In this document: in pieces, positions 1 to 64,000 of the stretch
Numbering within the stretch: position 1 is the first letter of the stretch
How the letters are laid out: every line of letters begins with the position of its first letter
Origin: a virus
Reading direction: 5' to 3' (one strand)
IMG/VR virus record: IMGVR_UViG_3300031787_009175
Coordinates: 30,784 to 94,783 of that record
Length of the DNA stretch: 64,000 nucleotides
Program-made: the position numbers and the translations under genes
Notes under the pieces: model-generated
Databases searched by the model: none
What the model was told of the DNA's origin: nothing
What the model saw: the letters and a program-made list of their open reading frames with translations, nothing else

Positions 1-2743
1 TCGGTTCGAGTCCTCTTTTTTCCCAATACTTAACTTCGGGTTCAGAAATTGTCAAAACTTCCTCTAACGAATCTTGGTCTTCGGGTTCAAAAGGAATACC
101 ATTAACCAAATCACACTGCTCTTTTGTGAATAACCCACGATTTTCAGGGTCAGTAATCAAAAGACCTTCTCTAACTTCTTGTTTAAACACAACAAGTAAT
201 GGTTCGATTCGTTTGTTAAATACACTAATTGCTCTTGGGACATTATATTCTCCTTTTAAATCGGGGTTGTTTTCTAACTCCTGTTGGTCCAACATATAAC
301 AATTAAGTTTAACATATGAATCCAACACTTCCAATTGAGTTTTACTGTAACTCTCCATCAGATTATCCAAGTCCTCTTGTGTCCAACCCTTTTTTGGTTT
401 GTTTACCTTTTGAACATCTCCGTGAGAAGCCTTCACACCGTTGTTAACGTAATAGATAACATCACCAAGATTTACCTTGATTTTATTTTTGATTGCGAGT
501 TCCATATGTGCCATTCTTGACATAGCATTTCCCGCCTTTGTTTTTTCATTACATCTTTTTTCGTAGTCACTCAAAGATAGTTTTACCTTAGCCCTTTGAG
601 CGATTTTCATAAGTGGAATCTGTTGGTCAAATATCTGTTGTATGTATTCATAATACCACTCGACAAACTCTTGTCCTTTACCCTCCAATAACATTTTAAT
701 TCCCTTATCCAAAAAGTCCTCAATATATAGTGGAAGTTTCTTTGACTTAATGGTGTTTCCCGTAAGTTTGATTTTACCTTTATCGGTCATCAAGGCGTAG
801 TTTTTTCTTGCCAAATTAATACACGAAGGCCAAGTTCCGTCTGTATCTAACGCCATTTCACCTTTCATAAACATATCGTTAAATTCTGCAACATCGGCGT
901 CAGCACCTTTATATTCCTTACCTTTTTTAACTTTCCAATTGTTTCCTTTACCGATATAAATTCTATCGTCACACCCCTCAGGTTTTGAGAAGTTAACACC
1001 GTCCGTATCCATTACAAGTGGCATATAACCTCGTTTCATAAAAAACTTAATCATCATACGAAGATATTGTCTTCCTGTACAAGTGATTTGTTCACCCATA
1101 TACATATCTCCCCAATGAAACACCTGTGGCGCTGAAAGGGCACCGAACATCGAGTTGATAAAAATTTTAATCGGTAATTGTTTTCGGTCGTAAGATAATG
1201 ACTTTTTCTTATCAGTTTTTTCAAACTCCCCTGCCAAGTTCTTATACAAAATACGAGTATCTCTGAAATACTTTAACATCGCTTTCATTCCTTGTAATAC
1301 ATCACATTCAGGAAATACATCGTGAACAAGTTGTATTGATGGGTATAGTGATGAAAAGTCGAGTTTGAGAACATCTTTTGAATAACCAACTCTTAATAGT
1401 CGAGATAATCCACCAACGAAGTCCTGTTTTGATTGTTTTTCAGGAACCGCTAATTTGTATTTATAAGACCAAGCGAGCATCAACATCTTCCAAAGAGTTG
1501 CTGTCCCCATCGTTGATATCCTCTCGTATGTTGTTGGTACCATAGAAGCAAGTAAGAATGTTCCCTGATTGAACTCTTCGTCCACCAAAAGGGTTTCTTC
1601 CAAGTCGTCGTCAAGATATCTCTCAACAATTTCATCACCTTTTACTTTAATGTATGTACCAGGAAATCGGGTGTCCAAGTTTTCAAATGCGGGGTTATCG
1701 GCTCTTTTATATTTACCATTTTTAATGTTTAGCCAAAACTCTTCTTTTTTGGCATACATAGGACCAATCTTATCGTGGTCAATATATACTCGGTCCTCGG
1801 CTTCGGCATCGATATATTGAGTTATGTATTTAAGTCCTGCCGACTTGATGTTCGAGTTGATTGCTTGAGCCCTTCTTACGGAGTGTAATATATCAATAAT
1901 ATTATAACCCCACATTCCAATTTGGTTATACTTCTCAACTTCGTTTGCCAATTTTAGTAAGTTCTCTTTTTGGGAGATATTGTAATTGGGGTTTAGGGTT
2001 TTACAAGTTTTCTTTACATCGATGTTCAGTACTTTACATCTTTCAAATATCCAAAACCAGTCGAAGTTAAATGAGTTATATCCACCGATAATTGAAGGTT
2101 TTAGAGCGTCTATTAATTTGAAAAAGGTAATCAGACCTTCTCTTTCTTGCTCAGGAGTTGCACATTCGATTACTTGTTGGAATCCTTTATTTGTTTTGAT
2201 TCCAATCATAAAGATACGACCGTCTTTAGGTTCCAAAGAGGTCGTCTCCAAGTCGAATACAAACCTTGTGATATCGTTATATTCTTCAAACCCTTTGAAC
2301 AATCTTTTTTCTTTTGATATGAGAAATTGTTCTACTGGTGGTAAAATTAATATGAGGTCTTTTGTTTTTTCTCCCCAAGGGTCTAATCCACCATCTCTAA
2401 AAAAACTGATTAATGAGCGGTAACCCTTTAAGGATTTTACCATATATTTTAATCCTCGTTCTAACCTTTCATTACCTTTTGTTTCCAATTTTTCTATAAC
2501 GATGCCATATTTTGACATCGCTTCTTTTTGTAAGGCTTTTGAGGATTTGTAGAAGTTTTGGTCTTTTAGGTCACCAACCCATGCAAAAGGAGTAAAACTT
2601 TCTTTTTGAATTGTTTTACCTTTAATTGGGTCTTCTTTGATTTTGAATATTGAGTCAGATGCGTAGTCAAATTCTACTGCTACGATATATTGCTCGGGGT
2701 CATTTCCTTCTAAAAAGGATTTAATTTCTTCTTGTGATAACAT
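1..2743 (-). CDS. Family B DNA polymerase, T4 gp43-like (C-terminus beyond window)
   Basis: Replicative DNA polymerase with 3'-5' proofreading. I read it from the minus strand; it starts at the ATG at 2743 and stays open for 914 codons to the window edge, so the stop is not seen. The exonuclease domain comes first: Exo I is FDLETTSLEP with D164 and E166, then Exo II GYNSFNFDW and Exo III YNIID. The polymerase domain has motif A LDFSSLYPSI (D462), motif B with INSMFG and motif C MDTDG (D579, D581). T4 gp43 is 898 residues, so little should be missing. Motif C has Gly where DTDS is usual. An 85-nt leader separates it from the fibre gene upstream. Family assignment is secure from the motifs. Confidence 0.96.
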   Translation of the reverse strand, partial: MLSQEEIKSFLEGNDPEQYIVAVEFDYASDSIFKIKEDPIKGKTIQKESFTPFAWVGDLKDQNFYKSSKALQKEAMSKYGIVIEKLETKGNERLERGLKYMVKSLKGYRSLISFFRDGGLDPWGEKTKDLILILPPVEQFLISKEKRLFKGFEEYNDITRFVFDLETTSLEPKDGRIFMIGIKTNKGFQQVIECATPEQEREGLITFFKLIDALKPSIIGGYNSFNFDWFWIFERCKVLNIDVKKTCKTLNPNYNISQKENLLKLANEVEKYNQIGMWGYNIIDILHSVRRAQAINSNIKSAGLKYITQYIDAEAEDRVYIDHDKIGPMYAKKEEFWLNIKNGKYKRADNPAFENLDTRFPGTYIKVKGDEIVERYLDDDLEETLLVDEEFNQGTFLLASMVPTTYERISTMGTATLWKMLMLAWSYKYKLAVPEKQSKQDFVGGLSRLLRVGYSKDVLKLDFSSLYPSIQLVHDVFPECDVLQGMKAMLKYFRDTRILYKNLAGEFEKTDKKKSLSYDRKQLPIKIFINSMFGALSAPQVFHWGDMYMGEQITCTGRQYLRMMIKFFMKRGYMPLVMDTDGVNFSKPEGCDDRIYIGKGNNWKVKKGKEYKGADADVAEFNDMFMKGEMALDTDGTWPSCINLARKNYALMTDKGKIKLTGNTIKSKKLPLYIEDFLDKGIKMLLEGKGQEFVEWYYEYIQQIFDQQIPLMKIAQRAKVKLSLSDYEKRCNEKTKAGNAMSRMAHMELAIKNKIKVNLGDVIYYVNNGVKASHGDVQKVNKPKKGWTQEDLDNLMESYSKTQLEVLDSYVKLNCYMLDQQELENNPDLKGEYNVPRAISVFNKRIEPLLVVFKQEVREGLLITDPENRGLFTKEQCDLVNGIPFEPEDQDSLEEVLTISEPEVKYWEKRGLEP

Positions 2744-2799
2744 ATTATAAAATTTGGTTCATTAGCTGCCGAACAGGTCGACATTCACCTTACAGTGTA

Positions 2800-2828
2800 A
2801 AAATAAACCAAATATTATCTTTTGTCAA
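2800..2828 (-). promoter_or_regulatory. Candidate promoter for DNA polymerase
   Basis: On the minus strand an exact TTGACA (2828-2823) is followed after 17 nt by TATTTT (2805-2800). Transcription would start near 2792, about 50 nt before the polymerase ATG. This is a classical sigma-70 shape rather than the Bacteroidota type, so it may be chance in AT-rich DNA. Confidence 0.25.
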
Positions 2829-3893
2829 TTAGGTTAGCCTAATTCTTAAAATTCCGTTATCGTGATAAATTCCACCTATTGGGACACCATAGTTTCCAGC
2901 ATCAGTGTCACCCGAGAAATTCAAATAAACTACTTGCTCCATTTGTGTTGTAGCCGTGGTCCCACTTATTTGAACTACTTTCAACGCATCTGCTCTTGCA
3001 CTTGTTGAGGTCCCACATCCAATTATAAACAATGAAGTTGTGTCACCTGTTGTATTAAACTTACCTGAAACGTGTTGGTATGAACCATCTGCCACAGTTC
3101 CGTAACCCTCTGCATGTGAATATGTTGCGTTTGTTTTGGTATCCCTACCTTCTGCGTGGGAATAAGATGCGTTTGCCTGAGTTTGTCTACCCTCTGAGTG
3201 TGAAGCAAATCCACTTGCCACAGTAGAATATCCTTCTGCGTGTGAATAACCACCCTGAGATGATGTGTTGAAACCTTCAGCATGTGAGTAATCTCCACTA
3301 CGAGTTGTTAATCTATATACTGATGTTCCTGAATATCCCGGTTCAAAAGTTATTGTTGTATTAGTTCCATCGAATGTTGAGTTACCTGAAACAGTCAATC
3401 TCACAGTTGGCTGACTTATAACCGATACTGTCCAAGTGATAAAACCATCGATATATGTACTAGTGTAATCACCAGCAATTACCACCTGATTTGATGATGA
3501 TACCGAAGAATTGATTACGTCTGTAACTCCAACTGACCTTGTGTTCTGGCCTTCTGTGTGAGAATAGTCGGCAAATGCCAAAGTTCCACTTCCTTGAGCA
3601 TGTGAGTATTGTCCTTCTGTAATATTTTGATAACCTTGTGAAACAGAATTAGTTCCATTTGACTGTCCACTCAAACCTTGAATTATCTTATCTTGTATAG
3701 TAATTCCACTTGATGTATATCCTGAAATTTGATTTGTAAACACGGGAGCACCTACTGATAGTAGAGCTGGCGCCATTTCACCAATTGTTGATTGAACGGT
3801 TGTGTCGGCGGTAATGTTCACCATAGGTATTGCGTGACTTGAAATCGGGGAACTGTCCGATGGTAGGTCTGTTATTCTTATAATATCACTCAT
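2829..3893 (-). CDS. Phage fibre protein with YadA-head-like SHAEG repeats
   Basis: Probable trimeric receptor-binding or whisker-type fibre. Residues about 79-122 and 200-283 hold 14-residue repeats built around YSHAEG, YSHTEG and ASHSEG. These are the left-handed beta-roll repeats of trimeric autotransporter (YadA) heads that also occur in phage fibres. A non-repetitive beta-rich segment rich in Ser, Thr and Val (about residues 125-198) splits the two blocks. The C-terminus (about 284-354, ending NGILRIRLT) looks like a compact tip. It heads toward the polymerase gene and follows the two BppU-like genes with a 4-nt gap, which suggests a fibre/baseplate unit. Exact virion position is inferred. 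Confidence 0.75.
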   Translation of the reverse strand: MSDIIRITDLPSDSSPISSHAIPMVNITADTTVQSTIGEMAPALLSVGAPVFTNQISGYTSSGITIQDKIIQGLSGQSNGTNSVSQGYQNITEGQYSHAQGSGTLAFADYSHTEGQNTRSVGVTDVINSSVSSSNQVVIAGDYTSTYIDGFITWTVSVISQPTVRLTVSGNSTFDGTNTTITFEPGYSGTSVYRLTTRSGDYSHAEGFNTSSQGGYSHAEGYSTVASGFASHSEGRQTQANASYSHAEGRDTKTNATYSHAEGYGTVADGSYQHVSGKFNTTGDTTSLFIIGCGTSTSARADALKVVQISGTTATTQMEQVVYLNFSGDTDAGNYGVPIGGIYHDNGILRIRLT

Positions 3894-3897
3894 TTTA

Positions 3898-4422
3898 TTA
3901 TGTATTTAACGTTATTATATATTTTGTGGTTGCCGAAAATCCCTGATTAGTGACTAACTTCATTTCATTTTGAGTTGATAAAAACTTTGCCAATTTATCA
4001 GGTCTCACATTATCACCGCAACAAGAATAATCTATATTATAATTATCAACAAAATTACTTTCATCTAAACCAAAACTTTCAATTACATTGATGTATAATT
4101 TATCGGTAAGTGGTAAAAAAATCACACCATCTGAATTCTTAATCATAAATTCACCAATGTATCTTCCTTCTTTTTTTGTGTTTTGTTTTGTAAATTGGAA
4201 CTCTAAATAATATTGTGTCAGACCATTTTCATCTATCTCACTTGTTACTTGAGCGTCCTTAGTTGATATTCTTGGAATGGAAGTTTCGGCATCAATCATA
4301 GAAAAAAATATTGTAGAACCAGACAATTCTGAGTATTGTTTGTGAAAGTCACTCCTCCCATCTTTCATCACTTTGACTTTTAGTTTTGGTAGAGTTGAAT
4401 TTTTTTTAATGAACCATTCCAT
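3898..4422 (-). CDS. Putative baseplate/fibre attachment protein (BppU-N-like), paralog 1
   Basis: A 174-residue beta-rich protein beginning MEWFIKKNSTLPKLKVKVM. It aligns by eye with the neighbour at 4443-4817 over the first 120 residues: a KN(S/T)TLP start, a (Y/F)FSMID strand, then GRY.GEF and a closing KL(Y/F)INV. This order resembles the N-terminal immunoglobulin-like domain of siphophage upper baseplate proteins (BppU_N). An extra C-terminal 50 residues contains YSCCGDN and is absent from the paralog. It sits between its paralog and the SHAEG fibre. The family link is by pattern only. Confidence 0.5.
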   Translation of the reverse strand: MEWFIKKNSTLPKLKVKVMKDGRSDFHKQYSELSGSTIFFSMIDAETSIPRISTKDAQVTSEIDENGLTQYYLEFQFTKQNTKKEGRYIGEFMIKNSDGVIFLPLTDKLYINVIESFGLDESNFVDNYNIDYSCCGDNVRPDKLAKFLSTQNEMKLVTNQGFSATTKYIITLNT

Positions 4423-4442
4423 AATAAATCTTATTTTTGTTT

Positions 4443-4817
4443 TTATGTTTCATCACTTGTATAGCTATCCAAAACATTAATAAATAACTTTTCTCTTATA
4501 GGTATAACCAAAGTACCATCTTCAGTTTTCAAAACGAACTCACCTTGGTATCTACCAACTCTATTTAAGTGTTTTTTTAAGAACTTAAAATAAATATAAT
4601 ACTCTATTTTCGCATTTGGTTCTTCGAAGGTTTTTTCTACAAAACCAGCCGGACTCATATAAATTTTATATGAACCTGTATCCACATCAATCATTGAAAA
4701 ATACAAAGAAGATGTTTCGATTAAGTTCGAAAATGAATCTAATCCACCCCTGCCGTCGTCAACAACCTGCATTTTTAACACAGGCAGAGTTGCATTTTTT
4801 CTTATGTTAAATTCCAT
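4443..4817 (-). CDS. Putative baseplate/fibre attachment protein (BppU-N-like), paralog 2
   Basis: A 125-residue protein starting MEFNIRKNATLPVLKMQV, clearly paralogous to the gene at 3898-4422 but without that gene's C-terminal extension. I chose the ATG at 4817 over a TTG at 4832 because the ATG gives the start conserved in the paralog and a TATTTAT box ends 5 nt before it. Conserved features are the FSMID strand, GRYQGEF and EKLFINV. It is the first gene of a minus-strand unit of two paralogs and the SHAEG fibre, divergent from 4868. Function is inferred from neighbours. Confidence 0.5.
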   Translation of the reverse strand: MEFNIRKNATLPVLKMQVVDDGRGGLDSFSNLIETSSLYFSMIDVDTGSYKIYMSPAGFVEKTFEEPNAKIEYYIYFKFLKKHLNRVGRYQGEFVLKTEDGTLVIPIREKLFINVLDSYTSDET

Positions 4818-4822
4818 ACATA

Positions 4823-4829
4823 ATAAATA
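4823..4829 (-). promoter_or_regulatory. TATTTAT box (candidate late promoter)
   Basis: TATTTAT on the minus strand, 5 nt before the ATG at 4817. It is one of about twelve such boxes found just upstream of virion-type genes in this window. Confidence 0.45.
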
Positions 4830-4852
4830 CAATCAACTATTGTAATTGGATA

Positions 4853-4859
4853 TATTTAT
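4853..4859 (+). promoter_or_regulatory. TATTTAT box (candidate late promoter)
   Basis: TATTTAT on the plus strand, 8 nt before the ATG at 4868. With the box at 4823-4829 it makes a divergent pair in a 50-nt intergenic gap. Confidence 0.45.
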
Positions 4860-4867
4860 ATTAAGAA

Positions 4868-5494
4868 ATGAGAAAACTAATAAAACAAATCTTGGAGGAA
4901 TATTCGAACGAATTTTTTGAAATAAAACCATATTGTTCTTTGGATGATTTACTTTTGGAGGAAATAAGGGCTAATCAAAAAGAGATTAGTGAATTAGGGT
5001 ATATACCAACACCTATATCTGATGATGAAGAGAATATGATTAAATCATATTTATTCACTGTAAACCAAGGTCAAGGCCCTTCGGTACAAAATTTTAACCC
5101 GAATCAAAGTGGTATAATAGGTATATCTAAAAATAAAAAAGGGGTAGAGACTAAAGTACTATTCAAAATACGGTTAACAAGACATTGGTATTTCAGATTA
5201 CATAGAACAGAGGACCCAAAGTTCAAATCAAATCCTAGAGTTATAGACCCAAAACCATTCGAATGTATCGATGCCATAGATAGAAATGCTGACCGATTAG
5301 CTAGATTTGTGTTACAAAGAGACCCAAGCCCAAGAATTGTTTGGGAGGCAAATACTACAGGTATGTTGAGTTTTCTTATGGTTTTCGAACCAAAAAATGC
5401 CCAAGGAACAGAATATGACATAGTCCTAACAAATCAAATAAAAGGGGTCAGTTTTTTTGACCGAATATCACAAAACAAAATACCCCTCCGTTAG
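4868..5494 (+). CDS. Unknown protein with candidate capsid-targeting leader
   Basis: A 208-residue protein I do not recognise. It begins MRKLIKQILEEYS, a short basic amphipathic helix ending in an (I/L)xE site (ILE or LEE). This matches the leaders at 54730 and 55101 and resembles the capsid-targeting sequences of T4 internal proteins cut by gp21. The rest is soluble and mixed alpha/beta, with a basic stretch around RLTRHWYFRLHRTED and no recognised catalytic motif. It is a single gene between the fibre unit and the convergent RNA locus, and its stop codon lies inside that RNA's terminator hairpin. Packaging with the DNA is inferred from the leader alone. Confidence 0.7.
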   Translation: MRKLIKQILEEYSNEFFEIKPYCSLDDLLLEEIRANQKEISELGYIPTPISDDEENMIKSYLFTVNQGQGPSVQNFNPNQSGIIGISKNKKGVETKVLFKIRLTRHWYFRLHRTEDPKFKSNPRVIDPKPFECIDAIDRNADRLARFVLQRDPSPRIVWEANTTGMLSFLMVFEPKNAQGTEYDIVLTNQIKGVSFFDRISQNKIPLR

Positions 5495-5507
5495 ACGGTT
5501 AGGGGTA
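5471..5507 (-). terminator. Intrinsic terminator of the minus-strand RNA
   Basis: TACCCCT (5481-5487) pairs with AGGGGTA (5501-5507) around an inner CCGT/ACGG stem. Read on the minus strand, the hairpin is followed at once by TTTTGTTTTG. The plus-strand side has no T-run. The hairpin contains the stop codon of the gene 4868-5494. Confidence 0.8.
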
Positions 5508-5679
5508 GAATGTTTCATACGGATTCTCATCTTCGCCGTACCTTCGCCCGATAAGGTATATCCGGGAGACCTACTTAACCACCCCCTCATCGGGGTACCT
5601 CGTGCCCTTTCTTTCGGTTAAGGTTTTTCTTGTTCGCTATTTCAGAACAAGGCAAATGTCTTTGTCTATTATTAGAACA
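5471..5679 (-). ncRNA. Candidate novel structured non-coding RNA, about 200 nt
   Basis: The 235-nt gap between converging genes holds no ORF but is visibly richer in G+C than its surroundings and dense in inverted repeats. Stems seen, in plus coordinates: 5629-5635 with 5645-5651 (CTTGTTC/GAACAAG), 5574-5580 with 5616-5622 (CTTAACC/GGTTAAG) enclosing 5581-5585 with 5592-5596, 5547-5550 with 5563-5566, an alternative or pseudoknot pairing 5539-5544 with 5553-5558, and 5518-5522 with 5536-5540. A consensus Bacteroidota promoter lies just upstream and an intrinsic terminator closes it. It does not look like a tRNA, tmRNA, RNase P or SRP RNA. Function is unknown. Confidence 0.75.
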
Positions 5680-5682
5680 CCA

Positions 5683-5713
5683 CAAAGATATAAATAGTTT
5701 TTGATTCTACAAA
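5683..5713 (-). promoter_or_regulatory. Bacteroidota-type promoter of the structured RNA
   Basis: On the minus strand TTTG (5713-5710), a 19-nt spacer, then TATCTTTG (5690-5683). This is an exact match to the known Bacteroidota primary-sigma consensus TTTG-N19-21-TAnnTTTG. Transcription should start near 5679-5676 and run to the terminator at 5471. Confidence 0.7.
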
Positions 5714-5729
5714 CTTTCACAGAAAAAAA

Positions 5730-7430
5730 TTAACACTCTTTTCTTAAAGACGCCTCATAGTGTTCAAAACGATTGTGTTCCGTCGGTGTTAAAAGTAACA
5801 AAGCTGGTTTTATTTCGTTTTTTACTGTTTCTTGGAATATGAACGACATCAATGTTTGTTCATAAGGTGATGCAAACTTGGTGTTAATAAAACACTTTCT
5901 ATTTCCTTCTTTGGACATAATCTGTGGCCAATTACAATAAAACACTTCACCTGTCGTATATGGTAATCCTTCGAAAGATTTTATACTTTCGTATCTTGTC
6001 TTAGGAGAATTTGGGTCTAATCCTTGTTGTGGTAGCCTTGGATTGTTTGGCCATTGTAGTTCTCTAAAATGTTGTGGTACATTATACCAAGCCCACTGAG
6101 TTCCATTATCTCCGAAAAATTCAGAATAATTCATTTTGATAAAATCAAAATTTTCTTTTTTGATTAATCCGATTAACTTGTCGTATAAATTCGGAACATA
6201 TCTTGCAAAACCATTTCTGCAGTGACCGTATTTGTCTTCGCTGAAAAACATATCGTCTTCGAAAAAGAAATAATATTTGTGATTACTTCCTTCGAAATGT
6301 TCCGCAATCCACTGTCTTCCACCCGTTATTCCTATATTGTCCTTTTTAACATGTTGGAATCCATATGCTTGGCATAATGCCACATATTGTTCTGTTGTTG
6401 ATAAATCAGTTGAGTTATTTAATAAATACTTTTTTGGTTTATCGATAAAGTTTTTATCATAACTTAACATTGAATGTATAAGTGTTTTGAATTGGTTTGG
6501 TGAATTGAAACCGATGACATATAACGCGACCTCTTCGTCTGTAAACTTAATAGGTTCAGGTTGTAAGTTCAAAATATTTTCCAAAAATAAATTTGGGTCT
6601 GATTGTTTCATATATACGTCGTTTTTAACATCTTCGAAAAATTTACCTAATAGTCCGTTGGATTCTATAAAGAAGGTATCAATCAATTCAGGATTCAGAT
6701 AAGTCATAATAGTGAAAATAGACTCCTCTGTTCCCATATAACCATTATCTAAAGTATCTTTCATAAGATGATAATAAATGGAATTTAACTCTGCTATCGA
6801 ATCTTTTTTTCCTCCGAAAAAACCCGCTCTCGCAACTCTATCAACTCTATTTTTTGAGTATTCGTTCATAGCATTTATTTCAAAACCGTGAATTTCAGAA
6901 TTGGTTTCATAAGGAAAACAAATGAACATAAATTTATTTGTTAGTTTTTGAATTTTTTCCAAAATATTGTCGTGTGTAAAATAACCTGGATGAACCGTAT
7001 TTGATAAACCGGCATCAATCCAAAACATATATTCAGAATCAAACTTGTCCAAAATTTTTGCATCGTGTAATAAGAACATCTTGGACATAACAAGTGGATT
7101 GTACATCTCCAATTTTGCCTGTGTTGACTCAGATAACCAACCGATTTGGTTGTACCACTTTGGATTTGTTCTTATTTTTTGAATTTTATGATAAAAATCA
7201 TTATTGACGAACCAAGTTAAGTCTCTTGTGACAAATTGTGTGTTAGTATCGCTTCTTCTTTCGGATACAAATTTTTTCAATTCCTCATCGCCAAAAATTA
7301 TTAAGTTACAATCTATTTTTAATAAATCTTCTAATTTATTTAAATAGTGTTGGAAATTTCGTGACCATCCGTCTTGTAGTTGCTCACGACCTATTTCCCA
7401 TAAACCTGTTACTAATGTTGTTTTATTCAT
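5730..7430 (-). CDS. Two-domain glycosyltransferase (HtrL/YibB-like plus GT-A domain)
   Basis: A 566-residue protein with two apparent sugar-transfer domains. The N-terminal half (about 1-290) starts TLVTGLWEIGR and has FWIDAGLSN near residue 135, the pattern of the HtrL/YibB family of predicted glycosyltransferases. The C-terminal half (about 300-566) starts ALYVIGFNSPNQF and has FFFEDDMFF near residue 392, a DxD-type metal and nucleotide-sugar site. No membrane segment is seen, so it acts in the cytoplasm. It is the last gene of the minus-strand sugar island, 1 nt after the methyltransferase at 7432. Donor and acceptor cannot be told. Confidence 0.7.
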   Translation of the reverse strand: MNKTTLVTGLWEIGREQLQDGWSRNFQHYLNKLEDLLKIDCNLIIFGDEELKKFVSERRSDTNTQFVTRDLTWFVNNDFYHKIQKIRTNPKWYNQIGWLSESTQAKLEMYNPLVMSKMFLLHDAKILDKFDSEYMFWIDAGLSNTVHPGYFTHDNILEKIQKLTNKFMFICFPYETNSEIHGFEINAMNEYSKNRVDRVARAGFFGGKKDSIAELNSIYYHLMKDTLDNGYMGTEESIFTIMTYLNPELIDTFFIESNGLLGKFFEDVKNDVYMKQSDPNLFLENILNLQPEPIKFTDEEVALYVIGFNSPNQFKTLIHSMLSYDKNFIDKPKKYLLNNSTDLSTTEQYVALCQAYGFQHVKKDNIGITGGRQWIAEHFEGSNHKYYFFFEDDMFFSEDKYGHCRNGFARYVPNLYDKLIGLIKKENFDFIKMNYSEFFGDNGTQWAWYNVPQHFRELQWPNNPRLPQQGLDPNSPKTRYESIKSFEGLPYTTGEVFYCNWPQIMSKEGNRKCFINTKFASPYEQTLMSFIFQETVKNEIKPALLLLTPTEHNRFEHYEASLRKEC

Positions 7431-7431
7431 A

Positions 7432-8112
7432 TTATTCTTTTATTTTGCAAACCCATCCAACGTTTATGAATTCATCAAACATATATTCAGAAAGATTATT
7501 TGTTTCTGAACATTCACTAATATCAGAATTTTGGATTTCCATCCAATTCCAAAATCTATTTTTCATTTTTTCTTCAAAAAAAATATTATTGGGAGCGTAA
7601 TCGTGAGCCATAATAACGTCCCCTTTCTTAAGCAATTTAGAAATTAATCTGAATTCATTTTTTTTACTCCCTCCATCACATAACACTAAAGTTACGCCTT
7701 CACCTTCTATAAAATCGGACAGTTCTTTTTCGCATGAGTTGTCTTTGAAAGATTGATAATCTTGCGAAAATAAATTTTTACCGACATATCTAATGTCTTC
7801 ATTTTTTAACCTGTCGATTACATAGTCCGGACTACTGACATCATAAGTTCTAATTTCCGTGATTGGGAGTGAATTAAAATTCATTAAGTCCTTAATTATT
7901 AATGTAAGCCCACCGTGAAAAGTTCCTATTTCTAACACTCTTTTGGGTTTTATTTCTTTAATTAATTTGTCAAATCTATAAAGAATGTTAGGATTTTGTT
8001 CAATAGCCAACCCTTTGTAACTAGCATGAGTTATTATTCCATTTCTGAAATTAGTATTAAAATAATCGTTTTCGAAACAATTATAACCTGAGCAGATAAA
8101 ATGTTCTTTCAT
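7432..8112 (-). CDS. Class I SAM-dependent methyltransferase (CmcI-like)
   Basis: A 226-residue methyltransferase. The glycine-rich SAM loop is VLEIGTFHGG at residues about 59-68, followed by a strand with TYDVSSPD and later by LVLCDGGS and VIMAHDYAPN, as in cephalosporin-hydroxylase-like and related O-methyltransferases. It lies 1 nt from the downstream two-domain glycosyltransferase and 16 nt from the upstream transferase-like gene, so it most likely decorates a sugar made or transferred by this operon. Substrate is unknown. Confidence 0.7.
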   Translation of the reverse strand: MKEHFICSGYNCFENDYFNTNFRNGIITHASYKGLAIEQNPNILYRFDKLIKEIKPKRVLEIGTFHGGLTLIIKDLMNFNSLPITEIRTYDVSSPDYVIDRLKNEDIRYVGKNLFSQDYQSFKDNSCEKELSDFIEGEGVTLVLCDGGSKKNEFRLISKLLKKGDVIMAHDYAPNNIFFEEKMKNRFWNWMEIQNSDISECSETNNLSEYMFDEFINVGWVCKIKE

Positions 8113-8128
8113 TGTTTATGTTTTTATG

Positions 8129-9085
8129 TTAGTATAATATATCTAAATTATTTAATAATGAAAATATTATTTTGTATTGGTTTTCAGGTAAACAATTTTC
8201 TACAAACCATTTCTTTGATTCCGAGATAATATTCTTACACTCTTGTGTATTATAAAAATCTATGAGTTCACAAACTTTACTGTTTATAATTTTTTCCAAA
8301 TTCTCACCGTTATTATAAATAATTTTATTTGTCAAATCATCATCCAAAAATTCTATATAATGAATGTTTTTTTCTAATCTATTATGGGTCAATGAATTTA
8401 GAGGTTGTCTTAAATTCAAAACCCCTAACCCAAATAATTCTAAATCCCTATAACAAATATTAGCGGCACCATTTAAACTTAAACCAAATTTGTAATTTGA
8501 TAATTCTTCATAGTATTGTTTTTTTTGTCTAAAATCCGAAGGGTTCGTTTTAGATTTTATATCAAAAAATTCATTTTTGGCCAAAAAATTCATAATATTC
8601 TGCCTTAACCCGTGATTTAATCCATTAAAATAAGATTTGGTCAATTTTCTCTCTTGAGGTTTTATATTTTGTATATATTCAACATCACTCCAATTTTCTA
8701 AATAATATACTGAAGGTTCTACTGAAATAATATCTTTGTATTTTTCTATAATACCTTGTGTTAAATTAGAAACACAAGACAACATCACGATGTTGAAATT
8801 ATTTTGTATTGAGTAATTTATTATTTCAGGGGCATAATCATACCAACTATGAACAAACATTTTTTCATTTGATGGGTTGTATATTACCAAATTAAACCAA
8901 TTGAAAATACTGGTGTAGTGATTGGATATCTCTTTACCGAATTTTGTTGCTAAATCCCTCAAAGAGATATACTCTAATTCGAATTCAGTATCGAACTCTA
9001 TTTTTTTATGAAAAAATTTATAGAACTCGCTTACATACCAATTATGGTATCCTTGCTCATAGGAAATTATAAGTTTTTTTTTCAT
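8129..9085 (-). CDS. Glycosyltransferase-like protein (exostosin/CAP10-type C-terminus)
   Basis: A 318-residue soluble protein. The C-terminal half has YKFGLSLNGAANICYRDLE followed by a Leu/Gly-rich stretch, the arrangement seen in exostosin- and CAP10-like transferases, where a Ser/Gly loop and acidic residues contact the nucleotide sugar. The N-terminus (LIISYEQGYHNWYVSEF) is not recognised. It overlaps the upstream gene by 4 nt, which implies coupled translation. The transferase call rests on this motif and on the neighbours. Confidence 0.5.
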   Translation of the reverse strand: MKKKLIISYEQGYHNWYVSEFYKFFHKKIEFDTEFELEYISLRDLATKFGKEISNHYTSIFNWFNLVIYNPSNEKMFVHSWYDYAPEIINYSIQNNFNIVMLSCVSNLTQGIIEKYKDIISVEPSVYYLENWSDVEYIQNIKPQERKLTKSYFNGLNHGLRQNIMNFLAKNEFFDIKSKTNPSDFRQKKQYYEELSNYKFGLSLNGAANICYRDLELFGLGVLNLRQPLNSLTHNRLEKNIHYIEFLDDDLTNKIIYNNGENLEKIINSKVCELIDFYNTQECKNIISESKKWFVENCLPENQYKIIFSLLNNLDILY

Positions 9086-9942
9086 TTCTCTGTTGCATGT
9101 ATTATACCCCCTCTAGGACCTGTTTTATATCCATTAGGTGTGAACACTTTGGACCATATTGGATGGGAATATGATATATCAAAATCTTTGAATCCTGCCA
9201 AATAAGCGGAAACCCCAATCTCGAAACCCTCGGCCCAAGTCCCATATGTAAAATCTTTATTAACTAAATAATCGTGGAACCATTTCCAATTATCTACCAT
9301 TTTTTTTAGTTTACCATCTTTATTGATAAAGATAAGTAAATATTCAGAAGGTAAACCGGCGCCTGCCCAACCGTGATTCTCAAAATCCTTGATAGTTTTT
9401 TTATCAAAATCAATCATATCGTAGTTGTATAATTTGTGCCAAAAAACCGTACAATTCGCATAATCGTATTCCGACTGATTTATTTTTGAAAGACAGTTCG
9501 TGTTAAAAGTATTCAACAAGTTTCTAACTTTATAATCCGTTCTTGGTCCGAAAAAATCAAAACCATCTGATACCATTTTTTCATAGAAATTTTTAATTTC
9601 AGATTCATCCCACCAATCAAAGGAGTTGTCGCAATCTGTAAAGATAATCAAACTATTTTCTAGTTCTTTTACGTGGTCTAAGCAGAGATATCTCATATTA
9701 AAATTGAAATCATCCGCGCCTTTATTTGGACCAATTGGTAACCTTACTTTTAAATCATCACGATTCAATTCTTTTATTTTAATACGACTATTTTCACCGA
9801 ATTTATCTCTTATCAGTTGTGAACAATCTGTCGTGACATATATATCGATTTTTGAAAGAGATAACACATCCTCTATCATCCTCAATGTGTAATCCTTTGT
9901 ATAATTTTGACCTAAACTTAAGGTAGTTATTGCTATTTCCAT
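9082..9942 (-). CDS. Putative glycosyltransferase (GT-A type, DCD motif)
   Basis: A 286-residue protein starting MEIAITTLSLGQNYTK. Near residue 105 it has LIIFTDCDNSFDWW, a strand ending in a DxD-like motif as in metal-dependent GT-A enzymes, and later a Trp/Gly-rich acceptor-side region (HGWAGAGLPSEY, GTWAEGFE). It overlaps the next gene by 4 nt and follows the methyltransferase at 9949 with a 6-nt gap. No close family is recognised. Confidence 0.55.
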   Translation of the reverse strand: MEIAITTLSLGQNYTKDYTLRMIEDVLSLSKIDIYVTTDCSQLIRDKFGENSRIKIKELNRDDLKVRLPIGPNKGADDFNFNMRYLCLDHVKELENSLIIFTDCDNSFDWWDESEIKNFYEKMVSDGFDFFGPRTDYKVRNLLNTFNTNCLSKINQSEYDYANCTVFWHKLYNYDMIDFDKKTIKDFENHGWAGAGLPSEYLLIFINKDGKLKKMVDNWKWFHDYLVNKDFTYGTWAEGFEIGVSAYLAGFKDFDISYSHPIWSKVFTPNGYKTGPRGGIIHATEK

Positions 9943-9948
9943 AATGTT

Positions 9949-10497
9949 TTATTTTGTTTTTTTGAAGGCACAATAATAGTAATAATGGGTCCCCATATCT
10001 ATCGGAATTTTTAGTTCTCTCCCATCTAAATTTATCAATTCTAACATAGGATAATATTCTTTCATAAGATTATCATCCAAATCAGGCTGTAAATGAATTT
10101 CATATTTGTTACCAAAAACTTCTCCCTGTGGTAAATAATACGGAACTACGACTAACAACTCCTTACATTTATCCTTTAACCTATTCAAAAGTAACACGGC
10201 ATCCTCTCTAGATAAATGTTCTAATATGTCACCCATAATGATAATATCGTAGTATTTGAATTCAAAATCCATAATATTTACGTTGTAAACATTATCATAC
10301 ATCGATTCTAATTCATATTCTTGAATATACGGTTTCCATATTTCTACAGCATCAAATTTTTGGAAATGGTTATTAAGTAATTTGAAGTAAAAACCATGTC
10401 CGCAACCAACATCTAATATTGATGAATCTTTATCAAAGTTTCTAGTTAAATATTCTTTTACGTCGGGTCCTAAATATCCCCAATTTCCTGGCATCAT
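9949..10497 (-). CDS. Class I SAM-dependent methyltransferase
   Basis: A 182-residue methyltransferase. The SAM-binding loop is ILDVGCGHGFYF at residues about 28-39. The acidic residue after strand 2 is in FDAVEIWK and motif IV is IIIMGDILEHL, typical of the UbiE/Methyltransf_11 group. The N-terminus GNWGYLGPDVKEYL supports the ATG at 10497. It sits between two glycosyltransferase genes in the minus-strand island. The target is probably a sugar or glycan, by context only. Confidence 0.8.
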   Translation of the reverse strand: MMPGNWGYLGPDVKEYLTRNFDKDSSILDVGCGHGFYFKLLNNHFQKFDAVEIWKPYIQEYELESMYDNVYNVNIMDFEFKYYDIIIMGDILEHLSREDAVLLLNRLKDKCKELLVVVPYYLPQGEVFGNKYEIHLQPDLDDNLMKEYYPMLELINLDGRELKIPIDMGTHYYYYCAFKKTK

Positions 10498-10500
10498 TTT

Positions 10501-11373
10501 TTAAAAAAATTTACTAAGTTTATTAATTATTGGTTTTATGTTTTCAGATTCTAAAATTTCCTTTAATAAAAGTTTAGAATTTACTTCAGCATTCAAAAAT
10601 TTACCGTGTCTCACAATCTCAATATAATCAATTAATAAAAAATCTGAACCAATTTCTCTCTCGTCGGCATGGTAAGTTAGAGTAGGATAATGATAGCAAT
10701 AGTTTTTGAATCCAAAATCGAAAAAATTAATTTTTTTTTCGTAGAATGAGTAGTTATAAAACTCTTGTAACTTCCTTTTTTCTCCTTTAGTATTTTTAAT
10801 ATCAGTATTATCTAACTGATGTAGTGAAATCATAGGGTTCGAATTTAATAATTTAATCAGAGAATCTTTTTTCCAAATACATGGCTGAACTGAATACATA
10901 TGTCTAGCGGATTCATCGAATTCATAGAAACAATCCTTAGGGTAGTTGTATTTTTCATAATCTATTTCGGATTTCTTCCAATTACGTATAAACGCTTCCA
11001 AATGTTTTTGGGTGCTGAATGAAATAAAATCCGCTTTCAAATCCTCACAAATATTTACCAAGTTTTCGAACCTTTCTTTTTTAATTGGCGATTTGACCAA
11101 GTAATCATCGCATAACCAAAAAATATATTCTTCAGGTATTTCACTTAAACATTTAGTCATTGTTGGCCCAAAATGACTACCATCTATAGAAAACGGCGTT
11201 CCTGATTCTAAAAAAATGACATTTGGATTAACAATCTGATATGGTATCTTGTTTGACACAACATAGATTTTTTTACCTAAAAAAAAACAATTGTCAACAA
11301 CAAATTTTAATGTTAATTCTAGTAATTCAAAATAATTCTCATTAGTAAAAATAATAAAACAAATATCTCTCAT
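10501..11373 (-). CDS. Putative glycosyltransferase (GT-A type, DDY motif)
   Basis: A 290-residue protein with a Rossmann-like start (DICFIIFTNENYFELLELTL) and EYIFWLCDDYLVKSPI near residue 85, a DxD-type site. Further on are YHYPTLTYHADE and a charged C-terminal tail. It is soluble and lies 3 nt from the methyltransferase at 9949 and 6 nt from the HAD-nucleotidyltransferase at 11380. The sugar is unknown. Confidence 0.6.
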   Translation of the reverse strand: MRDICFIIFTNENYFELLELTLKFVVDNCFFLGKKIYVVSNKIPYQIVNPNVIFLESGTPFSIDGSHFGPTMTKCLSEIPEEYIFWLCDDYLVKSPIKKERFENLVNICEDLKADFISFSTQKHLEAFIRNWKKSEIDYEKYNYPKDCFYEFDESARHMYSVQPCIWKKDSLIKLLNSNPMISLHQLDNTDIKNTKGEKRKLQEFYNYSFYEKKINFFDFGFKNYCYHYPTLTYHADEREIGSDFLLIDYIEIVRHGKFLNAEVNSKLLLKEILESENIKPIINKLSKFF

Positions 11374-11379
11374 AAAATC

Positions 11380-12747
11380 TCAATCCAAACTTAGAAAAGT
11401 GTTTAAATCCTCAGGAGTTCCTAATCCGAACATTTTATTAACATTGAATGTTTTAATTTTTTTTGAGTCTTCAATTGCTTGATTAAATACAGGACAGACA
11501 TAAAATTCATTATTTACTCTTATATTTTTTTCTATCATTTGTTCTGCATATTTAACATAATCTGAACCTTTTTTCCAAAAATAAATACCTACAGTAGCAA
11601 CATCTGATATCGGTTTTTTTTCCGCAACCTCAGTCACTAACCCAAATTCATTCAATTTAACAAATGACCATTTTGGGTGAGTCGATTTAAATGTAACTAT
11701 ACCCGCATCACACTCCGTTTCATTCATTTTATACATAAATTCATTGGAGTCCCACTCGATGAATTGGTCTGAATTAGCAATTATTAATGGATTATCGTTA
11801 TCAATGAACTTAGTAGCTAATAATGTAGTACACGCAGCACCTTCAGTTATTCCGTCAACCTCAACAATCTGACACGTTGGGGTTACTAAATTTAACAATG
11901 TATCTAAGTTATATTTTTCTCTGTGTCTTTTTTGAACGATAAAAATATAATTACCGTCAATATTTAAATTATCGACAACTAATTTAATCATTGGCTCACC
12001 ATTAACGTCAATCAATGGTTTTGGAAATGTATAACCCGCTCTCTCAAATCTACTTCCGGCTCCGGCCATAGGTATCAATATGTTTAATTTTTTATCTGAC
12101 CATTTTGGTGATTTAATAGTTTTTGAATTATTTAATTCATTTAACTTTTTTATGATTTTATCATAAGTTACATCATCAGCGTTTTTAACTCTTAAAACAT
12201 TTGAGTAACTTCTATTTGCGGCCAATAAACCGTAAGGTGAATCCTCAATAATTAATGTTTCTTCGGGTAAACATTCCATCATAGAAATCGCTTTCCAAAA
12301 AATTTCAGGATGAGGTTTACTGTTTTTAACATCTTCATTAGATAATACCAAATCAAAAAATTCAATAATTTCTAGTTTAGATAACACGGTTAATACAGTT
12401 TTTCTGACACTGTTACTGCAACAAACTATTTTATATTTTAATTTTGATAATTCAGATAAACAAAATATTAATTTTTGCGATTTTTCTAAATTAAGAATTT
12501 TTTTTAAAGTGTATTTTTGTTTTGTTTCCCAAACCACATTAAATGATGATGTAGGTAAACCTTTATTAGTGTGTAATAATTTTAATTTTTGATTTGTTTT
12601 TAAACCATCATATAAACTTAAATGTTCATTCCATTCAATTACATATTGTTCTCCAACATCTTTTAAAGCCTTATTTAAACTTTCATAGTGTATTTCTTTA
12701 GCATCTAATAAAACGCCGTCTAAATCAAAAATTATTGTTTTAATCAT
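11380..12747 (-). CDS. HAD phosphatase - sugar nucleotidyltransferase fusion
   Basis: A 455-residue fusion of two enzymes that act on sugar phosphates. Residues 1-215 are a HAD hydrolase of the beta-phosphoglucomutase type: motif I is FDLDGVLLDA, motif II VCCSNS, and motif III runs from the Lys in NSKPHP to IIEDSPYG. Residues about 225-455 are a nucleotidyltransferase with the signature ILIPMAGAGSRF, then FPKPLIDVNGEPM and the metal-binding ANSDQF. Together they could process a sugar phosphate and activate it to an NDP-sugar for the surrounding transferases. All catalytic motifs look intact. The exact sugar is not known. Confidence 0.85.
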   Translation of the reverse strand: MIKTIIFDLDGVLLDAKEIHYESLNKALKDVGEQYVIEWNEHLSLYDGLKTNQKLKLLHTNKGLPTSSFNVVWETKQKYTLKKILNLEKSQKLIFCLSELSKLKYKIVCCSNSVRKTVLTVLSKLEIIEFFDLVLSNEDVKNSKPHPEIFWKAISMMECLPEETLIIEDSPYGLLAANRSYSNVLRVKNADDVTYDKIIKKLNELNNSKTIKSPKWSDKKLNILIPMAGAGSRFERAGYTFPKPLIDVNGEPMIKLVVDNLNIDGNYIFIVQKRHREKYNLDTLLNLVTPTCQIVEVDGITEGAACTTLLATKFIDNDNPLIIANSDQFIEWDSNEFMYKMNETECDAGIVTFKSTHPKWSFVKLNEFGLVTEVAEKKPISDVATVGIYFWKKGSDYVKYAEQMIEKNIRVNNEFYVCPVFNQAIEDSKKIKTFNVNKMFGLGTPEDLNTFLSLD

Positions 12748-12748
12748 A

Positions 12749-13444
12749 TTACTTTTGTATATAAGCGGTAGGACATAAAAAATTTATAGATTTTAACTCT
12801 AAGTTTTTTTCTTGGATAAAACGGTCAACCCCTTTAGATTCACTCCACTTGTGGTAACCATATTCATCAAACACGATAATACCTCCCTTAGTCATATTGC
12901 CCCAAAAATTCGATAGTGTGTCATAAGTTGGTTTTTCTAAATCTAAATCCATATACAATAATGAAATTTTAAAACCAGGATTCTCATTTGAGAACATGTG
13001 AGTCGTAACAGATACGTCACCCTTAATTAAGTCAAATTCGTTAGGTAAAAAACCATCATTTAAAATCTTATTATATAAAATATCTCTATAATTTTCATCA
13101 TGATTAAAGTTTCGTTCTTTAAATAAACTATTCATATAAGTTTTATCTAAATCGTTTGTTAAGGTTGATACTAAACCATCATTATCAAAATAATCAAACC
13201 CAATTACTTTTTTATGAGTATTCGGATTAAAGACCCTCTTCAATTTTAAAAAAGAATATAAACCAGTACCTTTAAAAACACCACATTCAACTATATCTCC
13301 AGGAATATTTTTAACTTTATTATATATAAGTGTTCTTGCGATTAATTTATTAAAGATTTTAGTGTCCTCACTTAAAATAAAATTATTAAACGAATCGAAC
13401 AATTCTTGAGGTGTTTCAGTTAATTCTAAGTTTTTTATGTTCAT
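12749..13444 (-). CDS. TylF/MycF-like O-methyltransferase
   Basis: A 231-residue SAM-dependent sugar O-methyltransferase. It has DIVECGVFKGTGLYSF near residue 55, FDYFDND, then LLYMDLDLEKPTYDTL and GGIIVFDEYGYHKW, the order typical of the macrocin-O-methyltransferase family. In that family the Asp residues of the DxDxY region bind a metal that positions the sugar hydroxyl. It overlaps the next upstream gene by 4 nt and is 1 nt from the HAD fusion downstream. A family member also occurs in the plus-strand island at 42159. Confidence 0.85.
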   Translation of the reverse strand: MNIKNLELTETPQELFDSFNNFILSEDTKIFNKLIARTLIYNKVKNIPGDIVECGVFKGTGLYSFLKLKRVFNPNTHKKVIGFDYFDNDGLVSTLTNDLDKTYMNSLFKERNFNHDENYRDILYNKILNDGFLPNEFDLIKGDVSVTTHMFSNENPGFKISLLYMDLDLEKPTYDTLSNFWGNMTKGGIIVFDEYGYHKWSESKGVDRFIQEKNLELKSINFLCPTAYIQK

Positions 13445-13887
13445 ATTTTTTTGTTATATTTTTCTATAACATCACTACATATACCAATACATAACGATGT
13501 ATTATCATCGTGCAATTCAGGTAAAACTGATATACTATTTTTAATGGGTTGTTTACCTGGATAAACCCATATGTGGTTATGCGATGTTAGTGTTATAGTA
13601 TCTGTTTCATGCCAAAAATAATTGAACTCATATTGATTTGTTTTAAAAAAAATTAATGAGTTAATATTCTTACAGTGAATCCATAATTTAGATTTTCTAT
13701 CTTCTAACCAATCAAGATTTATATCGTAAAGTGGTTTATCGTGTCCTAAAAATATATTGTCATTAACAACCCACACATCTATCTCAACATCATAACCGGA
13801 ATAGATTGCTTCATCTATGTATTCAGGATGGTTTTCTCTTAATTTATTTTCACCATTTATATTTCCTCTATGAGAAATCAATATCAT
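13441..13887 (-). CDS. GDPD-like phosphodiesterase (small)
   Basis: A 148-residue protein with the glycerophosphodiester phosphodiesterase fold signature: ISHRGN at residues 4-9, then ENHPEYIDEAI, GYDVEIDVW and FLGHD. These give the catalytic pair of His and the metal-binding Glu/Asp of the family. The family usually exceeds 220 residues, so this is a minimal form missing much of the C-terminal barrel. It overlaps both neighbours by 4 nt inside the sugar operon. It might release glycerol phosphate from a glycan or lipid; the substrate is unknown. Confidence 0.65.
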   Translation of the reverse strand: MILISHRGNINGENKLRENHPEYIDEAIYSGYDVEIDVWVVNDNIFLGHDKPLYDINLDWLEDRKSKLWIHCKNINSLIFFKTNQYEFNYFWHETDTITLTSHNHIWVYPGKQPIKNSISVLPELHDDNTSLCIGICSDVIEKYNKKI

Positions 13888-15134
13888 AAATTCCCCGTTA
13901 TTCTTTCACACCATCCCTTAGATGTGGAATATGGCCATACAACCCAATACTTTGGTTTGTGAGATGTTTGGAATTCTCTCCAAACCTTACAATATCCATC
14001 AGGGTCATTTTTCATTCTGTTAATTTCATTTACATCAGCATCCTTTCTGAAAATTGTTTCGTCTTGTTCGTTGTGAAATGCAACTACCCAAAATTCATAA
14101 TCTTCTTCCGGAACTTGAGAATAACCAATATCAATACAATGTTTGAAAATTGATGCAAAACTATTTTTCCAATCCTCTTCGTTCTCAAAATTATATGTGT
14201 TTGGGGGATATGTTTTATCGATTGTTTCCTGTTGGATTGCCCTTCTTTCGAATAACAATCCTGAATATTTTTCATAATCCCTTAATGTTCTTTCAGTACC
14301 AAATCCATAAATTCCAAATTCATCGGGATTATAAGTTTCACCGTCCATAGAAAATAATTTTCTATTCTTAAGATGTGCTCTGTTGTTTTTTGAAACCCAA
14401 TCTCTATCATCGTCCCATTGTTTAGTTCTACCTTTTCTTGTATATTCGTGCCAAATTAATGCTTTATGTGGGTGAAACAAATCATATCCGTGTGTGTAAG
14501 CTCTTGCTGCGATTGAAATTTCTTCTCCGTGAAAATAGAATTCGGGGTCGTGTTGAACTTCTTTAGAAAATTCACCTAATGTGAAGCAGTAGTGTGCTGA
14601 GTAAAATCTCGCAGTAACAGGTTCCTTCAATTCCTGCCAATTTGGTATTGTTTCAGGTAAAAAGAAAACCGCCCCCTCAGGTATAAATCTATCGAACACC
14701 ATCCTCCAAGGTTCTTGAATTCTTTCTTGTGGGTCGTTATCAGGATTAAACGATGAAACATATCCCGTTAGAAGAGGTTTTTTATGACCTTTCTTTTGTA
14801 ATTGTTTAATCATTTTAATCATTTCATCATCCCAATTTGGTGCAAACCTCATATGTGAGTCAATTTGTAAGGTGTATTCTTCACCTTGATATAGTTGTTG
14901 AATTTGATTTCTTGCCCAACAAGCGCCATTTGACTCTAAATAAAAAATATCAAGTATTCTAAATCTTTTATCTTTTCTATATTCATCTAAAGTGTCAAAT
15001 TTATCATCAGGATGATATTGACGGGCAATTCCAAAAACTAAATTTTTTGGTTTTTTTGCATTTTCGATTGCTGATTTAATTGTTTTTTCTAATTCGGGGT
15101 CCCTATAAGACGCAATTTGAATAAAAATTTTCAT
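13884..15134 (-). CDS. GT60-like GlcNAc transferase (Skp1 GlcNAc-transferase family)
   Basis: A 416-residue GT-A enzyme. It begins IFIQIASYRDPELEKTI, has GACWARNQ near residue 90, the acidic DSH site in YTLQIDSHMRF, and FHGEEISIAARAYTHGY further on. This matches the family of the polypeptide hydroxyproline GlcNAc transferase of Dictyostelium Skp1 (Pfam GlcNAc). It is the first gene of the sugar island and lies only 72 nt downstream of the giant Thr/Pro-rich fibre. Since the family is known to glycosylate protein, that fibre is a natural candidate acceptor; this is inference. Confidence 0.75.
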   Translation of the reverse strand: MKIFIQIASYRDPELEKTIKSAIENAKKPKNLVFGIARQYHPDDKFDTLDEYRKDKRFRILDIFYLESNGACWARNQIQQLYQGEEYTLQIDSHMRFAPNWDDEMIKMIKQLQKKGHKKPLLTGYVSSFNPDNDPQERIQEPWRMVFDRFIPEGAVFFLPETIPNWQELKEPVTARFYSAHYCFTLGEFSKEVQHDPEFYFHGEEISIAARAYTHGYDLFHPHKALIWHEYTRKGRTKQWDDDRDWVSKNNRAHLKNRKLFSMDGETYNPDEFGIYGFGTERTLRDYEKYSGLLFERRAIQQETIDKTYPPNTYNFENEEDWKNSFASIFKHCIDIGYSQVPEEDYEFWVVAFHNEQDETIFRKDADVNEINRMKNDPDGYCKVWREFQTSHKPKYWVVWPYSTSKGWCERITGNL

Positions 15135-15206
15135 ATATTATTGTTCTATTTTGATATAAAAATAATACTTGAAAAAAACAAATAAATAGATTATTTAAGT
15201 GATTTA

Positions 15207-18200
15207 CTATGGTAATCCCCACGGAGCGCATTTAGGGTCGTGAGTTAAATCTGTAATTGTTGTGTATGTTGTACCAGGAGGACCTGGTATCATATCTCCT
15301 GATACAAGTGTGAATACGTAGTTACCGGATGAAAAAGTTATGTTGAACACTGCACCATTGACTGTTGCAACATAAAACTGAGGTAAAGTAATGCCTGGGA
15401 ATGGGAAAAACGGTCCTGACGCTCCATTAGATACAGGTAAGTTTAACTTTTGGGTTGTAGATTGTACCGAGTAAGTAAATGTGAATTGGTTGTAAATTAT
15501 ATCCACTAAATAAGTGTCAACGCCAACTTTGATTGGTAAAACAAAACTAGAAGGTTCTTCGTACAAATGTATAGAACCGTTCAATGTACCACCACTAGGT
15601 AAGTCAAATAGGAAAGTTTCTACAGGTGTTGAGGTTGCTATATTTACTCTATACATTTTCTGAACCCCTAAAACAGATTTTACATAATGTAGGATGTTGT
15701 TTGTACCAGGTTGGTTGTTTGCGATTTTTATTATATTACCACCAGTTACGTTTATAGTTCTATTATATATCGGATTGAAATTTGTGGCTGTAGTTGTAAA
15801 TTCATATATATTATTCATATCCGCAAAATACATTTTGTTGGTAGGACTATAAATGTTGGCAAAAGTGGTCAAAGAACCTGATGATAATTGAACCTCAATA
15901 TCTTCATACCAAATATTAGTTGCTAAAGAAGTGGGAGGTTGAGCGTATCTCGAAATGTTTGTCAGAGTTGTATATCCCAATGGTTCTCTTGTCATACTAT
16001 AGATATTACAACCCTGAATTCTTGTGATTGTATATGTATTAGAAAACCCTGATACTTGTTGACAAATAACTGAACTTCTATCACCCGCTGGAGGACAAGC
16101 ACCTTCTGAAAGTGGGTCACAACAAATTTTCACAACTCTGAAAAATAAGTTTGTGAATGAATTCGGAATTGGTCCATTGTTTACTGTTTGGGGAGATGTA
16201 CAAGAAAAATTAACACTTCCGATAAAACCTAACCAAGGACCATTCGGACTCACTGTAGAATATTGGACATTTACATCACAACAAGAATTACAATCAATTA
16301 AATCAAAAAACACACTATAAGTCCAACCACCATTTTGCTGGAATGAATAAGTTATATTAGTTATGTTCGGTCCGCAACAACAATCACTCGGTGTGTTAAT
16401 AAAAATACATTCATCACAATCACGACTAACTTTATATGATGCTGATAAAGATGTTGTTATGTCAGGAGAGTTACTACTTAATCCAAGCACCTGTAGACAC
16501 ATGTTATTTGGTGGTGCTAAGTAAATTTGGAACACTTGTGCGGTTATAAATTCATTATATTGTAAAGAAGTTAAACCGGTCAACCTTACATAATATGTCT
16601 GTGACGTACAACAACTTTCTGTTTCTAGAGTGACCTCAAAGTTCGTTTGAGTTGGAGTCGGTGTGACAGTAGGTGTTTTTGTAACTGTAGGTGTTTGAGT
16701 TGGTGTTTGAGTATTTGTAGGGCTCTGCGTTAAAGTCGGAGTTTGTGTCGGCGTTTGTGACTTTGTTGGGGTTGGTGTTTTTGTCGGTGTTTTAGTTTGT
16801 GTAACAGTAGGGGTTACTGTTTTTGTTGGGGTAGGTGTCGGAGTAGGTGTCGGAGTAGGTGTTGGTGTTGGGGTAGAACTAACAGGTGATAAGCAGTTCG
16901 CGCAATCAACATAAGGACCTCCGTTTACCGTTGCTGTAAATTGTGAATTAACGCAACCTGTGAGTGTATCGATAACGGTGAAACAATTTTCTTCGATTCT
17001 TTCTATCCCTATTATATTGTTTGCATTATATGTTACGTTATTAATTGTAATACTACTAAAATTACCACCAACTAAATATCTTCCACTTTGATTGTCTATT
17101 TTGATGATATCGTAAAACTCACTATTTGTACTACCTGTCATAGTTTGAAGAAGAGAACCATCTGAGTTAACATAGTACAATTTGCCAATATTCTTGTTAG
17201 TACCAACTAAAAATTTTCCATCACTCAAAAGAAGGATTTTCAAAAAAATTTGGGTCGAGGTAAATCCACTAGACCAAGATTGGGCGTTGAATGTATTGTC
17301 GATTGTCCCGCCAGAATCGAATCGTACGATATTTACAATATTTTGGGTATTTGCCGATGAAAATCCACCAACCACAACAATCTTACCGTCGTTTTGAATC
17401 ACTAAGTCTATTGCACCTCCTAAACCTCCAACGTTGTTTACAGTACCAGAGAATGTAGTGTCCAAAGTACCATCCGTATTTAACCTCATAATACCTTTAA
17501 GAGGGTTGGAATTATAACCAGTTATATTTCCACCGACAACAACTTTATCGTCAGATTGTAATTTGATTGTAAAAATATCTCTCATTTCAGCACCATTACC
17601 ATAATTGACAAAAGAGGTATCTATTTCCCCATTGGATTTCAACTTTATTAATCCTGGACTTGAAAATCCTGAATATGTGGTAAATGTACCTCCAACAAAA
17701 AATCTATCTTGTACTAATGTATCTAAAGTTAATACATAAACCTCTTGGTTAAATCCTGTACTTGAAGAGAATGTATTATCGTAAACCCCTGCATCGGTTG
17801 TTCTGACGATATAGTTAACGTTATTTACTCCATAACCTGTAAATCTACCACCCAAAATTATATTCCCTGTTGACTGTTCAATTGTATCGAAAACATAAGA
17901 ATTGGCACCACCCGCATCTGTATAATTTTGGAACTCATTAGAATCAAATAAAGAATCGAAAGTTCCAACACCATTTGTGGATGTGTACAAATAAGCGATA
18001 TTTCCGTTGTATGCTGAAAAAGAACCACCATAAATTATTGTATCGGCTTTCTGAGTGAGTTGTAATAAACTTGAAACCTGTGCATTCAGACCGCTAAAAC
18101 CTATCCCATATACAAATTCTTGGTCTTTGTAAAATACATCAGGGAATCCTGTAATGTTATATGTGTTATTTTCCAACAAAGTTGTGGTACTGTCGGCGGT

Positions 18201-21200
18201 AAAGGTCAACCCACTCACTGTACATGAACTCAAAACGTACGATTCTAAATTCACACTTGTACAACCATTACAATCACTATAACCTGTCCAAGCAATTGTT
18301 GCACCTGTTGTTTCAACACTACCCCCACCTCTACTATAACACAAATCATTATAAACAATCACAGGTTGGAAATATATAGAATATCCCGCATCATAAATAG
18401 GGATTATATCTCCACCATCACAACAATTTGTGTAATCCCTAACTCCAAACCCACACGGGTTACCTAGATTGTTTAACGCTACCGTACAATTGATATAGTC
18501 GTAATTTATAAAACAGTTAGTACCGAAGTTACCTGTTGAAGCACTTACCATAGAATATGGTAGACTGTCATCAGGATTAATAACAACATTACCCGCCACG
18601 AAGTTTTCAGGAACAATTCCAAATGTGACTAAAGTTGGAGTACCGTATGGGTCATCGCAACAAGATATAAAATCATAAGCGGTAAATCCACACTCACACT
18701 TGTTTTGTTGTTGACACTGAAGACATTCTCCAGTTTGGAAATCCGGAATTTCATAACTGAAAACACCTGATTGACTATTATCAAATGCAACCAATTTAAA
18801 ACATTTTGTGCCTGTTATGGTCGGGTCTTCATATTGTACAATATCACCAATATCCCAACCTGTATTATTTACATTGAAATAATATGTTAGTGTTTCGGTG
18901 CAACAATCTGTAAATCTTGCTCTTGTACAATATTGATTTAGATAATTAGACTCGCATGTTGAGCAATCACTTAAGAATGAACTAACAGGGAACGGTACTT
19001 GTGGGTTTACAGACCCAATGGTTGAACTTCCATTGAAATATAAACAAACTCCGACGGCCGTACCTCCACCTAATCCTCCCGTACCTTGAGTTGTTGTAGT
19101 ATTTCCTATTTGTAAATCATAAGAGAATTGAGTACCATATTGTGTTGTTTGTCCCGTCGGCACGACATTAACAACAAATTGTGTATCACCTGAACAACAA
19201 TCTAAAAATATCATAGGACAACCAACAGTTTGTACACATTCCCAACAAGTTGTATAAGCGGTAGTTGTATAGCTTTCACTATAAGTGCCCTCCTCAGGCA
19301 GATACTGATAAGCACTATAACATTGATTATTTGTTGTATCGGTGACTACATCTCCGACAGACCAAGAGTGTGTGAAAGTATCTAATAAATAATATTTTAC
19401 ATCGGTTTGAGTACAACAATCTCTGAATTCCCAAACTTGGAATTGAGGTGCGGGGGTTGGGGTCAAAGTCGGTGTCTGAGTAACCGTTACAGTTGGTGTT
19501 ACGGTTGGGGTTTGAGTATTTGTCGGTGTTTGAGTATTTGTAGGAGTTTGTGTGTTAGTAGGTGTGACGGTTGTGGTTGGCGTTTGTGTCTTGGTTGGTG
19601 TAGGAGTTGGAGCTGGTGTTTTAGTTGGAGTTTGGCTTACACAATTTATTGTACCATAAATGTCCAATTGGCATGCATCACAATCGTTATAGACTGATGA
19701 TAATGCAGGTGGATTAGTTAATGTGTAGATTGTAGTTGGATTGGATTCTATTATCGTTGCACAACCAACAAACAAATCCGAAACAATATATAACGTTTCT
19801 CCTATTTCATAGTTATATGGTATGGATGCAAATTCATCAGCAAAAATGAACTTTATTGAATTACAACAAGAGCTGAAACATCTAGTAACTTGGGCGGAAC
19901 ATAATTCACAATTATCAAATGTAGCACCTGTAATATAACTGCTTATGACAGATGGTGATGAATCAATAATATCTACCAAAGTCCAACAACCAGATAAATT
20001 AGACAATCCTACAACATCACCTAAGTTTATCGGAAGTGGTTCATCTACAAATACACAATTATCCGTAGGTTCGTTATATGAAATAATTCTATTGAATGAA
20101 TTTGTGATATTTGTTGTCGAGAACCCTGTTACAGTTGGGTCAATCTGCCAATTAAAGTTTTTCAATCCTACACCATCTTGTAATGATGGAGTCAGGTTTT
20201 GATAAACCGTACTAGCCGTAAACGCTGTAATAGGATTTATTGTTTCCAAAGTAACAAATGTCCAATTAGGTGACATAACAGGATTTATAAACGGCCATAC
20301 ACCACCATTGAAATTGTATTTGTTACCAAAATATGTCGATGTATTTGTCTCGCCTTCAATTATAGCCAAAGAAGTTAAAATGAATTGATATCCAATAGGT
20401 AGGTTATATGGTTGAGGTAATATTCCTGCAAAAGAAGGTTCAGGATATAAAAAGTTTTCTATTTCCCCTAAAGATACATATTTCAAATCATACCAAACAT
20501 TCAAATATGCCTCATAATCATCTAACACATTAGTTAAATTGAAATTAAAATTATCCGGTTGATTAGTTGTATTACCTGATGTATTATATCCACTAGTGTT
20601 GGTAGTATAAGCGTTTTGAGCCTCATTTATGATATTAATAGTGATATAGTTAGTATCTCTGAATGAATCTACGTTTCCACCATAGGTATATATCGGTGAT
20701 GAATTTACCGTGTCAGATGAGAAAGAATTTCTTATACCACTCGAATATTGGTTTTTTGTCCCATCGAAATTTAAACCTCTGTTGATATTATAGTTCACTG
20801 TACCAACACCCCCATCAACAACATAACAGTTCAAAGGATTACTTATAAATCCTGATGACAATGTTCCTCCCAATAAAGACCCCAAATACGGATAGCAAGA
20901 CCACCACATCCAATTCATACCGTATACCACCATTTCGTATAAATTTCCAGTGTAACCGCTATTGTTTACTAAATCCGAATACCAAGACCTAATATTTTGA
21001 GATGCCCCACTTAATGTTGACGGTGAGTACGAAGGACTTGCATCATAAAAAACATAAATGTTTTTTGTTAAATCGGTTGTCGCCGAACACTGACACATTT
21101 GATAAATTGGATTGAAAGAACATTCACCTTGTGAGTTTGTACAACCACTACAACTTGCAAATGTAGAACCTGTATTTGAATTTAGGTAATATAAATTTTC

Positions 21201-24200
21201 AGCCGGTTGATTTACAATTCTGAAACACCCTTGTAATCCATTTCCATCAAAATAATACGTAAGATTTTGGTCAAGACCATAAATTGTATTATATGTCATA
21301 CCAAAACCACTGAAATTGTATGTGGTACCTGATAGTAAATCACAACAAGCGCTGAATGATTTTTGATTCGATGTTGGTGTTACGGTAGGTGTTGGGGTTG
21401 ATGTTGGTGTTGCAGGTGGAGTTGGTGGAGGTGTTTCAGTTGGTGTCGGTGTTACGGTATTTGTCGGTGTTTGTGTGTTTGTTGGTGTCGGAGTAGGTGT
21501 AGGACAAACACCCCCTACGCAAGCACCAATTAATTCAGCAGTCCCAGAACCGAAACTAGTTATACTCCTTACACAAAAATTACCTGAAACTCCTGGTGCG
21601 ACCGATTGAGATACACCATTACAATCAACATATACTAATGCTGTCGAAGTCCTACCAATACTAACTGTTATAAAATAACAATCACAAACAGGGGTTGTTG
21701 GTGTCACAGTCGGAGTCACAGTACTCGTAGGTGTGGGTGTTGGTGTTGGGCATGGATTTGTTGATGTACAATCCTCACAAGAAGATTGTAACAAAATACT
21801 TTGATATTGAAAGTTTTCAGGTATGCCGATTTTATTCACACATCTAACGCATCCACTGAATCCTATCGTTTCTACGTAATAATAGTTACCAACTAATGGG
21901 GCAAATGCAAAAGGTATATCAAAAATTCTTATTTGTCTGTTATCACAACAACCAGTAAATAATCCAACTACGGGTGGAAATTGTGTAATAGTCGGAGTTG
22001 GCGTCAATGTTGGTGTTTGCGTGACAGTATTTGTTGGTGTGGTAGTATTGGTAGGTGTAACAGTATTGGTAGGTGTAACAGTATTAGTTGGAGTTACAGT
22101 ATTGGTCGGCGTTTGAGTTGGTGTTTGTGTTGATGTGGGACTTGGACTTTGACCAGGTGTAGGGGTAGGTGTTGGGGTCGTAGTTGAAGTAGGTGTTGTT
22201 GTAGGTGTTATAGTTGGAGTCGATGTTGGACTCGGACTAATGTCAACACAAGGAGCTAGTATTCCTGAATTATTAGACTGGCAAGTAAAACAGTCGTCCT
22301 CTAAAATGTAACCCACAATTGAGTAATTCAGATTAGGGGAAACGTTGGACGTGATTGTCACACAAGCATAGTAAGGATTGCCACCCACGGTAAACTCCAT
22401 CAAGTAAAAATCTCCAACATCACCAGCAGTAAACAAAGCTCCTGTTTGATAAATTTTACCATTTCCACAACAATCAACAGCCGCAATTTGTAGAGGAGTT
22501 GTTGGTGTAGGAGTTATAGTTGGAGTTTGTGTTTTAGTAGGTGTTACAGTTTGAGTTTGAGTATTCGTTGGTGTATTAGTTGGTGTTTGGGTTGTAGTAT
22601 TTGTAGGTGTTTGTGTGTTGGTTGGTGTATTTGTAGGCGTCTGCGTTGAAGTATTTGTAGGAGTGTTTGTTGGTGTTTGTGTCGAAGTGTTTGTAGGGGT
22701 AGTAGTAGGGGTATTAGTAGGCGTTTGCGTGTTTGTAGGTGTTTGAGTTGTTGTGTTCGTAGGAGTATTTGTAGGAGTATTTGTAGGGGTATTAGTAGGT
22801 GTTTGAGTATTTGTTGGTGTATTTGTTGATGTTTGGGTTTGAGTGTTAGTTGGTGTATTAGTTGGTGTTTGTGTATTGGTTGGCGTGACAGTGTTAGTCG
22901 GAGTTTGTGTGTTAGTCGGAGTTTGTGTGTTAGTCGGAGTTTGTGTTGTCGTAGAAGTTGGAGTGTTAGTTGGAGTTTGAGTAGATGTTGGCGACGGGGT
23001 TGCACCTGGTGTTGGTGTGTTAGTGGGAGTTTGAGTATTAGTTGGAGTTTGTGTGTTAGTCGGAGTAATAGTATTTGTGGGTGTAACAGTATTAGTTGGC
23101 GTTTGTGTGTTAGTCGGAGTAACAGTATTCGTAGGTGTTTGAGTATTCGTAGGTGTTTGAGTATTGGTAGGCGTTTGAGTATTCGTAGGAGTCAGCGTAT
23201 TCGTTGGCGTTTTAGTATTGGTAGGTGTTTGGGTATTAGTTGGTGTAACCGTATTTGTTGGCGTTTGAGTATTTGTAGGTGTTTGAGTATTCGTAGATGT
23301 TACAGTATTAGTTGGGGTATTAGTAGGTGTTTGAGTTGTGGTATTAGTTGGGGTATTAGTAGGTGTTTGAGTTGTGGTATTAGTAGGGGTGTTAGTTGGG
23401 GAAGGGGAAACTGCTGGGGTAGGAGTTTGTGTATTAGTAGGGGTTATTGTCGGAGTATTGGTTGGGGTGACAGTGGATGTATTTGTCGGTGTCTGTGTAT
23501 TTGTCGGGGTGATTGTATTAGTTGGCGTTTGTGTATTTGTCGGGGTGATTGTATTAGTTGGGGTTTGTGTATTGGTTGGTGTTGTAGTGGGAGTTTGTGT
23601 CTTAGTGCTAGTAGGTGTAACAGTATTAGTCGGGGTATTAGTTGGTGTTGTTGTGTTCGTTGGTGTGTTAGTCGGTGTCTCAGTATTCGTTGGTGTGTTA
23701 GTCGGTGTCTCAGTATTAGTTGGTGTGTTGGTTGTTGTCTGAGTTGGTGTAGGTGTTGGAGTTTCACCTGGTGTTGGAGTTACAGTAGGTGTAACTGTTG
23801 GAGTCACGGTTGATGTTGGTGTTTTTGACGGGAATGGTGTTTTTGTTGGAGTTCTAGTTGGGGTACTTGTTGTGGTTTCAGTTGGAGTATTTGTTGGAGT
23901 GAGAGTTATGGTCGAAGTATTAGTTGATGTTATTGTATTGGTAGGTGTTATAGTGTTAGTTGGTGTCGATGTATTAGTTGGTGTATTAGTTGGTGTTTCT
24001 GTATTTGTAGAAGTATTTGTCGGAGTGTTAGTTGGTGTCTCTGTATTTGTCGGGGTATTAGTCGGCGTATTGGTTGGTGTGACAGTATTTGTCGGTGTTG
24101 GAGAAGGGGTTGGACAAGTAGCACTACCTGTCGTTGCACTTAAACATTCTGTACATCCTGTATATATAACTACTTTCTGTAAGTTGTAATAGAAATTTGT

Positions 24201-25076
24201 AAACTCCCTTGCAACCACAGAACATCCACTAAATGCGTCAGTTTCGAAATAATAAACTTTTGTGGGGTCCACCTTATCTATATAACCAACATTATCTATC
24301 AGGTTGAATATATATCCCCCACAACAAGAGCTAAATGTTAGAGGTAATAAAGTTGAGGTTGGAGTTACCGTTGGTGTTGGTGTTGTAGTAGGTGTAGGAC
24401 ATACACTAGAACCTGTCTCGGCCGACAAACATAAATCACAAGTATTATATTCAGTTAGAGCGGTGTAAGTATATGTTGCACTCGGTCTACCAAACCCAAC
24501 TGTTGCACAAGTACTAAAACCTGAGTCAGTTTCAACATAGTATGTTTTAGTTTGGTCTAACACATCCTCTATTTTACCGTTAGATACAGCAAAAACAAAA
24601 TTACCACAACAAGATATAAAAGATAATGTTAAATTTGTTGGTGTTATTGTAGGAGTTGGTGTTTGGGTTGGTGTTGTTGTTGGCGCTGGCGTTCTTGTCA
24701 GTGTTGGTGTTGCAGTAATTGAAGGTGTAACTGTTGGAGTAACTGTATTTGTGGGGGTTACTGTTGGAGTATTGGATGTTGGTGTAACTGTAGGGGTTAC
24801 AGATGGAGTTACGGTTGGTGTTGGTGTAAATGTGGGGGTTGGTGTTTGTGATATTGTACAATCTATCACTTGGAATGTTTCGCAACCAACCCCATCGACA
24901 ATTTTCAAAATCAAAGGATTCAACCCCTCGAACTCTGCCGGTATAGGGTCTTCTATTGTCGGTGGAATTGTTGTTAGAATTTCAGACAATAGGTAACAGG
25001 TTGTGAGAGTTAAATCACAAATACTTATACTATATGGTGGGGTTCCCGTTACATTATTAACCTGAATTATATTCAT
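15207..25076 (-). CDS. Giant Thr/Pro-rich modular fibre/adhesin, 3289 residues
   Basis: Probable virion fibre or adhesin. A short N-terminal domain is followed by about a dozen Cys-rich modules of 65-100 residues, each opening with (S/D/A)CC and closing with CxxC. Thr/Pro linkers of TPTNT and TPTPT type separate many of them; the longest spans residues about 319-859. A von Willebrand A-like segment (about 1330-1560) has a MIDAS-type DASPS in [11 protein letters not shown]. Delta-60-type propeller repeats ([21 protein letters not shown]) occupy about 2325-2690. No signal peptide or membrane segment is seen. A TATTTAT box precedes the start, as for other virion genes. The smaller relative at 25149 lies just upstream. 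Cysteine density and mucin-like linkers are unusual for a phage. Confidence 0.8.
16640..16880 (-). repeat. Thr/Pro linker repeat
   Basis: Low-complexity stretch coding for TPT-type repeats between the delta-60 region and the last CC module of the giant fibre. Confidence 0.8.
19440..19640 (-). repeat. Thr/Pro linker repeat
   Basis: Low-complexity stretch coding for TPTNTQ-type repeats between two CC...CxxC modules of the giant fibre. Confidence 0.8.
22500..24120 (-). repeat. Main Thr/Pro tract of the giant fibre, about 540 codons
   Basis: Coding for TPTNT and PTNTQ repeats almost without interruption. The coding strand is nearly all A and C, so the plus strand is G/T-rich and shows spurious open frames. 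Some units are recent near-identical copies (for example 22900-22950, 23305-23395, 23500-23570 and 23655-23720), while others differ at most third codon positions. This points to ongoing slippage on an old repeat kept at protein level. Confidence 0.85.
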
Positions 25077-25080
25077 ACCG

Positions 25081-25087
25081 ATAAATA
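25081..25087 (-). promoter_or_regulatory. TATTTAT box (candidate late promoter)
   Basis: TATTTAT on the minus strand, only 4 nt before the ATG of the giant fibre at 25076. If it is a -10 element the mRNA would be nearly leaderless. Confidence 0.45.
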
Positions 25088-25148
25088 CACCTTTTACTGA
25101 ATTTAATAATAACCAAACATATTATGAATTAAATATTTACTTTGTCAT

Positions 25149-25559
25149 TTAACACGTTGGTGTTGATGAAGGTGTTCTTGTTACTGAAGGAGTCATTGTT
25201 GGGGTTTTAGTTTGTGTAGGCGTTTGTGTAGGCGTTTTAGTTGGGCAAGGATTTATTGTTGGTGTAACGGTCACAGTCGGTGTTGGGGTCGGAGTTTGGG
25301 TTCTTGTAACCGATGGGGTAGGTGTTGGTGTTGGAGTTGGCATCGGCACCGAAATTGTATAAGAACAATCCTTGTTAACTATATAAATCGAATAGTCACC
25401 ATAAATATATTGAGGTGGTGATAAAGTATTGGAACTAAAAACGTAAGGTAAAACTTGTTCACCAAGATAAAATGAAATTGTTTTTCCATACGGAGTGAAC
25501 ATAATCTGAGCAGTTTCCCCTGAAAAATTTACACTTTCAATCGTTATAACTTGTTGCAT
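25149..25559 (-). CDS. Small fibre-type protein with Thr/Pro-rich tail
   Basis: A 136-residue protein made of a beta-rich head (about 1-72, ending [13 protein letters not shown]) and a Thr/Pro tail of PTPT and TQTPT repeats ending in Cys. The head-plus-tail plan mirrors the first 100 residues of the giant fibre just downstream. It may therefore be an anchoring partner, or a fragment of the same family. It begins 2 nt after the structural gene at 25562. Function is inferred from shared composition and location. Confidence 0.6.
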
Positions 25560-25561
25560 TA

Positions 25562-27484
25562 TTATGGTAGATTATAGGTTATATCGTTTGTATCACAAAC
25601 AGGGTAACACTTTGGACAATCAGGATTAAACATATCAAACTTATCTTTTAACAAAAGGAAATTATGTTTGACCTCTGGTGCGGTTAATGGACTAACATAC
25701 ATTCTGAATTGACTTATACCACCCTCGAATGTTCCTGCAAAATTTTGTTCAATCAGTATGTTAGTTGTTAATGACGATAAAGATGTTGCACTCAAAACGT
25801 TATTAGGAAATAACTCAGGGTCCTGTATATAAGAATTTGTCAATCCTGTTGGACATGCTGAAAAAACTAAATTCTCTCTTAGTCCTTGCGTCCCACCTCC
25901 CCAAGATATATTAAAAGGAACTCCAATTTGTTTTTCTTTGTCAGCATTTAGAGCTCTTGGTATTATCTCTTCTACATCTTCAATGGTGTAAAATATTCTT
26001 CCATTTACGTAGATTTTCAATCTACCGTTTCTGTAGTGTTTGTCTATCAACCATTTTTCATTTAACTGAACTATTTCAATTTGCTCAGGTGTTAGATTTT
26101 GATGTGTCACAGGTGGACTTATCAAATAAACTGAATTGTTTGCCAACGAATCCAAGTAAACCAATTTTGTGATATCACCTAATCCTCCTCTAAAATATAA
26201 ATCACAAGTATCAAGCCATGTGTAACGTTCCCAAACCACATCAACCAAAAACCAATGTTCAGAGGTTGTATAAGCAGAATTTACACCCAAACAATAATCA
26301 TATATTCCATTTGGAGAACAGTAATTATCTATTGTATATCCCGTCGAATAAGTAATACCACTTGTTTCACAAGAACCCGTTGTTTCACAGTCGCCAGTAA
26401 ATCTCAAAATTCTCACACCAATTTTAGGATTCCCATCTTCACCACACAATCTCAGAGAAATTGCGTTTGACATCGAATCATAGATTGGGTCTTTATCAGG
26501 AATATTTGATATCGTTCCTGAATTACATCCGCACCCACAACCTACTGCGTGAGAAACCGTAATTCCTGTTGGTTCATATACGTCAACACATCTTGAATTT
26601 GTGACACCAGTATTTGAACAAGCACAAGTTTTTAAACAATCTGCTAATGATTCCGTAACTCTTGTATATCCTGTGTCAGATGATGGAACACCGTTTGCGT
26701 GATGACCGTACTTGTTTTCGGCTCTTGTTCCCATATAAAAGAACATATTTCTATTATCAGGATAAATTTCATTTAATGTTGTTTGGCCTGTCGTTGCACT
26801 AAATTCGTTTGTCAAACGAGGTTTAATAATCATTTCCACGGACCATCCTTTATTCATTCTTGATGGAAATAGGTCATAATCATAACCAAATAACTTGTAA
26901 AACCCTTGGTAAAATCCACCATATAACTCTTGGTAATAACCAATGTAGGGGTCTATCTTTGATACTATTTCATATATTGTTTGGGCCGATATTCCTGAAA
27001 ACCTAACATTTGGAGATGATGTATATCCTGTGACTTGAGTTAGTTTTAATCTTCTATCGAAATTATATCTACCAAACTTATCTGAATCCGAAAATAATCC
27101 TTGAGTTATTGTGATGGTTTGTCCGGTCATTCCCGTTACCAAACCATTATCAATACCTGTTAAACCTATGTCACACAAAGTTTCCGAACTAAAACAAGTT
27201 AAATCCAATCCATTAGGATTATAATAATTTTCAGAAATCAGAACATTGTTGAAATTATATTCACCATAAGATAAACTCAACCTTTGATTTGACGACAAAC
27301 TATTCAAATCAAAATAAAATGGCAGTCGATTACCGTATGTTTGGGCAATCAAATAAGGTGAAAAAACTACTTCTTGATTGAAATCCAACTCGTCGGAAGC
27401 TAATGATATATCATTCAAATCGTAGAAATGACTATCTAAATAAAACTTCTTGAAAACATACTGATTAATGTTTTGTTGTGCCAT
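25562..27484 (-). CDS. Large virion structural protein, probable tail/fibre component
   Basis: A 640-residue beta-rich protein without a recognised family. I chose the ATG at 27484 ([18 protein letters not shown]) because a TATTTAT box ends 14 nt before it; a longer start at 27508 would run through the box. The middle has a Cys-rich stretch (residues about 290-340, with CACSNTG and GCGCGCNSG). The C-terminal third, with [17 protein letters not shown] and GGISQFRMY, resembles concanavalin-like lectin domains. It heads the unit that continues with the two Thr/Pro-rich proteins, so it probably builds the same appendage. Confidence 0.6.
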
Positions 27485-27498
27485 TTTATTTTTTATAG

Positions 27499-27505
27499 AT
27501 AAATA
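27499..27505 (-). promoter_or_regulatory. TATTTAT box (candidate late promoter)
   Basis: TATTTAT on the minus strand, 14 nt before the ATG at 27484. It pairs divergently with the box at 27519. Confidence 0.45.
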
Positions 27506-27518
27506 CACAACATCAGAG

Positions 27519-27525
27519 TATTTAT
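27519..27525 (+). promoter_or_regulatory. TATTTAT box (candidate late promoter)
   Basis: TATTTAT on the plus strand, 11 nt before the ATG at 27537. Confidence 0.45.
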
Positions 27526-27536
27526 TGTAAAAAACT

Positions 27537-28373
27537 ATGATAAATTACAATCAAGAATATTATAGTTCGCCTTATTATTTCTTTTTGAGAGATATGGGGG
27601 ATAAAGTTTCTTTGTATTATTCAGTGGGGGAAACCTTGAATGAATCAAGACGAAGCGATAGGAAGAGAGATTTTGATAAAAAAGATTCACCAAAAATAAA
27701 ATCTTTGATTTCTAAAATTCTTTCTAAGAAAAAGAAACCACAATCAACTGATGAAGTTGAAAAGGAACTCGATGAATTAATTGAACCTGATGGGTCTTTT
27801 GCAACTTCTTCTACTCCAATATTAGACTTATCTTTTCATCCTCGTAGAACGATGGACCAAACTGTTATTACAACAAGACAAACCAACAATCCTGTTACAA
27901 GAGGTTATAGTCGTATCTATTATGGCGAATCAAAAGAAGAAGAACCTGTTGTCAATGAGGTAGATTATTCTGAAGCGTTTGGTTATGAAGAAACAAAAAA
28001 TTTGGATGGTAAAAAAACCTACAAAACTTTAGTTAAAAAAATGGGTATGGAACCCGAGGAGGCGAAAGCTAGAACAAAACAATTTGGTAAAGACCCAACA
28101 GGTAAACGAGACAAAAAATCTAAATACAGAAATAAAAAAGGATTCATCGCCAAACTCACTCTATCTGAAATGGAGAAACTTGAGATGAAAAAAATGATTG
28201 AAAATCTTTTATCTAAAAAAAATTCTGATGATGCTGATGTTATAAGAAAAGATATGGCCGAGGATACTCCCGTGTCTAGAATGGTAAAGAAAAACTTAGA
28301 TTCAATAAAAAAAATGGCAGAAAAAGGGGGTATCTCGATTAACCAACTAATCAAAATGTTGAGAAGTGAATAA
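27537..28373 (+). CDS. Unknown virion-type protein
   Basis: A 278-residue, strongly charged protein I do not recognise. The first 40 residues are aromatic (YYSSPYYFFLRDMG). The rest is Lys/Glu-rich and probably helical, with a coiled-coil-like C-terminus (LSEMEKLEMKKMIENLL). It opens a tight plus-strand run of five small genes behind a TATTTAT box, so it is likely expressed late. A virion or assembly role is inferred from that context only. Confidence 0.6.
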   Translation: MINYNQEYYSSPYYFFLRDMGDKVSLYYSVGETLNESRRSDRKRDFDKKDSPKIKSLISKILSKKKKPQSTDEVEKELDELIEPDGSFATSSTPILDLSFHPRRTMDQTVITTRQTNNPVTRGYSRIYYGESKEEEPVVNEVDYSEAFGYEETKNLDGKKTYKTLVKKMGMEPEEAKARTKQFGKDPTGKRDKKSKYRNKKGFIAKLTLSEMEKLEMKKMIENLLSKKNSDDADVIRKDMAEDTPVSRMVKKNLDSIKKMAEKGGISINQLIKMLRSE

Positions 28374-28830
28374 GGATTTGTATAATAAAAAAGTCAAAGT
28401 TCCTGATGAAATACGTGAACATATGCGTAATTCATTCAACTCAGTAAGTTCCGAGTCAACTGATGAAGGTCACAAACGAAATACTGAACTTCAGAATGCA
28501 AACGAAATCACATACCAACAACTAAAAAGAATCAAAAATTACTTCGATAACTTCAAAGGAGATGTCCAAGAAAAATCTTATGTATTGAATGGTGGTGATT
28601 ATATGAAAAAATGGGTAGATGAAACCTTAAGATATTTGAGAGATGATAATTATAATTCAAAAAAAATTGCATCGGATACTGGAATGCCAAACGAATTCAA
28701 TCAAGAAAAACAACAAGATGATATTTCATCTATGAATAGACCAAGTAAATCACACAGAAAAAATAACGATGACGTAAAAATCACCGAAGCCCTGAAAAGG
28801 ATAAACGAATTGATGAAAAAAATTATTTAA
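28366..28830 (+). CDS. Unknown helical protein
   Basis: A 154-residue hydrophilic protein with a GTG start at 28366 that overlaps the stop of the preceding gene by 8 nt. The next in-frame ATG lies about 20 codons later. It has a helical middle (QQLKRIKNYFDNF, MKKWVDETLRYLRDD) and a C-terminal amphipathic helix ALKRINELMKKII. No family is recognised. Tight packing with its neighbours suggests a shared assembly role. Confidence 0.6.
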   Translation: MNKDLYNKKVKVPDEIREHMRNSFNSVSSESTDEGHKRNTELQNANEITYQQLKRIKNYFDNFKGDVQEKSYVLNGGDYMKKWVDETLRYLRDDNYNSKKIASDTGMPNEFNQEKQQDDISSMNRPSKSHRKNNDDVKITEALKRINELMKKII

Positions 28831-28831
28831 T

Positions 28832-29125
28832 ATGTCAGTCAGAATTCCAATCGATACTGCACAACCAGCAAATAAAATGACTGCGGTTGCAGACGAACAA
28901 AGAAGAAAAATTAAGGCAATCAATGATTATTTGGACCAAAATCAATACACGAGCACAAATCCTGATGCTTTGGCTGATGGTGATAATATGGGTCGTGGAA
29001 CTGGTCAATTTTTGGATACAAATAATTATAACGCAGGAACATCAGATGATATTCTTAAAAGAAAAGAAGCGTTTGCCGGCGCGAAATACAAACCTCAAAG
29101 TCCATATACAACACCAAGCGCTTAA
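28832..29125 (+). CDS. Unknown small protein
   Basis: A 97-residue protein with a low-complexity Asn/Asp/Gly-rich middle and a Pro/Thr-rich end. It begins MSVRIPIDTAQPANKM, 1 nt after the previous stop, and its own stop overlaps the next ATG by 1 nt. No domain is recognised. It looks like a small structural or linker protein. Confidence 0.6.
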   Translation: MSVRIPIDTAQPANKMTAVADEQRRKIKAINDYLDQNQYTSTNPDALADGDNMGRGTGQFLDTNNYNAGTSDDILKRKEAFAGAKYKPQSPYTTPSA

Positions 29126-29514
29126 TGAAACTTTACAACTCCCTCAAAACTCTTATTTTAGAAGTGGCGTCTTTAGGTGCTGTCAGGGATGCTATTTCCA
29201 AAAAAAATAAATGTGTAATTTACTATATCGGAGATGAACCAGGAGGAAAAGGATTAAGAGAAATTGAACCTGTTTGTTTAGGATATAGTAAAGCCGGTAA
29301 CTTGGTTTTAAGAGCTTGGGATTATGAAGGAGCGTCACATACGGCATATAAAGGAAAACAACCTTTACCTGGTTGGAGGCTTTTCAGATTAGATAAAATT
29401 ACTATGTTTAGACCTTTGGATATTAAGTTTTTTGACCCTAGACCTAATTATAATAAAAATGGAGATAGGAGTATGACAAGAGTTTTAATAAATGCACAAT
29501 TTGACCAAGAATAA
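29125..29514 (+). CDS. WYL-like domain protein with candidate leader peptide
   Basis: A 129-residue protein. The first 13 residues (MKLYNSLKTLILE) form a hydrophobic/basic helix ending in ILE before Val, compatible with a capsid-targeting leader cut by the phage protease. The body (KCVIYYIGDEPGG, YSKAGNLVLRAWDYEG, GWRLFRLDKI) follows the beta-barrel pattern of WYL ligand-binding domains, normally found in transcription regulators that bind nucleic acid or nucleotides. No helix-turn-helix is present. If packaged it would be delivered with the DNA. Both calls are pattern-based. Confidence 0.6.
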   Translation: MKLYNSLKTLILEVASLGAVRDAISKKNKCVIYYIGDEPGGKGLREIEPVCLGYSKAGNLVLRAWDYEGASHTAYKGKQPLPGWRLFRLDKITMFRPLDIKFFDPRPNYNKNGDRSMTRVLINAQFDQE

Positions 29515-29516
29515 TT

Positions 29517-30119
29517 ATGAGAACAGAAAATGATTTGATACAAAAATTGATGATATCAAAAAAAATAATGGATAAACATAAAGAAATGCCAAGAGGTAGT
29601 GTCAGCGAAAGTGATGTTATGATGATGTCAAATCCTGATGTAGAAACTTTTACACCAGTACCAGCAAAATATAATATCCCATCAGAGTTCATGCAAGAAC
29701 AAGAAATCAGTAGACCCGTTAATACAAATCCTGGCCCTATCACGGAAGATAAAATCAGAAATTCAAAATTACCTGATGAAATTAAAAGGTTAATGATGGA
29801 ACACCCAATTAATCAACCTCAACAAACTGGCCCAACTTTATCAGATGATTTAGTGGCTAAAGCATCACGACTGATGGGAACTAATAAACAAAATGTGGTC
29901 GAATCTAAAAAAACAACAGGACCACTTCCTAAGCATATTGAATCTCCATCAATTGACAAAAATGAAATTGCTGCAATTGTAAGAGAAACAGTAGAGGAAG
30001 TCCTAAGAGAGAACGGATTATTAATAGAATCAACTCAACGAACCAAAGATAACTTTACTTTCAAAGTAGGTAATCATATTTTTGAAGGGAAGTTAACTAA
30101 GATAAAAAAGGTTAGTTAA
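29517..30119 (+). CDS. Unknown virion/prohead-type protein
   Basis: A 200-residue protein I do not recognise. The first two-thirds look disordered and Pro/Met-rich. The C-terminus carries a helix IVRETVEEVLRENGLL followed by a small beta unit TFKVGNHIFEGKL. It is the last gene of the run from 27537 and is followed by an intrinsic terminator at 30143. A virion role is inferred from position. Confidence 0.55.
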   Translation: MRTENDLIQKLMISKKIMDKHKEMPRGSVSESDVMMMSNPDVETFTPVPAKYNIPSEFMQEQEISRPVNTNPGPITEDKIRNSKLPDEIKRLMMEHPINQPQQTGPTLSDDLVAKASRLMGTNKQNVVESKKTTGPLPKHIESPSIDKNEIAAIVRETVEEVLRENGLLIESTQRTKDNFTFKVGNHIFEGKLTKIKKVS

Positions 30120-30142
30120 GTTTTAGTATTATTTTTAGGAAG

Positions 30143-30178
30143 AAACCCCGACACATTAGTTGGGGTTTTTTGTTTTAG
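30143..30178 (+). terminator. Intrinsic terminator
   Basis: AAACCCC (30143-30149) pairs with GGGGTTT (30162-30168), followed by TTTTGTTTT. It closes the run 27537-30119 and separates it from the sugar island. Confidence 0.8.
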
Positions 30179-30232
30179 GTGTGTTGATATTCTGATAGAT
30201 AATCTTTATATTTTTCACAAATCAATTCATAT

Positions 30233-31495
30233 ATGAGCGAAAAAATCAAAGTGTTAGTGCTCCCATCAGACAAAACTGGCGTGGGCAAATTTAGGTCTGT
30301 TGACCCCCACGTTATGTTACAAAATATGTATCCTAACGATTTTCACGTAGACATTGACTACGAACCACGTATCAATGACATCAACTATTGGAGACAATAC
30401 CAAATTGTTCATATTCACAGAAATATCGGCAATATGTATGAACATACTCCGAATATCATTAGGATGTTAAAATCATTAAATATTGTAACAATAATTGACA
30501 TCGATGACTATTGGATGCCAGGCAAAGAACATCCAATTCACGATATTATACGTCAAAACAAAATCAATGAAAAGATTGTCGAAAACCTGAAACATCCTGA
30601 TTATGTAACAACAACGACATCTATCTTCGCAAAAGAGTTAAAGAAGATTAATAAAAATGTTGAGATTTTCCCAAATGCGATTGACCCATCTGAACCACAA
30701 TTTAACGAACCAACAGAAAAGTCTGATAAGATAAGAATTGGTTGGTTAGGAGGCTCTTCACACTTGCATGACCTTCAATTGTTAGAAGGTATGGTTTCTA
30801 AATTATCACCTATTCAAGATAAAATCCAATATGTAGTGTGCGGATTTGACACAAGGGGAACTATCACTGAAATTAACAAACAAACAGGTGAACAAAAACA
30901 AAGACCAATTCAACCTCACGAAACGGTTTGGGCAAAATACGAAGAGATATTCACAAACAGATATCAAATTATCACACCTGAATATAAACTTTTCTTAGAT
31001 AAATTTATTGAGCAACCTTTCGAGAATGAAAAAAATGAAAATTACAGAAGAGTTTGGACAAAAGATATTACACAATATGCTAGAAATTACTCTAAATTTG
31101 ATATCTCAATTGCACCAATCAAAAGTCATATGTTCAATATCGTCAAATCTCAATTAAAAGTTATTGAAGCAGGTTTTTATAAAAAGGCACTTATCGCATC
31201 AGAAGTTGGTCCATACACGATTGATTTGAAACATGCTATTAAGAACGGACAATTTACAGATGGGAACGCACTATTGGTTCCTGAATCAAGAAATCATAGT
31301 GATTGGGCTAAAAACATCAAAAAGTTGGTAGATAATCCAAATATGATTGTAGATTTGGGTGAACGTCTTTATGAAACCGTAAAAGACACTTATGATTTAA
31401 GAAATGTAACGAAGGCTAGAGCCGAATGGTATAAATTAATAGTTGATAAAAAAAACAATGTTGAACATACCCTTAACCAAAATTTTGTTTCTTGA
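30233..31495 (+). CDS. Glycosyltransferase, GT4-like
   Basis: A 420-residue GT-B enzyme. The N-terminal domain includes IVHIHRNIGN and the strand TIIDIDDYW. The C-terminal domain begins IRIGWLGGSSHLHD and ends with the donor-site region KVIEAGFYKKALIASEVGPY, where GT4 enzymes carry an E-x7-E-like motif. It opens the plus-strand sugar island about 60 nt after a terminator. Its last 38 nt overlap the exonuclease gene. The sugar is unknown. Confidence 0.75.
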   Translation: MSEKIKVLVLPSDKTGVGKFRSVDPHVMLQNMYPNDFHVDIDYEPRINDINYWRQYQIVHIHRNIGNMYEHTPNIIRMLKSLNIVTIIDIDDYWMPGKEHPIHDIIRQNKINEKIVENLKHPDYVTTTTSIFAKELKKINKNVEIFPNAIDPSEPQFNEPTEKSDKIRIGWLGGSSHLHDLQLLEGMVSKLSPIQDKIQYVVCGFDTRGTITEINKQTGEQKQRPIQPHETVWAKYEEIFTNRYQIITPEYKLFLDKFIEQPFENEKNENYRRVWTKDITQYARNYSKFDISIAPIKSHMFNIVKSQLKVIEAGFYKKALIASEVGPYTIDLKHAIKNGQFTDGNALLVPESRNHSDWAKNIKKLVDNPNMIVDLGERLYETVKDTYDLRNVTKARAEWYKLIVDKKNNVEHTLNQNFVS

Positions 31496-32159
31496 TATTG
31501 AAACCGTAGGTATTACCTATGATTACAATCAATGTAAGGAAAAATATCCGAGACTTGCGGAACAGTTTTCAAACTACTTCGATTGGTTTCAGAAACGTTT
31601 TCCTGAGGATGACGGAAAATCTTTTGACTACGTTTTCAGTTTAAGGTCCTCTCTTGTTCCCGAATTCGCAAAAGTTGTTTGTGTAAGTGCATCATTTGTT
31701 ACTGATAAAGGTGAAATAAAAACTCAAACATTTTCATCCGATGATGAATCAGAAGTTTTGAGAGATACACAAAAACTATTGGACAGATGTGGAAAACTTG
31801 GATTTTATCTTTGTGGTCATAACTTAAAAAACTTTGATATTCCGATGTTATCAAAACGCATGGTTATCAATGGAATTTTACCTCCACAAATATTACCAAG
31901 TTATGATACCAAACCTTGGGAAATAAAGGCGATTGACACAAAAGAACTTTGGCAGTTTGGGGCTTATTCATCCATTGGTTCACTTGATTTAATGTGTGCA
32001 AGTATGAATGTTGAGTCATCAAAAGATGGCGAAATAACAGGTAAGGATGTTCACGAAGCTTATTGGAAAAAATCAAAATTGAAACAAATTGCTGAATACT
32101 GCGAAAAAGATGTTAAGGTATTAATAGACGTAATAAAAAAATTTAAAGAATTAAAATAA
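31458..32159 (+). CDS. DnaQ/PolB-like 3'-5' exonuclease
   Basis: A 233-residue DEDD exonuclease. Exo I is LFLDIETVG near residue 10, Exo II is CGHNLKNFDIPML, and the C-terminal YCEKDVKVLIDV gives the YxxxD form (DEDDy). It resembles the stand-alone exonucleases related to the PolB proofreading domain. I prefer the ATG at 31458 to an upstream TTG. It sits between a glycosyltransferase and dUTPase, so replication functions are embedded in the sugar island. It may act in repair or nucleotide scavenging. Confidence 0.85.
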   Translation: MLNIPLTKILFLDIETVGITYDYNQCKEKYPRLAEQFSNYFDWFQKRFPEDDGKSFDYVFSLRSSLVPEFAKVVCVSASFVTDKGEIKTQTFSSDDESEVLRDTQKLLDRCGKLGFYLCGHNLKNFDIPMLSKRMVINGILPPQILPSYDTKPWEIKAIDTKELWQFGAYSSIGSLDLMCASMNVESSKDGEITGKDVHEAYWKKSKLKQIAEYCEKDVKVLIDVIKKFKELK

Positions 32160-32776
32160 TGGATATTTCACAACAACTTAAAGATTTAGAAAAATCTCTC
32201 AAAAGTTTACAAGAAGATTTGGGAGTATCGGACGATGAATCATTGAATATGACGGATGTCGAGTATGATTTCATAAAAAGTAATTATGGGATTGACATCA
32301 AACAACTTGATGAAGAACTAATGAATCCGAAAACATTGATGGATTTAAAATATCAAACAATAAGTAAAGATGCTACTATACCGAAGTATAACTATGGCTC
32401 CGATTCAGGATTTGACTTACATTCAACCGAAGAAATAACAATAGATGGATTTGGCAGAGCTCTTATTCCAACAGGATTGAGATTTGATATTAAAGATGGT
32501 TATGAAATCCAAGTAAGAACCAAAAGTGGTTTAGCTATCAATCAAGGTTTAATGGTTTTGAATTCACCCGGTACTGTAGATAGTGGATATAACGGAGAAG
32601 TTAAGGTTATAATTTTTAATACAAATAAAGAACCTTTTACAATCACAAAAGGAATGAAAGTAGCACAAGCAGTTTTATGTCCCGTTGTTAATGGAAATTG
32701 GGTTGATTTAATTAAAGTTGAAGAAATAAAAGAAAAAGATAGAAATGCAAACGGTTTTGGTTCAACTGGACTCTAA
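32159..32776 (+). CDS. dut: dUTP diphosphatase with N-terminal extension
   Basis: Hydrolyses dUTP to dUMP and so keeps uracil out of phage DNA. All five trimeric dUTPase motifs are visible: SGFDLHS, RTKSGLA, GTVDSGYNGEVKV, AQAVLCP and NGFGSTG. The family core is about 140 residues; here an extra 65 residues at the N-terminus (DISQQLKDLEKSLKSL) look like a coiled coil. The ATG overlaps the exonuclease stop by 1 nt. Confidence 0.93.
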   Translation: MDISQQLKDLEKSLKSLQEDLGVSDDESLNMTDVEYDFIKSNYGIDIKQLDEELMNPKTLMDLKYQTISKDATIPKYNYGSDSGFDLHSTEEITIDGFGRALIPTGLRFDIKDGYEIQVRTKSGLAINQGLMVLNSPGTVDSGYNGEVKVIIFNTNKEPFTITKGMKVAQAVLCPVVNGNWVDLIKVEEIKEKDRNANGFGSTGL

Positions 32777-32777
32777 T

Positions 32778-33152
32778 GTGAGTCCCGAATTAGCTTTCGG
32801 ATTAAAAAATTATTTAATTGACATTGATGGGACAATAACAGAAGATGTTCCAAATGAACAACCTGAACGTATGTCAATTGTTGAACCATTTGAGGGTTCA
32901 GTAGAAACAATAAATGAATGGTATAATGAAGGTCACGTAATAACATTTTTTACATCAAGAACTGATGAACACGAATTGGTAACAAAACAGTGGTTAGATA
33001 AGTGGAATTTTAAATACCATAATATTATATTTAACAAACCAAGAGGAGGAAACTACCATTGGATTGATAACCATATTGTAAGGGCAACTCGTTATAACGG
33101 CAGGTGGTCCAAATTGGTAAACAAAACCCATAATATTGAAGTATTCGAATAA
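32778..33152 (+). CDS. Small HAD-family phosphatase
   Basis: A 124-residue HAD-type protein with motif I YLIDIDGTITED, motif II FFTSRT and a following Lys in NKPRGG, so the catalytic aspartates are present. The cap is minimal. I chose the GTG at 32778, 1 nt after the dUTPase stop; an upstream ATG at 32745 would overlap dUTPase by 32 nt. It could dephosphorylate a nucleotide or sugar phosphate. It overlaps the next ATG by 1 nt. Confidence 0.75.
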   Translation: MSPELAFGLKNYLIDIDGTITEDVPNEQPERMSIVEPFEGSVETINEWYNEGHVITFFTSRTDEHELVTKQWLDKWNFKYHNIIFNKPRGGNYHWIDNHIVRATRYNGRWSKLVNKTHNIEVFE

Positions 33153-34651
33153 TGATAACAATTGGATATAGCACAAGAACCTCAAATCCAACTCTACGAG
33201 AATACTTTAAAAAAACTTGTGGAATAAAAGATGTTGAGGTTATTGAAGTAATTAATAACGGTGAAAAATCTTTGGCTCAAGCCTACAATCAAATTATTGA
33301 TAGTTCATCAAATAATATTTTGGTTTTATGTCACGATGATATAAAATTAGAAACAGGTTGGGGGAAAAAACTATTAAAGGATTTCGAAGAAAATCCTGAC
33401 TACTCTATAATAGGAAAAGCGGGTTCATGTTATTTTCCTGAGTCTGGTGTTTATTGGGAAAAGATGAATCAAACTATGGTAGGTCAGGTTTATCACCACC
33501 CTGATGGACAAAAAAAATGGTTAAGTAAGTATTCGCCAAAATTACCATTTTTGATTCCTGTTGTCACAATTGATGGATTATTTATTAGTTTCGATAAAAC
33601 CAAAATAAAACATAAATTCGATGAAACAATTGGAAAGTTTCACTTTTACGACCACGGATTTTGTATTCCTAATTATTTAGATGGCGTTAAAATTGGGGTA
33701 ACATCATCATTTGAAATTACGCACCAATCTGTTGGTCAACCAAATGAAGAATTTTGGATTAGTAAAAATCAGTTTTTACAAAAGTGGGGTAGTAAGTTAC
33801 CATTGGACTTAAAACCTGAAAAAGTTTTTATCCCTGAAATCAAAGAAAAATTATCTAATAAGTTTGGTAAAGTTGCGGTCATTATACCCAATAAGAGTAA
33901 TAATGAGTTACTGCTAGATTGTATTAATTCGTTTTATACAAATTGCAACCCTGAATTATTTAAAATATTCATTGCAGATACTGGCTCAACGGATGAAGAA
34001 AAAGAATGGATAAAAAAAAACATTCTAACTCTTGGTAACATAGAATTTATTGAATATGACTATTATAATTTCGCCAAAATAAATAACGATGTTGTAAAAA
34101 ATTATGTAACTAAAGAATACGAATATATTTTGTTTTGTAATAATGACATAAAATTGTTGAACAACGTATTATTTGAAATGATTAAAACGTTCAAGACTTA
34201 TCCTAATTGTGGTACGGTAGGTGCCAGATTAATGTATCCTGATAATACAGTACAACACGATGGATTATTTCTTTATCTAAAAAAGGACAACAAACAAATT
34301 GTATCGACACATAAAAATCAATTTAATTACTACAACTATTCTTCGGGTTTGAATAGTGTAATTGGGAACACGGCGGCTTTAATGATGGTAACAAAAAACG
34401 CTTTCATCAAAGCCGGCATGTTCAATGAAAAATACAGACATTGTTTTGAAGATGTGGAATTAAATATCAAATTGAAGTCCATAGGTTTGAAAAACTTTAC
34501 CAACTCAAACTGTGTTGCTTACCATATAGAGTCGAAAACAAGGGACGTAAAATTAAATAACTATGAAATGATTGAGGATTACAATAATATTTTTGTTCCT
34601 ACATTTAAATCAATATTTGAAAAAATTAAAAACGAAGTATTCGTATTATGA
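33152..34651 (+). CDS. Two-domain GT2 glycosyltransferase
   Basis: A 499-residue protein with two GT-A modules. The first (about 1-220) has LAQAYNQIIDSSSNNILVL followed by CHDDI, its DxD-type site. The second (about 238-499) has VAVIIPNKSNNELLLDCI, ADTGSTDEE, ILFCNNDIKLL and the acceptor-side FEDVELNIKLKSIG. It is soluble. It overlaps the next gene by 4 nt. Such double transferases often build repeating glycans, but the sugars here are unknown. Confidence 0.82.
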   Translation: MITIGYSTRTSNPTLREYFKKTCGIKDVEVIEVINNGEKSLAQAYNQIIDSSSNNILVLCHDDIKLETGWGKKLLKDFEENPDYSIIGKAGSCYFPESGVYWEKMNQTMVGQVYHHPDGQKKWLSKYSPKLPFLIPVVTIDGLFISFDKTKIKHKFDETIGKFHFYDHGFCIPNYLDGVKIGVTSSFEITHQSVGQPNEEFWISKNQFLQKWGSKLPLDLKPEKVFIPEIKEKLSNKFGKVAVIIPNKSNNELLLDCINSFYTNCNPELFKIFIADTGSTDEEKEWIKKNILTLGNIEFIEYDYYNFAKINNDVVKNYVTKEYEYILFCNNDIKLLNNVLFEMIKTFKTYPNCGTVGARLMYPDNTVQHDGLFLYLKKDNKQIVSTHKNQFNYYNYSSGLNSVIGNTAALMMVTKNAFIKAGMFNEKYRHCFEDVELNIKLKSIGLKNFTNSNCVAYHIESKTRDVKLNNYEMIEDYNNIFVPTFKSIFEKIKNEVFVL

Positions 34652-35397
34652 CAACTGAGACATTCATTTTTGTACACGACCAAGATATAATAATAAATTA
34701 TATCAACGCCAAGAAATATTCCAATTTAGAAAATGTAAAATTCGTTTTCTTAGGTAAAAATCCTATCGATAAAATAAAAAATATAGATAATGTTATTATT
34801 TGCAGAAATTTACCAATAAACATAGAACGATATCCTAAGTTTACATCATTAACAGGATGGTATGCTTTGTGGAAAAACAACCTGATATCTTCAGACTATA
34901 TAAATTTATTCGAGTACGATACAATTATATCTAAAGAATTTACAGAAAAACAAAGTGAAATCTTAAAAGATAAACCTGATTTTGTTGGGTATATACCAAA
35001 ACCTATCACAATGCCAGATTACGTGTCAAATTTTATGTGGGTTCAAGATATTATGCCATCAATTAAAAAACATTATAATGTTAACATTTTTGATTTGATT
35101 GATAATATAAAGGTTCAGAATCCTCAAGAAGTTTGGAGTTGTACTAGTAACTCAACTTTTTCTAAAAAAACTTTTGAGGAGTATATGACGTGGTTCGAAA
35201 AATTAATTGAAGATTTGAAAGGAAGTACAACCTGCGGTCATGCTCATGAAAGGTCAATAAGTTTCTTTTACTTTATACATAAAAAAATTGTGAGGATGTT
35301 GCCAGGTCTGATAACTCATTTTCAGTTAGACTCACACAAAACACAAGGACATCCTGTAGACTTTAGTAAGTCTATGGAAATATTAATTCAAAATTAA
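34648..35397 (+). CDS. Putative glycosyltransferase
   Basis: A 249-residue soluble protein. The segment GWYALWKNNLISSDYINLFE followed by YDTII resembles the donor-site strand of GT-A-like transferases seen in phage and capsule loci, with an acidic EYD in place of DxD. The C-terminus has HERSISFF and GLITHFQLDSH. It overlaps the preceding transferase by 4 nt. The family is not certain. Confidence 0.5.
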   Translation: MTTETFIFVHDQDIIINYINAKKYSNLENVKFVFLGKNPIDKIKNIDNVIICRNLPINIERYPKFTSLTGWYALWKNNLISSDYINLFEYDTIISKEFTEKQSEILKDKPDFVGYIPKPITMPDYVSNFMWVQDIMPSIKKHYNVNIFDLIDNIKVQNPQEVWSCTSNSTFSKKTFEEYMTWFEKLIEDLKGSTTCGHAHERSISFFYFIHKKIVRMLPGLITHFQLDSHKTQGHPVDFSKSMEILIQN

Positions 35398-35403
35398 AAA
35401 ATT

Positions 35404-36069
35404 ATGAAATACTTAAGTTTTAGCCTTTGGGGTGACAAACCTATATATAACGTTGGGGCAATAAGAAATGCCGAGTTATGGAAGGTAATATATTACGATT
35501 GGCAGATGGTAGTTTATTATGACGAAACAACACCAGTGGACACAATAAATAAACTGAATGATTTGGGTGTTATGACAATAGATGTTACTGAAAAGAATCT
35601 CTATGGTATGTTTTGGAGATTTTTTGCGGTCGGTTTACCAAACTCAGAATATTGTGTATTCAGAGACACCGATTCAAGAATCACAATGAGGGAAAAATTG
35701 GCAGTTGATGAGTGGATTAATAGTAAAAAAACACTTCATGTAATGAGAGACCATCCGGCTCACTACATACCATATGGTAATGACAGATTAGGAATCTTAG
35801 GTGGAATGTGGGGAATAAAGTCAGATAAAGTTCATTTAACGGATATGATTGAGGAATTTAGAAAAGACAAAGATTTAACCTACGGCTCCGACCAAACTTT
35901 TTTGAGAGATATATATTCAATGTTCGAAAATGACAGGAAAACGCATGATGATTTTTTCGAAAAAAAACCCTTTCCTATCGCAAGAGAATATGGTAGATTT
36001 GTTGGGGATAGGATTGATGAAAACGATAAACCAGTCGGTGAAGATTATAAATACGTTTTAAATAAATAA
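35404..36069 (+). CDS. Putative glycosyltransferase (GT-A, DTD motif)
   Basis: A 221-residue protein beginning MKYLSFSLWGDKPIYNVGAI. It has YCVFRDTDSRITMREK near residue 85, a clear DxD strand, and HVMRDHPAHYIPYG further on, followed by a conserved GGMWGIKS. The order fits a small GT-A transferase. It lies 6 nt after the previous gene. Confidence 0.65.
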   Translation: MKYLSFSLWGDKPIYNVGAIRNAELWKVIYYDWQMVVYYDETTPVDTINKLNDLGVMTIDVTEKNLYGMFWRFFAVGLPNSEYCVFRDTDSRITMREKLAVDEWINSKKTLHVMRDHPAHYIPYGNDRLGILGGMWGIKSDKVHLTDMIEEFRKDKDLTYGSDQTFLRDIYSMFENDRKTHDDFFEKKPFPIAREYGRFVGDRIDENDKPVGEDYKYVLNK

Positions 36070-36084
36070 AAATTTAAGATTAAG

Positions 36085-36744
36085 GTGAAATATATATACC
36101 ATCATTTAGGTCTTGGTGACCACATCATTTGTAATGGTCTTGTAAGATATTACAGGAAAATACATCAAGATGTTTCGGTTTTTTGTAAACCACACAATTT
36201 CAATAACGTTGAGTATATGTTCAGGGATGATTCGAATATTAATGTTTTATCTATTGGTGAGGATTACGATGTTCATCAATATATTATAAAAAATAAAATA
36301 CAAAATGACGTTATAACAGTTGGGTTTGAGAAATTAAATATTACACAAACAAACACTTTTGACGAGTCGTTCTATGTTGCAAATAGAATTCCATTTGAAG
36401 TAAGATTTGATTATTTTCATGTTGATAGAGATATGGAAATTGAATTAAAAATAATTCAGAAACTTAATCCAAGTAATGAAAAATACATTTTTACCCATAA
36501 TGTTAATCTTGAGAAGATTAATACCAATTATAAAATTATAGAAAATCCTACCGAATATAATTTATTTAATTTAATTTCTTTAATAGAGAATGCTGAAGAG
36601 GTCCATCTTATGGAATCTAGTTTAAAATGTCTTATTAATAGTTATAAATTTAAAAAACCTATATTTTATTATCATGAATATGTTAGAAATTACACACCGT
36701 ATTATAATACATTAGGACTTAATAAATTCCAAATTATAAAATAA
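36085..36744 (+). CDS. Putative GT-B glycosyltransferase (GT9-like N-terminus)
   Basis: A 219-residue protein with a GTG start at 36085. The N-terminus HHLGLGDHIICNGLVRYY matches the Gly-rich loop of heptosyltransferase-type (GT9) enzymes. The C-terminal part NAEEVHLMESSLKCLINSY is like their donor-site helix, in which Ser and His residues contact the nucleotide sugar. It is shorter than GT9 enzymes (about 330 residues), so it is a compact relative or a different family with a similar loop. Confidence 0.5.
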   Translation: MKYIYHHLGLGDHIICNGLVRYYRKIHQDVSVFCKPHNFNNVEYMFRDDSNINVLSIGEDYDVHQYIIKNKIQNDVITVGFEKLNITQTNTFDESFYVANRIPFEVRFDYFHVDRDMEIELKIIQKLNPSNEKYIFTHNVNLEKINTNYKIIENPTEYNLFNLISLIENAEEVHLMESSLKCLINSYKFKKPIFYYHEYVRNYTPYYNTLGLNKFQIIK

Positions 36745-36745
36745 A

Positions 36746-37105
36746 ATGATTAAAATTAGTGTTGATGAAGCGTACGCTTTCGATTATTACACAATTCTAT
36801 GTTTGAAGAAAAAAAACGGTTTAGACGTAGATATAATAATAAAAATTATAGAAGAAGATTTAATAAACCAAATAGGTGTGGATAAATTTAATTTAATAGT
36901 TAACTCTGAAGAATACTCTAACTTGTATAACGCAAACGAAAAAACCTTTTTGGCGGTAGATAAGGCAAAGACTGATGACGTATCAGCAAGTTATGTGGAT
37001 AAATGTAACTACGAAAGAATGACGCACAAACAATTTTTACAAAGTAAATTTTTTTTCAAAAAAATAACAGAAGTTAAATTAGGTTACGAAAAACTTAAAA
37101 AATGA
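36746..37105 (+). CDS. Unknown small protein in sugar island
   Basis: A 119-residue mostly helical protein (DEAYAFDYYTILCLKK at the start, charged C-terminus). No motif is recognised. It sits 1 nt after the GT9-like gene and overlaps the next ATG by 4 nt, so it is co-translated with sugar enzymes and may be an accessory subunit. Confidence 0.55.
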   Translation: MIKISVDEAYAFDYYTILCLKKKNGLDVDIIIKIIEEDLINQIGVDKFNLIVNSEEYSNLYNANEKTFLAVDKAKTDDVSASYVDKCNYERMTHKQFLQSKFFFKKITEVKLGYEKLKK

Positions 37106-37896
37106 GAAATAATTTAGTCATAGGAGACACATCACAAATTTCTTATTATTTTCCAGAAAATTTTGTCAAAATCTCTTCAAGAAATATAGATTATAATAAC
37201 TTAACGAAATTTGAGTGGGACAGAATTTTTGTTTGTGTTGGTGAATCAAGAAAATTTATACAAAATATTGAAATTTATAATCAAGTCAACTATGAATTGG
37301 TTTTGAGTATAATAAAGAGGTTTAAGGGGTGTTCTAATAAAATTATAATTTATTCGACTTGTGAGTTATGGAATAAATGTGATGGACCAATATCCATAGA
37401 TATGGATTTTGATTTTTACGAAACACCCTATCTTTTATCAAAATATAAGATAACCAAAAAAATTATAGAAAACCCATCAGAGTTTAGTAATGTTATTTTA
37501 ATATACCCATTTAACTTTAATTCACCATATAGAACAAATGAATTTCTTTTCGGAAAAATCTTTTCATCATTAATAGAGAGAAAAACAATTGAGATTGGTG
37601 ATACATATTTTTACAGAGACTTGATACACCCAAAATTTTTAGTGAATGAATCAATAAATTCTCAAAACCATAAAATAGTTGGTTCTGGCAGAATGGTGTA
37701 CATAAATGATTTCATAAGAGATTTATATTCCAACTTCGACATTAATTATGACGAATACGTTGTAGAAAATAGACAAACATTTATAGAGTATGAAAAAAGA
37801 AAGGAGTTCTATTTAAAGAGTGATAAAGAAGTTTATAATTATAACGAACTTTTGACGGACACACTAAATGATATAAAAAAATATAAAAGAATATGA
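37102..37896 (+). CDS. Divergent NAD(P)-dependent epimerase/dehydratase-like protein
   Basis: A 264-residue protein resembling extended short-chain dehydrogenases. IIYSTCELW stands where the catalytic Ser/Thr strand is expected, and YLLSKYKITKKI gives the YxxxK catalytic pair. The N-terminal nucleotide loop (NNLVIGDTSQI) lacks the usual GxxGxxG. HPKFLVNE and YINDFIRDLY fit the late substrate domain. It may be an active but divergent sugar epimerase or a degenerate one. It overlaps both neighbours by 4 nt. Confidence 0.55.
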   Translation: MRNNLVIGDTSQISYYFPENFVKISSRNIDYNNLTKFEWDRIFVCVGESRKFIQNIEIYNQVNYELVLSIIKRFKGCSNKIIIYSTCELWNKCDGPISIDMDFDFYETPYLLSKYKITKKIIENPSEFSNVILIYPFNFNSPYRTNEFLFGKIFSSLIERKTIEIGDTYFYRDLIHPKFLVNESINSQNHKIVGSGRMVYINDFIRDLYSNFDINYDEYVVENRQTFIEYEKRKEFYLKSDKEVYNYNELLTDTLNDIKKYKRI

Positions 37897-38483
37897 ACAC
37901 ACAAGGACAGATAGTTCTTTCATCTGAAAGATGTTCTTTAATTGAAAGAACTATACGAAAATATGACTGCAAAAAAATTGTCGAGATAGGTACATGGAAA
38001 GGAATGGGGTCAACGATTTGCATTTTGAATTCTAAATCAGAAGACTCACAATTCATTACTATAGAAAGTAATAAATCATTTTATGACACCGCTATCGATA
38101 ATTTAAAAAAATACCAAGACAGGTACCAACCCATTTACGGTAGTATAGTTTCGGTTGACGAAATAGAATCCTTCGTATCAAACATAAGTTTAGAACCTCA
38201 CAAACAAGAGTGGTTAAAAGAGGACCTGAATAATACTATGAGTTGTCCAGATGTTTTACAACACATTTTTAACGAAATCGACTTCTTACTCTTAGATGGG
38301 GGAGAGTTTTCAACATATAAAGAATGGTTGAAGTTAAAGGATAGAACAAATATAGTTGCCTTAGATGATATCGTAGAAATTAAAACTAGTAAAATTTATG
38401 GCGAACTTATTGTTGATACCGAATATGAATTAATAGAAAAAACTGATGAGGGTAATGGATTCTGTATATTTAAGAAAAAATAA
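37893..38483 (+). CDS. SAM-dependent methyltransferase
   Basis: A 196-residue class I methyltransferase. The SAM loop is IVEIGTWKGMGSTI near residue 30, followed by FITIESNKSFY and motif IV in DFLLLDGGEFSTY. This layout is that of the Methyltransf_24 group. It overlaps the epimerase-like gene by 4 nt and ends 1 nt before the next gene. Confidence 0.75.
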   Translation: MNTQGQIVLSSERCSLIERTIRKYDCKKIVEIGTWKGMGSTICILNSKSEDSQFITIESNKSFYDTAIDNLKKYQDRYQPIYGSIVSVDEIESFVSNISLEPHKQEWLKEDLNNTMSCPDVLQHIFNEIDFLLLDGGEFSTYKEWLKLKDRTNIVALDDIVEIKTSKIYGELIVDTEYELIEKTDEGNGFCIFKKK

Positions 38484-38484
38484 C

Positions 38485-39264
38485 ATGGATTTTTTAGAAT
38501 TAAATAAATTTTCTGAATTACACAATGGTAGAGATATTTTCTTTTGTAAAACAGATTTCTTACTAAGTGATTTAAAAGACATAGGTGGTTTAAATAATGA
38601 TGTAATATTAATAAGTGGTAATTCTGACTACCCAATAACTGATGAATATTTAAAAATTTTACCAAATAATGTTATTAGATGGTTTGGTCAGAATATATTA
38701 AGTAATCATGAAATTTTTGAACCAATACCTTTAGGCATAGAAAACAAAATAGATTCTTTTAGACCTGGTCATGGTATTTCTTACTACGAAAGGGTAAATG
38801 AAAAAGAAAATCTTTTGGGGAGAAATTCAAATTTAATTCCGACAAAAAAAATATATGCAAATTTTAAAGTTGACACTAATTACAATCATAGGATTGTTGT
38901 GAGAGATATTTGCAAAAAATCTAACCATATTGATTGGGAGGAACCCAATCTCACCTTAAATGAATTTTTTGACAAAATATTAGACTATGAAATGGTAGTT
39001 TGTCCAATCGGTAATGGTTTAGACACACATAGATTATGGGAAGTTCTATATTCTAACAGAATCCCAATTACGGTAAAAGTCGGTAACTTTAAAATTTATG
39101 AAATGTATGAAAAATTCCCTATAATCTTATTGGACAATATTAACGAATTAGGTGATGAGAATATTTTATCAGTAAAGTATCAAAAAATTAAAGAAAAAAA
39201 ATTTGATAGAACACTTCTTGATTTTGATTTTTGGAAAAATAAAATACTTAATATCGATAAATGA
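38485..39264 (+). CDS. Exostosin-like glycosyltransferase
   Basis: A 259-residue protein. The C-terminal segment MVVCPIGNGLDTHRLWEVL followed by YSNRIPI is the donor-site signature shared by exostosin-like (GT47) and related transferases. The N-terminal half has IRWFGQNILSNHEIFEPIPL. I chose the ATG at 38485 just after the previous stop. It overlaps the next gene by 4 nt. Confidence 0.65.
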   Translation: MDFLELNKFSELHNGRDIFFCKTDFLLSDLKDIGGLNNDVILISGNSDYPITDEYLKILPNNVIRWFGQNILSNHEIFEPIPLGIENKIDSFRPGHGISYYERVNEKENLLGRNSNLIPTKKIYANFKVDTNYNHRIVVRDICKKSNHIDWEEPNLTLNEFFDKILDYEMVVCPIGNGLDTHRLWEVLYSNRIPITVKVGNFKIYEMYEKFPIILLDNINELGDENILSVKYQKIKEKKFDRTLLDFDFWKNKILNIDK

Positions 39265-40013
39265 ATTTAATTTACTACACAATAGGTAACAATATTAACT
39301 ATATTAATATTCTCAATCTTAATATACTAACATTAGAGAAATATTACAATTATAATTTTGAATTATTATTCATTATTGATGAGAGAATTGCAAATGAATT
39401 TGAAACTAACTTAATTACTAAGTTACCATATAAAGTTTTAATATCGACAACAAATTCGATGCGAGACTCTTCTTTAAACAAATTGAAAATATTTAAGTTT
39501 GATGAAATTAAAAATTATAACAAAATAATATATTGCGACTGTGACATATTGTGGTGTGGTGACCCTAACAATATTTTTTCTTTAGTTAACTCTAATAAAA
39601 TTTTGGTCTCAAACGAAAATCACCATGATTTAATTATGACTCATGAATATTGGAGCGGTAATCTATTACATGAAAGTGAGATTTTAGAAATTAAAAAAAT
39701 GGGGCTCAAAGGGTTCAATGGAGGATTTTTCGCTTTTTCATTTGAGTTAATCTCAGTTATTAAAAATATTTTTGAGTTCTGTGTTGAGAATATTGATAGT
39801 ATGAATGAGTGTTTAGAACAACCTTTTATAAACGTATATTTGTTTAGAAATAATTTATTTGATTTAAGTTTAAATAAATTGATTACCCATAATGGTTATA
39901 ATATTGATAAAATAAATGAAGAAACAATTGTCCATTTTGCAGGAGGACCTGGAAATTATTCGTATAAAATGAATAAGATGGTTGATTTCTATGAAAAAAA
40001 TATAAAAAAATGA
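39261..40013 (+). CDS. Glycosyltransferase family 8-like protein
   Basis: A 250-residue GT-A enzyme with the GT8 arrangement: NLIYYTIGNNINYINIL at the start, KIIYCDCDILWCGDP near residue 95 giving the DxD metal site, GFNGGFFAFS, and a final HFAGGPGNY corresponding to the late H-x-x-G loop. The typical GT8 member is 250-300 residues. It overlaps the neighbours by 4 nt on each side. Confidence 0.8.
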   Translation: MNLIYYTIGNNINYINILNLNILTLEKYYNYNFELLFIIDERIANEFETNLITKLPYKVLISTTNSMRDSSLNKLKIFKFDEIKNYNKIIYCDCDILWCGDPNNIFSLVNSNKILVSNENHHDLIMTHEYWSGNLLHESEILEIKKMGLKGFNGGFFAFSFELISVIKNIFEFCVENIDSMNECLEQPFINVYLFRNNLFDLSLNKLITHNGYNIDKINEETIVHFAGGPGNYSYKMNKMVDFYEKNIKK

Positions 40014-40552
40014 TTAGGTTTGAAACAAGAGACGATTTAATAGGGACCCTACCAAAAGGGATGATAGTATCTGAAATAGGCGTCTTCAAAGGAGAATTCT
40101 CAGAAAAATTGCTAACAAAGATTAACCCTAAAGAACTACATTTGATTGATATATTTGAGGGTATGGTTCCATCAGGAGATAAAGATGGTAATAATATGGT
40201 TTACGCTGATTTAGGAAATGAGTTTAAATTATTATCTGAAAAATACGATAAAAACCCTATAGTTAAGTTACATAAAGGATTTAGTTACAATGTTCTGATA
40301 AATTTTGAAGACGATTATTTTGATATGATTTACATAGATGGTGACCATTCTTATGAAGGTGTTGCCAAAGATTTGGAATTATCTCGAAATAAAATTAAGA
40401 ATGTCGGATATATTTGCGGGCACGATTACACCATAGATAAATTTCCAGGAGTTGTTAGAGCGGTAAATGAATTTGTGGATAAATACGGGTTAGAAATTCA
40501 ATCAATAACTGAAGATGGATGCCCGTCATTTTGTATACAAAATAAAAAATAA
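40010..40552 (+). CDS. SAM-dependent methyltransferase
   Basis: A 180-residue class I methyltransferase. IVSEIGVFKGEFSEKL near residue 20 is the SAM loop, LHLIDIFEGM the acidic strand, and MIYIDGDHSYEGVAKDLE the metal-binding region of the Methyltransf_24 group. VGYICGHDY follows. It overlaps the GT8 gene by 4 nt. The acceptor is likely a sugar by context. Confidence 0.82.
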   Translation: MIRFETRDDLIGTLPKGMIVSEIGVFKGEFSEKLLTKINPKELHLIDIFEGMVPSGDKDGNNMVYADLGNEFKLLSEKYDKNPIVKLHKGFSYNVLINFEDDYFDMIYIDGDHSYEGVAKDLELSRNKIKNVGYICGHDYTIDKFPGVVRAVNEFVDKYGLEIQSITEDGCPSFCIQNKK

Positions 40553-40569
40553 TCATTAATTTAAAACAA

Positions 40570-41208
40570 ATGACTTTAGGTATCGCAATACCAACCTATG
40601 ATGGACATATGTATAATTTGGAGAATTTACTTTATCAAATATCTAACTCAACGGTAATACCACAACAAGTAAGTGTTAGTATCTCATCTTTAGATTATGA
40701 ATTCGAACCAAAAAAATACCCTTTCGAACTTATTTGTTCAACAACATCCGAGTTCAAAAATGTATCTCAGAACTGTAATATATCGGCTTCAAAATTGTCC
40801 ACTGATATAATATCTTTTTTCGGTGGTGACGATGTTCCACACATTAAAAGAAATGAATATTTAGTTCAATCTTTTGAAAGTGGGTGTGATGCGGTTGTTC
40901 ATAATTACATAATAAATCCTAACAAAAAATTGACGGAATTTAATAGTGATATTGAGCAATTAGATTTTTATCTAGACTATGTCGATACTTCACATAACGA
41001 AAATTATCACCCACACAGTAGTAAAGAAATTAATATTTGTTACGCCGGCGGACCTATATCTGTGAAAAATGAAATTTATCAGAAATATAAATACAATGAA
41101 GATAACTCAATATTCAAAAGAGAAGATGCGTTTTATAATAGTAATTTAATTAAAAATGGTATAAAAATATCTTATATACGAAATCCTCTAATGATTTATA
41201 TACATTAA
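40570..41208 (+). CDS. GT2-like glycosyltransferase
   Basis: A 212-residue GT-A protein: LGIAIPTYDGHMYNLENLL at the start, ASKLSTDIISFFGGDDV giving the DD metal site near residue 92, and GGPISVKNEIYQKYKY then KREDAFY on the acceptor side. It is shorter than most GT2 enzymes but has the whole catalytic core. It lies between a methyltransferase and an epimerase. Confidence 0.7.
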   Translation: MTLGIAIPTYDGHMYNLENLLYQISNSTVIPQQVSVSISSLDYEFEPKKYPFELICSTTSEFKNVSQNCNISASKLSTDIISFFGGDDVPHIKRNEYLVQSFESGCDAVVHNYIINPNKKLTEFNSDIEQLDFYLDYVDTSHNENYHPHSSKEINICYAGGPISVKNEIYQKYKYNEDNSIFKREDAFYNSNLIKNGIKISYIRNPLMIYIH

Positions 41209-41223
41209 AAAATAAATTAAAAA

Positions 41224-42162
41224 TTGAATAGAATATTAATAACTGGTGGTGCCGGCTTTATAGGGCGCAAATTCGTTGATTACATTTTAAAAACAACGAA
41301 GGCGTATATTATAATTGTTGACAATCTTTATAATAGCACAATTGATAGAATACCTAATAATGAAAGAGTAAATTTCATAAATTGCTCCGTATTAGATGTT
41401 GATAAATATTCTAAATACCTGCAAGAATGTGATTACATATTTCATATGGCTTGCGTTCAAATTTCTAAGTCAAGTTTTGTCCCTCAAATTGATTTGGACA
41501 CTAACGCCACATCAACTCTGAAAATTTTGGAGTATCTTAAAGACAACAAAACAAATTTGAAAAGATTCGTGTACACCTCATCGTGTTCCATATATGGACA
41601 ATCAAAAGAATCACCAATAACTGAAAATACTCCACCTAATATTTCAAGTATATATGCTGCAACAAAGTATCTAGGTGAAAACTATACAAATTTATATCAC
41701 AAACTTTTCGGTATTCCCGTATCAATAATAAGGTATTCAAATGTATACGGCACTGGGCAAATACCTGATGGTAAAATTTGTGGTGTAATAGGTAAATTTA
41801 TATATGAATCAATAAATAAAGAACCTATTACTATTTTTGGAGATGGAGAACACAAAAGAGATTATTCATTCATTGATGATGTATTACTGGCGACATATTT
41901 GGTATCTAAGTCCGAAAATACTTTAGGAGAAACTTATAACGTATCTACCAATACCAATCATTCTGTCAATGATATAGTGAGTATAATTGAATCTAATATT
42001 GGTGAGGTAAAAAAAAGTTATAGAGAACCTAGAATCATAGATAACATCGTTAGTAGATTAATTTCTTATGACAAATTGAAAAGAGACACTGGTTGGACAC
42101 CAAACCACTCAATCCACTCCGGAATAGAAAAAACAATTAACAATTTAAAGTTACAAAAGTGA
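41224..42162 (+). CDS. NAD-dependent sugar-nucleotide epimerase
   Basis: A 312-residue extended short-chain dehydrogenase, probably a UDP-sugar 4-epimerase or related enzyme. The NAD loop is ITGGAGFIGRKF, the catalytic residues lie in YTSSCSIYG and YAATKYLGENY (YxxxK), and HKRDYSFIDDV is the typical substrate-domain stretch. The reading starts at TTG (41224). Its last 4 nt overlap the GTG of the methyltransferase at 42159. It supplies a donor sugar for the island; which one is not clear. Confidence 0.87.
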   Translation: MNRILITGGAGFIGRKFVDYILKTTKAYIIIVDNLYNSTIDRIPNNERVNFINCSVLDVDKYSKYLQECDYIFHMACVQISKSSFVPQIDLDTNATSTLKILEYLKDNKTNLKRFVYTSSCSIYGQSKESPITENTPPNISSIYAATKYLGENYTNLYHKLFGIPVSIIRYSNVYGTGQIPDGKICGVIGKFIYESINKEPITIFGDGEHKRDYSFIDDVLLATYLVSKSENTLGETYNVSTNTNHSVNDIVSIIESNIGEVKKSYREPRIIDNIVSRLISYDKLKRDTGWTPNHSIHSGIEKTINNLKLQK

Positions 42163-42797
42163 ATCAAAAAATTTTTATAGATATAGTGAAACCTTTTACA
42201 ATGACCTCAATAGAAAGAATTGTTGAGTTATTCAATTCTTTAGAGTATATTAGATTAAATAAAATAGACGGTGATTTTGTTGAATGTGGTGTTTGGAGAG
42301 GAGGTAACATTTTAGGAATCATGGAGTATTTACATTTTTATAATATGACAGATAGACACGTTTGGATTTACGACACATTCCAAGGAATGACACAACCCGA
42401 AGAAATTGATGTGGATTTAAACGATAATAAGGCGTCGACAATACTACAAGAAGTGATTTGTTATTCATCAATTGACGAGGTCAAGAAAAATTTGTCAATT
42501 TCTAGTTTTCCTAATGAGAAAATAAAATATGTGGTTGGAGACGTGTGTGAAACATTGGATGTTAATACAAATATACCAAATAAGATTAGTCTCCTTAGAT
42601 TAGACACTGATTGGTATAAATCAACAAAAAAAGAATTAACCGTTCTGTATCCTAAATTGATTACTCATGGTATTTTAATTGTAGACGACTATGGTCATTG
42701 GAGGGGTTCAAAAACTGCAGTTGATGAATTTTTTTTGAATCAAAATATAAATATTACAGAAATTGATTACACGGGTATTAAAATTGTAAAACCATAA
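42159..42797 (+). CDS. TylF/MycF-like O-methyltransferase
   Basis: A 212-residue sugar O-methyltransferase with a GTG start. DFVECGVWRGGNILGIM near residue 40 is the SAM loop, WIYDTFQGM the next strand, LLRLDTDWYKSTKKEL the metal/substrate region and ILIVDDYGHWRG the late Asp pair. The order matches the enzyme at 12749 in the other island. It overlaps the epimerase by 4 nt and lies just before the GDP-fucose genes. Confidence 0.87.
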   Translation: MNQKIFIDIVKPFTMTSIERIVELFNSLEYIRLNKIDGDFVECGVWRGGNILGIMEYLHFYNMTDRHVWIYDTFQGMTQPEEIDVDLNDNKASTILQEVICYSSIDEVKKNLSISSFPNEKIKYVVGDVCETLDVNTNIPNKISLLRLDTDWYKSTKKELTVLYPKLITHGILIVDDYGHWRGSKTAVDEFFLNQNINITEIDYTGIKIVKP

Positions 42798-42815
42798 ATA
42801 AAATATAATCTCATA

Positions 42816-43787
42816 ATGAAAAAAACTCTAATTACCGGCATCAACGGCCAAGACGGTTCATATTTGGCCGAATTTTTACTATCCAAAAATTACGAAGTTC
42901 ACGGAACACTAAAAAGGAATTCAGTCTCCGAAAATCAAACATCAAGATTAGAAGGTATATACGATAAAATCACTTTACATTATGCGGACCTATCAGACCT
43001 ATCTTCTTTAGTATCTGTAATACAAAAAGTGATGCCTAACGAAATATATAATTTAGCCGCACAATCTCACGTTAGAATTTCATTTGACCAACCAATATAC
43101 ACCGCAAATGTTACCGGAATAGGAACATTAAATTTATTAGAGGCGGTTAAATTAATTAAACCCGACACTAAAGTCTACCAAGCATCTTCATCAGAAATGT
43201 TTGGTAATTCAATAGATAGGGATGGATTACAAAGAGAAACAACCCAAATGAATCCAGTATCACCATACGGATGTGCTAAAGTTTTTTCATACCACATATG
43301 TAGAAACTACAGAAATTCATATGGTATGAAGATTTGGAACGGGATATTATTTAATCACGAATCCCCAAGAAGAGGAACCAATTTTGTAACTAATAAAGTT
43401 GTAAAAGAAGCGGTAAAAATTAAATTTGGTCTATCTAATGAATTAAAATTAGGAAATTTAGACGCAACTAGAGACTGGGGTCATGCAAAAGATTATGTCG
43501 AAGCAATGTGGTTAATGTTACAAGATGACACCCCTGATGATTATGTATGTGCGACAGGAATTTCTCACTCTGTAAGAGAATTATGTGACTATACTTTTTC
43601 TAAATTAGGGTTAGATTATAAGAAATATGTTAAACAAGACCAAAAACATTTCAGACCTGAAGAATTGAGTGATTTAAAAGGTGATTCATCGAAATTGAGA
43701 AATAAATTGGGGTGGAGCCCAAAATATACTTTTGAAGTAATGATTGATGAAATGATAGAATATTGGTTAAATTACTATGGGAAATAA
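42816..43787 (+). CDS. gmd: GDP-mannose 4,6-dehydratase
   Basis: Converts GDP-D-mannose to GDP-4-keto-6-deoxy-D-mannose, the first step to GDP-L-fucose and related deoxysugars. The NADP loop is ITGINGQDGSYLAEFL. NLAAQSHV, QASSSEMFG with the catalytic Ser/Thr region and Glu, and YGCAKVFSYHI (YxxxK) follow. LFNHESPRRGTNFVT is highly characteristic of Gmd. Length (323) is near the usual 340-370. Its last 11 nt overlap fcl, so the two are co-expressed. Confidence 0.95.
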   Translation: MKKTLITGINGQDGSYLAEFLLSKNYEVHGTLKRNSVSENQTSRLEGIYDKITLHYADLSDLSSLVSVIQKVMPNEIYNLAAQSHVRISFDQPIYTANVTGIGTLNLLEAVKLIKPDTKVYQASSSEMFGNSIDRDGLQRETTQMNPVSPYGCAKVFSYHICRNYRNSYGMKIWNGILFNHESPRRGTNFVTNKVVKEAVKIKFGLSNELKLGNLDATRDWGHAKDYVEAMWLMLQDDTPDDYVCATGISHSVRELCDYTFSKLGLDYKKYVKQDQKHFRPEELSDLKGDSSKLRNKLGWSPKYTFEVMIDEMIEYWLNYYGK

Positions 43788-44691
43788 AACATTAGTAACA
43801 GGTGGGTACGGTTTAGTCGGTTCCGAATTTAATAGTTTAAATTATATACCACTATCGTCAAGTGAGGCAGACCTACGAGTTAGGTCTGAAGTCGATAATG
43901 TTTTAGAAAAAATTAATTTTGATAGTATTATACATTGTGCGGGAAAAGTAGGTGGAGTAGGTGGTAACATGTCATATAAAGGTGATTTTTTCTATGATAA
44001 TATAATGATTAATACAAATGTTATAGAGTCGGCAAGGACTCATGACATTAAAAATTTAGTGGCCTTTTTATCAACTTGCATTTTTCCTGACAAAGTGGAG
44101 TATCCCCTAACAGAAAAAAAAATTCATTTAGGACCCCCACATTTTTCTAACGATGCGTACGCATATGCAAAAAGAATGGCTGACATCCAAATAAGAGCGT
44201 ATAGAGAACAATACGGACTAAATTACAAATCAGTAATACCGACAAACATTTACGGACCTAACGATAATTATAATATCGAAAATGGTCATGTCATACCATC
44301 ATTAATCCATAAGTGTTACTTAGCCAGAGAAAATAAAACACCATTTACTATATGGGGAACAGGAAAACCCTTAAGAGAATTTATTTTCAGTAAAGATGTT
44401 GCAAAATTAACGGAATGGGTTTTGGAAAATTATGACGAACCAGAACCAATTATATTATCAACTTCAGAAGAAATCTCAATTAAAAATGTTGTTGATATAA
44501 TTGTTGAGTTAATGAACTTTAAAGGAAATATTATTTGGGATGAGTCAAAACCTGATGGTCAATTCAGAAAACCGAGTGATAACAGTAAAATAAAAAGTTA
44601 TCTACCTGACTTTGAATTCACCAATTTATATGATGGGTTAAAACAAACAATTGAATATTTTGAAAAAAATTATAGTATTATAAGAAAATGA
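43777..44691 (+). CDS. fcl: GDP-L-fucose synthase
   Basis: Epimerises and reduces the Gmd product to GDP-L-fucose. The NADP loop is VTGGYGLVGSEF, the catalytic strand is FLSTCIFPDK, and AYAYAKRMADIQIRAY carries YxxxK. The family marker GKVGGVGGNMSYKGDF and the substrate-domain PLREFIFSKDVAKL are both present. Length (304) fits the family (about 310-320). Together with gmd it gives the phage its own GDP-fucose supply, provided the host makes GDP-mannose. Confidence 0.95.
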   Translation: MGNKTLVTGGYGLVGSEFNSLNYIPLSSSEADLRVRSEVDNVLEKINFDSIIHCAGKVGGVGGNMSYKGDFFYDNIMINTNVIESARTHDIKNLVAFLSTCIFPDKVEYPLTEKKIHLGPPHFSNDAYAYAKRMADIQIRAYREQYGLNYKSVIPTNIYGPNDNYNIENGHVIPSLIHKCYLARENKTPFTIWGTGKPLREFIFSKDVAKLTEWVLENYDEPEPIILSTSEEISIKNVVDIIVELMNFKGNIIWDESKPDGQFRKPSDNSKIKSYLPDFEFTNLYDGLKQTIEYFEKNYSIIRK

Positions 44692-44692
44692 A

Positions 44693-45421
44693 ATGACACA
44701 AAGAAAAAAACAAAATACTCCGAAACCTGAACCTGTTGAAAGGAAAATGTCAAAAAAGGATTATATTAATTCTTTGGTGACAAAGAAAATCAGAAATAAA
44801 TTTCTTACCGAAAGTCAAAAAACTTATTATGACTTATTAACAAATAATCAAATAGTTTTATGTTCAGGTCCCGCAGGTGTCGGTAAAAGTTACATCTCCA
44901 TGAAAGCGGCGGTTGATTTACTTTTGGACCCTACCAATTCATATGAAAAATTAGTTATTGTTAGGCCAGCGGTTGAGGCGGAAGAAAAGTTGGGTTCATT
45001 ACCAGGAAACGTAGAAGAGAAATTGGACCCCTACATTTTCCCTTCTTATTATCTACTAAATAAAATTGTTGGTAAAGAGGCAAGAGAAAAACTTAAAGAG
45101 GCGGAAATCATCGAAGTATTTGCTTTGGCATATATGAGAGGTATGAATATCGATAACACAATTTTGATTTTTGAGGAAGCGCAAAACGCAACTCCAAATC
45201 AAATGAAATTATTATTGACAAGGATTGGTTATAACTCTAAATTTTTCATATCAGGGGATTTAGAGCAAACAGACAGATACAAAGATAAACGTCAATCAGG
45301 ATTGTGGGATGCGCTTCAACGATTCAAAAGTATTGACGATGTTGGAGTGTTTGAATTTTCAGATAAAGATGTTGTTAGAAATCCATTAATTAGTAAATTA
45401 CTAAAAAGATACGAAGAATGA
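44693..45421 (+). CDS. phoH: PhoH-like P-loop ATPase
   Basis: A 242-residue PhoH family ATPase, common in phages and often linked to RNA metabolism or phosphate stress. Walker A is CSGPAGVGKSYISM, and Walker B is TILIFEEAQNATPNQMK with EEAQN in place of DEAQN. FISGDLEQTDR is the sensor segment. IVRPAVEAEEKLGSLPG is conserved in the family. A 45-residue basic N-terminal extension precedes the domain. It follows fcl by 1 nt and overlaps the next gene by 4 nt. Confidence 0.93.
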   Translation: MTQRKKQNTPKPEPVERKMSKKDYINSLVTKKIRNKFLTESQKTYYDLLTNNQIVLCSGPAGVGKSYISMKAAVDLLLDPTNSYEKLVIVRPAVEAEEKLGSLPGNVEEKLDPYIFPSYYLLNKIVGKEAREKLKEAEIIEVFALAYMRGMNIDNTILIFEEAQNATPNQMKLLLTRIGYNSKFFISGDLEQTDRYKDKRQSGLWDALQRFKSIDDVGVFEFSDKDVVRNPLISKLLKRYEE

Positions 45422-46083
45422 GAATTGGTATTGAATTAAATGGTGTATTAAGAGACACTGTAGAAAAGTTTAAGCAAACATACGAAAGGTATTTGATTGA
45501 CGAGGAATTTGATGAGAAATTGAAGACGTATGAAGCTTTAGATGATAAAGAAGAATATAAAGAAATTTTATCTAAACACGAATTACCTTTCAAATATGAA
45601 ATTTTATCTGAGGTTGATTCAATGGATTTATCAAAACATTTTGCCTTCAAAGATAATGATGAGTTATACAATTTTATGTATCACGAATTTCCAATGCAGA
45701 TTTTTGGTCACGCACCATCAACTGAGATGACATCATTTAACGATTTAAATGATTTATACATCAAACTCCGAGACGAACACGATTTGTTGATTGTTTCAGA
45801 TGAAATTGGTAAATCTAAACCAGCATCACTATTTTTCATTTCAAAATTCGGTTGTTTATTAGAAAAAGTAAAATTTTATTCTAATCAAACAATAAAATCG
45901 ATGTGGGATGAAGTAGACATTTTACTTACGGCAAATCCTGACTTATTATTGAATCACCCACAAAATAAACTTGTGGTTAAATACGAAACAAACTACAATA
46001 AACAAATCCCTTCACCATACGTTATTTCTTCATTAAAAGACTTTGACAATGTGTTGGAAAATATCTTAAAGGAGGTTGCCTAA
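45418..46083 (+). CDS. HAD-like protein with altered nucleophile motif
   Basis: A 221-residue protein. It starts RIGIELNGVLRDT, where an active HAD hydrolase would have DxDGVLRD; the nucleophile Asp is Glu and the second Asp is Asn. LLIVSDEIGKSKPASLFFI later looks like HAD motifs II and III. The middle is acidic and helical. It may be catalytically dead and serve a structural or regulatory role. It overlaps PhoH by 4 nt. Confidence 0.65.
   Translation: MRIGIELNGVLRDTVEKFKQTYERYLIDEEFDEKLKTYEALDDKEEYKEILSKHELPFKYEILSEVDSMDLSKHFAFKDNDELYNFMYHEFPMQIFGHAPSTEMTSFNDLNDLYIKLRDEHDLLIVSDEIGKSKPASLFFISKFGCLLEKVKFYSNQTIKSMWDEVDILLTANPDLLLNHPQNKLVVKYETNYNKQIPSPYVISSLKDFDNVLENILKEVA
46070..46075 (+). promoter_or_regulatory. 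Shine-Dalgarno-like site
   Basis: AGGAGG lies 7 nt before the ATG at 46083 and inside the end of the previous gene. Such sites are nearly absent elsewhere in the window, so this one may be chance or a locally stronger start. Confidence 0.35.
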
Positions 46084-46346
46084 TGTTTAAAATTTTTAAT
46101 GACAATTATTACATCGATGTTGATGAAATCGAAAAATACATTAACATTCCATCAATATCAGGAGGAAGTGAAGTTCACATAAATGTTGTGAAGTATGAGG
46201 TCGTAAAAATGATGATGGAGGTTTTAATGACCGAGGATGAGGAAATGGACGAATCTCTCGGACTGAAAGGTGGAAACGGCACCACAATACCATTCAAACT
46301 AGCATTTAATTCCTTATTGAATAAAAAACTAATAAACAAATACTAA
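46083..46346 (+). CDS. Unknown small protein
   Basis: An 87-residue acidic protein with a Met-rich middle (MMMEVLMTEDEEMDESLGL) and no recognised domain. The start overlaps the previous stop as TAATG. It links the HAD-like gene and a glycosyltransferase in one co-directional run. Confidence 0.6.
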   Translation: MFKIFNDNYYIDVDEIEKYINIPSISGGSEVHINVVKYEVVKMMMEVLMTEDEEMDESLGLKGGNGTTIPFKLAFNSLLNKKLINKY

Positions 46347-46347
46347 T

Positions 46348-47424
46348 ATGAATCCTGAATTAATTCAAAAATTAGAAAAATCTATCTCAAACTTAAAAGA
46401 TAAAAGTTCGAGAATTTATTTTATGGTTCAAGATACAAAAGGTAACGCTAAAGGTTCCGTATCTTACATCTACAAAATGGCCCTTACATTAAAAAGGGCG
46501 GGTTATAACTCCATTATCCTTCACGAAAAACCTGACTATATGGGAGTAACTTCTTGGTTAGGTGAAGAATATATGACTGAATTACCTCATAAATCAATCG
46601 AAGGACAGAACTTAGATGTTGCTCCTGATGATTTCATAATTGTTCCAGAGTTATATGGTTTTGTTATGCCACAACTCAATAATCTACCTTGTTCAAAGAT
46701 AGTATTATGTCAATCGTATGACTATATGTTTGAAACATTACAACCTGGTCAAACTTGGGCTCAGTTTGGATTTAACAAATGTATAACAACTTCTGAGTTA
46801 CAAAAAGAATACATATCAAATGTTATGAAAAATGTTACTTTTGATATTGTAGAACCATTGATTTCAGAGGTATTCAAAAAACAAATTTTACCACCAAAAC
46901 CAATTATTGCGGTTCACACAAGAGACCAAAGAGAAACTTTAAACTTAATCAAAACCTTTTACATTAAATTCCCTCAGTATCGTTGGGTAACTTTCAGAGA
47001 TATGAGAGGATTATCTGAAAGTGAATTTGCCAAAGGTTTTAATGACGTGTTTTTGTCAGTTTGGATTGACGATATTAGTGGCTTCGGGACCTTCCCAATA
47101 GAATCTATGAAATCAGGTGTTCCTGTAATAGGTAAAATTCCAAATTTATTTCCGCAGTGGATGAATGAAGATAACGGAATTTGGATTCAGAATCAGAACC
47201 AAATTGTAGATTTTGTTGCTGATTTCATTCAAAATTGGTTGGAGGATAATATCAATACTACAATTTATGAAGGAATTGAGAAAACCGCTAACGAATACTC
47301 ATCCAAAGAAAAATATGAAAATAAAGTTGTAAGATTATTTGATTCTTATTTTTCTACTAGAATGATATCATTTATGGAACAATTAAATAAACTTGAAACA
47401 CCAGTAACAGAAGATGGAAAATAA
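46348..47424 (+). CDS. GT-B glycosyltransferase (GT4-like)
   Basis: A 358-residue enzyme. The N-terminal domain has GSVSYIYKMALTLKRAGYNS, the usual first helix of GT4 enzymes. The C-terminal domain has VSVWIDDI-like residues, then GFGTFPIESMKSGVPVIG, the canonical donor-binding E-x-M-x-x-G-x-P motif. PNLFPQWMNEDNGIW follows. Its last 11 nt overlap the next transferase. Confidence 0.83.
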   Translation: MNPELIQKLEKSISNLKDKSSRIYFMVQDTKGNAKGSVSYIYKMALTLKRAGYNSIILHEKPDYMGVTSWLGEEYMTELPHKSIEGQNLDVAPDDFIIVPELYGFVMPQLNNLPCSKIVLCQSYDYMFETLQPGQTWAQFGFNKCITTSELQKEYISNVMKNVTFDIVEPLISEVFKKQILPPKPIIAVHTRDQRETLNLIKTFYIKFPQYRWVTFRDMRGLSESEFAKGFNDVFLSVWIDDISGFGTFPIESMKSGVPVIGKIPNLFPQWMNEDNGIWIQNQNQIVDFVADFIQNWLEDNINTTIYEGIEKTANEYSSKEKYENKVVRLFDSYFSTRMISFMEQLNKLETPVTEDGK

Positions 47425-48220
47425 ATTAGATATTTCAGTAATTTTACCTATCAAAAGTGCAACCGCACGAGATTTTGATGATTTTTTCGATAAAGCAATC
47501 AATTCTATTAAAACACAAAAAGTTGCAATAAATGAATTGGTTATTGTCCATACCGATGAAGAAAAACTAATTGATATATTAAACTCCTACGATTTCGGTG
47601 ATATTAATGTGGTTAAATTAAAGTGGTTGAAAGAACCAAATTATTCGAAACAATTGAATTACGGTGTGGAAAACGCTAATTCAACTTGGGTTTCATTTTT
47701 CGAATTCGATGACGAATACTCATCAATTTGGTTCAAAAATGTTGAGAACTATATCACACATTATAATGATGTCGACGCTTTTTTACCAATTGTAATTGAT
47801 ATCGATAATAAAGGGGTTTTTGCAGGATTTACAAATGAAGCCACTTTTGCTGCTAACTTTACCCCTGAAATTGGTATACTAACGAACGAAACTTTGCAAA
47901 ACTACCAAAATTTTCAAACCTCTGGTATGGTTATCAAAAAAAGTGTTTTTGAGAAATATGGGAAAATGAAATCCACTTTGAAATTAACATTTGTTTATGA
48001 ATTCTTGTTGAGAATGACTTATAATTCAGTAAGAATAATGACAATCCCTAAAATTGGATACAAACATATCAACTTAAGGGAAGGTTCAATTTTTTGGAAT
48101 TATAAAAATGGTCAGGAACCATTGACACAAGAAGAAGTAAAATTTTGGATTGACACTGCGAAAAAAGAGTATTTCTTTTTCGATGATAGAACAATAAAAT
48201 ACGAACCCCAAATGGTTTAA
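47414..48220 (+). CDS. GT2-like glycosyltransferase
   Basis: A 268-residue GT-A enzyme. It has ISVILPIKSATARDFDDFF at the start, YSKQLNYGVENANSTWVSF then FEFDDEY as the acidic metal site near residue 96, and an acceptor part with TSGMVIKKSVFEKYG. It is the last sugar gene before the sigma factor and overlaps it by 1 nt. Unlike most GT2 enzymes the DxD is shifted to DDE. Confidence 0.75.
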   Translation: MENKLDISVILPIKSATARDFDDFFDKAINSIKTQKVAINELVIVHTDEEKLIDILNSYDFGDINVVKLKWLKEPNYSKQLNYGVENANSTWVSFFEFDDEYSSIWFKNVENYITHYNDVDAFLPIVIDIDNKGVFAGFTNEATFAANFTPEIGILTNETLQNYQNFQTSGMVIKKSVFEKYGKMKSTLKLTFVYEFLLRMTYNSVRIMTIPKIGYKHINLREGSIFWNYKNGQEPLTQEEVKFWIDTAKKEYFFFDDRTIKYEPQMV

Positions 48221-48963
48221 TGAGTTTAACAGGTTTTACGGAAAACGATTTAAAAAAGAAGGGACGTAAACCGAAAAGTGATAATTATTTTGACCAAGAA
48301 GAAGAACTGGCTGTGAGATTATATCTCTCAGCCACGACTTTTGAAGAAAAAAACAAAATATATAACAAAGCTCTTCGTAAACCCTTAGATAAAATGATAT
48401 CGTCTATCATTAGACGATATAAATTATATCGTAAAGATATGGATTTTGTTGAAATTCATGCTGATACACATTCTTTTTTGATGACTAAGTTGGATAAGTT
48501 CAAACCATCAAAAGAGAAAAAAGCATATTCCTATTTCGGTACGATTTGCAAGAATTATTTGATGGGTCAAATAATCAAGGACCAAAAAGAAACGAATAGG
48601 AAGATATCATATGAGGATATTTCTTCTGACTTGGAAAATGAACATAGAGCCGATTTGATATATTATATTGATGAAGATGTTATTGACACTGACAATTTGA
48701 TAGAAAGTTATATTTTCGAATTAGAAAAGATAGTTGACGAGCCAAGTTTATCGGAAAATGAACGGAGATTGGGCCTATCTCTTATAGAGATATTTGCAAA
48801 CTATAATGACATATTTCAATCAACAGATAACAACAAATTTAATAAAAATGTGATTTTACTATCATTGAGAGAGATGACAAATTTATCAACAAAAGAAATA
48901 CGGGTCTCAATGAAAAAGTTCAAAAGGTTATACGTAACAATGTTACAGGGTATTATAAAATAA
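48220..48963 (+). CDS. T4 gp55-like late sigma factor
   Basis: A 247-residue sigma-70-superfamily protein. KPLDKMISSIIRRYKLYR then a helix with FLMTKLDKFKPSKEKKAYSY and FGTICKNYLMGQII give the region 2 pattern of core-binding and -10-recognising helices, as in T4 gp55. No canonical region 4 is evident, although the C-terminus (LSLREMTNLSTKEIRVSMKK) is helical. T4 gp55 is 185 residues. It stands directly before virion genes and is the best candidate to read the TATTTAT boxes. Confidence 0.75.
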   Translation: MSLTGFTENDLKKKGRKPKSDNYFDQEEELAVRLYLSATTFEEKNKIYNKALRKPLDKMISSIIRRYKLYRKDMDFVEIHADTHSFLMTKLDKFKPSKEKKAYSYFGTICKNYLMGQIIKDQKETNRKISYEDISSDLENEHRADLIYYIDEDVIDTDNLIESYIFELEKIVDEPSLSENERRLGLSLIEIFANYNDIFQSTDNNKFNKNVILLSLREMTNLSTKEIRVSMKKFKRLYVTMLQGIIK

Positions 48964-48979
48964 ATTTTGTAATAAAAGA

Positions 48980-48986
48980 TATTTAT
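48980..48986 (+). promoter_or_regulatory. TATTTAT box (candidate late promoter)
   Basis: TATTTAT on the plus strand, 4 nt before the ATG at 48991 and just after the sigma factor gene. Confidence 0.45.
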
Positions 48987-48990
48987 AGTT

Positions 48991-49353
48991 ATGTCTAGAC
49001 CACAAAAAAAGAAAATCGAACTAAGCAAAGAATCGTTGTTGTCTTTAATGCAAGAGATATATAACGAATTGGTAGAACAAAGAAGCACTGCTTTAAGGAT
49101 ACAAAATAAAATGCTTTCTATGATGAAAGACCCTGAAGACATGACTTTGATTGGACCTGTGATAGAAAAACAACAAAAAATAATAAATGATTGTGTTGAG
49201 AAAAAATTGCAATTGTCCAAATTACAATCTTCAATGTGGGAAAAAACTCAAAACAATCAGGAAAGTTTTTCTATATCTGATATGGATGATGATTTGATTG
49301 AAGATTTAATCAAAAAGGATGTGGATAATAATAAAACTTTCAAACTTAAGTAA
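48991..49353 (+). CDS. Unknown small helical protein
   Basis: A 120-residue protein, helical and charged throughout (ESLLSLMQEIYNELVEQRS; VEKKLQLSKLQSSMWEK), with coiled-coil character. No family is recognised. It begins the baseplate run and its stop overlaps the next ATG by 1 nt. It could be a small assembly chaperone. Confidence 0.6.
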   Translation: MSRPQKKKIELSKESLLSLMQEIYNELVEQRSTALRIQNKMLSMMKDPEDMTLIGPVIEKQQKIINDCVEKKLQLSKLQSSMWEKTQNNQESFSISDMDDDLIEDLIKKDVDNNKTFKLK

Positions 49354-51251
49354 TGCCTGAAAGTGGTTATGGTGATGTTACCAAAAGGGTTCAAGCCTTA
49401 CAAACCGCATCAAAATCTATTGCGGATGGAAAAAACCTTGAAAAAAAGGTAGGTGAGACCTTTGAAGGTGCTGCCAGTAGTGCTCAACAATCATTAAATA
49501 ACGTCGCAAGTCAGGGAATAAAATCCTTAACCGGTTCGAAATCTCAAATGGAAAATCTCTTGGACCTTTCACAGGTTACAAGTAGTTATTCAAGTGCAAG
49601 ATACCTTAAAAAAAAGTTTGTAAAAGCTTTACTAACCTCAAGACCTAGGATTGAACAAATATTTCTTAATGAGGCATTAAATGCCATAGGCTGTTCACAA
49701 GAACAGGAATACGATGATACATCTACTCTATATATCAAAGTAAGAAGTGTTGACTTATTTGGTATGTTAAAAAAGGACCCTGCTTCAAAAGTGGGTCAAA
49801 TACTCTATGAAATCAAAGATGTTTCATATGGTAATATTCCCTTCTCAATGAATAGAGAATTACATAATAGAATCATCAACGAAAATGTATTCTATAGTAG
49901 TGTTGCCAACTCAAAATATAAGGGATTTTCAGGTCAAGACTTATTCGATATACGATATGTTGAAGTCAATCCAATTACTGGTGATGATTCTGGGTGGTTC
50001 GAAATATCTCTGTCAAGTAGAATAAATAATAGTAAAAAAATAATCACATTCCTAAGAGATTACTTCAAGAGTATAAGTCTTCTTGAGATTAAATCTATTT
50101 TTGGACAACTTATGGAGGTAATTGCTGGTATTTTGTCTATGGGTGAATCAGTGGGTCTCAAACAGGTTGAGGATGCATCTAGATTCCAACTTTTACTTGC
50201 GAGAATTTTGGGAGTGTGTTTCGATTCGAGAAAGGAAATAGATGTTCAAGGGACCTCAAAAATTGGTGAAATCGATTTATTGGATGAATCATTTTTCGAA
50301 TTGACGGAATTCGATTTGAGAAATATTAATAATAGAGTTAATAATATATTTTCAAGAGTGTTAGAATTCGAGGATTGTGGTAATGTTCAAATACCTGTAA
50401 ATTTCGAATCTACTTTATCAGCTTTGCAAAATCTCACATTTGTTGAGGGTGAAGAACAGGTTAACAATATTATAAATTTGACAGGTGAAATATTGGTGAA
50501 TGATAATACAGTAAGAGGGTTGGGTATTAATTTTGATTTTATCAAAAGTTTAGATTTGAAATTTCTATTGAGATTACCTCTAGCCACTTTTTACGTTTTG
50601 TTAAGTCCAAAAACATTATTACCAATAATGATTATGATAAAACAACTTGGTAAAATAGAAGTTGATGTAATAGATTCACTACAAAATTTTTTCAAACAAT
50701 TCAAAAAGTTCATAATTGAAACCGTATCACAAATCTCGGCAATCTTCATAGAAGAGTTATTCAAAATAATTAAAAGAGATGTTGTCAACCTTATTCAGAG
50801 TGTTGTCAATGATTTGGAAAAAGAAAAAGCCGACAAAAGAATTATTATGGTTCTCAAATTGATTCAGGTTATAATTGTATTGGCCAAACTCATAAGTGAT
50901 TTTAGAAGGTGTAAAAGTATTATTGACGAGTTATTACAATTATTACAAATTGCATTACCATCGAACACAAATTTATCACCAAGTTTAGTTTTCGGGTCTC
51001 AGTTTTTACCCGGCACATCCCCAACAAGAGCATTTGTGAATACAATACAAGAAATGCAGAAAAAAGGTTTACCGACAGGTTCACTACCAAGCGGTGCTCC
51101 TAACCTATTTGTTCAAAGCTTATTTTCTCAAATTAAAGGAAGTATGACAGAACAATTTGAAAATGGTAAAACTCAGATAAGTATACCCCCATTAGCAATA
51201 ACTCCAGCCGGCGTAACAACACCATCAAGTGCGTTCGGCAAATCTTTTTAA
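49353..51251 (+). CDS. Virion structural protein, probable baseplate component
   Basis: A 632-residue protein without a recognised family. The N-terminus is Ala/Ser/Gln-rich and helical (GAASSAQQSLNNVASQG). The middle is mixed alpha/beta, and residues about 410-560 form long hydrophobic helices (LPLATFYVLLSPKTLLPIMI; IIMVLKLIQVIIVLAKLI). The C-terminus is low in charge and Pro/Ser/Gly-rich. It lies between two small helical proteins and upstream of the gp5-like gene, hence the baseplate call. Confidence 0.6.
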   Translation: MPESGYGDVTKRVQALQTASKSIADGKNLEKKVGETFEGAASSAQQSLNNVASQGIKSLTGSKSQMENLLDLSQVTSSYSSARYLKKKFVKALLTSRPRIEQIFLNEALNAIGCSQEQEYDDTSTLYIKVRSVDLFGMLKKDPASKVGQILYEIKDVSYGNIPFSMNRELHNRIINENVFYSSVANSKYKGFSGQDLFDIRYVEVNPITGDDSGWFEISLSSRINNSKKIITFLRDYFKSISLLEIKSIFGQLMEVIAGILSMGESVGLKQVEDASRFQLLLARILGVCFDSRKEIDVQGTSKIGEIDLLDESFFELTEFDLRNINNRVNNIFSRVLEFEDCGNVQIPVNFESTLSALQNLTFVEGEEQVNNIINLTGEILVNDNTVRGLGINFDFIKSLDLKFLLRLPLATFYVLLSPKTLLPIMIMIKQLGKIEVDVIDSLQNFFKQFKKFIIETVSQISAIFIEELFKIIKRDVVNLIQSVVNDLEKEKADKRIIMVLKLIQVIIVLAKLISDFRRCKSIIDELLQLLQIALPSNTNLSPSLVFGSQFLPGTSPTRAFVNTIQEMQKKGLPTGSLPSGAPNLFVQSLFSQIKGSMTEQFENGKTQISIPPLAITPAGVTTPSSAFGKSF

Positions 51252-51252
51252 T

Positions 51253-51474
51253 ATGAATGAACAAGATTTCACAAAAGCAAAAGATATAATAGCAAATTAT
51301 AAAAACAAATCAAACAACGATTTGACATTTGCTATGGACATTATCCAAAAAGATTTCGATTTTACAAAGGAAACTTTGATAAAAATGTCGGAACATTTGG
51401 ATAAATTAGAAAAGTCATATGAAGTTTTATTAACAGAATATCAGTCAAGAAAAAATGGCATCAAAAATAGATAG
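51253..51474 (+). CDS. Unknown small helical protein
   Basis: A 73-residue protein (MNEQDFTKAKDIIANYK at the start), all helical and charged. I chose the ATG at 51253, 1 nt after the previous stop. Its end overlaps the next gene by 20 nt. It probably assists the large proteins on each side. Confidence 0.6.
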   Translation: MNEQDFTKAKDIIANYKNKSNNDLTFAMDIIQKDFDFTKETLIKMSEHLDKLEKSYEVLLTEYQSRKNGIKNR

Positions 51475-53062
51475 GATATTATTCACAGCCGTCGTTATAG
51501 ACAATAAGGACCCATATATGTTGGGAAGAGTTAGAGCAATACCTGAACAAGAATTTTATTTAGACATCTTAAAAAGTATAAATGGAGATTGTGCAATTTT
51601 TGATAACCAAAAGAATATAATAGGTATCAAAAAGGAGTGTCAGTGGGAAATGTTAGACCCATTTGTTTATTTACCTCTATTACCATTTCATATCAACGTT
51701 GTTCCAATGGAGAGTGAAATTATCAATATTATAACCCCTGTGGTTCAAAATGCGTCAAATCCGTATAGAACACAGGCAGCCAATAATCAATATTATTTAC
51801 AAGGGTCTTATTCATCCCCTATGGCTTCCCCAAAAGAAACATATCCAAATGCTAAAGCATTTACATCTCAAGGAGATTTAGTGAAAAAACATTATAGGTT
51901 GAGAAATAAAGATAAGTTAGGGACCTATACAGATGTTCGCTCCAAAGGTATATTTCCTGAACCAGGAGACAATTACATATTGGGTAGAGGAAACTCTGAT
52001 ATTATCGTAAAGGCAAATGAGGTTTTGTTAAGGTCAGGAAAAACAAGATTATTAAACCCTAAACAACCACCTTTACCAAATGACAATAGAGGATTTTTAC
52101 AACTTTCAACTTTTGAACAAACAAGGTCAGGTCTGATAAAAAATACAGAAGAGGTGTTGATTAAATTCATACGTAAAACAAAAAATGTATTGAAGTTGGT
52201 TGAATGGCATATAGAAAATTTGGAGAATACTCAAGATTTGTTTTCTGGTTATGTATATCTATATAATGTCAAACCTGATGGAAATAAAACAAACACCAAC
52301 AATTTTAGTTTAAGTACGGAAGTTACACCTAGCACACAATTACCTGGTAGTGTTAGGTTTAGTAATCTGTCTTTCGGTGAAGCGGTTAATGTTATAAACT
52401 CATTCATCAGGGGACTTAATGACGGATATATACCATTTTTTCCAAAACACGGTAACGTAGGAACCGCAGTCCCTAACGCATTTCCTTTTTATTTCAGACC
52501 ATCATCAAGAACATACGGTAAAATTCAAAACTACGCATCAAATACAAGTCCTGATAAAAACACAGAATTTAGTAATGCAACAAGATTTATGAATGCTGTG
52601 AAACTTAAAGATACTGACAAACAATCAGGAAATGGTTTAGTTTCGTCAAGAGGTTATTTAGGTCCATTTGTCGTTCCAAAAATCGAAGAGTTATTTGATT
52701 CAACAGTGGATAATCAATCTATAAGTTATGGTATTTTAGGTAGTGAAAAGCTCTTCTTATTATCACAGGATTCTAATAATCCAAGAAGAGGAAAAATAGA
52801 TTTTTCAAATACCATATATGGATTCAATGATAATGATATTGTTGACAAAGACCTACTTAATAAAACATCTTCATCAGTTAGGGGTGAAGAATTATTAGAA
52901 CTTTTGAATCAGATAGTGATATTTTTGTTGGGTCATGTTCACCCCCACGATGGACTACCCCCTGATTCAGTATCTCAAGATGGTTTAGGGTCCCAATCTA
53001 TTATTGAGAAAATGAACAAGGCGTATACCGAAGTTTTGAATAACAATATTAGAATTAACTAA
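51455..53062 (+). CDS. gp5-like baseplate hub/spike protein (OB-fold N-terminus)
   Basis: A 535-residue structural protein. Residues about 5-30 (ILFTAVVIDNKDPYMLGRVR) match the first strands of the OB fold at the N-terminus of T4 gp5 and gpV spikes. The middle has RSKGIFPEPGDNYILGRG and SDIIVKANEVLLRSG, typical of the beta-helical needle base. The C-terminal GHVHPHDGLPPD is a His-rich signature that may bind metal. No lysozyme domain is present, unlike T4 gp5. It follows the large baseplate-type protein. Confidence 0.72.
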   Translation: MASKIDRILFTAVVIDNKDPYMLGRVRAIPEQEFYLDILKSINGDCAIFDNQKNIIGIKKECQWEMLDPFVYLPLLPFHINVVPMESEIINIITPVVQNASNPYRTQAANNQYYLQGSYSSPMASPKETYPNAKAFTSQGDLVKKHYRLRNKDKLGTYTDVRSKGIFPEPGDNYILGRGNSDIIVKANEVLLRSGKTRLLNPKQPPLPNDNRGFLQLSTFEQTRSGLIKNTEEVLIKFIRKTKNVLKLVEWHIENLENTQDLFSGYVYLYNVKPDGNKTNTNNFSLSTEVTPSTQLPGSVRFSNLSFGEAVNVINSFIRGLNDGYIPFFPKHGNVGTAVPNAFPFYFRPSSRTYGKIQNYASNTSPDKNTEFSNATRFMNAVKLKDTDKQSGNGLVSSRGYLGPFVVPKIEELFDSTVDNQSISYGILGSEKLFLLSQDSNNPRRGKIDFSNTIYGFNDNDIVDKDLLNKTSSSVRGEELLELLNQIVIFLLGHVHPHDGLPPDSVSQDGLGSQSIIEKMNKAYTEVLNNNIRIN

Positions 53063-53080
53063 CAATATTGATTTTTGAAA

Positions 53081-53087
53081 TATTTAT
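53081..53087 (+). promoter_or_regulatory. TATTTAT box (candidate late promoter)
   Basis: TATTTAT on the plus strand, 13 nt before the ATG at 53101. Confidence 0.45.
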
Positions 53088-53100
53088 TGAATAAATTACT

Positions 53101-54573
53101 ATGTCGATAAATAATTCGTATTTTAGCAGGAATAACACAATACTTTCTAACGTATACACTAATACAGGTAGAAGCCCTATTACTCAACTTTATTTTGGCT
53201 CAACAACATCACAAAATCCTACGGTTGCGTATTCGAGATTCATATTCGATTTGGATTTGACCTTATTACAACAAAAATATTCCAATGGGACAATTACCTC
53301 AGGTTGTAATTCGACCGCAACTCACACATTGATGATGAGAAATACAGGTTCATTTGATATTGGATTACTTAACACATTAATACCATCTGAAAATAGACAA
53401 AGGGCAACATCATTTGATTTAGTTCTTTTTAGAATTCCTAAAACAACAACTGAAAACGGAATTCCCCAACTTTGGGATGAAGGAGTGGGATATGATTATA
53501 CAGATTTAATGTCTAACGTAGGAGATAAAAATTTCTCTCAAAGACCATCTAATTGGTATCAAACAACAACTTTATCTGGTTGGTCAACTAATGGAATTTA
53601 TGATAATACTAATTCGCAGTCAGGAAACGTTATACATTATTCAGCACTAACAATAATAGATGAACAGCATTTTGAGTTCGGAAATGAAGACATATCATTT
53701 GATATGACAAATGAGATAAATTCAATTTTGAATGGAAGTTTAACAGGTGTCACAGGTTGGGGTATCGCATACAAACCACAATTAGAATTAATAACAGGAT
53801 TAACTCAAGCATACACCGTTGGGTTTTTCACAAGGCACACCCAAACTTTTTACGAACCATATCTACTAACTGATTATAATGACTTGATAAGTGATGACAG
53901 AGATTTATTTGCTCTCAATAAAGTAAATAAATTATATCTTTACGTATATGATGATGGAAATCCAATAAATTTGGATTCTAATCCAACCGTGGCTATAACA
54001 AATAATAATGGTGATGTGATTCCATCATTATCAGCATTGACTACTTGTAGAAGAACCAAAGGTGTTTATGAGGTGACCGTACCGGCACTGTTAGGATATA
54101 AAACCCCTTGCACTTTTACTGATACTTGGAAGGGATTATATTTAAATGGGGTTCAAATACCAAATATAGAAAATGAATTTGTTATAAGACCCTTATCATC
54201 TTCTATTTCTATTGGAACATCAACTAATGAACCATCAGTATATGGATTCGATTATTATGGTATAAAACAAGATGAAAAGATATTAAATACAGATATTCGT
54301 AAAGTTGGTGTGATAATCAAAAAAGAATATACATCAAATCAACCTTTAAATAAAATAAAGGCTTATTATAGAGTTTATGTTAGGGAAGGTCAGACCGAAG
54401 TTCAAGTCCAAGATTGGACACAAGTTAATAAAACACCAAATGAATATTATTTTATATTTGACACAAGGGATAAAATTCCAAATGAATATTATATAGATTT
54501 GAAATTAGATATTAATGGTGAAGTCACCACTTACAAAAGACAAATCAAGTTTCAAATCGTTAATAAAAAATAA
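53101..54573 (+). CDS. Virion structural protein, probable tail/baseplate
   Basis: A 490-residue beta-rich protein. It has an N-terminal jelly-roll-like part (SRFIFDLDLTLLQQKYSNG, LMMRNTGSFDIGLLN), a middle with RHTQTFYEPYLLTDYND, and a C-terminal immunoglobulin-like part (IDLKLDINGEVTTYKRQI). No family is recognised. It stands alone behind its own TATTTAT box and is followed by a hairpin and a terminator, so it is probably a monocistronic late gene. Confidence 0.6.
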   Translation: MSINNSYFSRNNTILSNVYTNTGRSPITQLYFGSTTSQNPTVAYSRFIFDLDLTLLQQKYSNGTITSGCNSTATHTLMMRNTGSFDIGLLNTLIPSENRQRATSFDLVLFRIPKTTTENGIPQLWDEGVGYDYTDLMSNVGDKNFSQRPSNWYQTTTLSGWSTNGIYDNTNSQSGNVIHYSALTIIDEQHFEFGNEDISFDMTNEINSILNGSLTGVTGWGIAYKPQLELITGLTQAYTVGFFTRHTQTFYEPYLLTDYNDLISDDRDLFALNKVNKLYLYVYDDGNPINLDSNPTVAITNNNGDVIPSLSALTTCRRTKGVYEVTVPALLGYKTPCTFTDTWKGLYLNGVQIPNIENEFVIRPLSSSISIGTSTNEPSVYGFDYYGIKQDEKILNTDIRKVGVIIKKEYTSNQPLNKIKAYYRVYVREGQTEVQVQDWTQVNKTPNEYYFIFDTRDKIPNEYYIDLKLDINGEVTTYKRQIKFQIVNKK

Positions 54574-54601
54574 TATCATATCTTACATTTGATATTTAGG
54601 A

Positions 54602-54633
54602 GTTGTTTTTCTAATACTTATAAGTAAAACAAC
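54602..54633 (+). other. Compound hairpin downstream of structural gene
   Basis: GTTGTTTT (54602-54609) pairs with AAAACAAC (54626-54633), and the loop itself holds the palindrome ACTTATAAGT (54616-54625). There is no T-run after it, so it is not a simple terminator. It could protect the mRNA end. Confidence 0.5.
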
Positions 54634-54669
54634 GCACAAGTTATTTAAAAACTAAAAAAACTTAAAAAG

Positions 54670-54700
54670 AACCCCTCCAAAAGAGGGGTTTTTTATTTTT
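54670..54700 (+). terminator. Intrinsic terminator
   Basis: AACCCCTC (54670-54677) pairs with GAGGGGTT (54683-54690), followed by TTTTATTTTT. It ends the transcript of 53101-54573. Confidence 0.85.
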
Positions 54701-54705
54701 GTAAG

Positions 54706-54712
54706 TATTTAT
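54706..54712 (+). promoter_or_regulatory. TATTTAT box (candidate late promoter)
   Basis: TATTTAT on the plus strand, 17 nt before the ATG at 54730, right after a terminator, so a promoter is needed here. Confidence 0.5.
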
Positions 54713-54729
54713 TGTAAAATTATTTTTTT

Positions 54730-55098
54730 ATGAAAAAAGTTATCAGATTAACCGAATCGGATTTGGTTAGAATTGTTAAAAAAGTAATAGAAGAATCCAC
54801 CAGTTCTTATAATAATTTATTAGGTAGGAACTTCAAAATTAATACTGACGGTACGATATCAATTGCGAACAATAATAACCAATTACAAAAAATTAGATTA
54901 TTCACTAAATTGGGTGATATGAATATCAAAAAAATTACACCTAACAGTAATGGTTACACAATCACAGGTGGTAAAATGTCTAAAGATGTTGGTTACGATA
55001 TAATTAAAAAAGTCCTAAAGTTTGTTGACACAGGCTCACCAAATGTGATTGAAAGTGGTAGTATTGTTGAGCCTGATTTAAGATTAAAAAAAGTATAA
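54730..55098 (+). CDS. Unknown small protein with candidate capsid-targeting leader
   Basis: A 122-residue protein. The first 22 residues (MKKVIRLTESDLVRIVKK, then VIEE) nearly repeat those of the next gene, while the bodies differ completely. This is what an exchangeable leader would look like. The IEE before Ser fits the (I/L)xE cut site of the T4-type prohead protease; LTE earlier is a second possible site. The body is a small beta-rich domain (GRNFKINTDGTISIANN). It starts after a terminator and a TATTTAT box, so it is likely late. Confidence 0.72.
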   Translation: MKKVIRLTESDLVRIVKKVIEESTSSYNNLLGRNFKINTDGTISIANNNNQLQKIRLFTKLGDMNIKKITPNSNGYTITGGKMSKDVGYDIIKKVLKFVDTGSPNVIESGSIVEPDLRLKKV

Positions 55099-55100
55099 AT

Positions 55101-55589
55101 ATGAAAAAAGTTATTAGATTATCAGAAGCTGATATCACTAAATTAGTGAAAAGAGTTTTAGAAGAATCACACGAAAATTATTCAGATAGATATATGTTCT
55201 TTTCTAATTTAGAACAAATGAGAAGACAGTGTGATATGTTATTAGAGTTAGACCAAGATATGGTAACTCAAATATTGGACGATGGTCACGATTGGGCGCA
55301 GGACCATATCGCAGAAGCCAAAAACAATATGGACCAAGTATTTGATTTTATGATGAATCATATAAAAGGCGATGGTCAACAGGATATCGAAGACGCATCT
55401 TTTACAGGTATGATGGAAGAGGGTAGAAAAAAAACAGGTACTAAACTATGTGCAAGGGGTAAGGCAGCGGCTAAGGCAAAATTTAAGGTCTACCCCTCCG
55501 CATATTCGAACGGCTACGGAGTACAAGTTTGTAAAGGACGAATGCCAGGTTTAGACGGAAAGAAAAAATGTTCTCCGCCGTACTGTTAA
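55101..55589 (+). CDS. Small protein with leader and basic Cys-rich C-terminus
   Basis: A 162-residue protein with three parts. The leader (MKKVIRLSEADITKLVKR, then VLEE) matches the preceding gene. The middle is acidic and helical (LEQMRRQCDMLLELDQDM). The end is a basic module with LCARGKAAAKAKFKVYPSAY, VQVCKGRM and a final CSPPYC, which recalls small Lys/Cys-rich phage domains that may bind DNA or metal. If the leader is cut inside the prohead, the basic module would be packaged with DNA. It lies 2 nt after its leader-sharing neighbour. Confidence 0.72.
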   Translation: MKKVIRLSEADITKLVKRVLEESHENYSDRYMFFSNLEQMRRQCDMLLELDQDMVTQILDDGHDWAQDHIAEAKNNMDQVFDFMMNHIKGDGQQDIEDASFTGMMEEGRKKTGTKLCARGKAAAKAKFKVYPSAYSNGYGVQVCKGRMPGLDGKKKCSPPYC

Positions 55590-55613
55590 TGTCAGAAAAC
55601 TTTTATATCTTTG
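55583..55613 (+). promoter_or_regulatory. Bacteroidota-type promoter
   Basis: TATCTTTG at 55606-55613 is an exact TAnnTTTG -7 element, 18 nt before the ATG at 55632. The -33 element is weak (TGTT instead of TTTG). It is the same -7 octamer as at the structured RNA. Confidence 0.5.
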
Positions 55614-55631
55614 TAACCACAAAACTTCAGT

Positions 55632-56051
55632 ATGACACTCTATCAATTAGTAAAAAGAAAAATTAAAAGAGTATTTCTTAAATATTACCTTTGGATACAC
55701 AGGAGACCCCTTGACGAGAAAATTGACGCAGCAATGAGTAGGTATCAACAAACTTGTTTTCATATTGCAAGAAAACTTCTCAAACAAAACGACACTGAGT
55801 TGATATTTGCGCCAGTATCGGAAAAGAAAATCATAATCAATGATAGGTTAGGAATTGTTGTGACTTTACAACATCAACAAGCCTTTGTGACAAACCACGT
55901 ATATCATTATTCTATATTAATGGAACCAAGAACTTGGGAAAGAGTTAATTATCTATTCGGTAACGAGATTGAGAAGCGCAGGAAATCTTACGAAACCGTG
56001 ATTCATTCTCAAATTAATTGTTCTTTAACTGACATTCTTAAGAAGATATAA
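55632..56051 (+). CDS. Unknown basic protein, probably early
   Basis: A 139-residue protein with a strongly basic N-terminus (KRKIKRVFLKYYLWIHRRP) and then a mixed alpha/beta body (RLGIVVTLQHQQAFVTNHVY). No family is recognised. It is unusual in having a host-type promoter rather than a TATTTAT box, so it may be expressed early, perhaps acting on the host. It converges with 56038-56982, overlapping by 14 nt at the 3' ends. Confidence 0.6.
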   Translation: MTLYQLVKRKIKRVFLKYYLWIHRRPLDEKIDAAMSRYQQTCFHIARKLLKQNDTELIFAPVSEKKIIINDRLGIVVTLQHQQAFVTNHVYHYSILMEPRTWERVNYLFGNEIEKRRKSYETVIHSQINCSLTDILKKI

Positions 56052-56982
56052 TTAGAACAATAACTAAAAACTCAATATTTCCATTTTCAAGTTTCTTAAC
56101 ATACTCAAATTTTCTTAACGGATTTTTTGCTTTTTGTATCGACATACTTTGAGCGGCGGATTGTGTGTTACCAACTGAACTGAAAACTTGATAATTACCA
56201 TCTTTACCCATTTTCAAATTCATACCACCTGGCACTGTAGAATATCCATTTTTGTCCAATAATGAAATAAGTTCTTTTTTTGAATATGTTTGCCCGTCTA
56301 CTTGCTCCACAAGTATTTTTTTGAACAGATTAATTAATTTATTTTCATTTGTTTTCTTTTTTGGTTTGTAGGATACCATTGTAGGTTTGTTACCAGTACC
56401 GATTTTTGGGTCTGATTTTTCAGCCTTTCTTTTTTGCTGACAAGCAGACTTTTTTTGAGCATCAGTCATTTTAGATGCAACACCTGCGGCACGACATTTA
56501 GGGTATCCTTTGGATGATGCCTCAGGTCTACCACAAGGAGGGTGACCGCCACCCTCTTTTTTACGACATATATTAACCCAAGGACCTTTAGGTTGTTTAG
56601 ACCCTTTTGGTTTTTTCTTGGTACCGAACCAAACGGCTAAGTCTTCCTTAATAGTTCTTATTATTTTATCAGTCATCTCTTTGATTGGTCCGTTATTTAA
56701 TACATCACCATCAGAATCACTTAGACTTGGATGTTTTTTATTATAATTGGATACTTTTCTCGCTAATGCTTCTTTTTTCTTAATTTCTCTTTTTGGTGTG
56801 CTCATTTTACCATCATAACTATCATATGATAGTTCTGCACTATCGTATTTGGAGTCAGATTTTATAAAGGGTTGTAAGTCTTGTTTTTTGAATTGTCTTA
56901 AACCAGGGCTTAATGGGACTTGATATTTTCCACCAACAATTGAGTCTGAAGTTGCCTCATTTATTTCATTCTTATTTGTCAT
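56038..56982 (-). CDS. Lys/Cys-rich protein with possible prohead cleavage sites
   Basis: A 314-residue, strongly basic protein. It opens MTNKNEINEATSDS, where INE before Ala matches the site in the capsid protein (LINE before Ala). A central Cys/Gly/Lys-rich module (WVNICRKKEGGGHPPCGRP, KGYPKCRAAG, KKSACQQKRKAEK) has at least five cysteines and looks like a metal- or DNA-binding element. A second leader-like helix (LINLFKKILVEQ) follows in the interior before a small C-terminal domain. This suggests a fusion of two packaged proteins. A TATTTAT box lies 23 nt upstream. Confidence 0.65.
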   Translation of the reverse strand: MTNKNEINEATSDSIVGGKYQVPLSPGLRQFKKQDLQPFIKSDSKYDSAELSYDSYDGKMSTPKREIKKKEALARKVSNYNKKHPSLSDSDGDVLNNGPIKEMTDKIIRTIKEDLAVWFGTKKKPKGSKQPKGPWVNICRKKEGGGHPPCGRPEASSKGYPKCRAAGVASKMTDAQKKSACQQKRKAEKSDPKIGTGNKPTMVSYKPKKKTNENKLINLFKKILVEQVDGQTYSKKELISLLDKNGYSTVPGGMNLKMGKDGNYQVFSSVGNTQSAAQSMSIQKAKNPLRKFEYVKKLENGNIEFLVIVLIISS

Positions 56983-57005
56983 AAAAAAATATTTTTCGTA
57001 TTATT

Positions 57006-57012
57006 ATAAATA
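57006..57012 (-). promoter_or_regulatory. TATTTAT box (candidate late promoter)
   Basis: TATTTAT on the minus strand, 23 nt before the ATG at 56982. On the plus strand it reads TATAAATA, the T4 late consensus, 19 nt before the ATG at 57032, so it might serve both directions. Confidence 0.4.
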
Positions 57013-57031
57013 TCATCAAACATATAAAACA

Positions 57032-57223
57032 ATGAAAAATGAAAATTTAGATTGGACCACCGAAATCAGAAATGAGTTTTACAAAAATATTTTAGATAAT
57101 TATAATTTATTTGAAAGTATCGAGGACGGATATAATTGTTTCATACAAAATAAAACAAAAAATGATGGAAGAAAAAAATATACAGATTTTGACAAATCTT
57201 TTTGGGAAGTTAGAAATAACTGA
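57032..57223 (+). CDS. Unknown small protein
   Basis: A 63-residue protein (MKNENLDWTTEIRNEFYKN), acidic and aromatic, with no recognised domain. Its last 62 nt overlap the next gene in a +1 frame. It may be a small regulator; translation depends on its ATG behind the divergent box at 57005. Confidence 0.5.
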   Translation: MKNENLDWTTEIRNEFYKNILDNYNLFESIEDGYNCFIQNKTKNDGRKKYTDFDKSFWEVRNN

Positions 57224-57389
57224 TAACACTCAGTTAGATACACTTTTGTGTTCTATGGATAATAATTTAGCAACAGTATTTTTAATACAGGCGGTTGAAT
57301 TTGCATATGAAAGAGGAGCATTCAATTTAGTTGAATCAGAGGTGGTATCTAAAAGTATTAGAATTTTAAATTCTAACCCCAATAAATAA
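57162..57389 (+). CDS. Unknown small protein
   Basis: A 75-residue helical protein (MMEEKNIQILTNLFGKLEI; AVEFAYERGAFNLVESEVV). I prefer one of the tandem ATGs at 57162 or 57165. It overlaps the previous gene and ends at a bidirectional terminator. No family is recognised. Confidence 0.55.
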   Translation: MMEEKNIQILTNLFGKLEITDNTQLDTLLCSMDNNLATVFLIQAVEFAYERGAFNLVESEVVSKSIRILNSNPNK

Positions 57390-57390
57390 A

Positions 57391-57420
57391 AAAAGGGACG
57401 ATTTCTCGTCCCTTTTCATT
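57391..57420. terminator. Bidirectional intrinsic terminator
   Basis: AAAAGGGACGA (57391-57401) pairs with TCGTCCCTTTT (57406-57416) over a 4-nt loop. Both strands have T-rich flanks, so it serves the plus-strand gene 57162 and the converging capsid gene. Confidence 0.88.
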
Positions 57421-57437
57421 ATAACATTTCAAATTGA

Positions 57438-59249
57438 TTATCTCAATTCTCTCAAGTCGAATGTACGTACACCATCCACTGTGATACGTCCGTAGAAACG
57501 GTTGTTAACCATTTTCTTAGCGTAACGTGTCATAATACCTTTGATAGGTGTAAAGTTAAATGGATTGTACATTGTTGGAGTTAATTGTAGAGGTACATAC
57601 GGTGCGTAAATGTAACCTGTGTCAAGTAACGAAGTACCTTTGTGACCAATCAACACTGTGTTTGGTGGGAAGTAAGGGTCACGGTATACTTGATAACGAC
57701 CAGCTAATGTACCTACTCTTTCGATACCCATGTTGTATTGGTCTTGCTCAGGTGAAGCATTTGATACGTGGAAGTATTCCAAGTCATCAAAAATCGCAGA
57801 AACCTCAGAAGATACAACAATCCAGTTAGCACCACCACGAAGAGTTGACTTGTGAATTTGTGCAGAAATTTGGTTGATTGCGGTAATCAATGTTTGGTTC
57901 CAGTCTTTTTGAGTGTATGGAGTAGTTCCTGTTGAAGACAGACGTTTCCAACCATTGTAATCCCAACGTAAGTTCCAAGCCGCTCCTTTACGTAAGTCAC
58001 GTAGAATTTCACGGTCAATTTCTGCTGCAACTTGTTCTGACAACAACGCTGTCAATTCAGCCTCAGCATCGATATTGTGGAATGCTGCAACGTCTTGTGC
58101 GAGTTCAGGTGACCATTGTGCTCTTAGTTTTCTTTCAGAAACTGATACAGTAACTGATTCAAGGTCAAACGAAACTTCACCAATTTTATCTTCAAATTCA
58201 AGCTCTTCGTAACGTCTCCAAGCAGCAATGAATGCGGTATTCGCGGTGGTTGATGACGAGAATGTTGAGCCAGTGTATCCATCCAAAGATTCAGAACCAC
58301 AGTTAATACAAGATGGTACTTGTAAATCCACTTCCAAGTAAATAACACCATTTGCTGTGCAAATATCATCATAAGACCCTCCATTTCCTGTACTAGGCCA
58401 TTGTGTAGATGAGCTTCCACCATATTGTACTATACCTTTACCGTATTTTTGAGTTACAACTCTGAACAAATAAGGATTCAATACATTAGCAGATGTCGTT
58501 GTGTTTGTACTTACACCAAGAATTTTGAGGTCTGACAAGAATGTTTCTGAGTCAATTTCTTGACCATCAGGACCTATCAATTTACCAGCTCCTGAGTTAG
58601 AGAAACCTGACATTGCAACTAATACTTTTCTATAGTTAGCACTTGTATAAGCACTTACAACTAATTCTCCTGTTGTTGCACTCCAAGCAACTGTAGTAAC
58701 TGAACCTGTGATTGCAGACCAACGACCTTTTGAGTAGTCGAAAAGTCCTGGAGGGTCAAGACCCGCTTCAGCACCTTCATAAAATAAATCGTAAAGATTT
58801 TTAGCGTAGGCACCAGCTCCAGTGTATCCTGTGTTAGGGTCCCCTGGATAGTTACCTGGTGAACCAACAGGGGCATAATGTTCTCCTGATGATGAGGCGG
58901 AACCTCCATTATACCCTTGGATTTTAGGAACGAAATAGAATAATTTACCGATTGGTAAGTTCATAGCCTGAACCGATACGATTTCGTTAGCCAATAATTT
59001 AGAGAAAACACGTCTTACGATTGGAAATACAACCGTTTCGAATGCTCCGTTTGAAGATTCTGATGAAGCTTCGTTAATCAAATGTGACGCTTGGTTTTCA
59101 TACAACTGCGCAACATTTTCTTTTAGGTGACCACGTAGGCCTTCAAGGAACCCTAATCTGTCCCATTTGTTGATAGTATCTTCTTTGATAACTTTAAGGT
59201 GCTTAAGACCAATGTTACCAACAAGACCTGATTCTAATAATGCTCCCAT
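57438..59249 (-). CDS. Major capsid protein, T4 gp23-like
   Basis: Builds the T4-type head. The key region lies near residue 370: VSERKLRAQWSPELAQD then AAFHNIDAEAELTALLSEQ, which is highly characteristic of gp23. The N-terminus (SGLVGNIGLKHLKVIKEDT) is the scaffold-binding peptide that T4 removes; the likely cut is after INE at residue 60, before Ala61 (T4: after Glu65). Length (603) exceeds T4 gp23 (521) through a Gly/Ser/Tyr-rich insertion at about 115-300. It follows the scaffold gene by 26 nt, as in T4. Confidence 0.95.
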   Translation of the reverse strand: MGALLESGLVGNIGLKHLKVIKEDTINKWDRLGFLEGLRGHLKENVAQLYENQASHLINEASSESSNGAFETVVFPIVRRVFSKLLANEIVSVQAMNLPIGKLFYFVPKIQGYNGGSASSSGEHYAPVGSPGNYPGDPNTGYTGAGAYAKNLYDLFYEGAEAGLDPPGLFDYSKGRWSAITGSVTTVAWSATTGELVVSAYTSANYRKVLVAMSGFSNSGAGKLIGPDGQEIDSETFLSDLKILGVSTNTTTSANVLNPYLFRVVTQKYGKGIVQYGGSSSTQWPSTGNGGSYDDICTANGVIYLEVDLQVPSCINCGSESLDGYTGSTFSSSTTANTAFIAAWRRYEELEFEDKIGEVSFDLESVTVSVSERKLRAQWSPELAQDVAAFHNIDAEAELTALLSEQVAAEIDREILRDLRKGAAWNLRWDYNGWKRLSSTGTTPYTQKDWNQTLITAINQISAQIHKSTLRGGANWIVVSSEVSAIFDDLEYFHVSNASPEQDQYNMGIERVGTLAGRYQVYRDPYFPPNTVLIGHKGTSLLDTGYIYAPYVPLQLTPTMYNPFNFTPIKGIMTRYAKKMVNNRFYGRITVDGVRTFDLRELR

Positions 59250-59275
59250 TTTTGGAATAATTTTTAAGTTTATGT

Positions 59276-60925
59276 TTATTTTATAATCTTACTCATGATA
59301 TCTTTCATTCTTAAGAATTGAGGATTCTCATAAGTTTTAGATTCGATTAATGTCGATGCTGAACCAGATGAAGGAGATTTTTCAATCTTTCTTTCAATAG
59401 ATTCAGTTATCGACGATTTGTTTGTATTTGTTAATTCACTTTTGATTGTACGATAAAGATTTTTCGATTCTTTAAGGGATTCTACACCATCAAATCTTCT
59501 CAAGATGTTAATTTTTTCTTGTTTAGATGTTGAGTGTTCAGTAAACAATCTTGTTGCGTAAGCTAAATTCGAATTGAATACAGCAACTTCATTAAGTTTG
59601 TCTCTGAAAACATTTAGTGCTTTACGATACTCTTCGTTTTTCTCACGAAGGACTTGAATTTGTTGAATATCTCTATTGTAACTTTCCTTTCTTAGGTGAG
59701 TAGGAGCCGCTTTAGGTTTATTCAAACTATTTCTACCCCATCTCTTACCATTTCCTAGTGTACGTGCAGCCTCTTTGGTTTCTTCTTTCGACATTCCAGA
59801 ATGGAACGTAGCTAACGGTTTTCCTCCTTTACTTATAGTTTTTGGATTTTCCATCTTTTCTTGTTTCATACCTTCTTTGAATTCGAATTTTGGTCCTTTA
59901 CCAATACCTACACCTCTTGTTCCTTGTTTTTTGTCTTCTTTGAACCCTCCTGATGTTTTCTTGTATGAAAATTTTGGTTTACCAATTTTTGCTCCTTTAC
60001 CTATTTTAGGTTTCATAGCTTCATTTTGTAAATACTCAGAATCCATTTCGTATAAATCGCTTTCATCAGAATCCATTTCGTATAAATCGCTTTCATCAGA
60101 ATCCATTTCGTATAAATCTGAATCCTCAATTTCATCCAAATCGACTTCATAAATTGTTTCATCTGAAGTATCGTCGAATAATTCTGTATCTGAATCATCA
60201 ACTTCGAGTTCATATACGACTTCTTCATCGGATTTATCGTTGAATTCATTTGAATCATTCTTTGAAAATATATCATCAATGATTGATTTTAATTCTTCGT
60301 CATCCGAAGAATCTGATTCTCCTATTGAATATTCATCGTCTACGTCGAATGATTCACCAAACTCATCATACTCATTGTATTCATCATACATTTCGTATGT
60401 TTCCATATATTTGTCATCTTCTGACTCCATTCTAATCATATATTCTTGGTCTGCTTCCTCGTCGGAAAGGTTTATGATGTTGTCATCCTTTTTTACAATG
60501 ATTCCGTCTTCTGGTCCTAATGCTTTGAAAACTGTTAATAAATCTTCATCACTGATATCATCATTTCCTGAAAAGTCGATTACATCTTCTTCATCATCAG
60601 GCATGTCCATCATTTCAAAATCTTCATCGTCATCTTCATCATCAGGCATGTCCATCATTTCAGAGTCCTCATCGTCCTCATCATCAGGCATGTCCATCAT
60701 TTCAGAATCATCATCTCCCTCGTCATCAGGAATATCTGATAATTCAGGGTCATCTTCAATCTCCTCGTCATCAGGTTGTTCAGATACGATAGATTCTTTT
60801 ACCAATTCTTTGATTTCTTGTTTCATAGTAGAAGCAAGTATTCCTTTTGCATTTTCGGCTACGGCCTCTTCCAAATTTCTCATTTGGATAAGAGCGTCTT
60901 CAACCAAGTTTTTTTCTTTTGACAT
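59276..60925 (-). CDS. Prohead scaffold protein, T4 gp22-like
   Basis: A 549-residue internal scaffold. The C-terminal third (YATRLFTEHSTSKQEKINI, LRRFDGVESLKESKNLYRTI) follows the gp22 pattern. The N-terminus is helical (MRNLEEAVAENAKGILAS). The middle (about 55-290) is very acidic, with several near-copies of MMDMPDDED and three of the 10-residue unit around SDLYEMD. T4 gp22 is 269 residues, so this one is twice as long because of the acidic repeats. Several LxE sites would allow gp21-type digestion. A TATTTAT box lies 22 nt upstream. Confidence 0.88.
   Translation of the reverse strand: MSKEKNLVEDALIQMRNLEEAVAENAKGILASTMKQEIKELVKESIVSEQPDDEEIEDDPELSDIPDDEGDDDSEMMDMPDDEDDEDSEMMDMPDDEDDDEDFEMMDMPDDEEDVIDFSGNDDISDEDLLTVFKALGPEDGIIVKKDDNIINLSDEEADQEYMIRMESEDDKYMETYEMYDEYNEYDEFGESFDVDDEYSIGESDSSDDEELKSIIDDIFSKNDSNEFNDKSDEEVVYELEVDDSDTELFDDTSDETIYEVDLDEIEDSDLYEMDSDESDLYEMDSDESDLYEMDSEYLQNEAMKPKIGKGAKIGKPKFSYKKTSGGFKEDKKQGTRGVGIGKGPKFEFKEGMKQEKMENPKTISKGGKPLATFHSGMSKEETKEAARTLGNGKRWGRNSLNKPKAAPTHLRKESYNRDIQQIQVLREKNEEYRKALNVFRDKLNEVAVFNSNLAYATRLFTEHSTSKQEKINILRRFDGVESLKESKNLYRTIKSELTNTNKSSITESIERKIEKSPSSGSASTLIESKTYENPQFLRMKDIMSKIIK
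60037..60119 (-). repeat. 30-bp tandem repeat inside scaffold gene
   Basis: Two exact and one partial copy of a 30-bp unit (60037-60066, 60067-60096, 60097-60119) coding for a 10-residue SDLYEMD-type unit. Identity at DNA level means recent duplication. Confidence 0.88.
60594..60740 (-). repeat. Acidic tandem repeats inside scaffold gene
   Basis: Three near-identical copies, plus a diverged one, of a 42-45-bp unit coding for EMMDMPDDED-type acidic repeats. Confidence 0.8.
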
Positions 60926-60947
60926 ATTTTTATGTATATTTTTTCAT

Positions 60948-60954
60948 ATAAATA
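60948..60954 (-). promoter_or_regulatory. TATTTAT box (candidate late promoter)
   Basis: TATTTAT on the minus strand, 22 nt before the scaffold ATG at 60925. Confidence 0.45.
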
Positions 60955-61009
60955 TATACACATTTGAAAAAAATTCAGTTTTTGGTATTTTGTGACATTT
61001 ATTTTATAA

Positions 61010-61042
61010 AATAAAAAAAGGGAAACCTTTTGAGTTTCCCTT
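61010..61042 (-). terminator. Intrinsic terminator
   Basis: AAGGGAAAC (61018-61026) pairs with GTTTCCCTT (61034-61042). Read on the minus strand it is followed by a T-run. It ends the transcript from 61071 and isolates the scaffold-capsid pair. Confidence 0.8.
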
Positions 61043-61070
61043 CACAATACAAAATTTTCAGTAACTGATA

Positions 61071-61286
61071 TTACAAAACTTCGATTACTTCGTCAATTTT
61101 ACTTTCTGCAATTGATGTGATTCGCCAATCCCAAGTTAGGTCACTATACCTTTTTGTAATCTTAGCTTCAACATCTGTTGGATTGTAAGCCTTAACAAGT
61201 TTTTCCTCTTTAACTTTTTTTACTTTACCAGTTTCTTCATCAGGGAATTCGTAGTAGAGTTTTGCAATGAAATATTTTTCGTCCAT
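61071..61286 (-). CDS. DUF4494-like small protein
   Basis: A 71-residue protein (YFIAKLYYEFPDEETGKVKK, then a conserved-looking KLVKAYNPTDVEAKI). This pattern resembles DUF4494, a small domain found mainly in Bacteroidota and their phages. It stands between protease and scaffold, where T4 has no gene, and is followed by a terminator. Function is unknown. Confidence 0.65.
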   Translation of the reverse strand: MDEKYFIAKLYYEFPDEETGKVKKVKEEKLVKAYNPTDVEAKITKRYSDLTWDWRITSIAESKIDEVIEVL

Positions 61287-61335
61287 AATTTTATTTTTTA
61301 TAAAATATCATCATAATATTTTATAAAATCAAGGA

Positions 61336-62064
61336 TTACTTATTTAGGTATGTATTTAATCGATTCATCAAATCTAAAGATTTGTTTGCTTCAGGTCCTA
61401 CGTGACGTTCCCTTTGAGTTTGTTTTTCTTCTTCTAAATTTTCTTCGAATTTATTCCTGTCTTCAGGATTAGAAAAAAGATAAGCACCAGGGGTTGATGG
61501 AGATGACACTAAGTCAAAACAAATTAATTCAAAATCATCTTGAACCTCGTTTTGTTCACCAACTTTTTTTAGTGAACCTACACCTCTTGATGATATACCT
61601 AATGTCACACCCTGTCTTAAGTAGTTTGCCGCTAAATCTCCTTTAGTTGAACAGATACCTCTTTCATGGAATCCTGGTGACGTTAACAATCTTAACTTAC
61701 CCATTAATATTATTCCATCCCACCAAATATCTGTTATAATGTGAGCAACTCTATCTAAGTCGATAAGGGATGATTCAGGGTGATTAAGTTCTGAAAGTGA
61801 AACACCCTTATTAATCATTTTTTTATAATTTTCCGCTTCTCTTTTTAATATTTTCTCAGGGTAAATCCTACCATTACGATTTGGTGTGTTATATTTTTGT
61901 AAAACCGCATAAAACTCAAAAGGTTTACTGTGGTCCATAAAACTTTTGGATTCCATCAAAATATTTTGATTTCCGAATTCCTTTGGTGATACATATCCTG
62001 CGTCATACTCAATAAGAATTCCTTTCCCTGATTCATAGGGTTTCAATATTTTAAGTTCGTTCAT
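61336..62064 (-). CDS. Prohead core protease, T4 gp21-like
   Basis: Matures the head by cutting capsid and internal proteins at (I/L)xE sites. From the ATG at 62064 it has 242 residues. The herpes-like serine protease residues are visible: His95 in ELNHPESS, Ser158/159 in LGISSRGVGS and Asp184 in CFDLVSSPSTPGA. T4 gp21 is 212 residues. I prefer 62064 to a longer start at 62091, because a TATTTAT box (62079) would otherwise lie inside the gene. It is the key to the leader peptides seen elsewhere in the window. Confidence 0.92.
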   Translation of the reverse strand: MNELKILKPYESGKGILIEYDAGYVSPKEFGNQNILMESKSFMDHSKPFEFYAVLQKYNTPNRNGRIYPEKILKREAENYKKMINKGVSLSELNHPESSLIDLDRVAHIITDIWWDGIILMGKLRLLTSPGFHERGICSTKGDLAANYLRQGVTLGISSRGVGSLKKVGEQNEVQDDFELICFDLVSSPSTPGAYLFSNPEDRNKFEENLEEEKQTQRERHVGPEANKSLDLMNRLNTYLNK

Positions 62065-62078
62065 ATCGATATTTTTAT

Positions 62079-62085
62079 ATAAATA
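62079..62085 (-). promoter_or_regulatory. TATTTAT box (candidate late promoter)
   Basis: TATTTAT on the minus strand, 14 nt before the protease ATG at 62064. It supports that start. Confidence 0.45.
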
Positions 62086-62100
62086 CCTCAAACTTTATAT

Positions 62101-62553
62101 TTATACCTCAACAAGTTCAGTTTTGTCTTTTTTACTTAAATGAAAATCGAAATATTCGTTTCCTCTGAATATATCCGAGTGAATACAACTTACAATAGAT
62201 TTTATTGATTTTTTTAATTTTGTAGATTTGAAATCCATCTCTTCTAAAAGATATAGATTGATTTCTAAATTTGTGAAAGACCTTTTTTTGTATTGAATTC
62301 CGCTTGTTCGTAAATCTAAATCAACTATGAATTTTTCATCGAACATAGTTTTGTCAAGACAATTGAATACGACGTGTTTGATTGCTCTTGACATATTGAG
62401 GACAATTCTTGTCCAATTTTCAAAATCGTCTTTTGGTTCTACCCAAGTTTGAATGTTAATGTAAATTGATTTTAAGTTTTTTGAATCTACCGTACCATAG
62501 GTAATTTTTGACGATTTGAACCCGCTTAGTTTAGCGGTTTTCCCTTTCTTCAT
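62101..62553 (-). CDS. Unknown protein between portal and protease
   Basis: A 150-residue basic protein (MKKGKTAKLSGFKSSKITYG) with a mixed alpha/beta body (NWTRIVLNMSRAIKHVVFN). It occupies the position of T4 genes 67/68, whose products are prohead core proteins, but shows no sequence likeness that I can see. A head-assembly role is inferred from order alone. Confidence 0.6.
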   Translation of the reverse strand: MKKGKTAKLSGFKSSKITYGTVDSKNLKSIYINIQTWVEPKDDFENWTRIVLNMSRAIKHVVFNCLDKTMFDEKFIVDLDLRTSGIQYKKRSFTNLEINLYLLEEMDFKSTKLKKSIKSIVSCIHSDIFRGNEYFDFHLSKKDKTELVEV

Positions 62554-62622
62554 TCTCTCATTTTTTTCGGAGTTTATTTATCTGAAAAAAAGGTAGATAA
62601 AGTTTGTCAAAATGTCAAAAAA

Positions 62623-63348
62623 TTAAATATTATCAACCAAATTCTTTAACTTGAAGTATTCTAATCTATCAAATTTTTTAGATTTGATGTTATCTATTGT
62701 TTCATTAATTGTCTTTTTGACAGATTCGTCGGTTTCACCCTCTAAAACAACAACTAATTTAACTACTGCTTCATCTTTTAGGTTTTGGAATTTCCCAACT
62801 AAAACCGATTCATCTTCTTTTAATAATGTATTGAGTTCTTTTCTTTCAGATTCGTTTAAGTTAGATATAAATTCTTCAATAGTTTTATTTGCAACTTTTA
62901 CCATAGAACTTAAAGGTAATAGAATCGTTTCTTTACTTTCATTGATTGGTGTTTTTTTCAATCCCTCAACAATTACTTTTTTACTTCTTACTTTATTTTC
63001 CAAATGTAAAACATCACTTGAGTTGTAAAATAAATTATCTATATCAGTATATTGATTATGACAATTTACACCAACTGTCCATCTTCTCAAAGATTCTAAA
63101 TCTTTTTTATTAGTTTTGTTCAAGATGTTTTCAAACATTGTGATTGATTCAAAAACAAAATCTTCTGCCAATTTCTGGTCATAACCTTTGTTTGTTGATA
63201 ACTCATCATAAAGAAAAAATAATTTAGATATGTTTTTATTTGATAAAACATTTCTATTGAAATTTTTTATTTCTTCTTTGAAGGTTCCTTTACCGTATGA
63301 TTCGGAAAGAAGCTTTTCAACTTTTGATTTTAATACACCTATTTTCAT
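62623..63348 (-). CDS. Probable prohead core protein with leader-like start
   Basis: A 241-residue helical protein beginning MKIGVLKSKVEKLLSESYG. The start is a basic amphipathic helix with LSE before Ser, compatible with a prohead protease site. I prefer the ATG at 63348 over a TTG at 63354. The body is charged and helical (KKDLESLRRWTVGVNCHNQ; IEEFISNLNESERKELNTL). It lies directly after the portal gene, where T4 has gene 67. Confidence 0.65.
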   Translation of the reverse strand: MKIGVLKSKVEKLLSESYGKGTFKEEIKNFNRNVLSNKNISKLFFLYDELSTNKGYDQKLAEDFVFESITMFENILNKTNKKDLESLRRWTVGVNCHNQYTDIDNLFYNSSDVLHLENKVRSKKVIVEGLKKTPINESKETILLPLSSMVKVANKTIEEFISNLNESERKELNTLLKEDESVLVGKFQNLKDEAVVKLVVVLEGETDESVKKTINETIDNIKSKKFDRLEYFKLKNLVDNI

Positions 63349-63364
63349 TTGCAAATATTTTATA

Positions 63365-63371
63365 ATAAATA
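63365..63371 (-). promoter_or_regulatory. TATTTAT box (candidate late promoter)
   Basis: TATTTAT on the minus strand, 16 nt before the ATG at 63348 and directly after the portal stop codon. Confidence 0.45.
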
Positions 63372-64000
63372 TTAGTCATTTAGTATTCTATCAAGTTCGT
63401 TTCCAATATCACCCAAAGAATTTCTTGCTCTTGATAAATCTATAAAGTCATCTTCATTTATCAAATCGTTACTTTCCAATAATATATTCATATTATCTCT
63501 TCTTTTGGATTCTGGTGTTACTCCTGCACCTCCACCTGGTTCAGGACCCGGCGGTGGTGGCGGTGGTGCTCCTCCCATATCTCCTCCACCTGGAGGTGGA
63601 GGTGGTGTGGCCCCAACTGATTCTGTGGCACCTGTTTGTTTGCTATATAGTTTGTCAACATTATCAAATATACCTGTATGAACAATAATAGTTGCGGTAT
63701 TCGTGAGTTCAGCTGCCACCGCCTTTTCAATTCTTTGTTGTTGTAAATCAAGTTGTATTTCTTGGTCTGAGAATCCTAATATATGTTTTTTAGCCCAAGA
63801 AACTGAAACAGGTGCAATACCCTCAACCGCAGTTACGGCATCTTTATATAATAACATTTTTTCTTTCCAAACATCAACCGCCAATAAGTCAGCTTGTTTA
63901 GATGAATTATTCAAACCTAATGTAAAATTACTTAATTCATCTTCGAAACCTAATAAGAACAAATGTATGATGGCAATTTTATTCATTTCTGCCAACATAC
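63372..64000 (-). CDS. Portal protein, T4 gp20-like (C-terminal part)
   Basis: The C-terminal 209 codons of the portal ring protein; the frame is open at the right window edge, so the ATG at 63998 is internal. MNKIAIIHLFLLGFEDELSN and VSVSWAKKHILGFSDQEIQL fit the C-terminal helices of gp20. After about residue 130 comes a Pro/Gly-rich stretch (PPPPPGGGDMGG, PPPPPPGPEPGGG) before a short acidic tail with LINEDDF. T4 gp20 has 524 residues, so at least 300 are missing here. Order with protease, scaffold and capsid genes supports the call. Confidence 0.8.
   Translation of the reverse strand, partial: MLAEMNKIAIIHLFLLGFEDELSNFTLGLNNSSKQADLLAVDVWKEKMLLYKDAVTAVEGIAPVSVSWAKKHILGFSDQEIQLDLQQQRIEKAVAAELTNTATIIVHTGIFDNVDKLYSKQTGATESVGATPPPPPGGGDMGGAPPPPPPGPEPGGGAGVTPESKRRDNMNILLESNDLINEDDFIDLSRARNSLGDIGNELDRILND

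Follow-up and report, generated by a model that had tools for sequence, protein, structure and literature searches.

A stand-alone pseudoknotted RNA paired with a small-protein gene in a T4-like phage and its relatives

The locus and its transcription signals

The window, i.e. the whole 64-kb stretch of DNA that was analysed, is part of a virus record with a total length of 94.8 kb. Judged from its genes for the major capsid protein Gp23 (57438-59249, minus strand) and an S77 prohead protease (61336-62091, minus strand), together with the DNA polymerase and tail-sheath-like genes that were recognised by inspection in the record, the phage is T4-like. Its host group is probably Bacteroidota, as the promoter type described below indicates. 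Glycosyltransferase, methyltransferase and nucleotide-sugar genes, judged by eye, form two extended clusters (7432-15134, minus strand, and 30233-48220, plus strand), unusually many such genes for a phage. A single ORF of 3289 codons at 15207-25076 (minus strand) presumably encodes a giant protein of the tail-fibre or adhesin-like kind.

The element studied here lies between a gene for a 566-amino acid glycosyltransferase-like protein (5730-7430, minus strand; match to HtrL_YibB in Pfam) and a small plus-strand gene at 4868-5494. This site is an insertion hot spot bounded by the glycosyltransferase gene, the DNA polymerase gene and a gene whose product carries MEF-IKKNATLP. In L011, L012, L020, L037, L046 and L055, the part of the hot spot downstream of the glycosyltransferase gene seems to hold other inserts on the opposite strand, which resemble HNH homing endonucleases. 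When the ORF lists of the window and the preceding 33 kb were read by eye, no gene for Cas, TnpB/IscB or a reverse transcriptase was noticed that would point to a guide, omega or retron RNA.

With its promoter and terminator, the element occupies 5713-5477 of the minus strand. The promoter (5713-5683) is of the Bacteroidota type, TTTG-N19-TATCTTTG, with the -33 TTTG at 5713-5710, a 19-nt spacer and the -7 box TATCTTTG at 5690-5683; it was the only strict match to the consensus when both strands of the 64 kb were scanned. An RNA of about 200 nt (5677-5477) follows, its start placed from the promoter spacing and its body matched by covariance models. It ends in an intrinsic terminator, UACCCC...GGGGUA with a T tract (5507-5477; sequence and minimum free energy), whose stem lies at 5507-5481 and whose T tract is interrupted (TTTTGTTTTG). 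A simple terminator scan did not flag this stem and flagged instead a hairpin at 5462-5446 (minus strand), GGTCAAAAAAACTGACC with a T-rich tail, just past it. Relatives carry strong terminators at the equivalent place. A sequence-only reading of this DNA had proposed the same order of promoter, structured RNA of about 200 nt and terminator, and both the sequence and the comparison with relatives confirm it. Its further statement that no ORF is present holds in part: there is no sizeable ORF inside the RNA, but the gene at 4868-5494 runs with its 3' end about 24 nt into the terminator. That reading also overlooked this gene as the protein partner of the RNA.

The same promoter precedes the RNA in L047, L085, L178 and L183 and a weaker one in L179, which alone among the lineages with a window-type RNA has a degenerate -7 box. 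In phages that are related or huge, the same extended host-type promoter also stands in front of tRNA genes (about 136-20 of L105, minus strand; 1501-1800 of L151, plus strand). These phages thus seem to use the host-type promoter for structured RNAs, and since promoters of this type precede tRNA genes in related phages, expression of the RNA by the host polymerase is plausible.

Structure and conservation of the RNA

From 5' to 3', the RNA body consists of a 5' hairpin, a stem P1, a hairpin P2, an H-type pseudoknot and a hairpin P3, all given here on the minus strand. The 5' hairpin, CUUGUUC/GAACAAG (5651-5629), was drawn from the sequence and the minimum free energy, and no counterpart of it was seen in relatives. 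P1 pairs CUUAACC (5622-5616) with GGUUAAG (5580-5574), with compensatory changes in three pairs. P2, ACCCC-GAUGA-GGGG(G)U (5596-5581), was found by sequence comparison and is matched by the held-out model R3 described below; its counterpart in relatives is ACAUC/GAUG(G)U. Covariation supports both stems of the pseudoknot, S1, in which AGGU (5572-5569) pairs with ACCU (5557-5554), and S2, in which CCCGG (5566-5562) pairs with UCGGG (5551-5547). The putative P3, UACGG...CCGUA (5540-5518), again comes from sequence and minimum free energy.

Homologs of the RNA were found in three further phage lineages, L178, L179 and L183; near-identical copies (e.g. L181, L182, L035 and L036) were left out as independent evidence. 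The four window-type RNAs can be aligned (alignment A12), and P1 and the two pseudoknot stems then comprise 14 pairs in which all 56 of 56 cells are paired. Across lineages, P1 reads CUUAACC/GGUUAAG, CUUAAUU/GAUUAAG, UAGUC/GACUA or UGGAC/GUCCA, S1 reads AGGU/ACCU, GGAU/AUCC, GCCU/AGGC or GGCU/AGCC, and S2 varies among CCCG/CGGG, CUUGG/CCAAG and CCAGU/ACUGG. Compensatory changes, with both sides altered, are present in 9 of the 14 pairs. Slid controls were 24-54% paired and had 0-4 pairs with two-sided changes, and the covariation score was reached by none of 500 shuffles. The pseudoknot stems analysed alone gave the same covariation picture.

Because the four sequences used for counting had also served to propose P1 and the pseudoknot stems, more weight falls on a held-out covariance model. 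This model, R3, was built from the three relatives only, with the window excluded, and its match to 5628-5545 of the minus strand scores 39.4 bits, with E 1e-6 for the 181 kb searched, against 19.9 bits for the runner-up. The window-type model R2 matches 5628-5529 on the same strand. Weak R2 or R3 matches elsewhere (e.g. window 15158-15244, plus strand, 24 bits) were taken as chance. Exact 18-mer and promoter-plus-RNA patterns had few matches in viral contigs, among them one in L087 that was set aside as chance, lying in a G+C-rich coding region. BLASTN against phages and plasmids returned promoters or terminators only, or nothing.

The minimum free energy of the RNA is unremarkable (z -1.48, with 16 of 200 shuffles as good), as is the folding energy of its core (z 0.05), and it is the comparative evidence, not the folding energy, that places the RNA above chance. 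By this comparative test it is a real structured RNA with an H-type pseudoknot, which the sequence-only reading had offered as a possibility. Rfam 15 held no match to any family, including the abiF RNA motif, ribozymes and riboswitches, and searches of the window RNA for tRNA and tmRNA were likewise negative. The longest direct repeat in the RNAs is shorter than 11 nt. The earlier idea of an undescribed RNA agrees with two of the checks suggested for it: Rfam gave no trivial or described class, and the search of related phages gave homologs in three lineages with the compensatory changes noted above.

Partner proteins and a second RNA-protein family

The gene at 4868-5494 (plus strand), convergent with the RNA, encodes a protein of 208 amino acids. 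Homologs of 190-194 amino acids are encoded beside the homologous RNAs of L178 (190 amino acids), L179 and L183 (194 amino acids), and L181 and L182 are near-copies of L178. Promoter, RNA and terminator are convergent with the partner gene in all four lineages, and every window-type protein gene found, those of the near-copies included, adjoins the RNA. When 50 phage records were searched with R2, strong matches occurred exactly in the holders of the protein (G001, G005, G030, G053 and G088) and nothing better than 26 bits in the others; the records were largely chosen via the glycosyltransferase or the proteins, so that the pairing is strict within this set and is not a census. Bacterial and archaeal genome contigs searched with the alignments of this and the second protein family described below yielded no homologs.

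The relatives of the glycosyltransferase gene (80 loci first examined) mostly have no insert at this place. L047 and L085 carry the same promoter here; after it come a shorter RNA and a gene for a 168-amino acid protein, in this order. A covariance model built from these two RNAs, R1, scored 52-59 bits (lowest E 1e-10) in loci that had been fetched only via relatives of the 168-amino acid protein, where the shorter RNA lies directly downstream of the gene and at a different genome site. This second family, with proteins of 168-172 amino acids, occupies two genome sites, and its RNA is present in 17 of 17 contigs, most of the RNAs being detected by R1 and those of L092, L096, L098 and L100 by reading the sequence. 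Within the searched set, strong R1 matches were confined to records that also hold the protein. RNA and gene are on the same strand throughout, the RNA upstream in L047 and L085 and downstream in L089-L100.

An H-type pseudoknot with CG after it is present in the shorter RNA too, and the stems of this pseudoknot are swapped wholesale between groups (GAUUG/CAAUC and AUUGGU/ACCAAU versus GGU/ACC and GAUACU/AGUAUC). Its core, CGUAG.GUGUCUGGCG.AAUCCGACAC, is nearly invariant; the proteins fall into two subgroups that are only about 40% identical. R1 does not match the window RNA, and neither RNA family is detected with the model of the other; in pairwise comparison with the window RNA, one of the shorter RNAs gave a similarity p of about 0.05 and the other 0.45, and BLASTP and profile comparison between the two protein families gave nothing. 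The two RNA families are therefore not claimed as homologs; any kinship rests on the architecture, which suggests a common origin. A further conserved, structured stretch follows the terminator of the shorter RNA at about 5650-5760 of L097 (plus strand), with a GUUAUCCGUUAGGGUAAC hairpin and then a terminator-like stem, GGGGGAAUUCGCUACUCCCCC. It recurs in L089, L090, L091, L093, L095, L096, L098-L100 and L175 and is perhaps a second small RNA or a part of the module.

Taken together, genomic sequence and comparison describe a two-part RNA-protein module, in which a stand-alone pseudoknotted RNA is always found beside a small-protein gene, and we are highly confident that RNA and protein are partners. 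Since the orientation varies (convergent, RNA first or gene first), the RNA is not generally a leader, a 3' UTR or an antisense RNA. The earlier view of a stand-alone transcript, not an mRNA leader, is borne out by the RNA's own promoter and terminator, by the convergent arrangement of the four window-type lineages and by the placement of the second-family RNA on either side of its gene. The roles that had been suggested for it, a ribozyme, a transcription modulator or a free decoy of host defence, are not supported, as none of them predicts strict pairing with a small-protein gene in two families.

Neither protein family matched Pfam or NCBIfam, and searches of PDB sequences gave nothing above chance; the window protein had no match in PHROGs. 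Profile searches with both families found no ToxN/CptN/TenpN, Abi_2 or RelE/ParE family match. With PADLOC, only the L089 protein (5001-5483, plus strand) matched a model, PDC-M02B (E 0.0006, residues 40-135), and the other homologs tested did not. AlphaFold2 models, one for each family, are of low confidence (pLDDT 63 and 69). Both predict the same order of elements, an N-terminal helix, two strands, a short helix, two helices and three strands, with a conserved T.H...R or S.YHQWF.RH motif after the second strand.

Foldseek gave no significant match in the PDB (best E 0.2-0.4). For the 172-amino acid protein, the top 50 entries are enriched in toxins of the RelE superfamily, with YoeB at rank 1, RelE at rank 3 and, besides these, YafQ (several times), RelK, Helicobacter toxins and ParE; for the window protein, T4 RegB has the highest TM-score of its list (0.32/0.40). 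No MazF-like fold was among the matches listed for these low-confidence models. RegB has been described as sharing structure with YoeB and RelE (PMC3014915). The weak likeness of the models to the RelE/RegB fold is taken as a lead, not as proof. A viral structure library holds one protein of an uncultured phage that matches at 7e-12 and is probably another family member.

The motif TATTTAT, presumably a phage promoter element, lies 15 nt upstream of the ATG of the partner gene (4853-4859, plus strand) and was seen shortly before the ATG in 9 of 9 partner genes inspected. It occurs 10-30 nt before the start codon in 9 of 52 window genes, versus 0.6-1.8% of random stretches. Reverse-complemented, it comes close to the T4 late motif, TATAAATA. 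The partner proteins also share a short N-terminal motif, (I/L/V)xE at residues 8-15 (13 of 13 proteins; N-termini e.g. MRKLIKQILEEY and MKRLIERIIREYLLEER). In T4, such N-terminal peptides target internal proteins to the head, where gp21 cuts after L/I-x-E, and these proteins are injected (PMC9026906). Both components of T4-type targeting, the N-terminal L/I-x-E motif and a gp21-type protease, are encoded by the window phage. As the motif is short and is also present in 11 of 45 other window proteins, packaging of the partner protein in the head is put forward as a hypothesis.

Comparison with known systems and possible function

Several known systems resemble the module in part. Type III toxin-antitoxin systems (ToxIN, CptIN, TenpIN and AbiQ), as defined in PMC5086642, likewise have a pseudoknotted RNA adjoining a small-protein gene, and L047 and L085 share with them the order promoter, RNA, terminator, gene. 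However, the type III RNA antitoxin is made of tandem repeats of 34-50 nt, which the module RNAs lack. The type III operon order, with the RNA upstream and a terminator between, is limited to L047 and L085, the window, L178, L179 and L183 being convergent and L089-L100 having the RNA downstream; unlike type III, the window type has separate start signals for RNA and protein. Type III toxins are ToxN, CptN or TenpN proteins with a MazF-like fold, whereas the partner proteins match none of these families in Pfam, NCBIfam or PADLOC and their low-confidence models have no MazF-like fold among the matches listed. Because repeats, operon order and toxin family were each tested and differ, the module is not filed as a type III member.

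AbiF (Abi_2) is neutralised by direct binding of an adjacent noncoding RNA, e.g. RCd22 in Clostridioides difficile (PMC12373285). It resembles the module in being a phage-borne protein with an adjacent structured RNA, but the partner protein is not Abi_2 and the RNA has no Rfam match. On the favoured reading, the module would work like type III or AbiF systems.

T4 RegB and RelE/YoeB (BECR-fold RNases) share with the partner protein a predicted order of helices and strands and a weak fold resemblance, RegB being moreover a phage enzyme, but have no sequence similarity to it. RelE and YoeB are held by protein antitoxins, and we know of no RNA partner of this kind for RegB. The T4 internal proteins IPI-III and Alt resemble the partner protein in the short N-terminal L/I-x-E peptide and in being accompanied by a phage-encoded S77 prohead protease; to our knowledge, they too have no RNA partner. 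Finally, phi29 pRNA, GOLLD and ROOL are stand-alone structured phage RNAs like that of the module, which differs from them in having no Rfam match, and no linked small-protein gene of this type is known to us for any of the three.

We tentatively propose that the RNA specifically binds and inhibits a RegB/RelE-like phage RNase. The partner protein would be a ribonuclease of the BECR fold, as the models hint, and the RNA would bind it via the pseudoknot and keep it inactive, or direct it, in the manner of an RNA antitoxin. On entry of the phage DNA, the host polymerase would transcribe the RNA at once, and synthesis of the protein would follow the phage's own programme; the protein may also be packaged and injected along with the DNA. 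If it is injected, the RNA would shield both the infected cell and the messages of the phage itself up to the point, if any, at which the protein is required. Against this proposal count the low confidence of the models and the lack of a significant fold match, the absence of any profile or covariance-model link between the two families, and the missing tandem repeats and shared promoter of type III systems.

The main rival holds that the protein is a ribonucleoprotein partner with no antitoxin role, which binds, processes or protects the RNA, and that the RNA or the complex is the effector, perhaps a decoy or cofactor against host defence or the host RNA machinery. The same linkage of RNA and protein speaks for it, and so does the near-invariant RNA core of the second family beside proteins of about 40% identity, as if the RNA met a conserved target. 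The RelE/RegB hint for the protein argues against it, as does the lack of any known defence or RNA family that resembles the module, and we consider it unlikely, if a serious contender.

A more far-reaching form of the inhibitor proposal would make the module a new kind of weapon of the phage, against which the RNA gives immunity. The head would carry and inject, with the DNA, a RegB/RelE-fold RNase that attacks messages or competing phages lacking the RNA; the immunity factor would be the non-repeated pseudoknotted RNA, transcribed without delay from the incoming genome by the host polymerase. This we regard as improbable. A slightly smaller chance still goes to the view that RNA and protein gene are unconnected accessory elements which happen to lie in one insertion hot spot, with the RNA acting alone. 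The site is indeed a hot spot, empty in many relatives and holding different inserts in others, but every contig found has both RNA and protein, their relative orientation takes three forms, and the second family is also present at another site.

A type I-like antisense RNA, overlapping the 3' end of the partner mRNA and repressing it by base pairing, might be read from the convergent 3' ends in the window, which overlap by about 24 nt. It is very improbable, as the RNA of L047, L085 and L089-L100 is on the strand of the gene with no overlap, and the conserved P1 and pseudoknot fall outside the overlap in the window. Fortuitous hairpins and a terminator between genes, which the unexceptional folding energy would allow, are refuted at the level of conserved structure by covariation, held-out detection and the conserved promoter, and keep next to no credit.

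If the analysis is right, phage hot spots can hold RNA-protein pairs that annotation pipelines miss, because neither half has a family model, and the module contributes two families of RNA that Rfam lacks and two of protein that Pfam and NCBIfam lack. It raises a testable question, whether a single pseudoknotted RNA restrains or guides a phage RNase. If so, this would be a protein under RNA control whose fold is neither ToxN/MazF nor Abi_2, and such a system would be carried by lytic T4-like phages and not as a bacterial defence.
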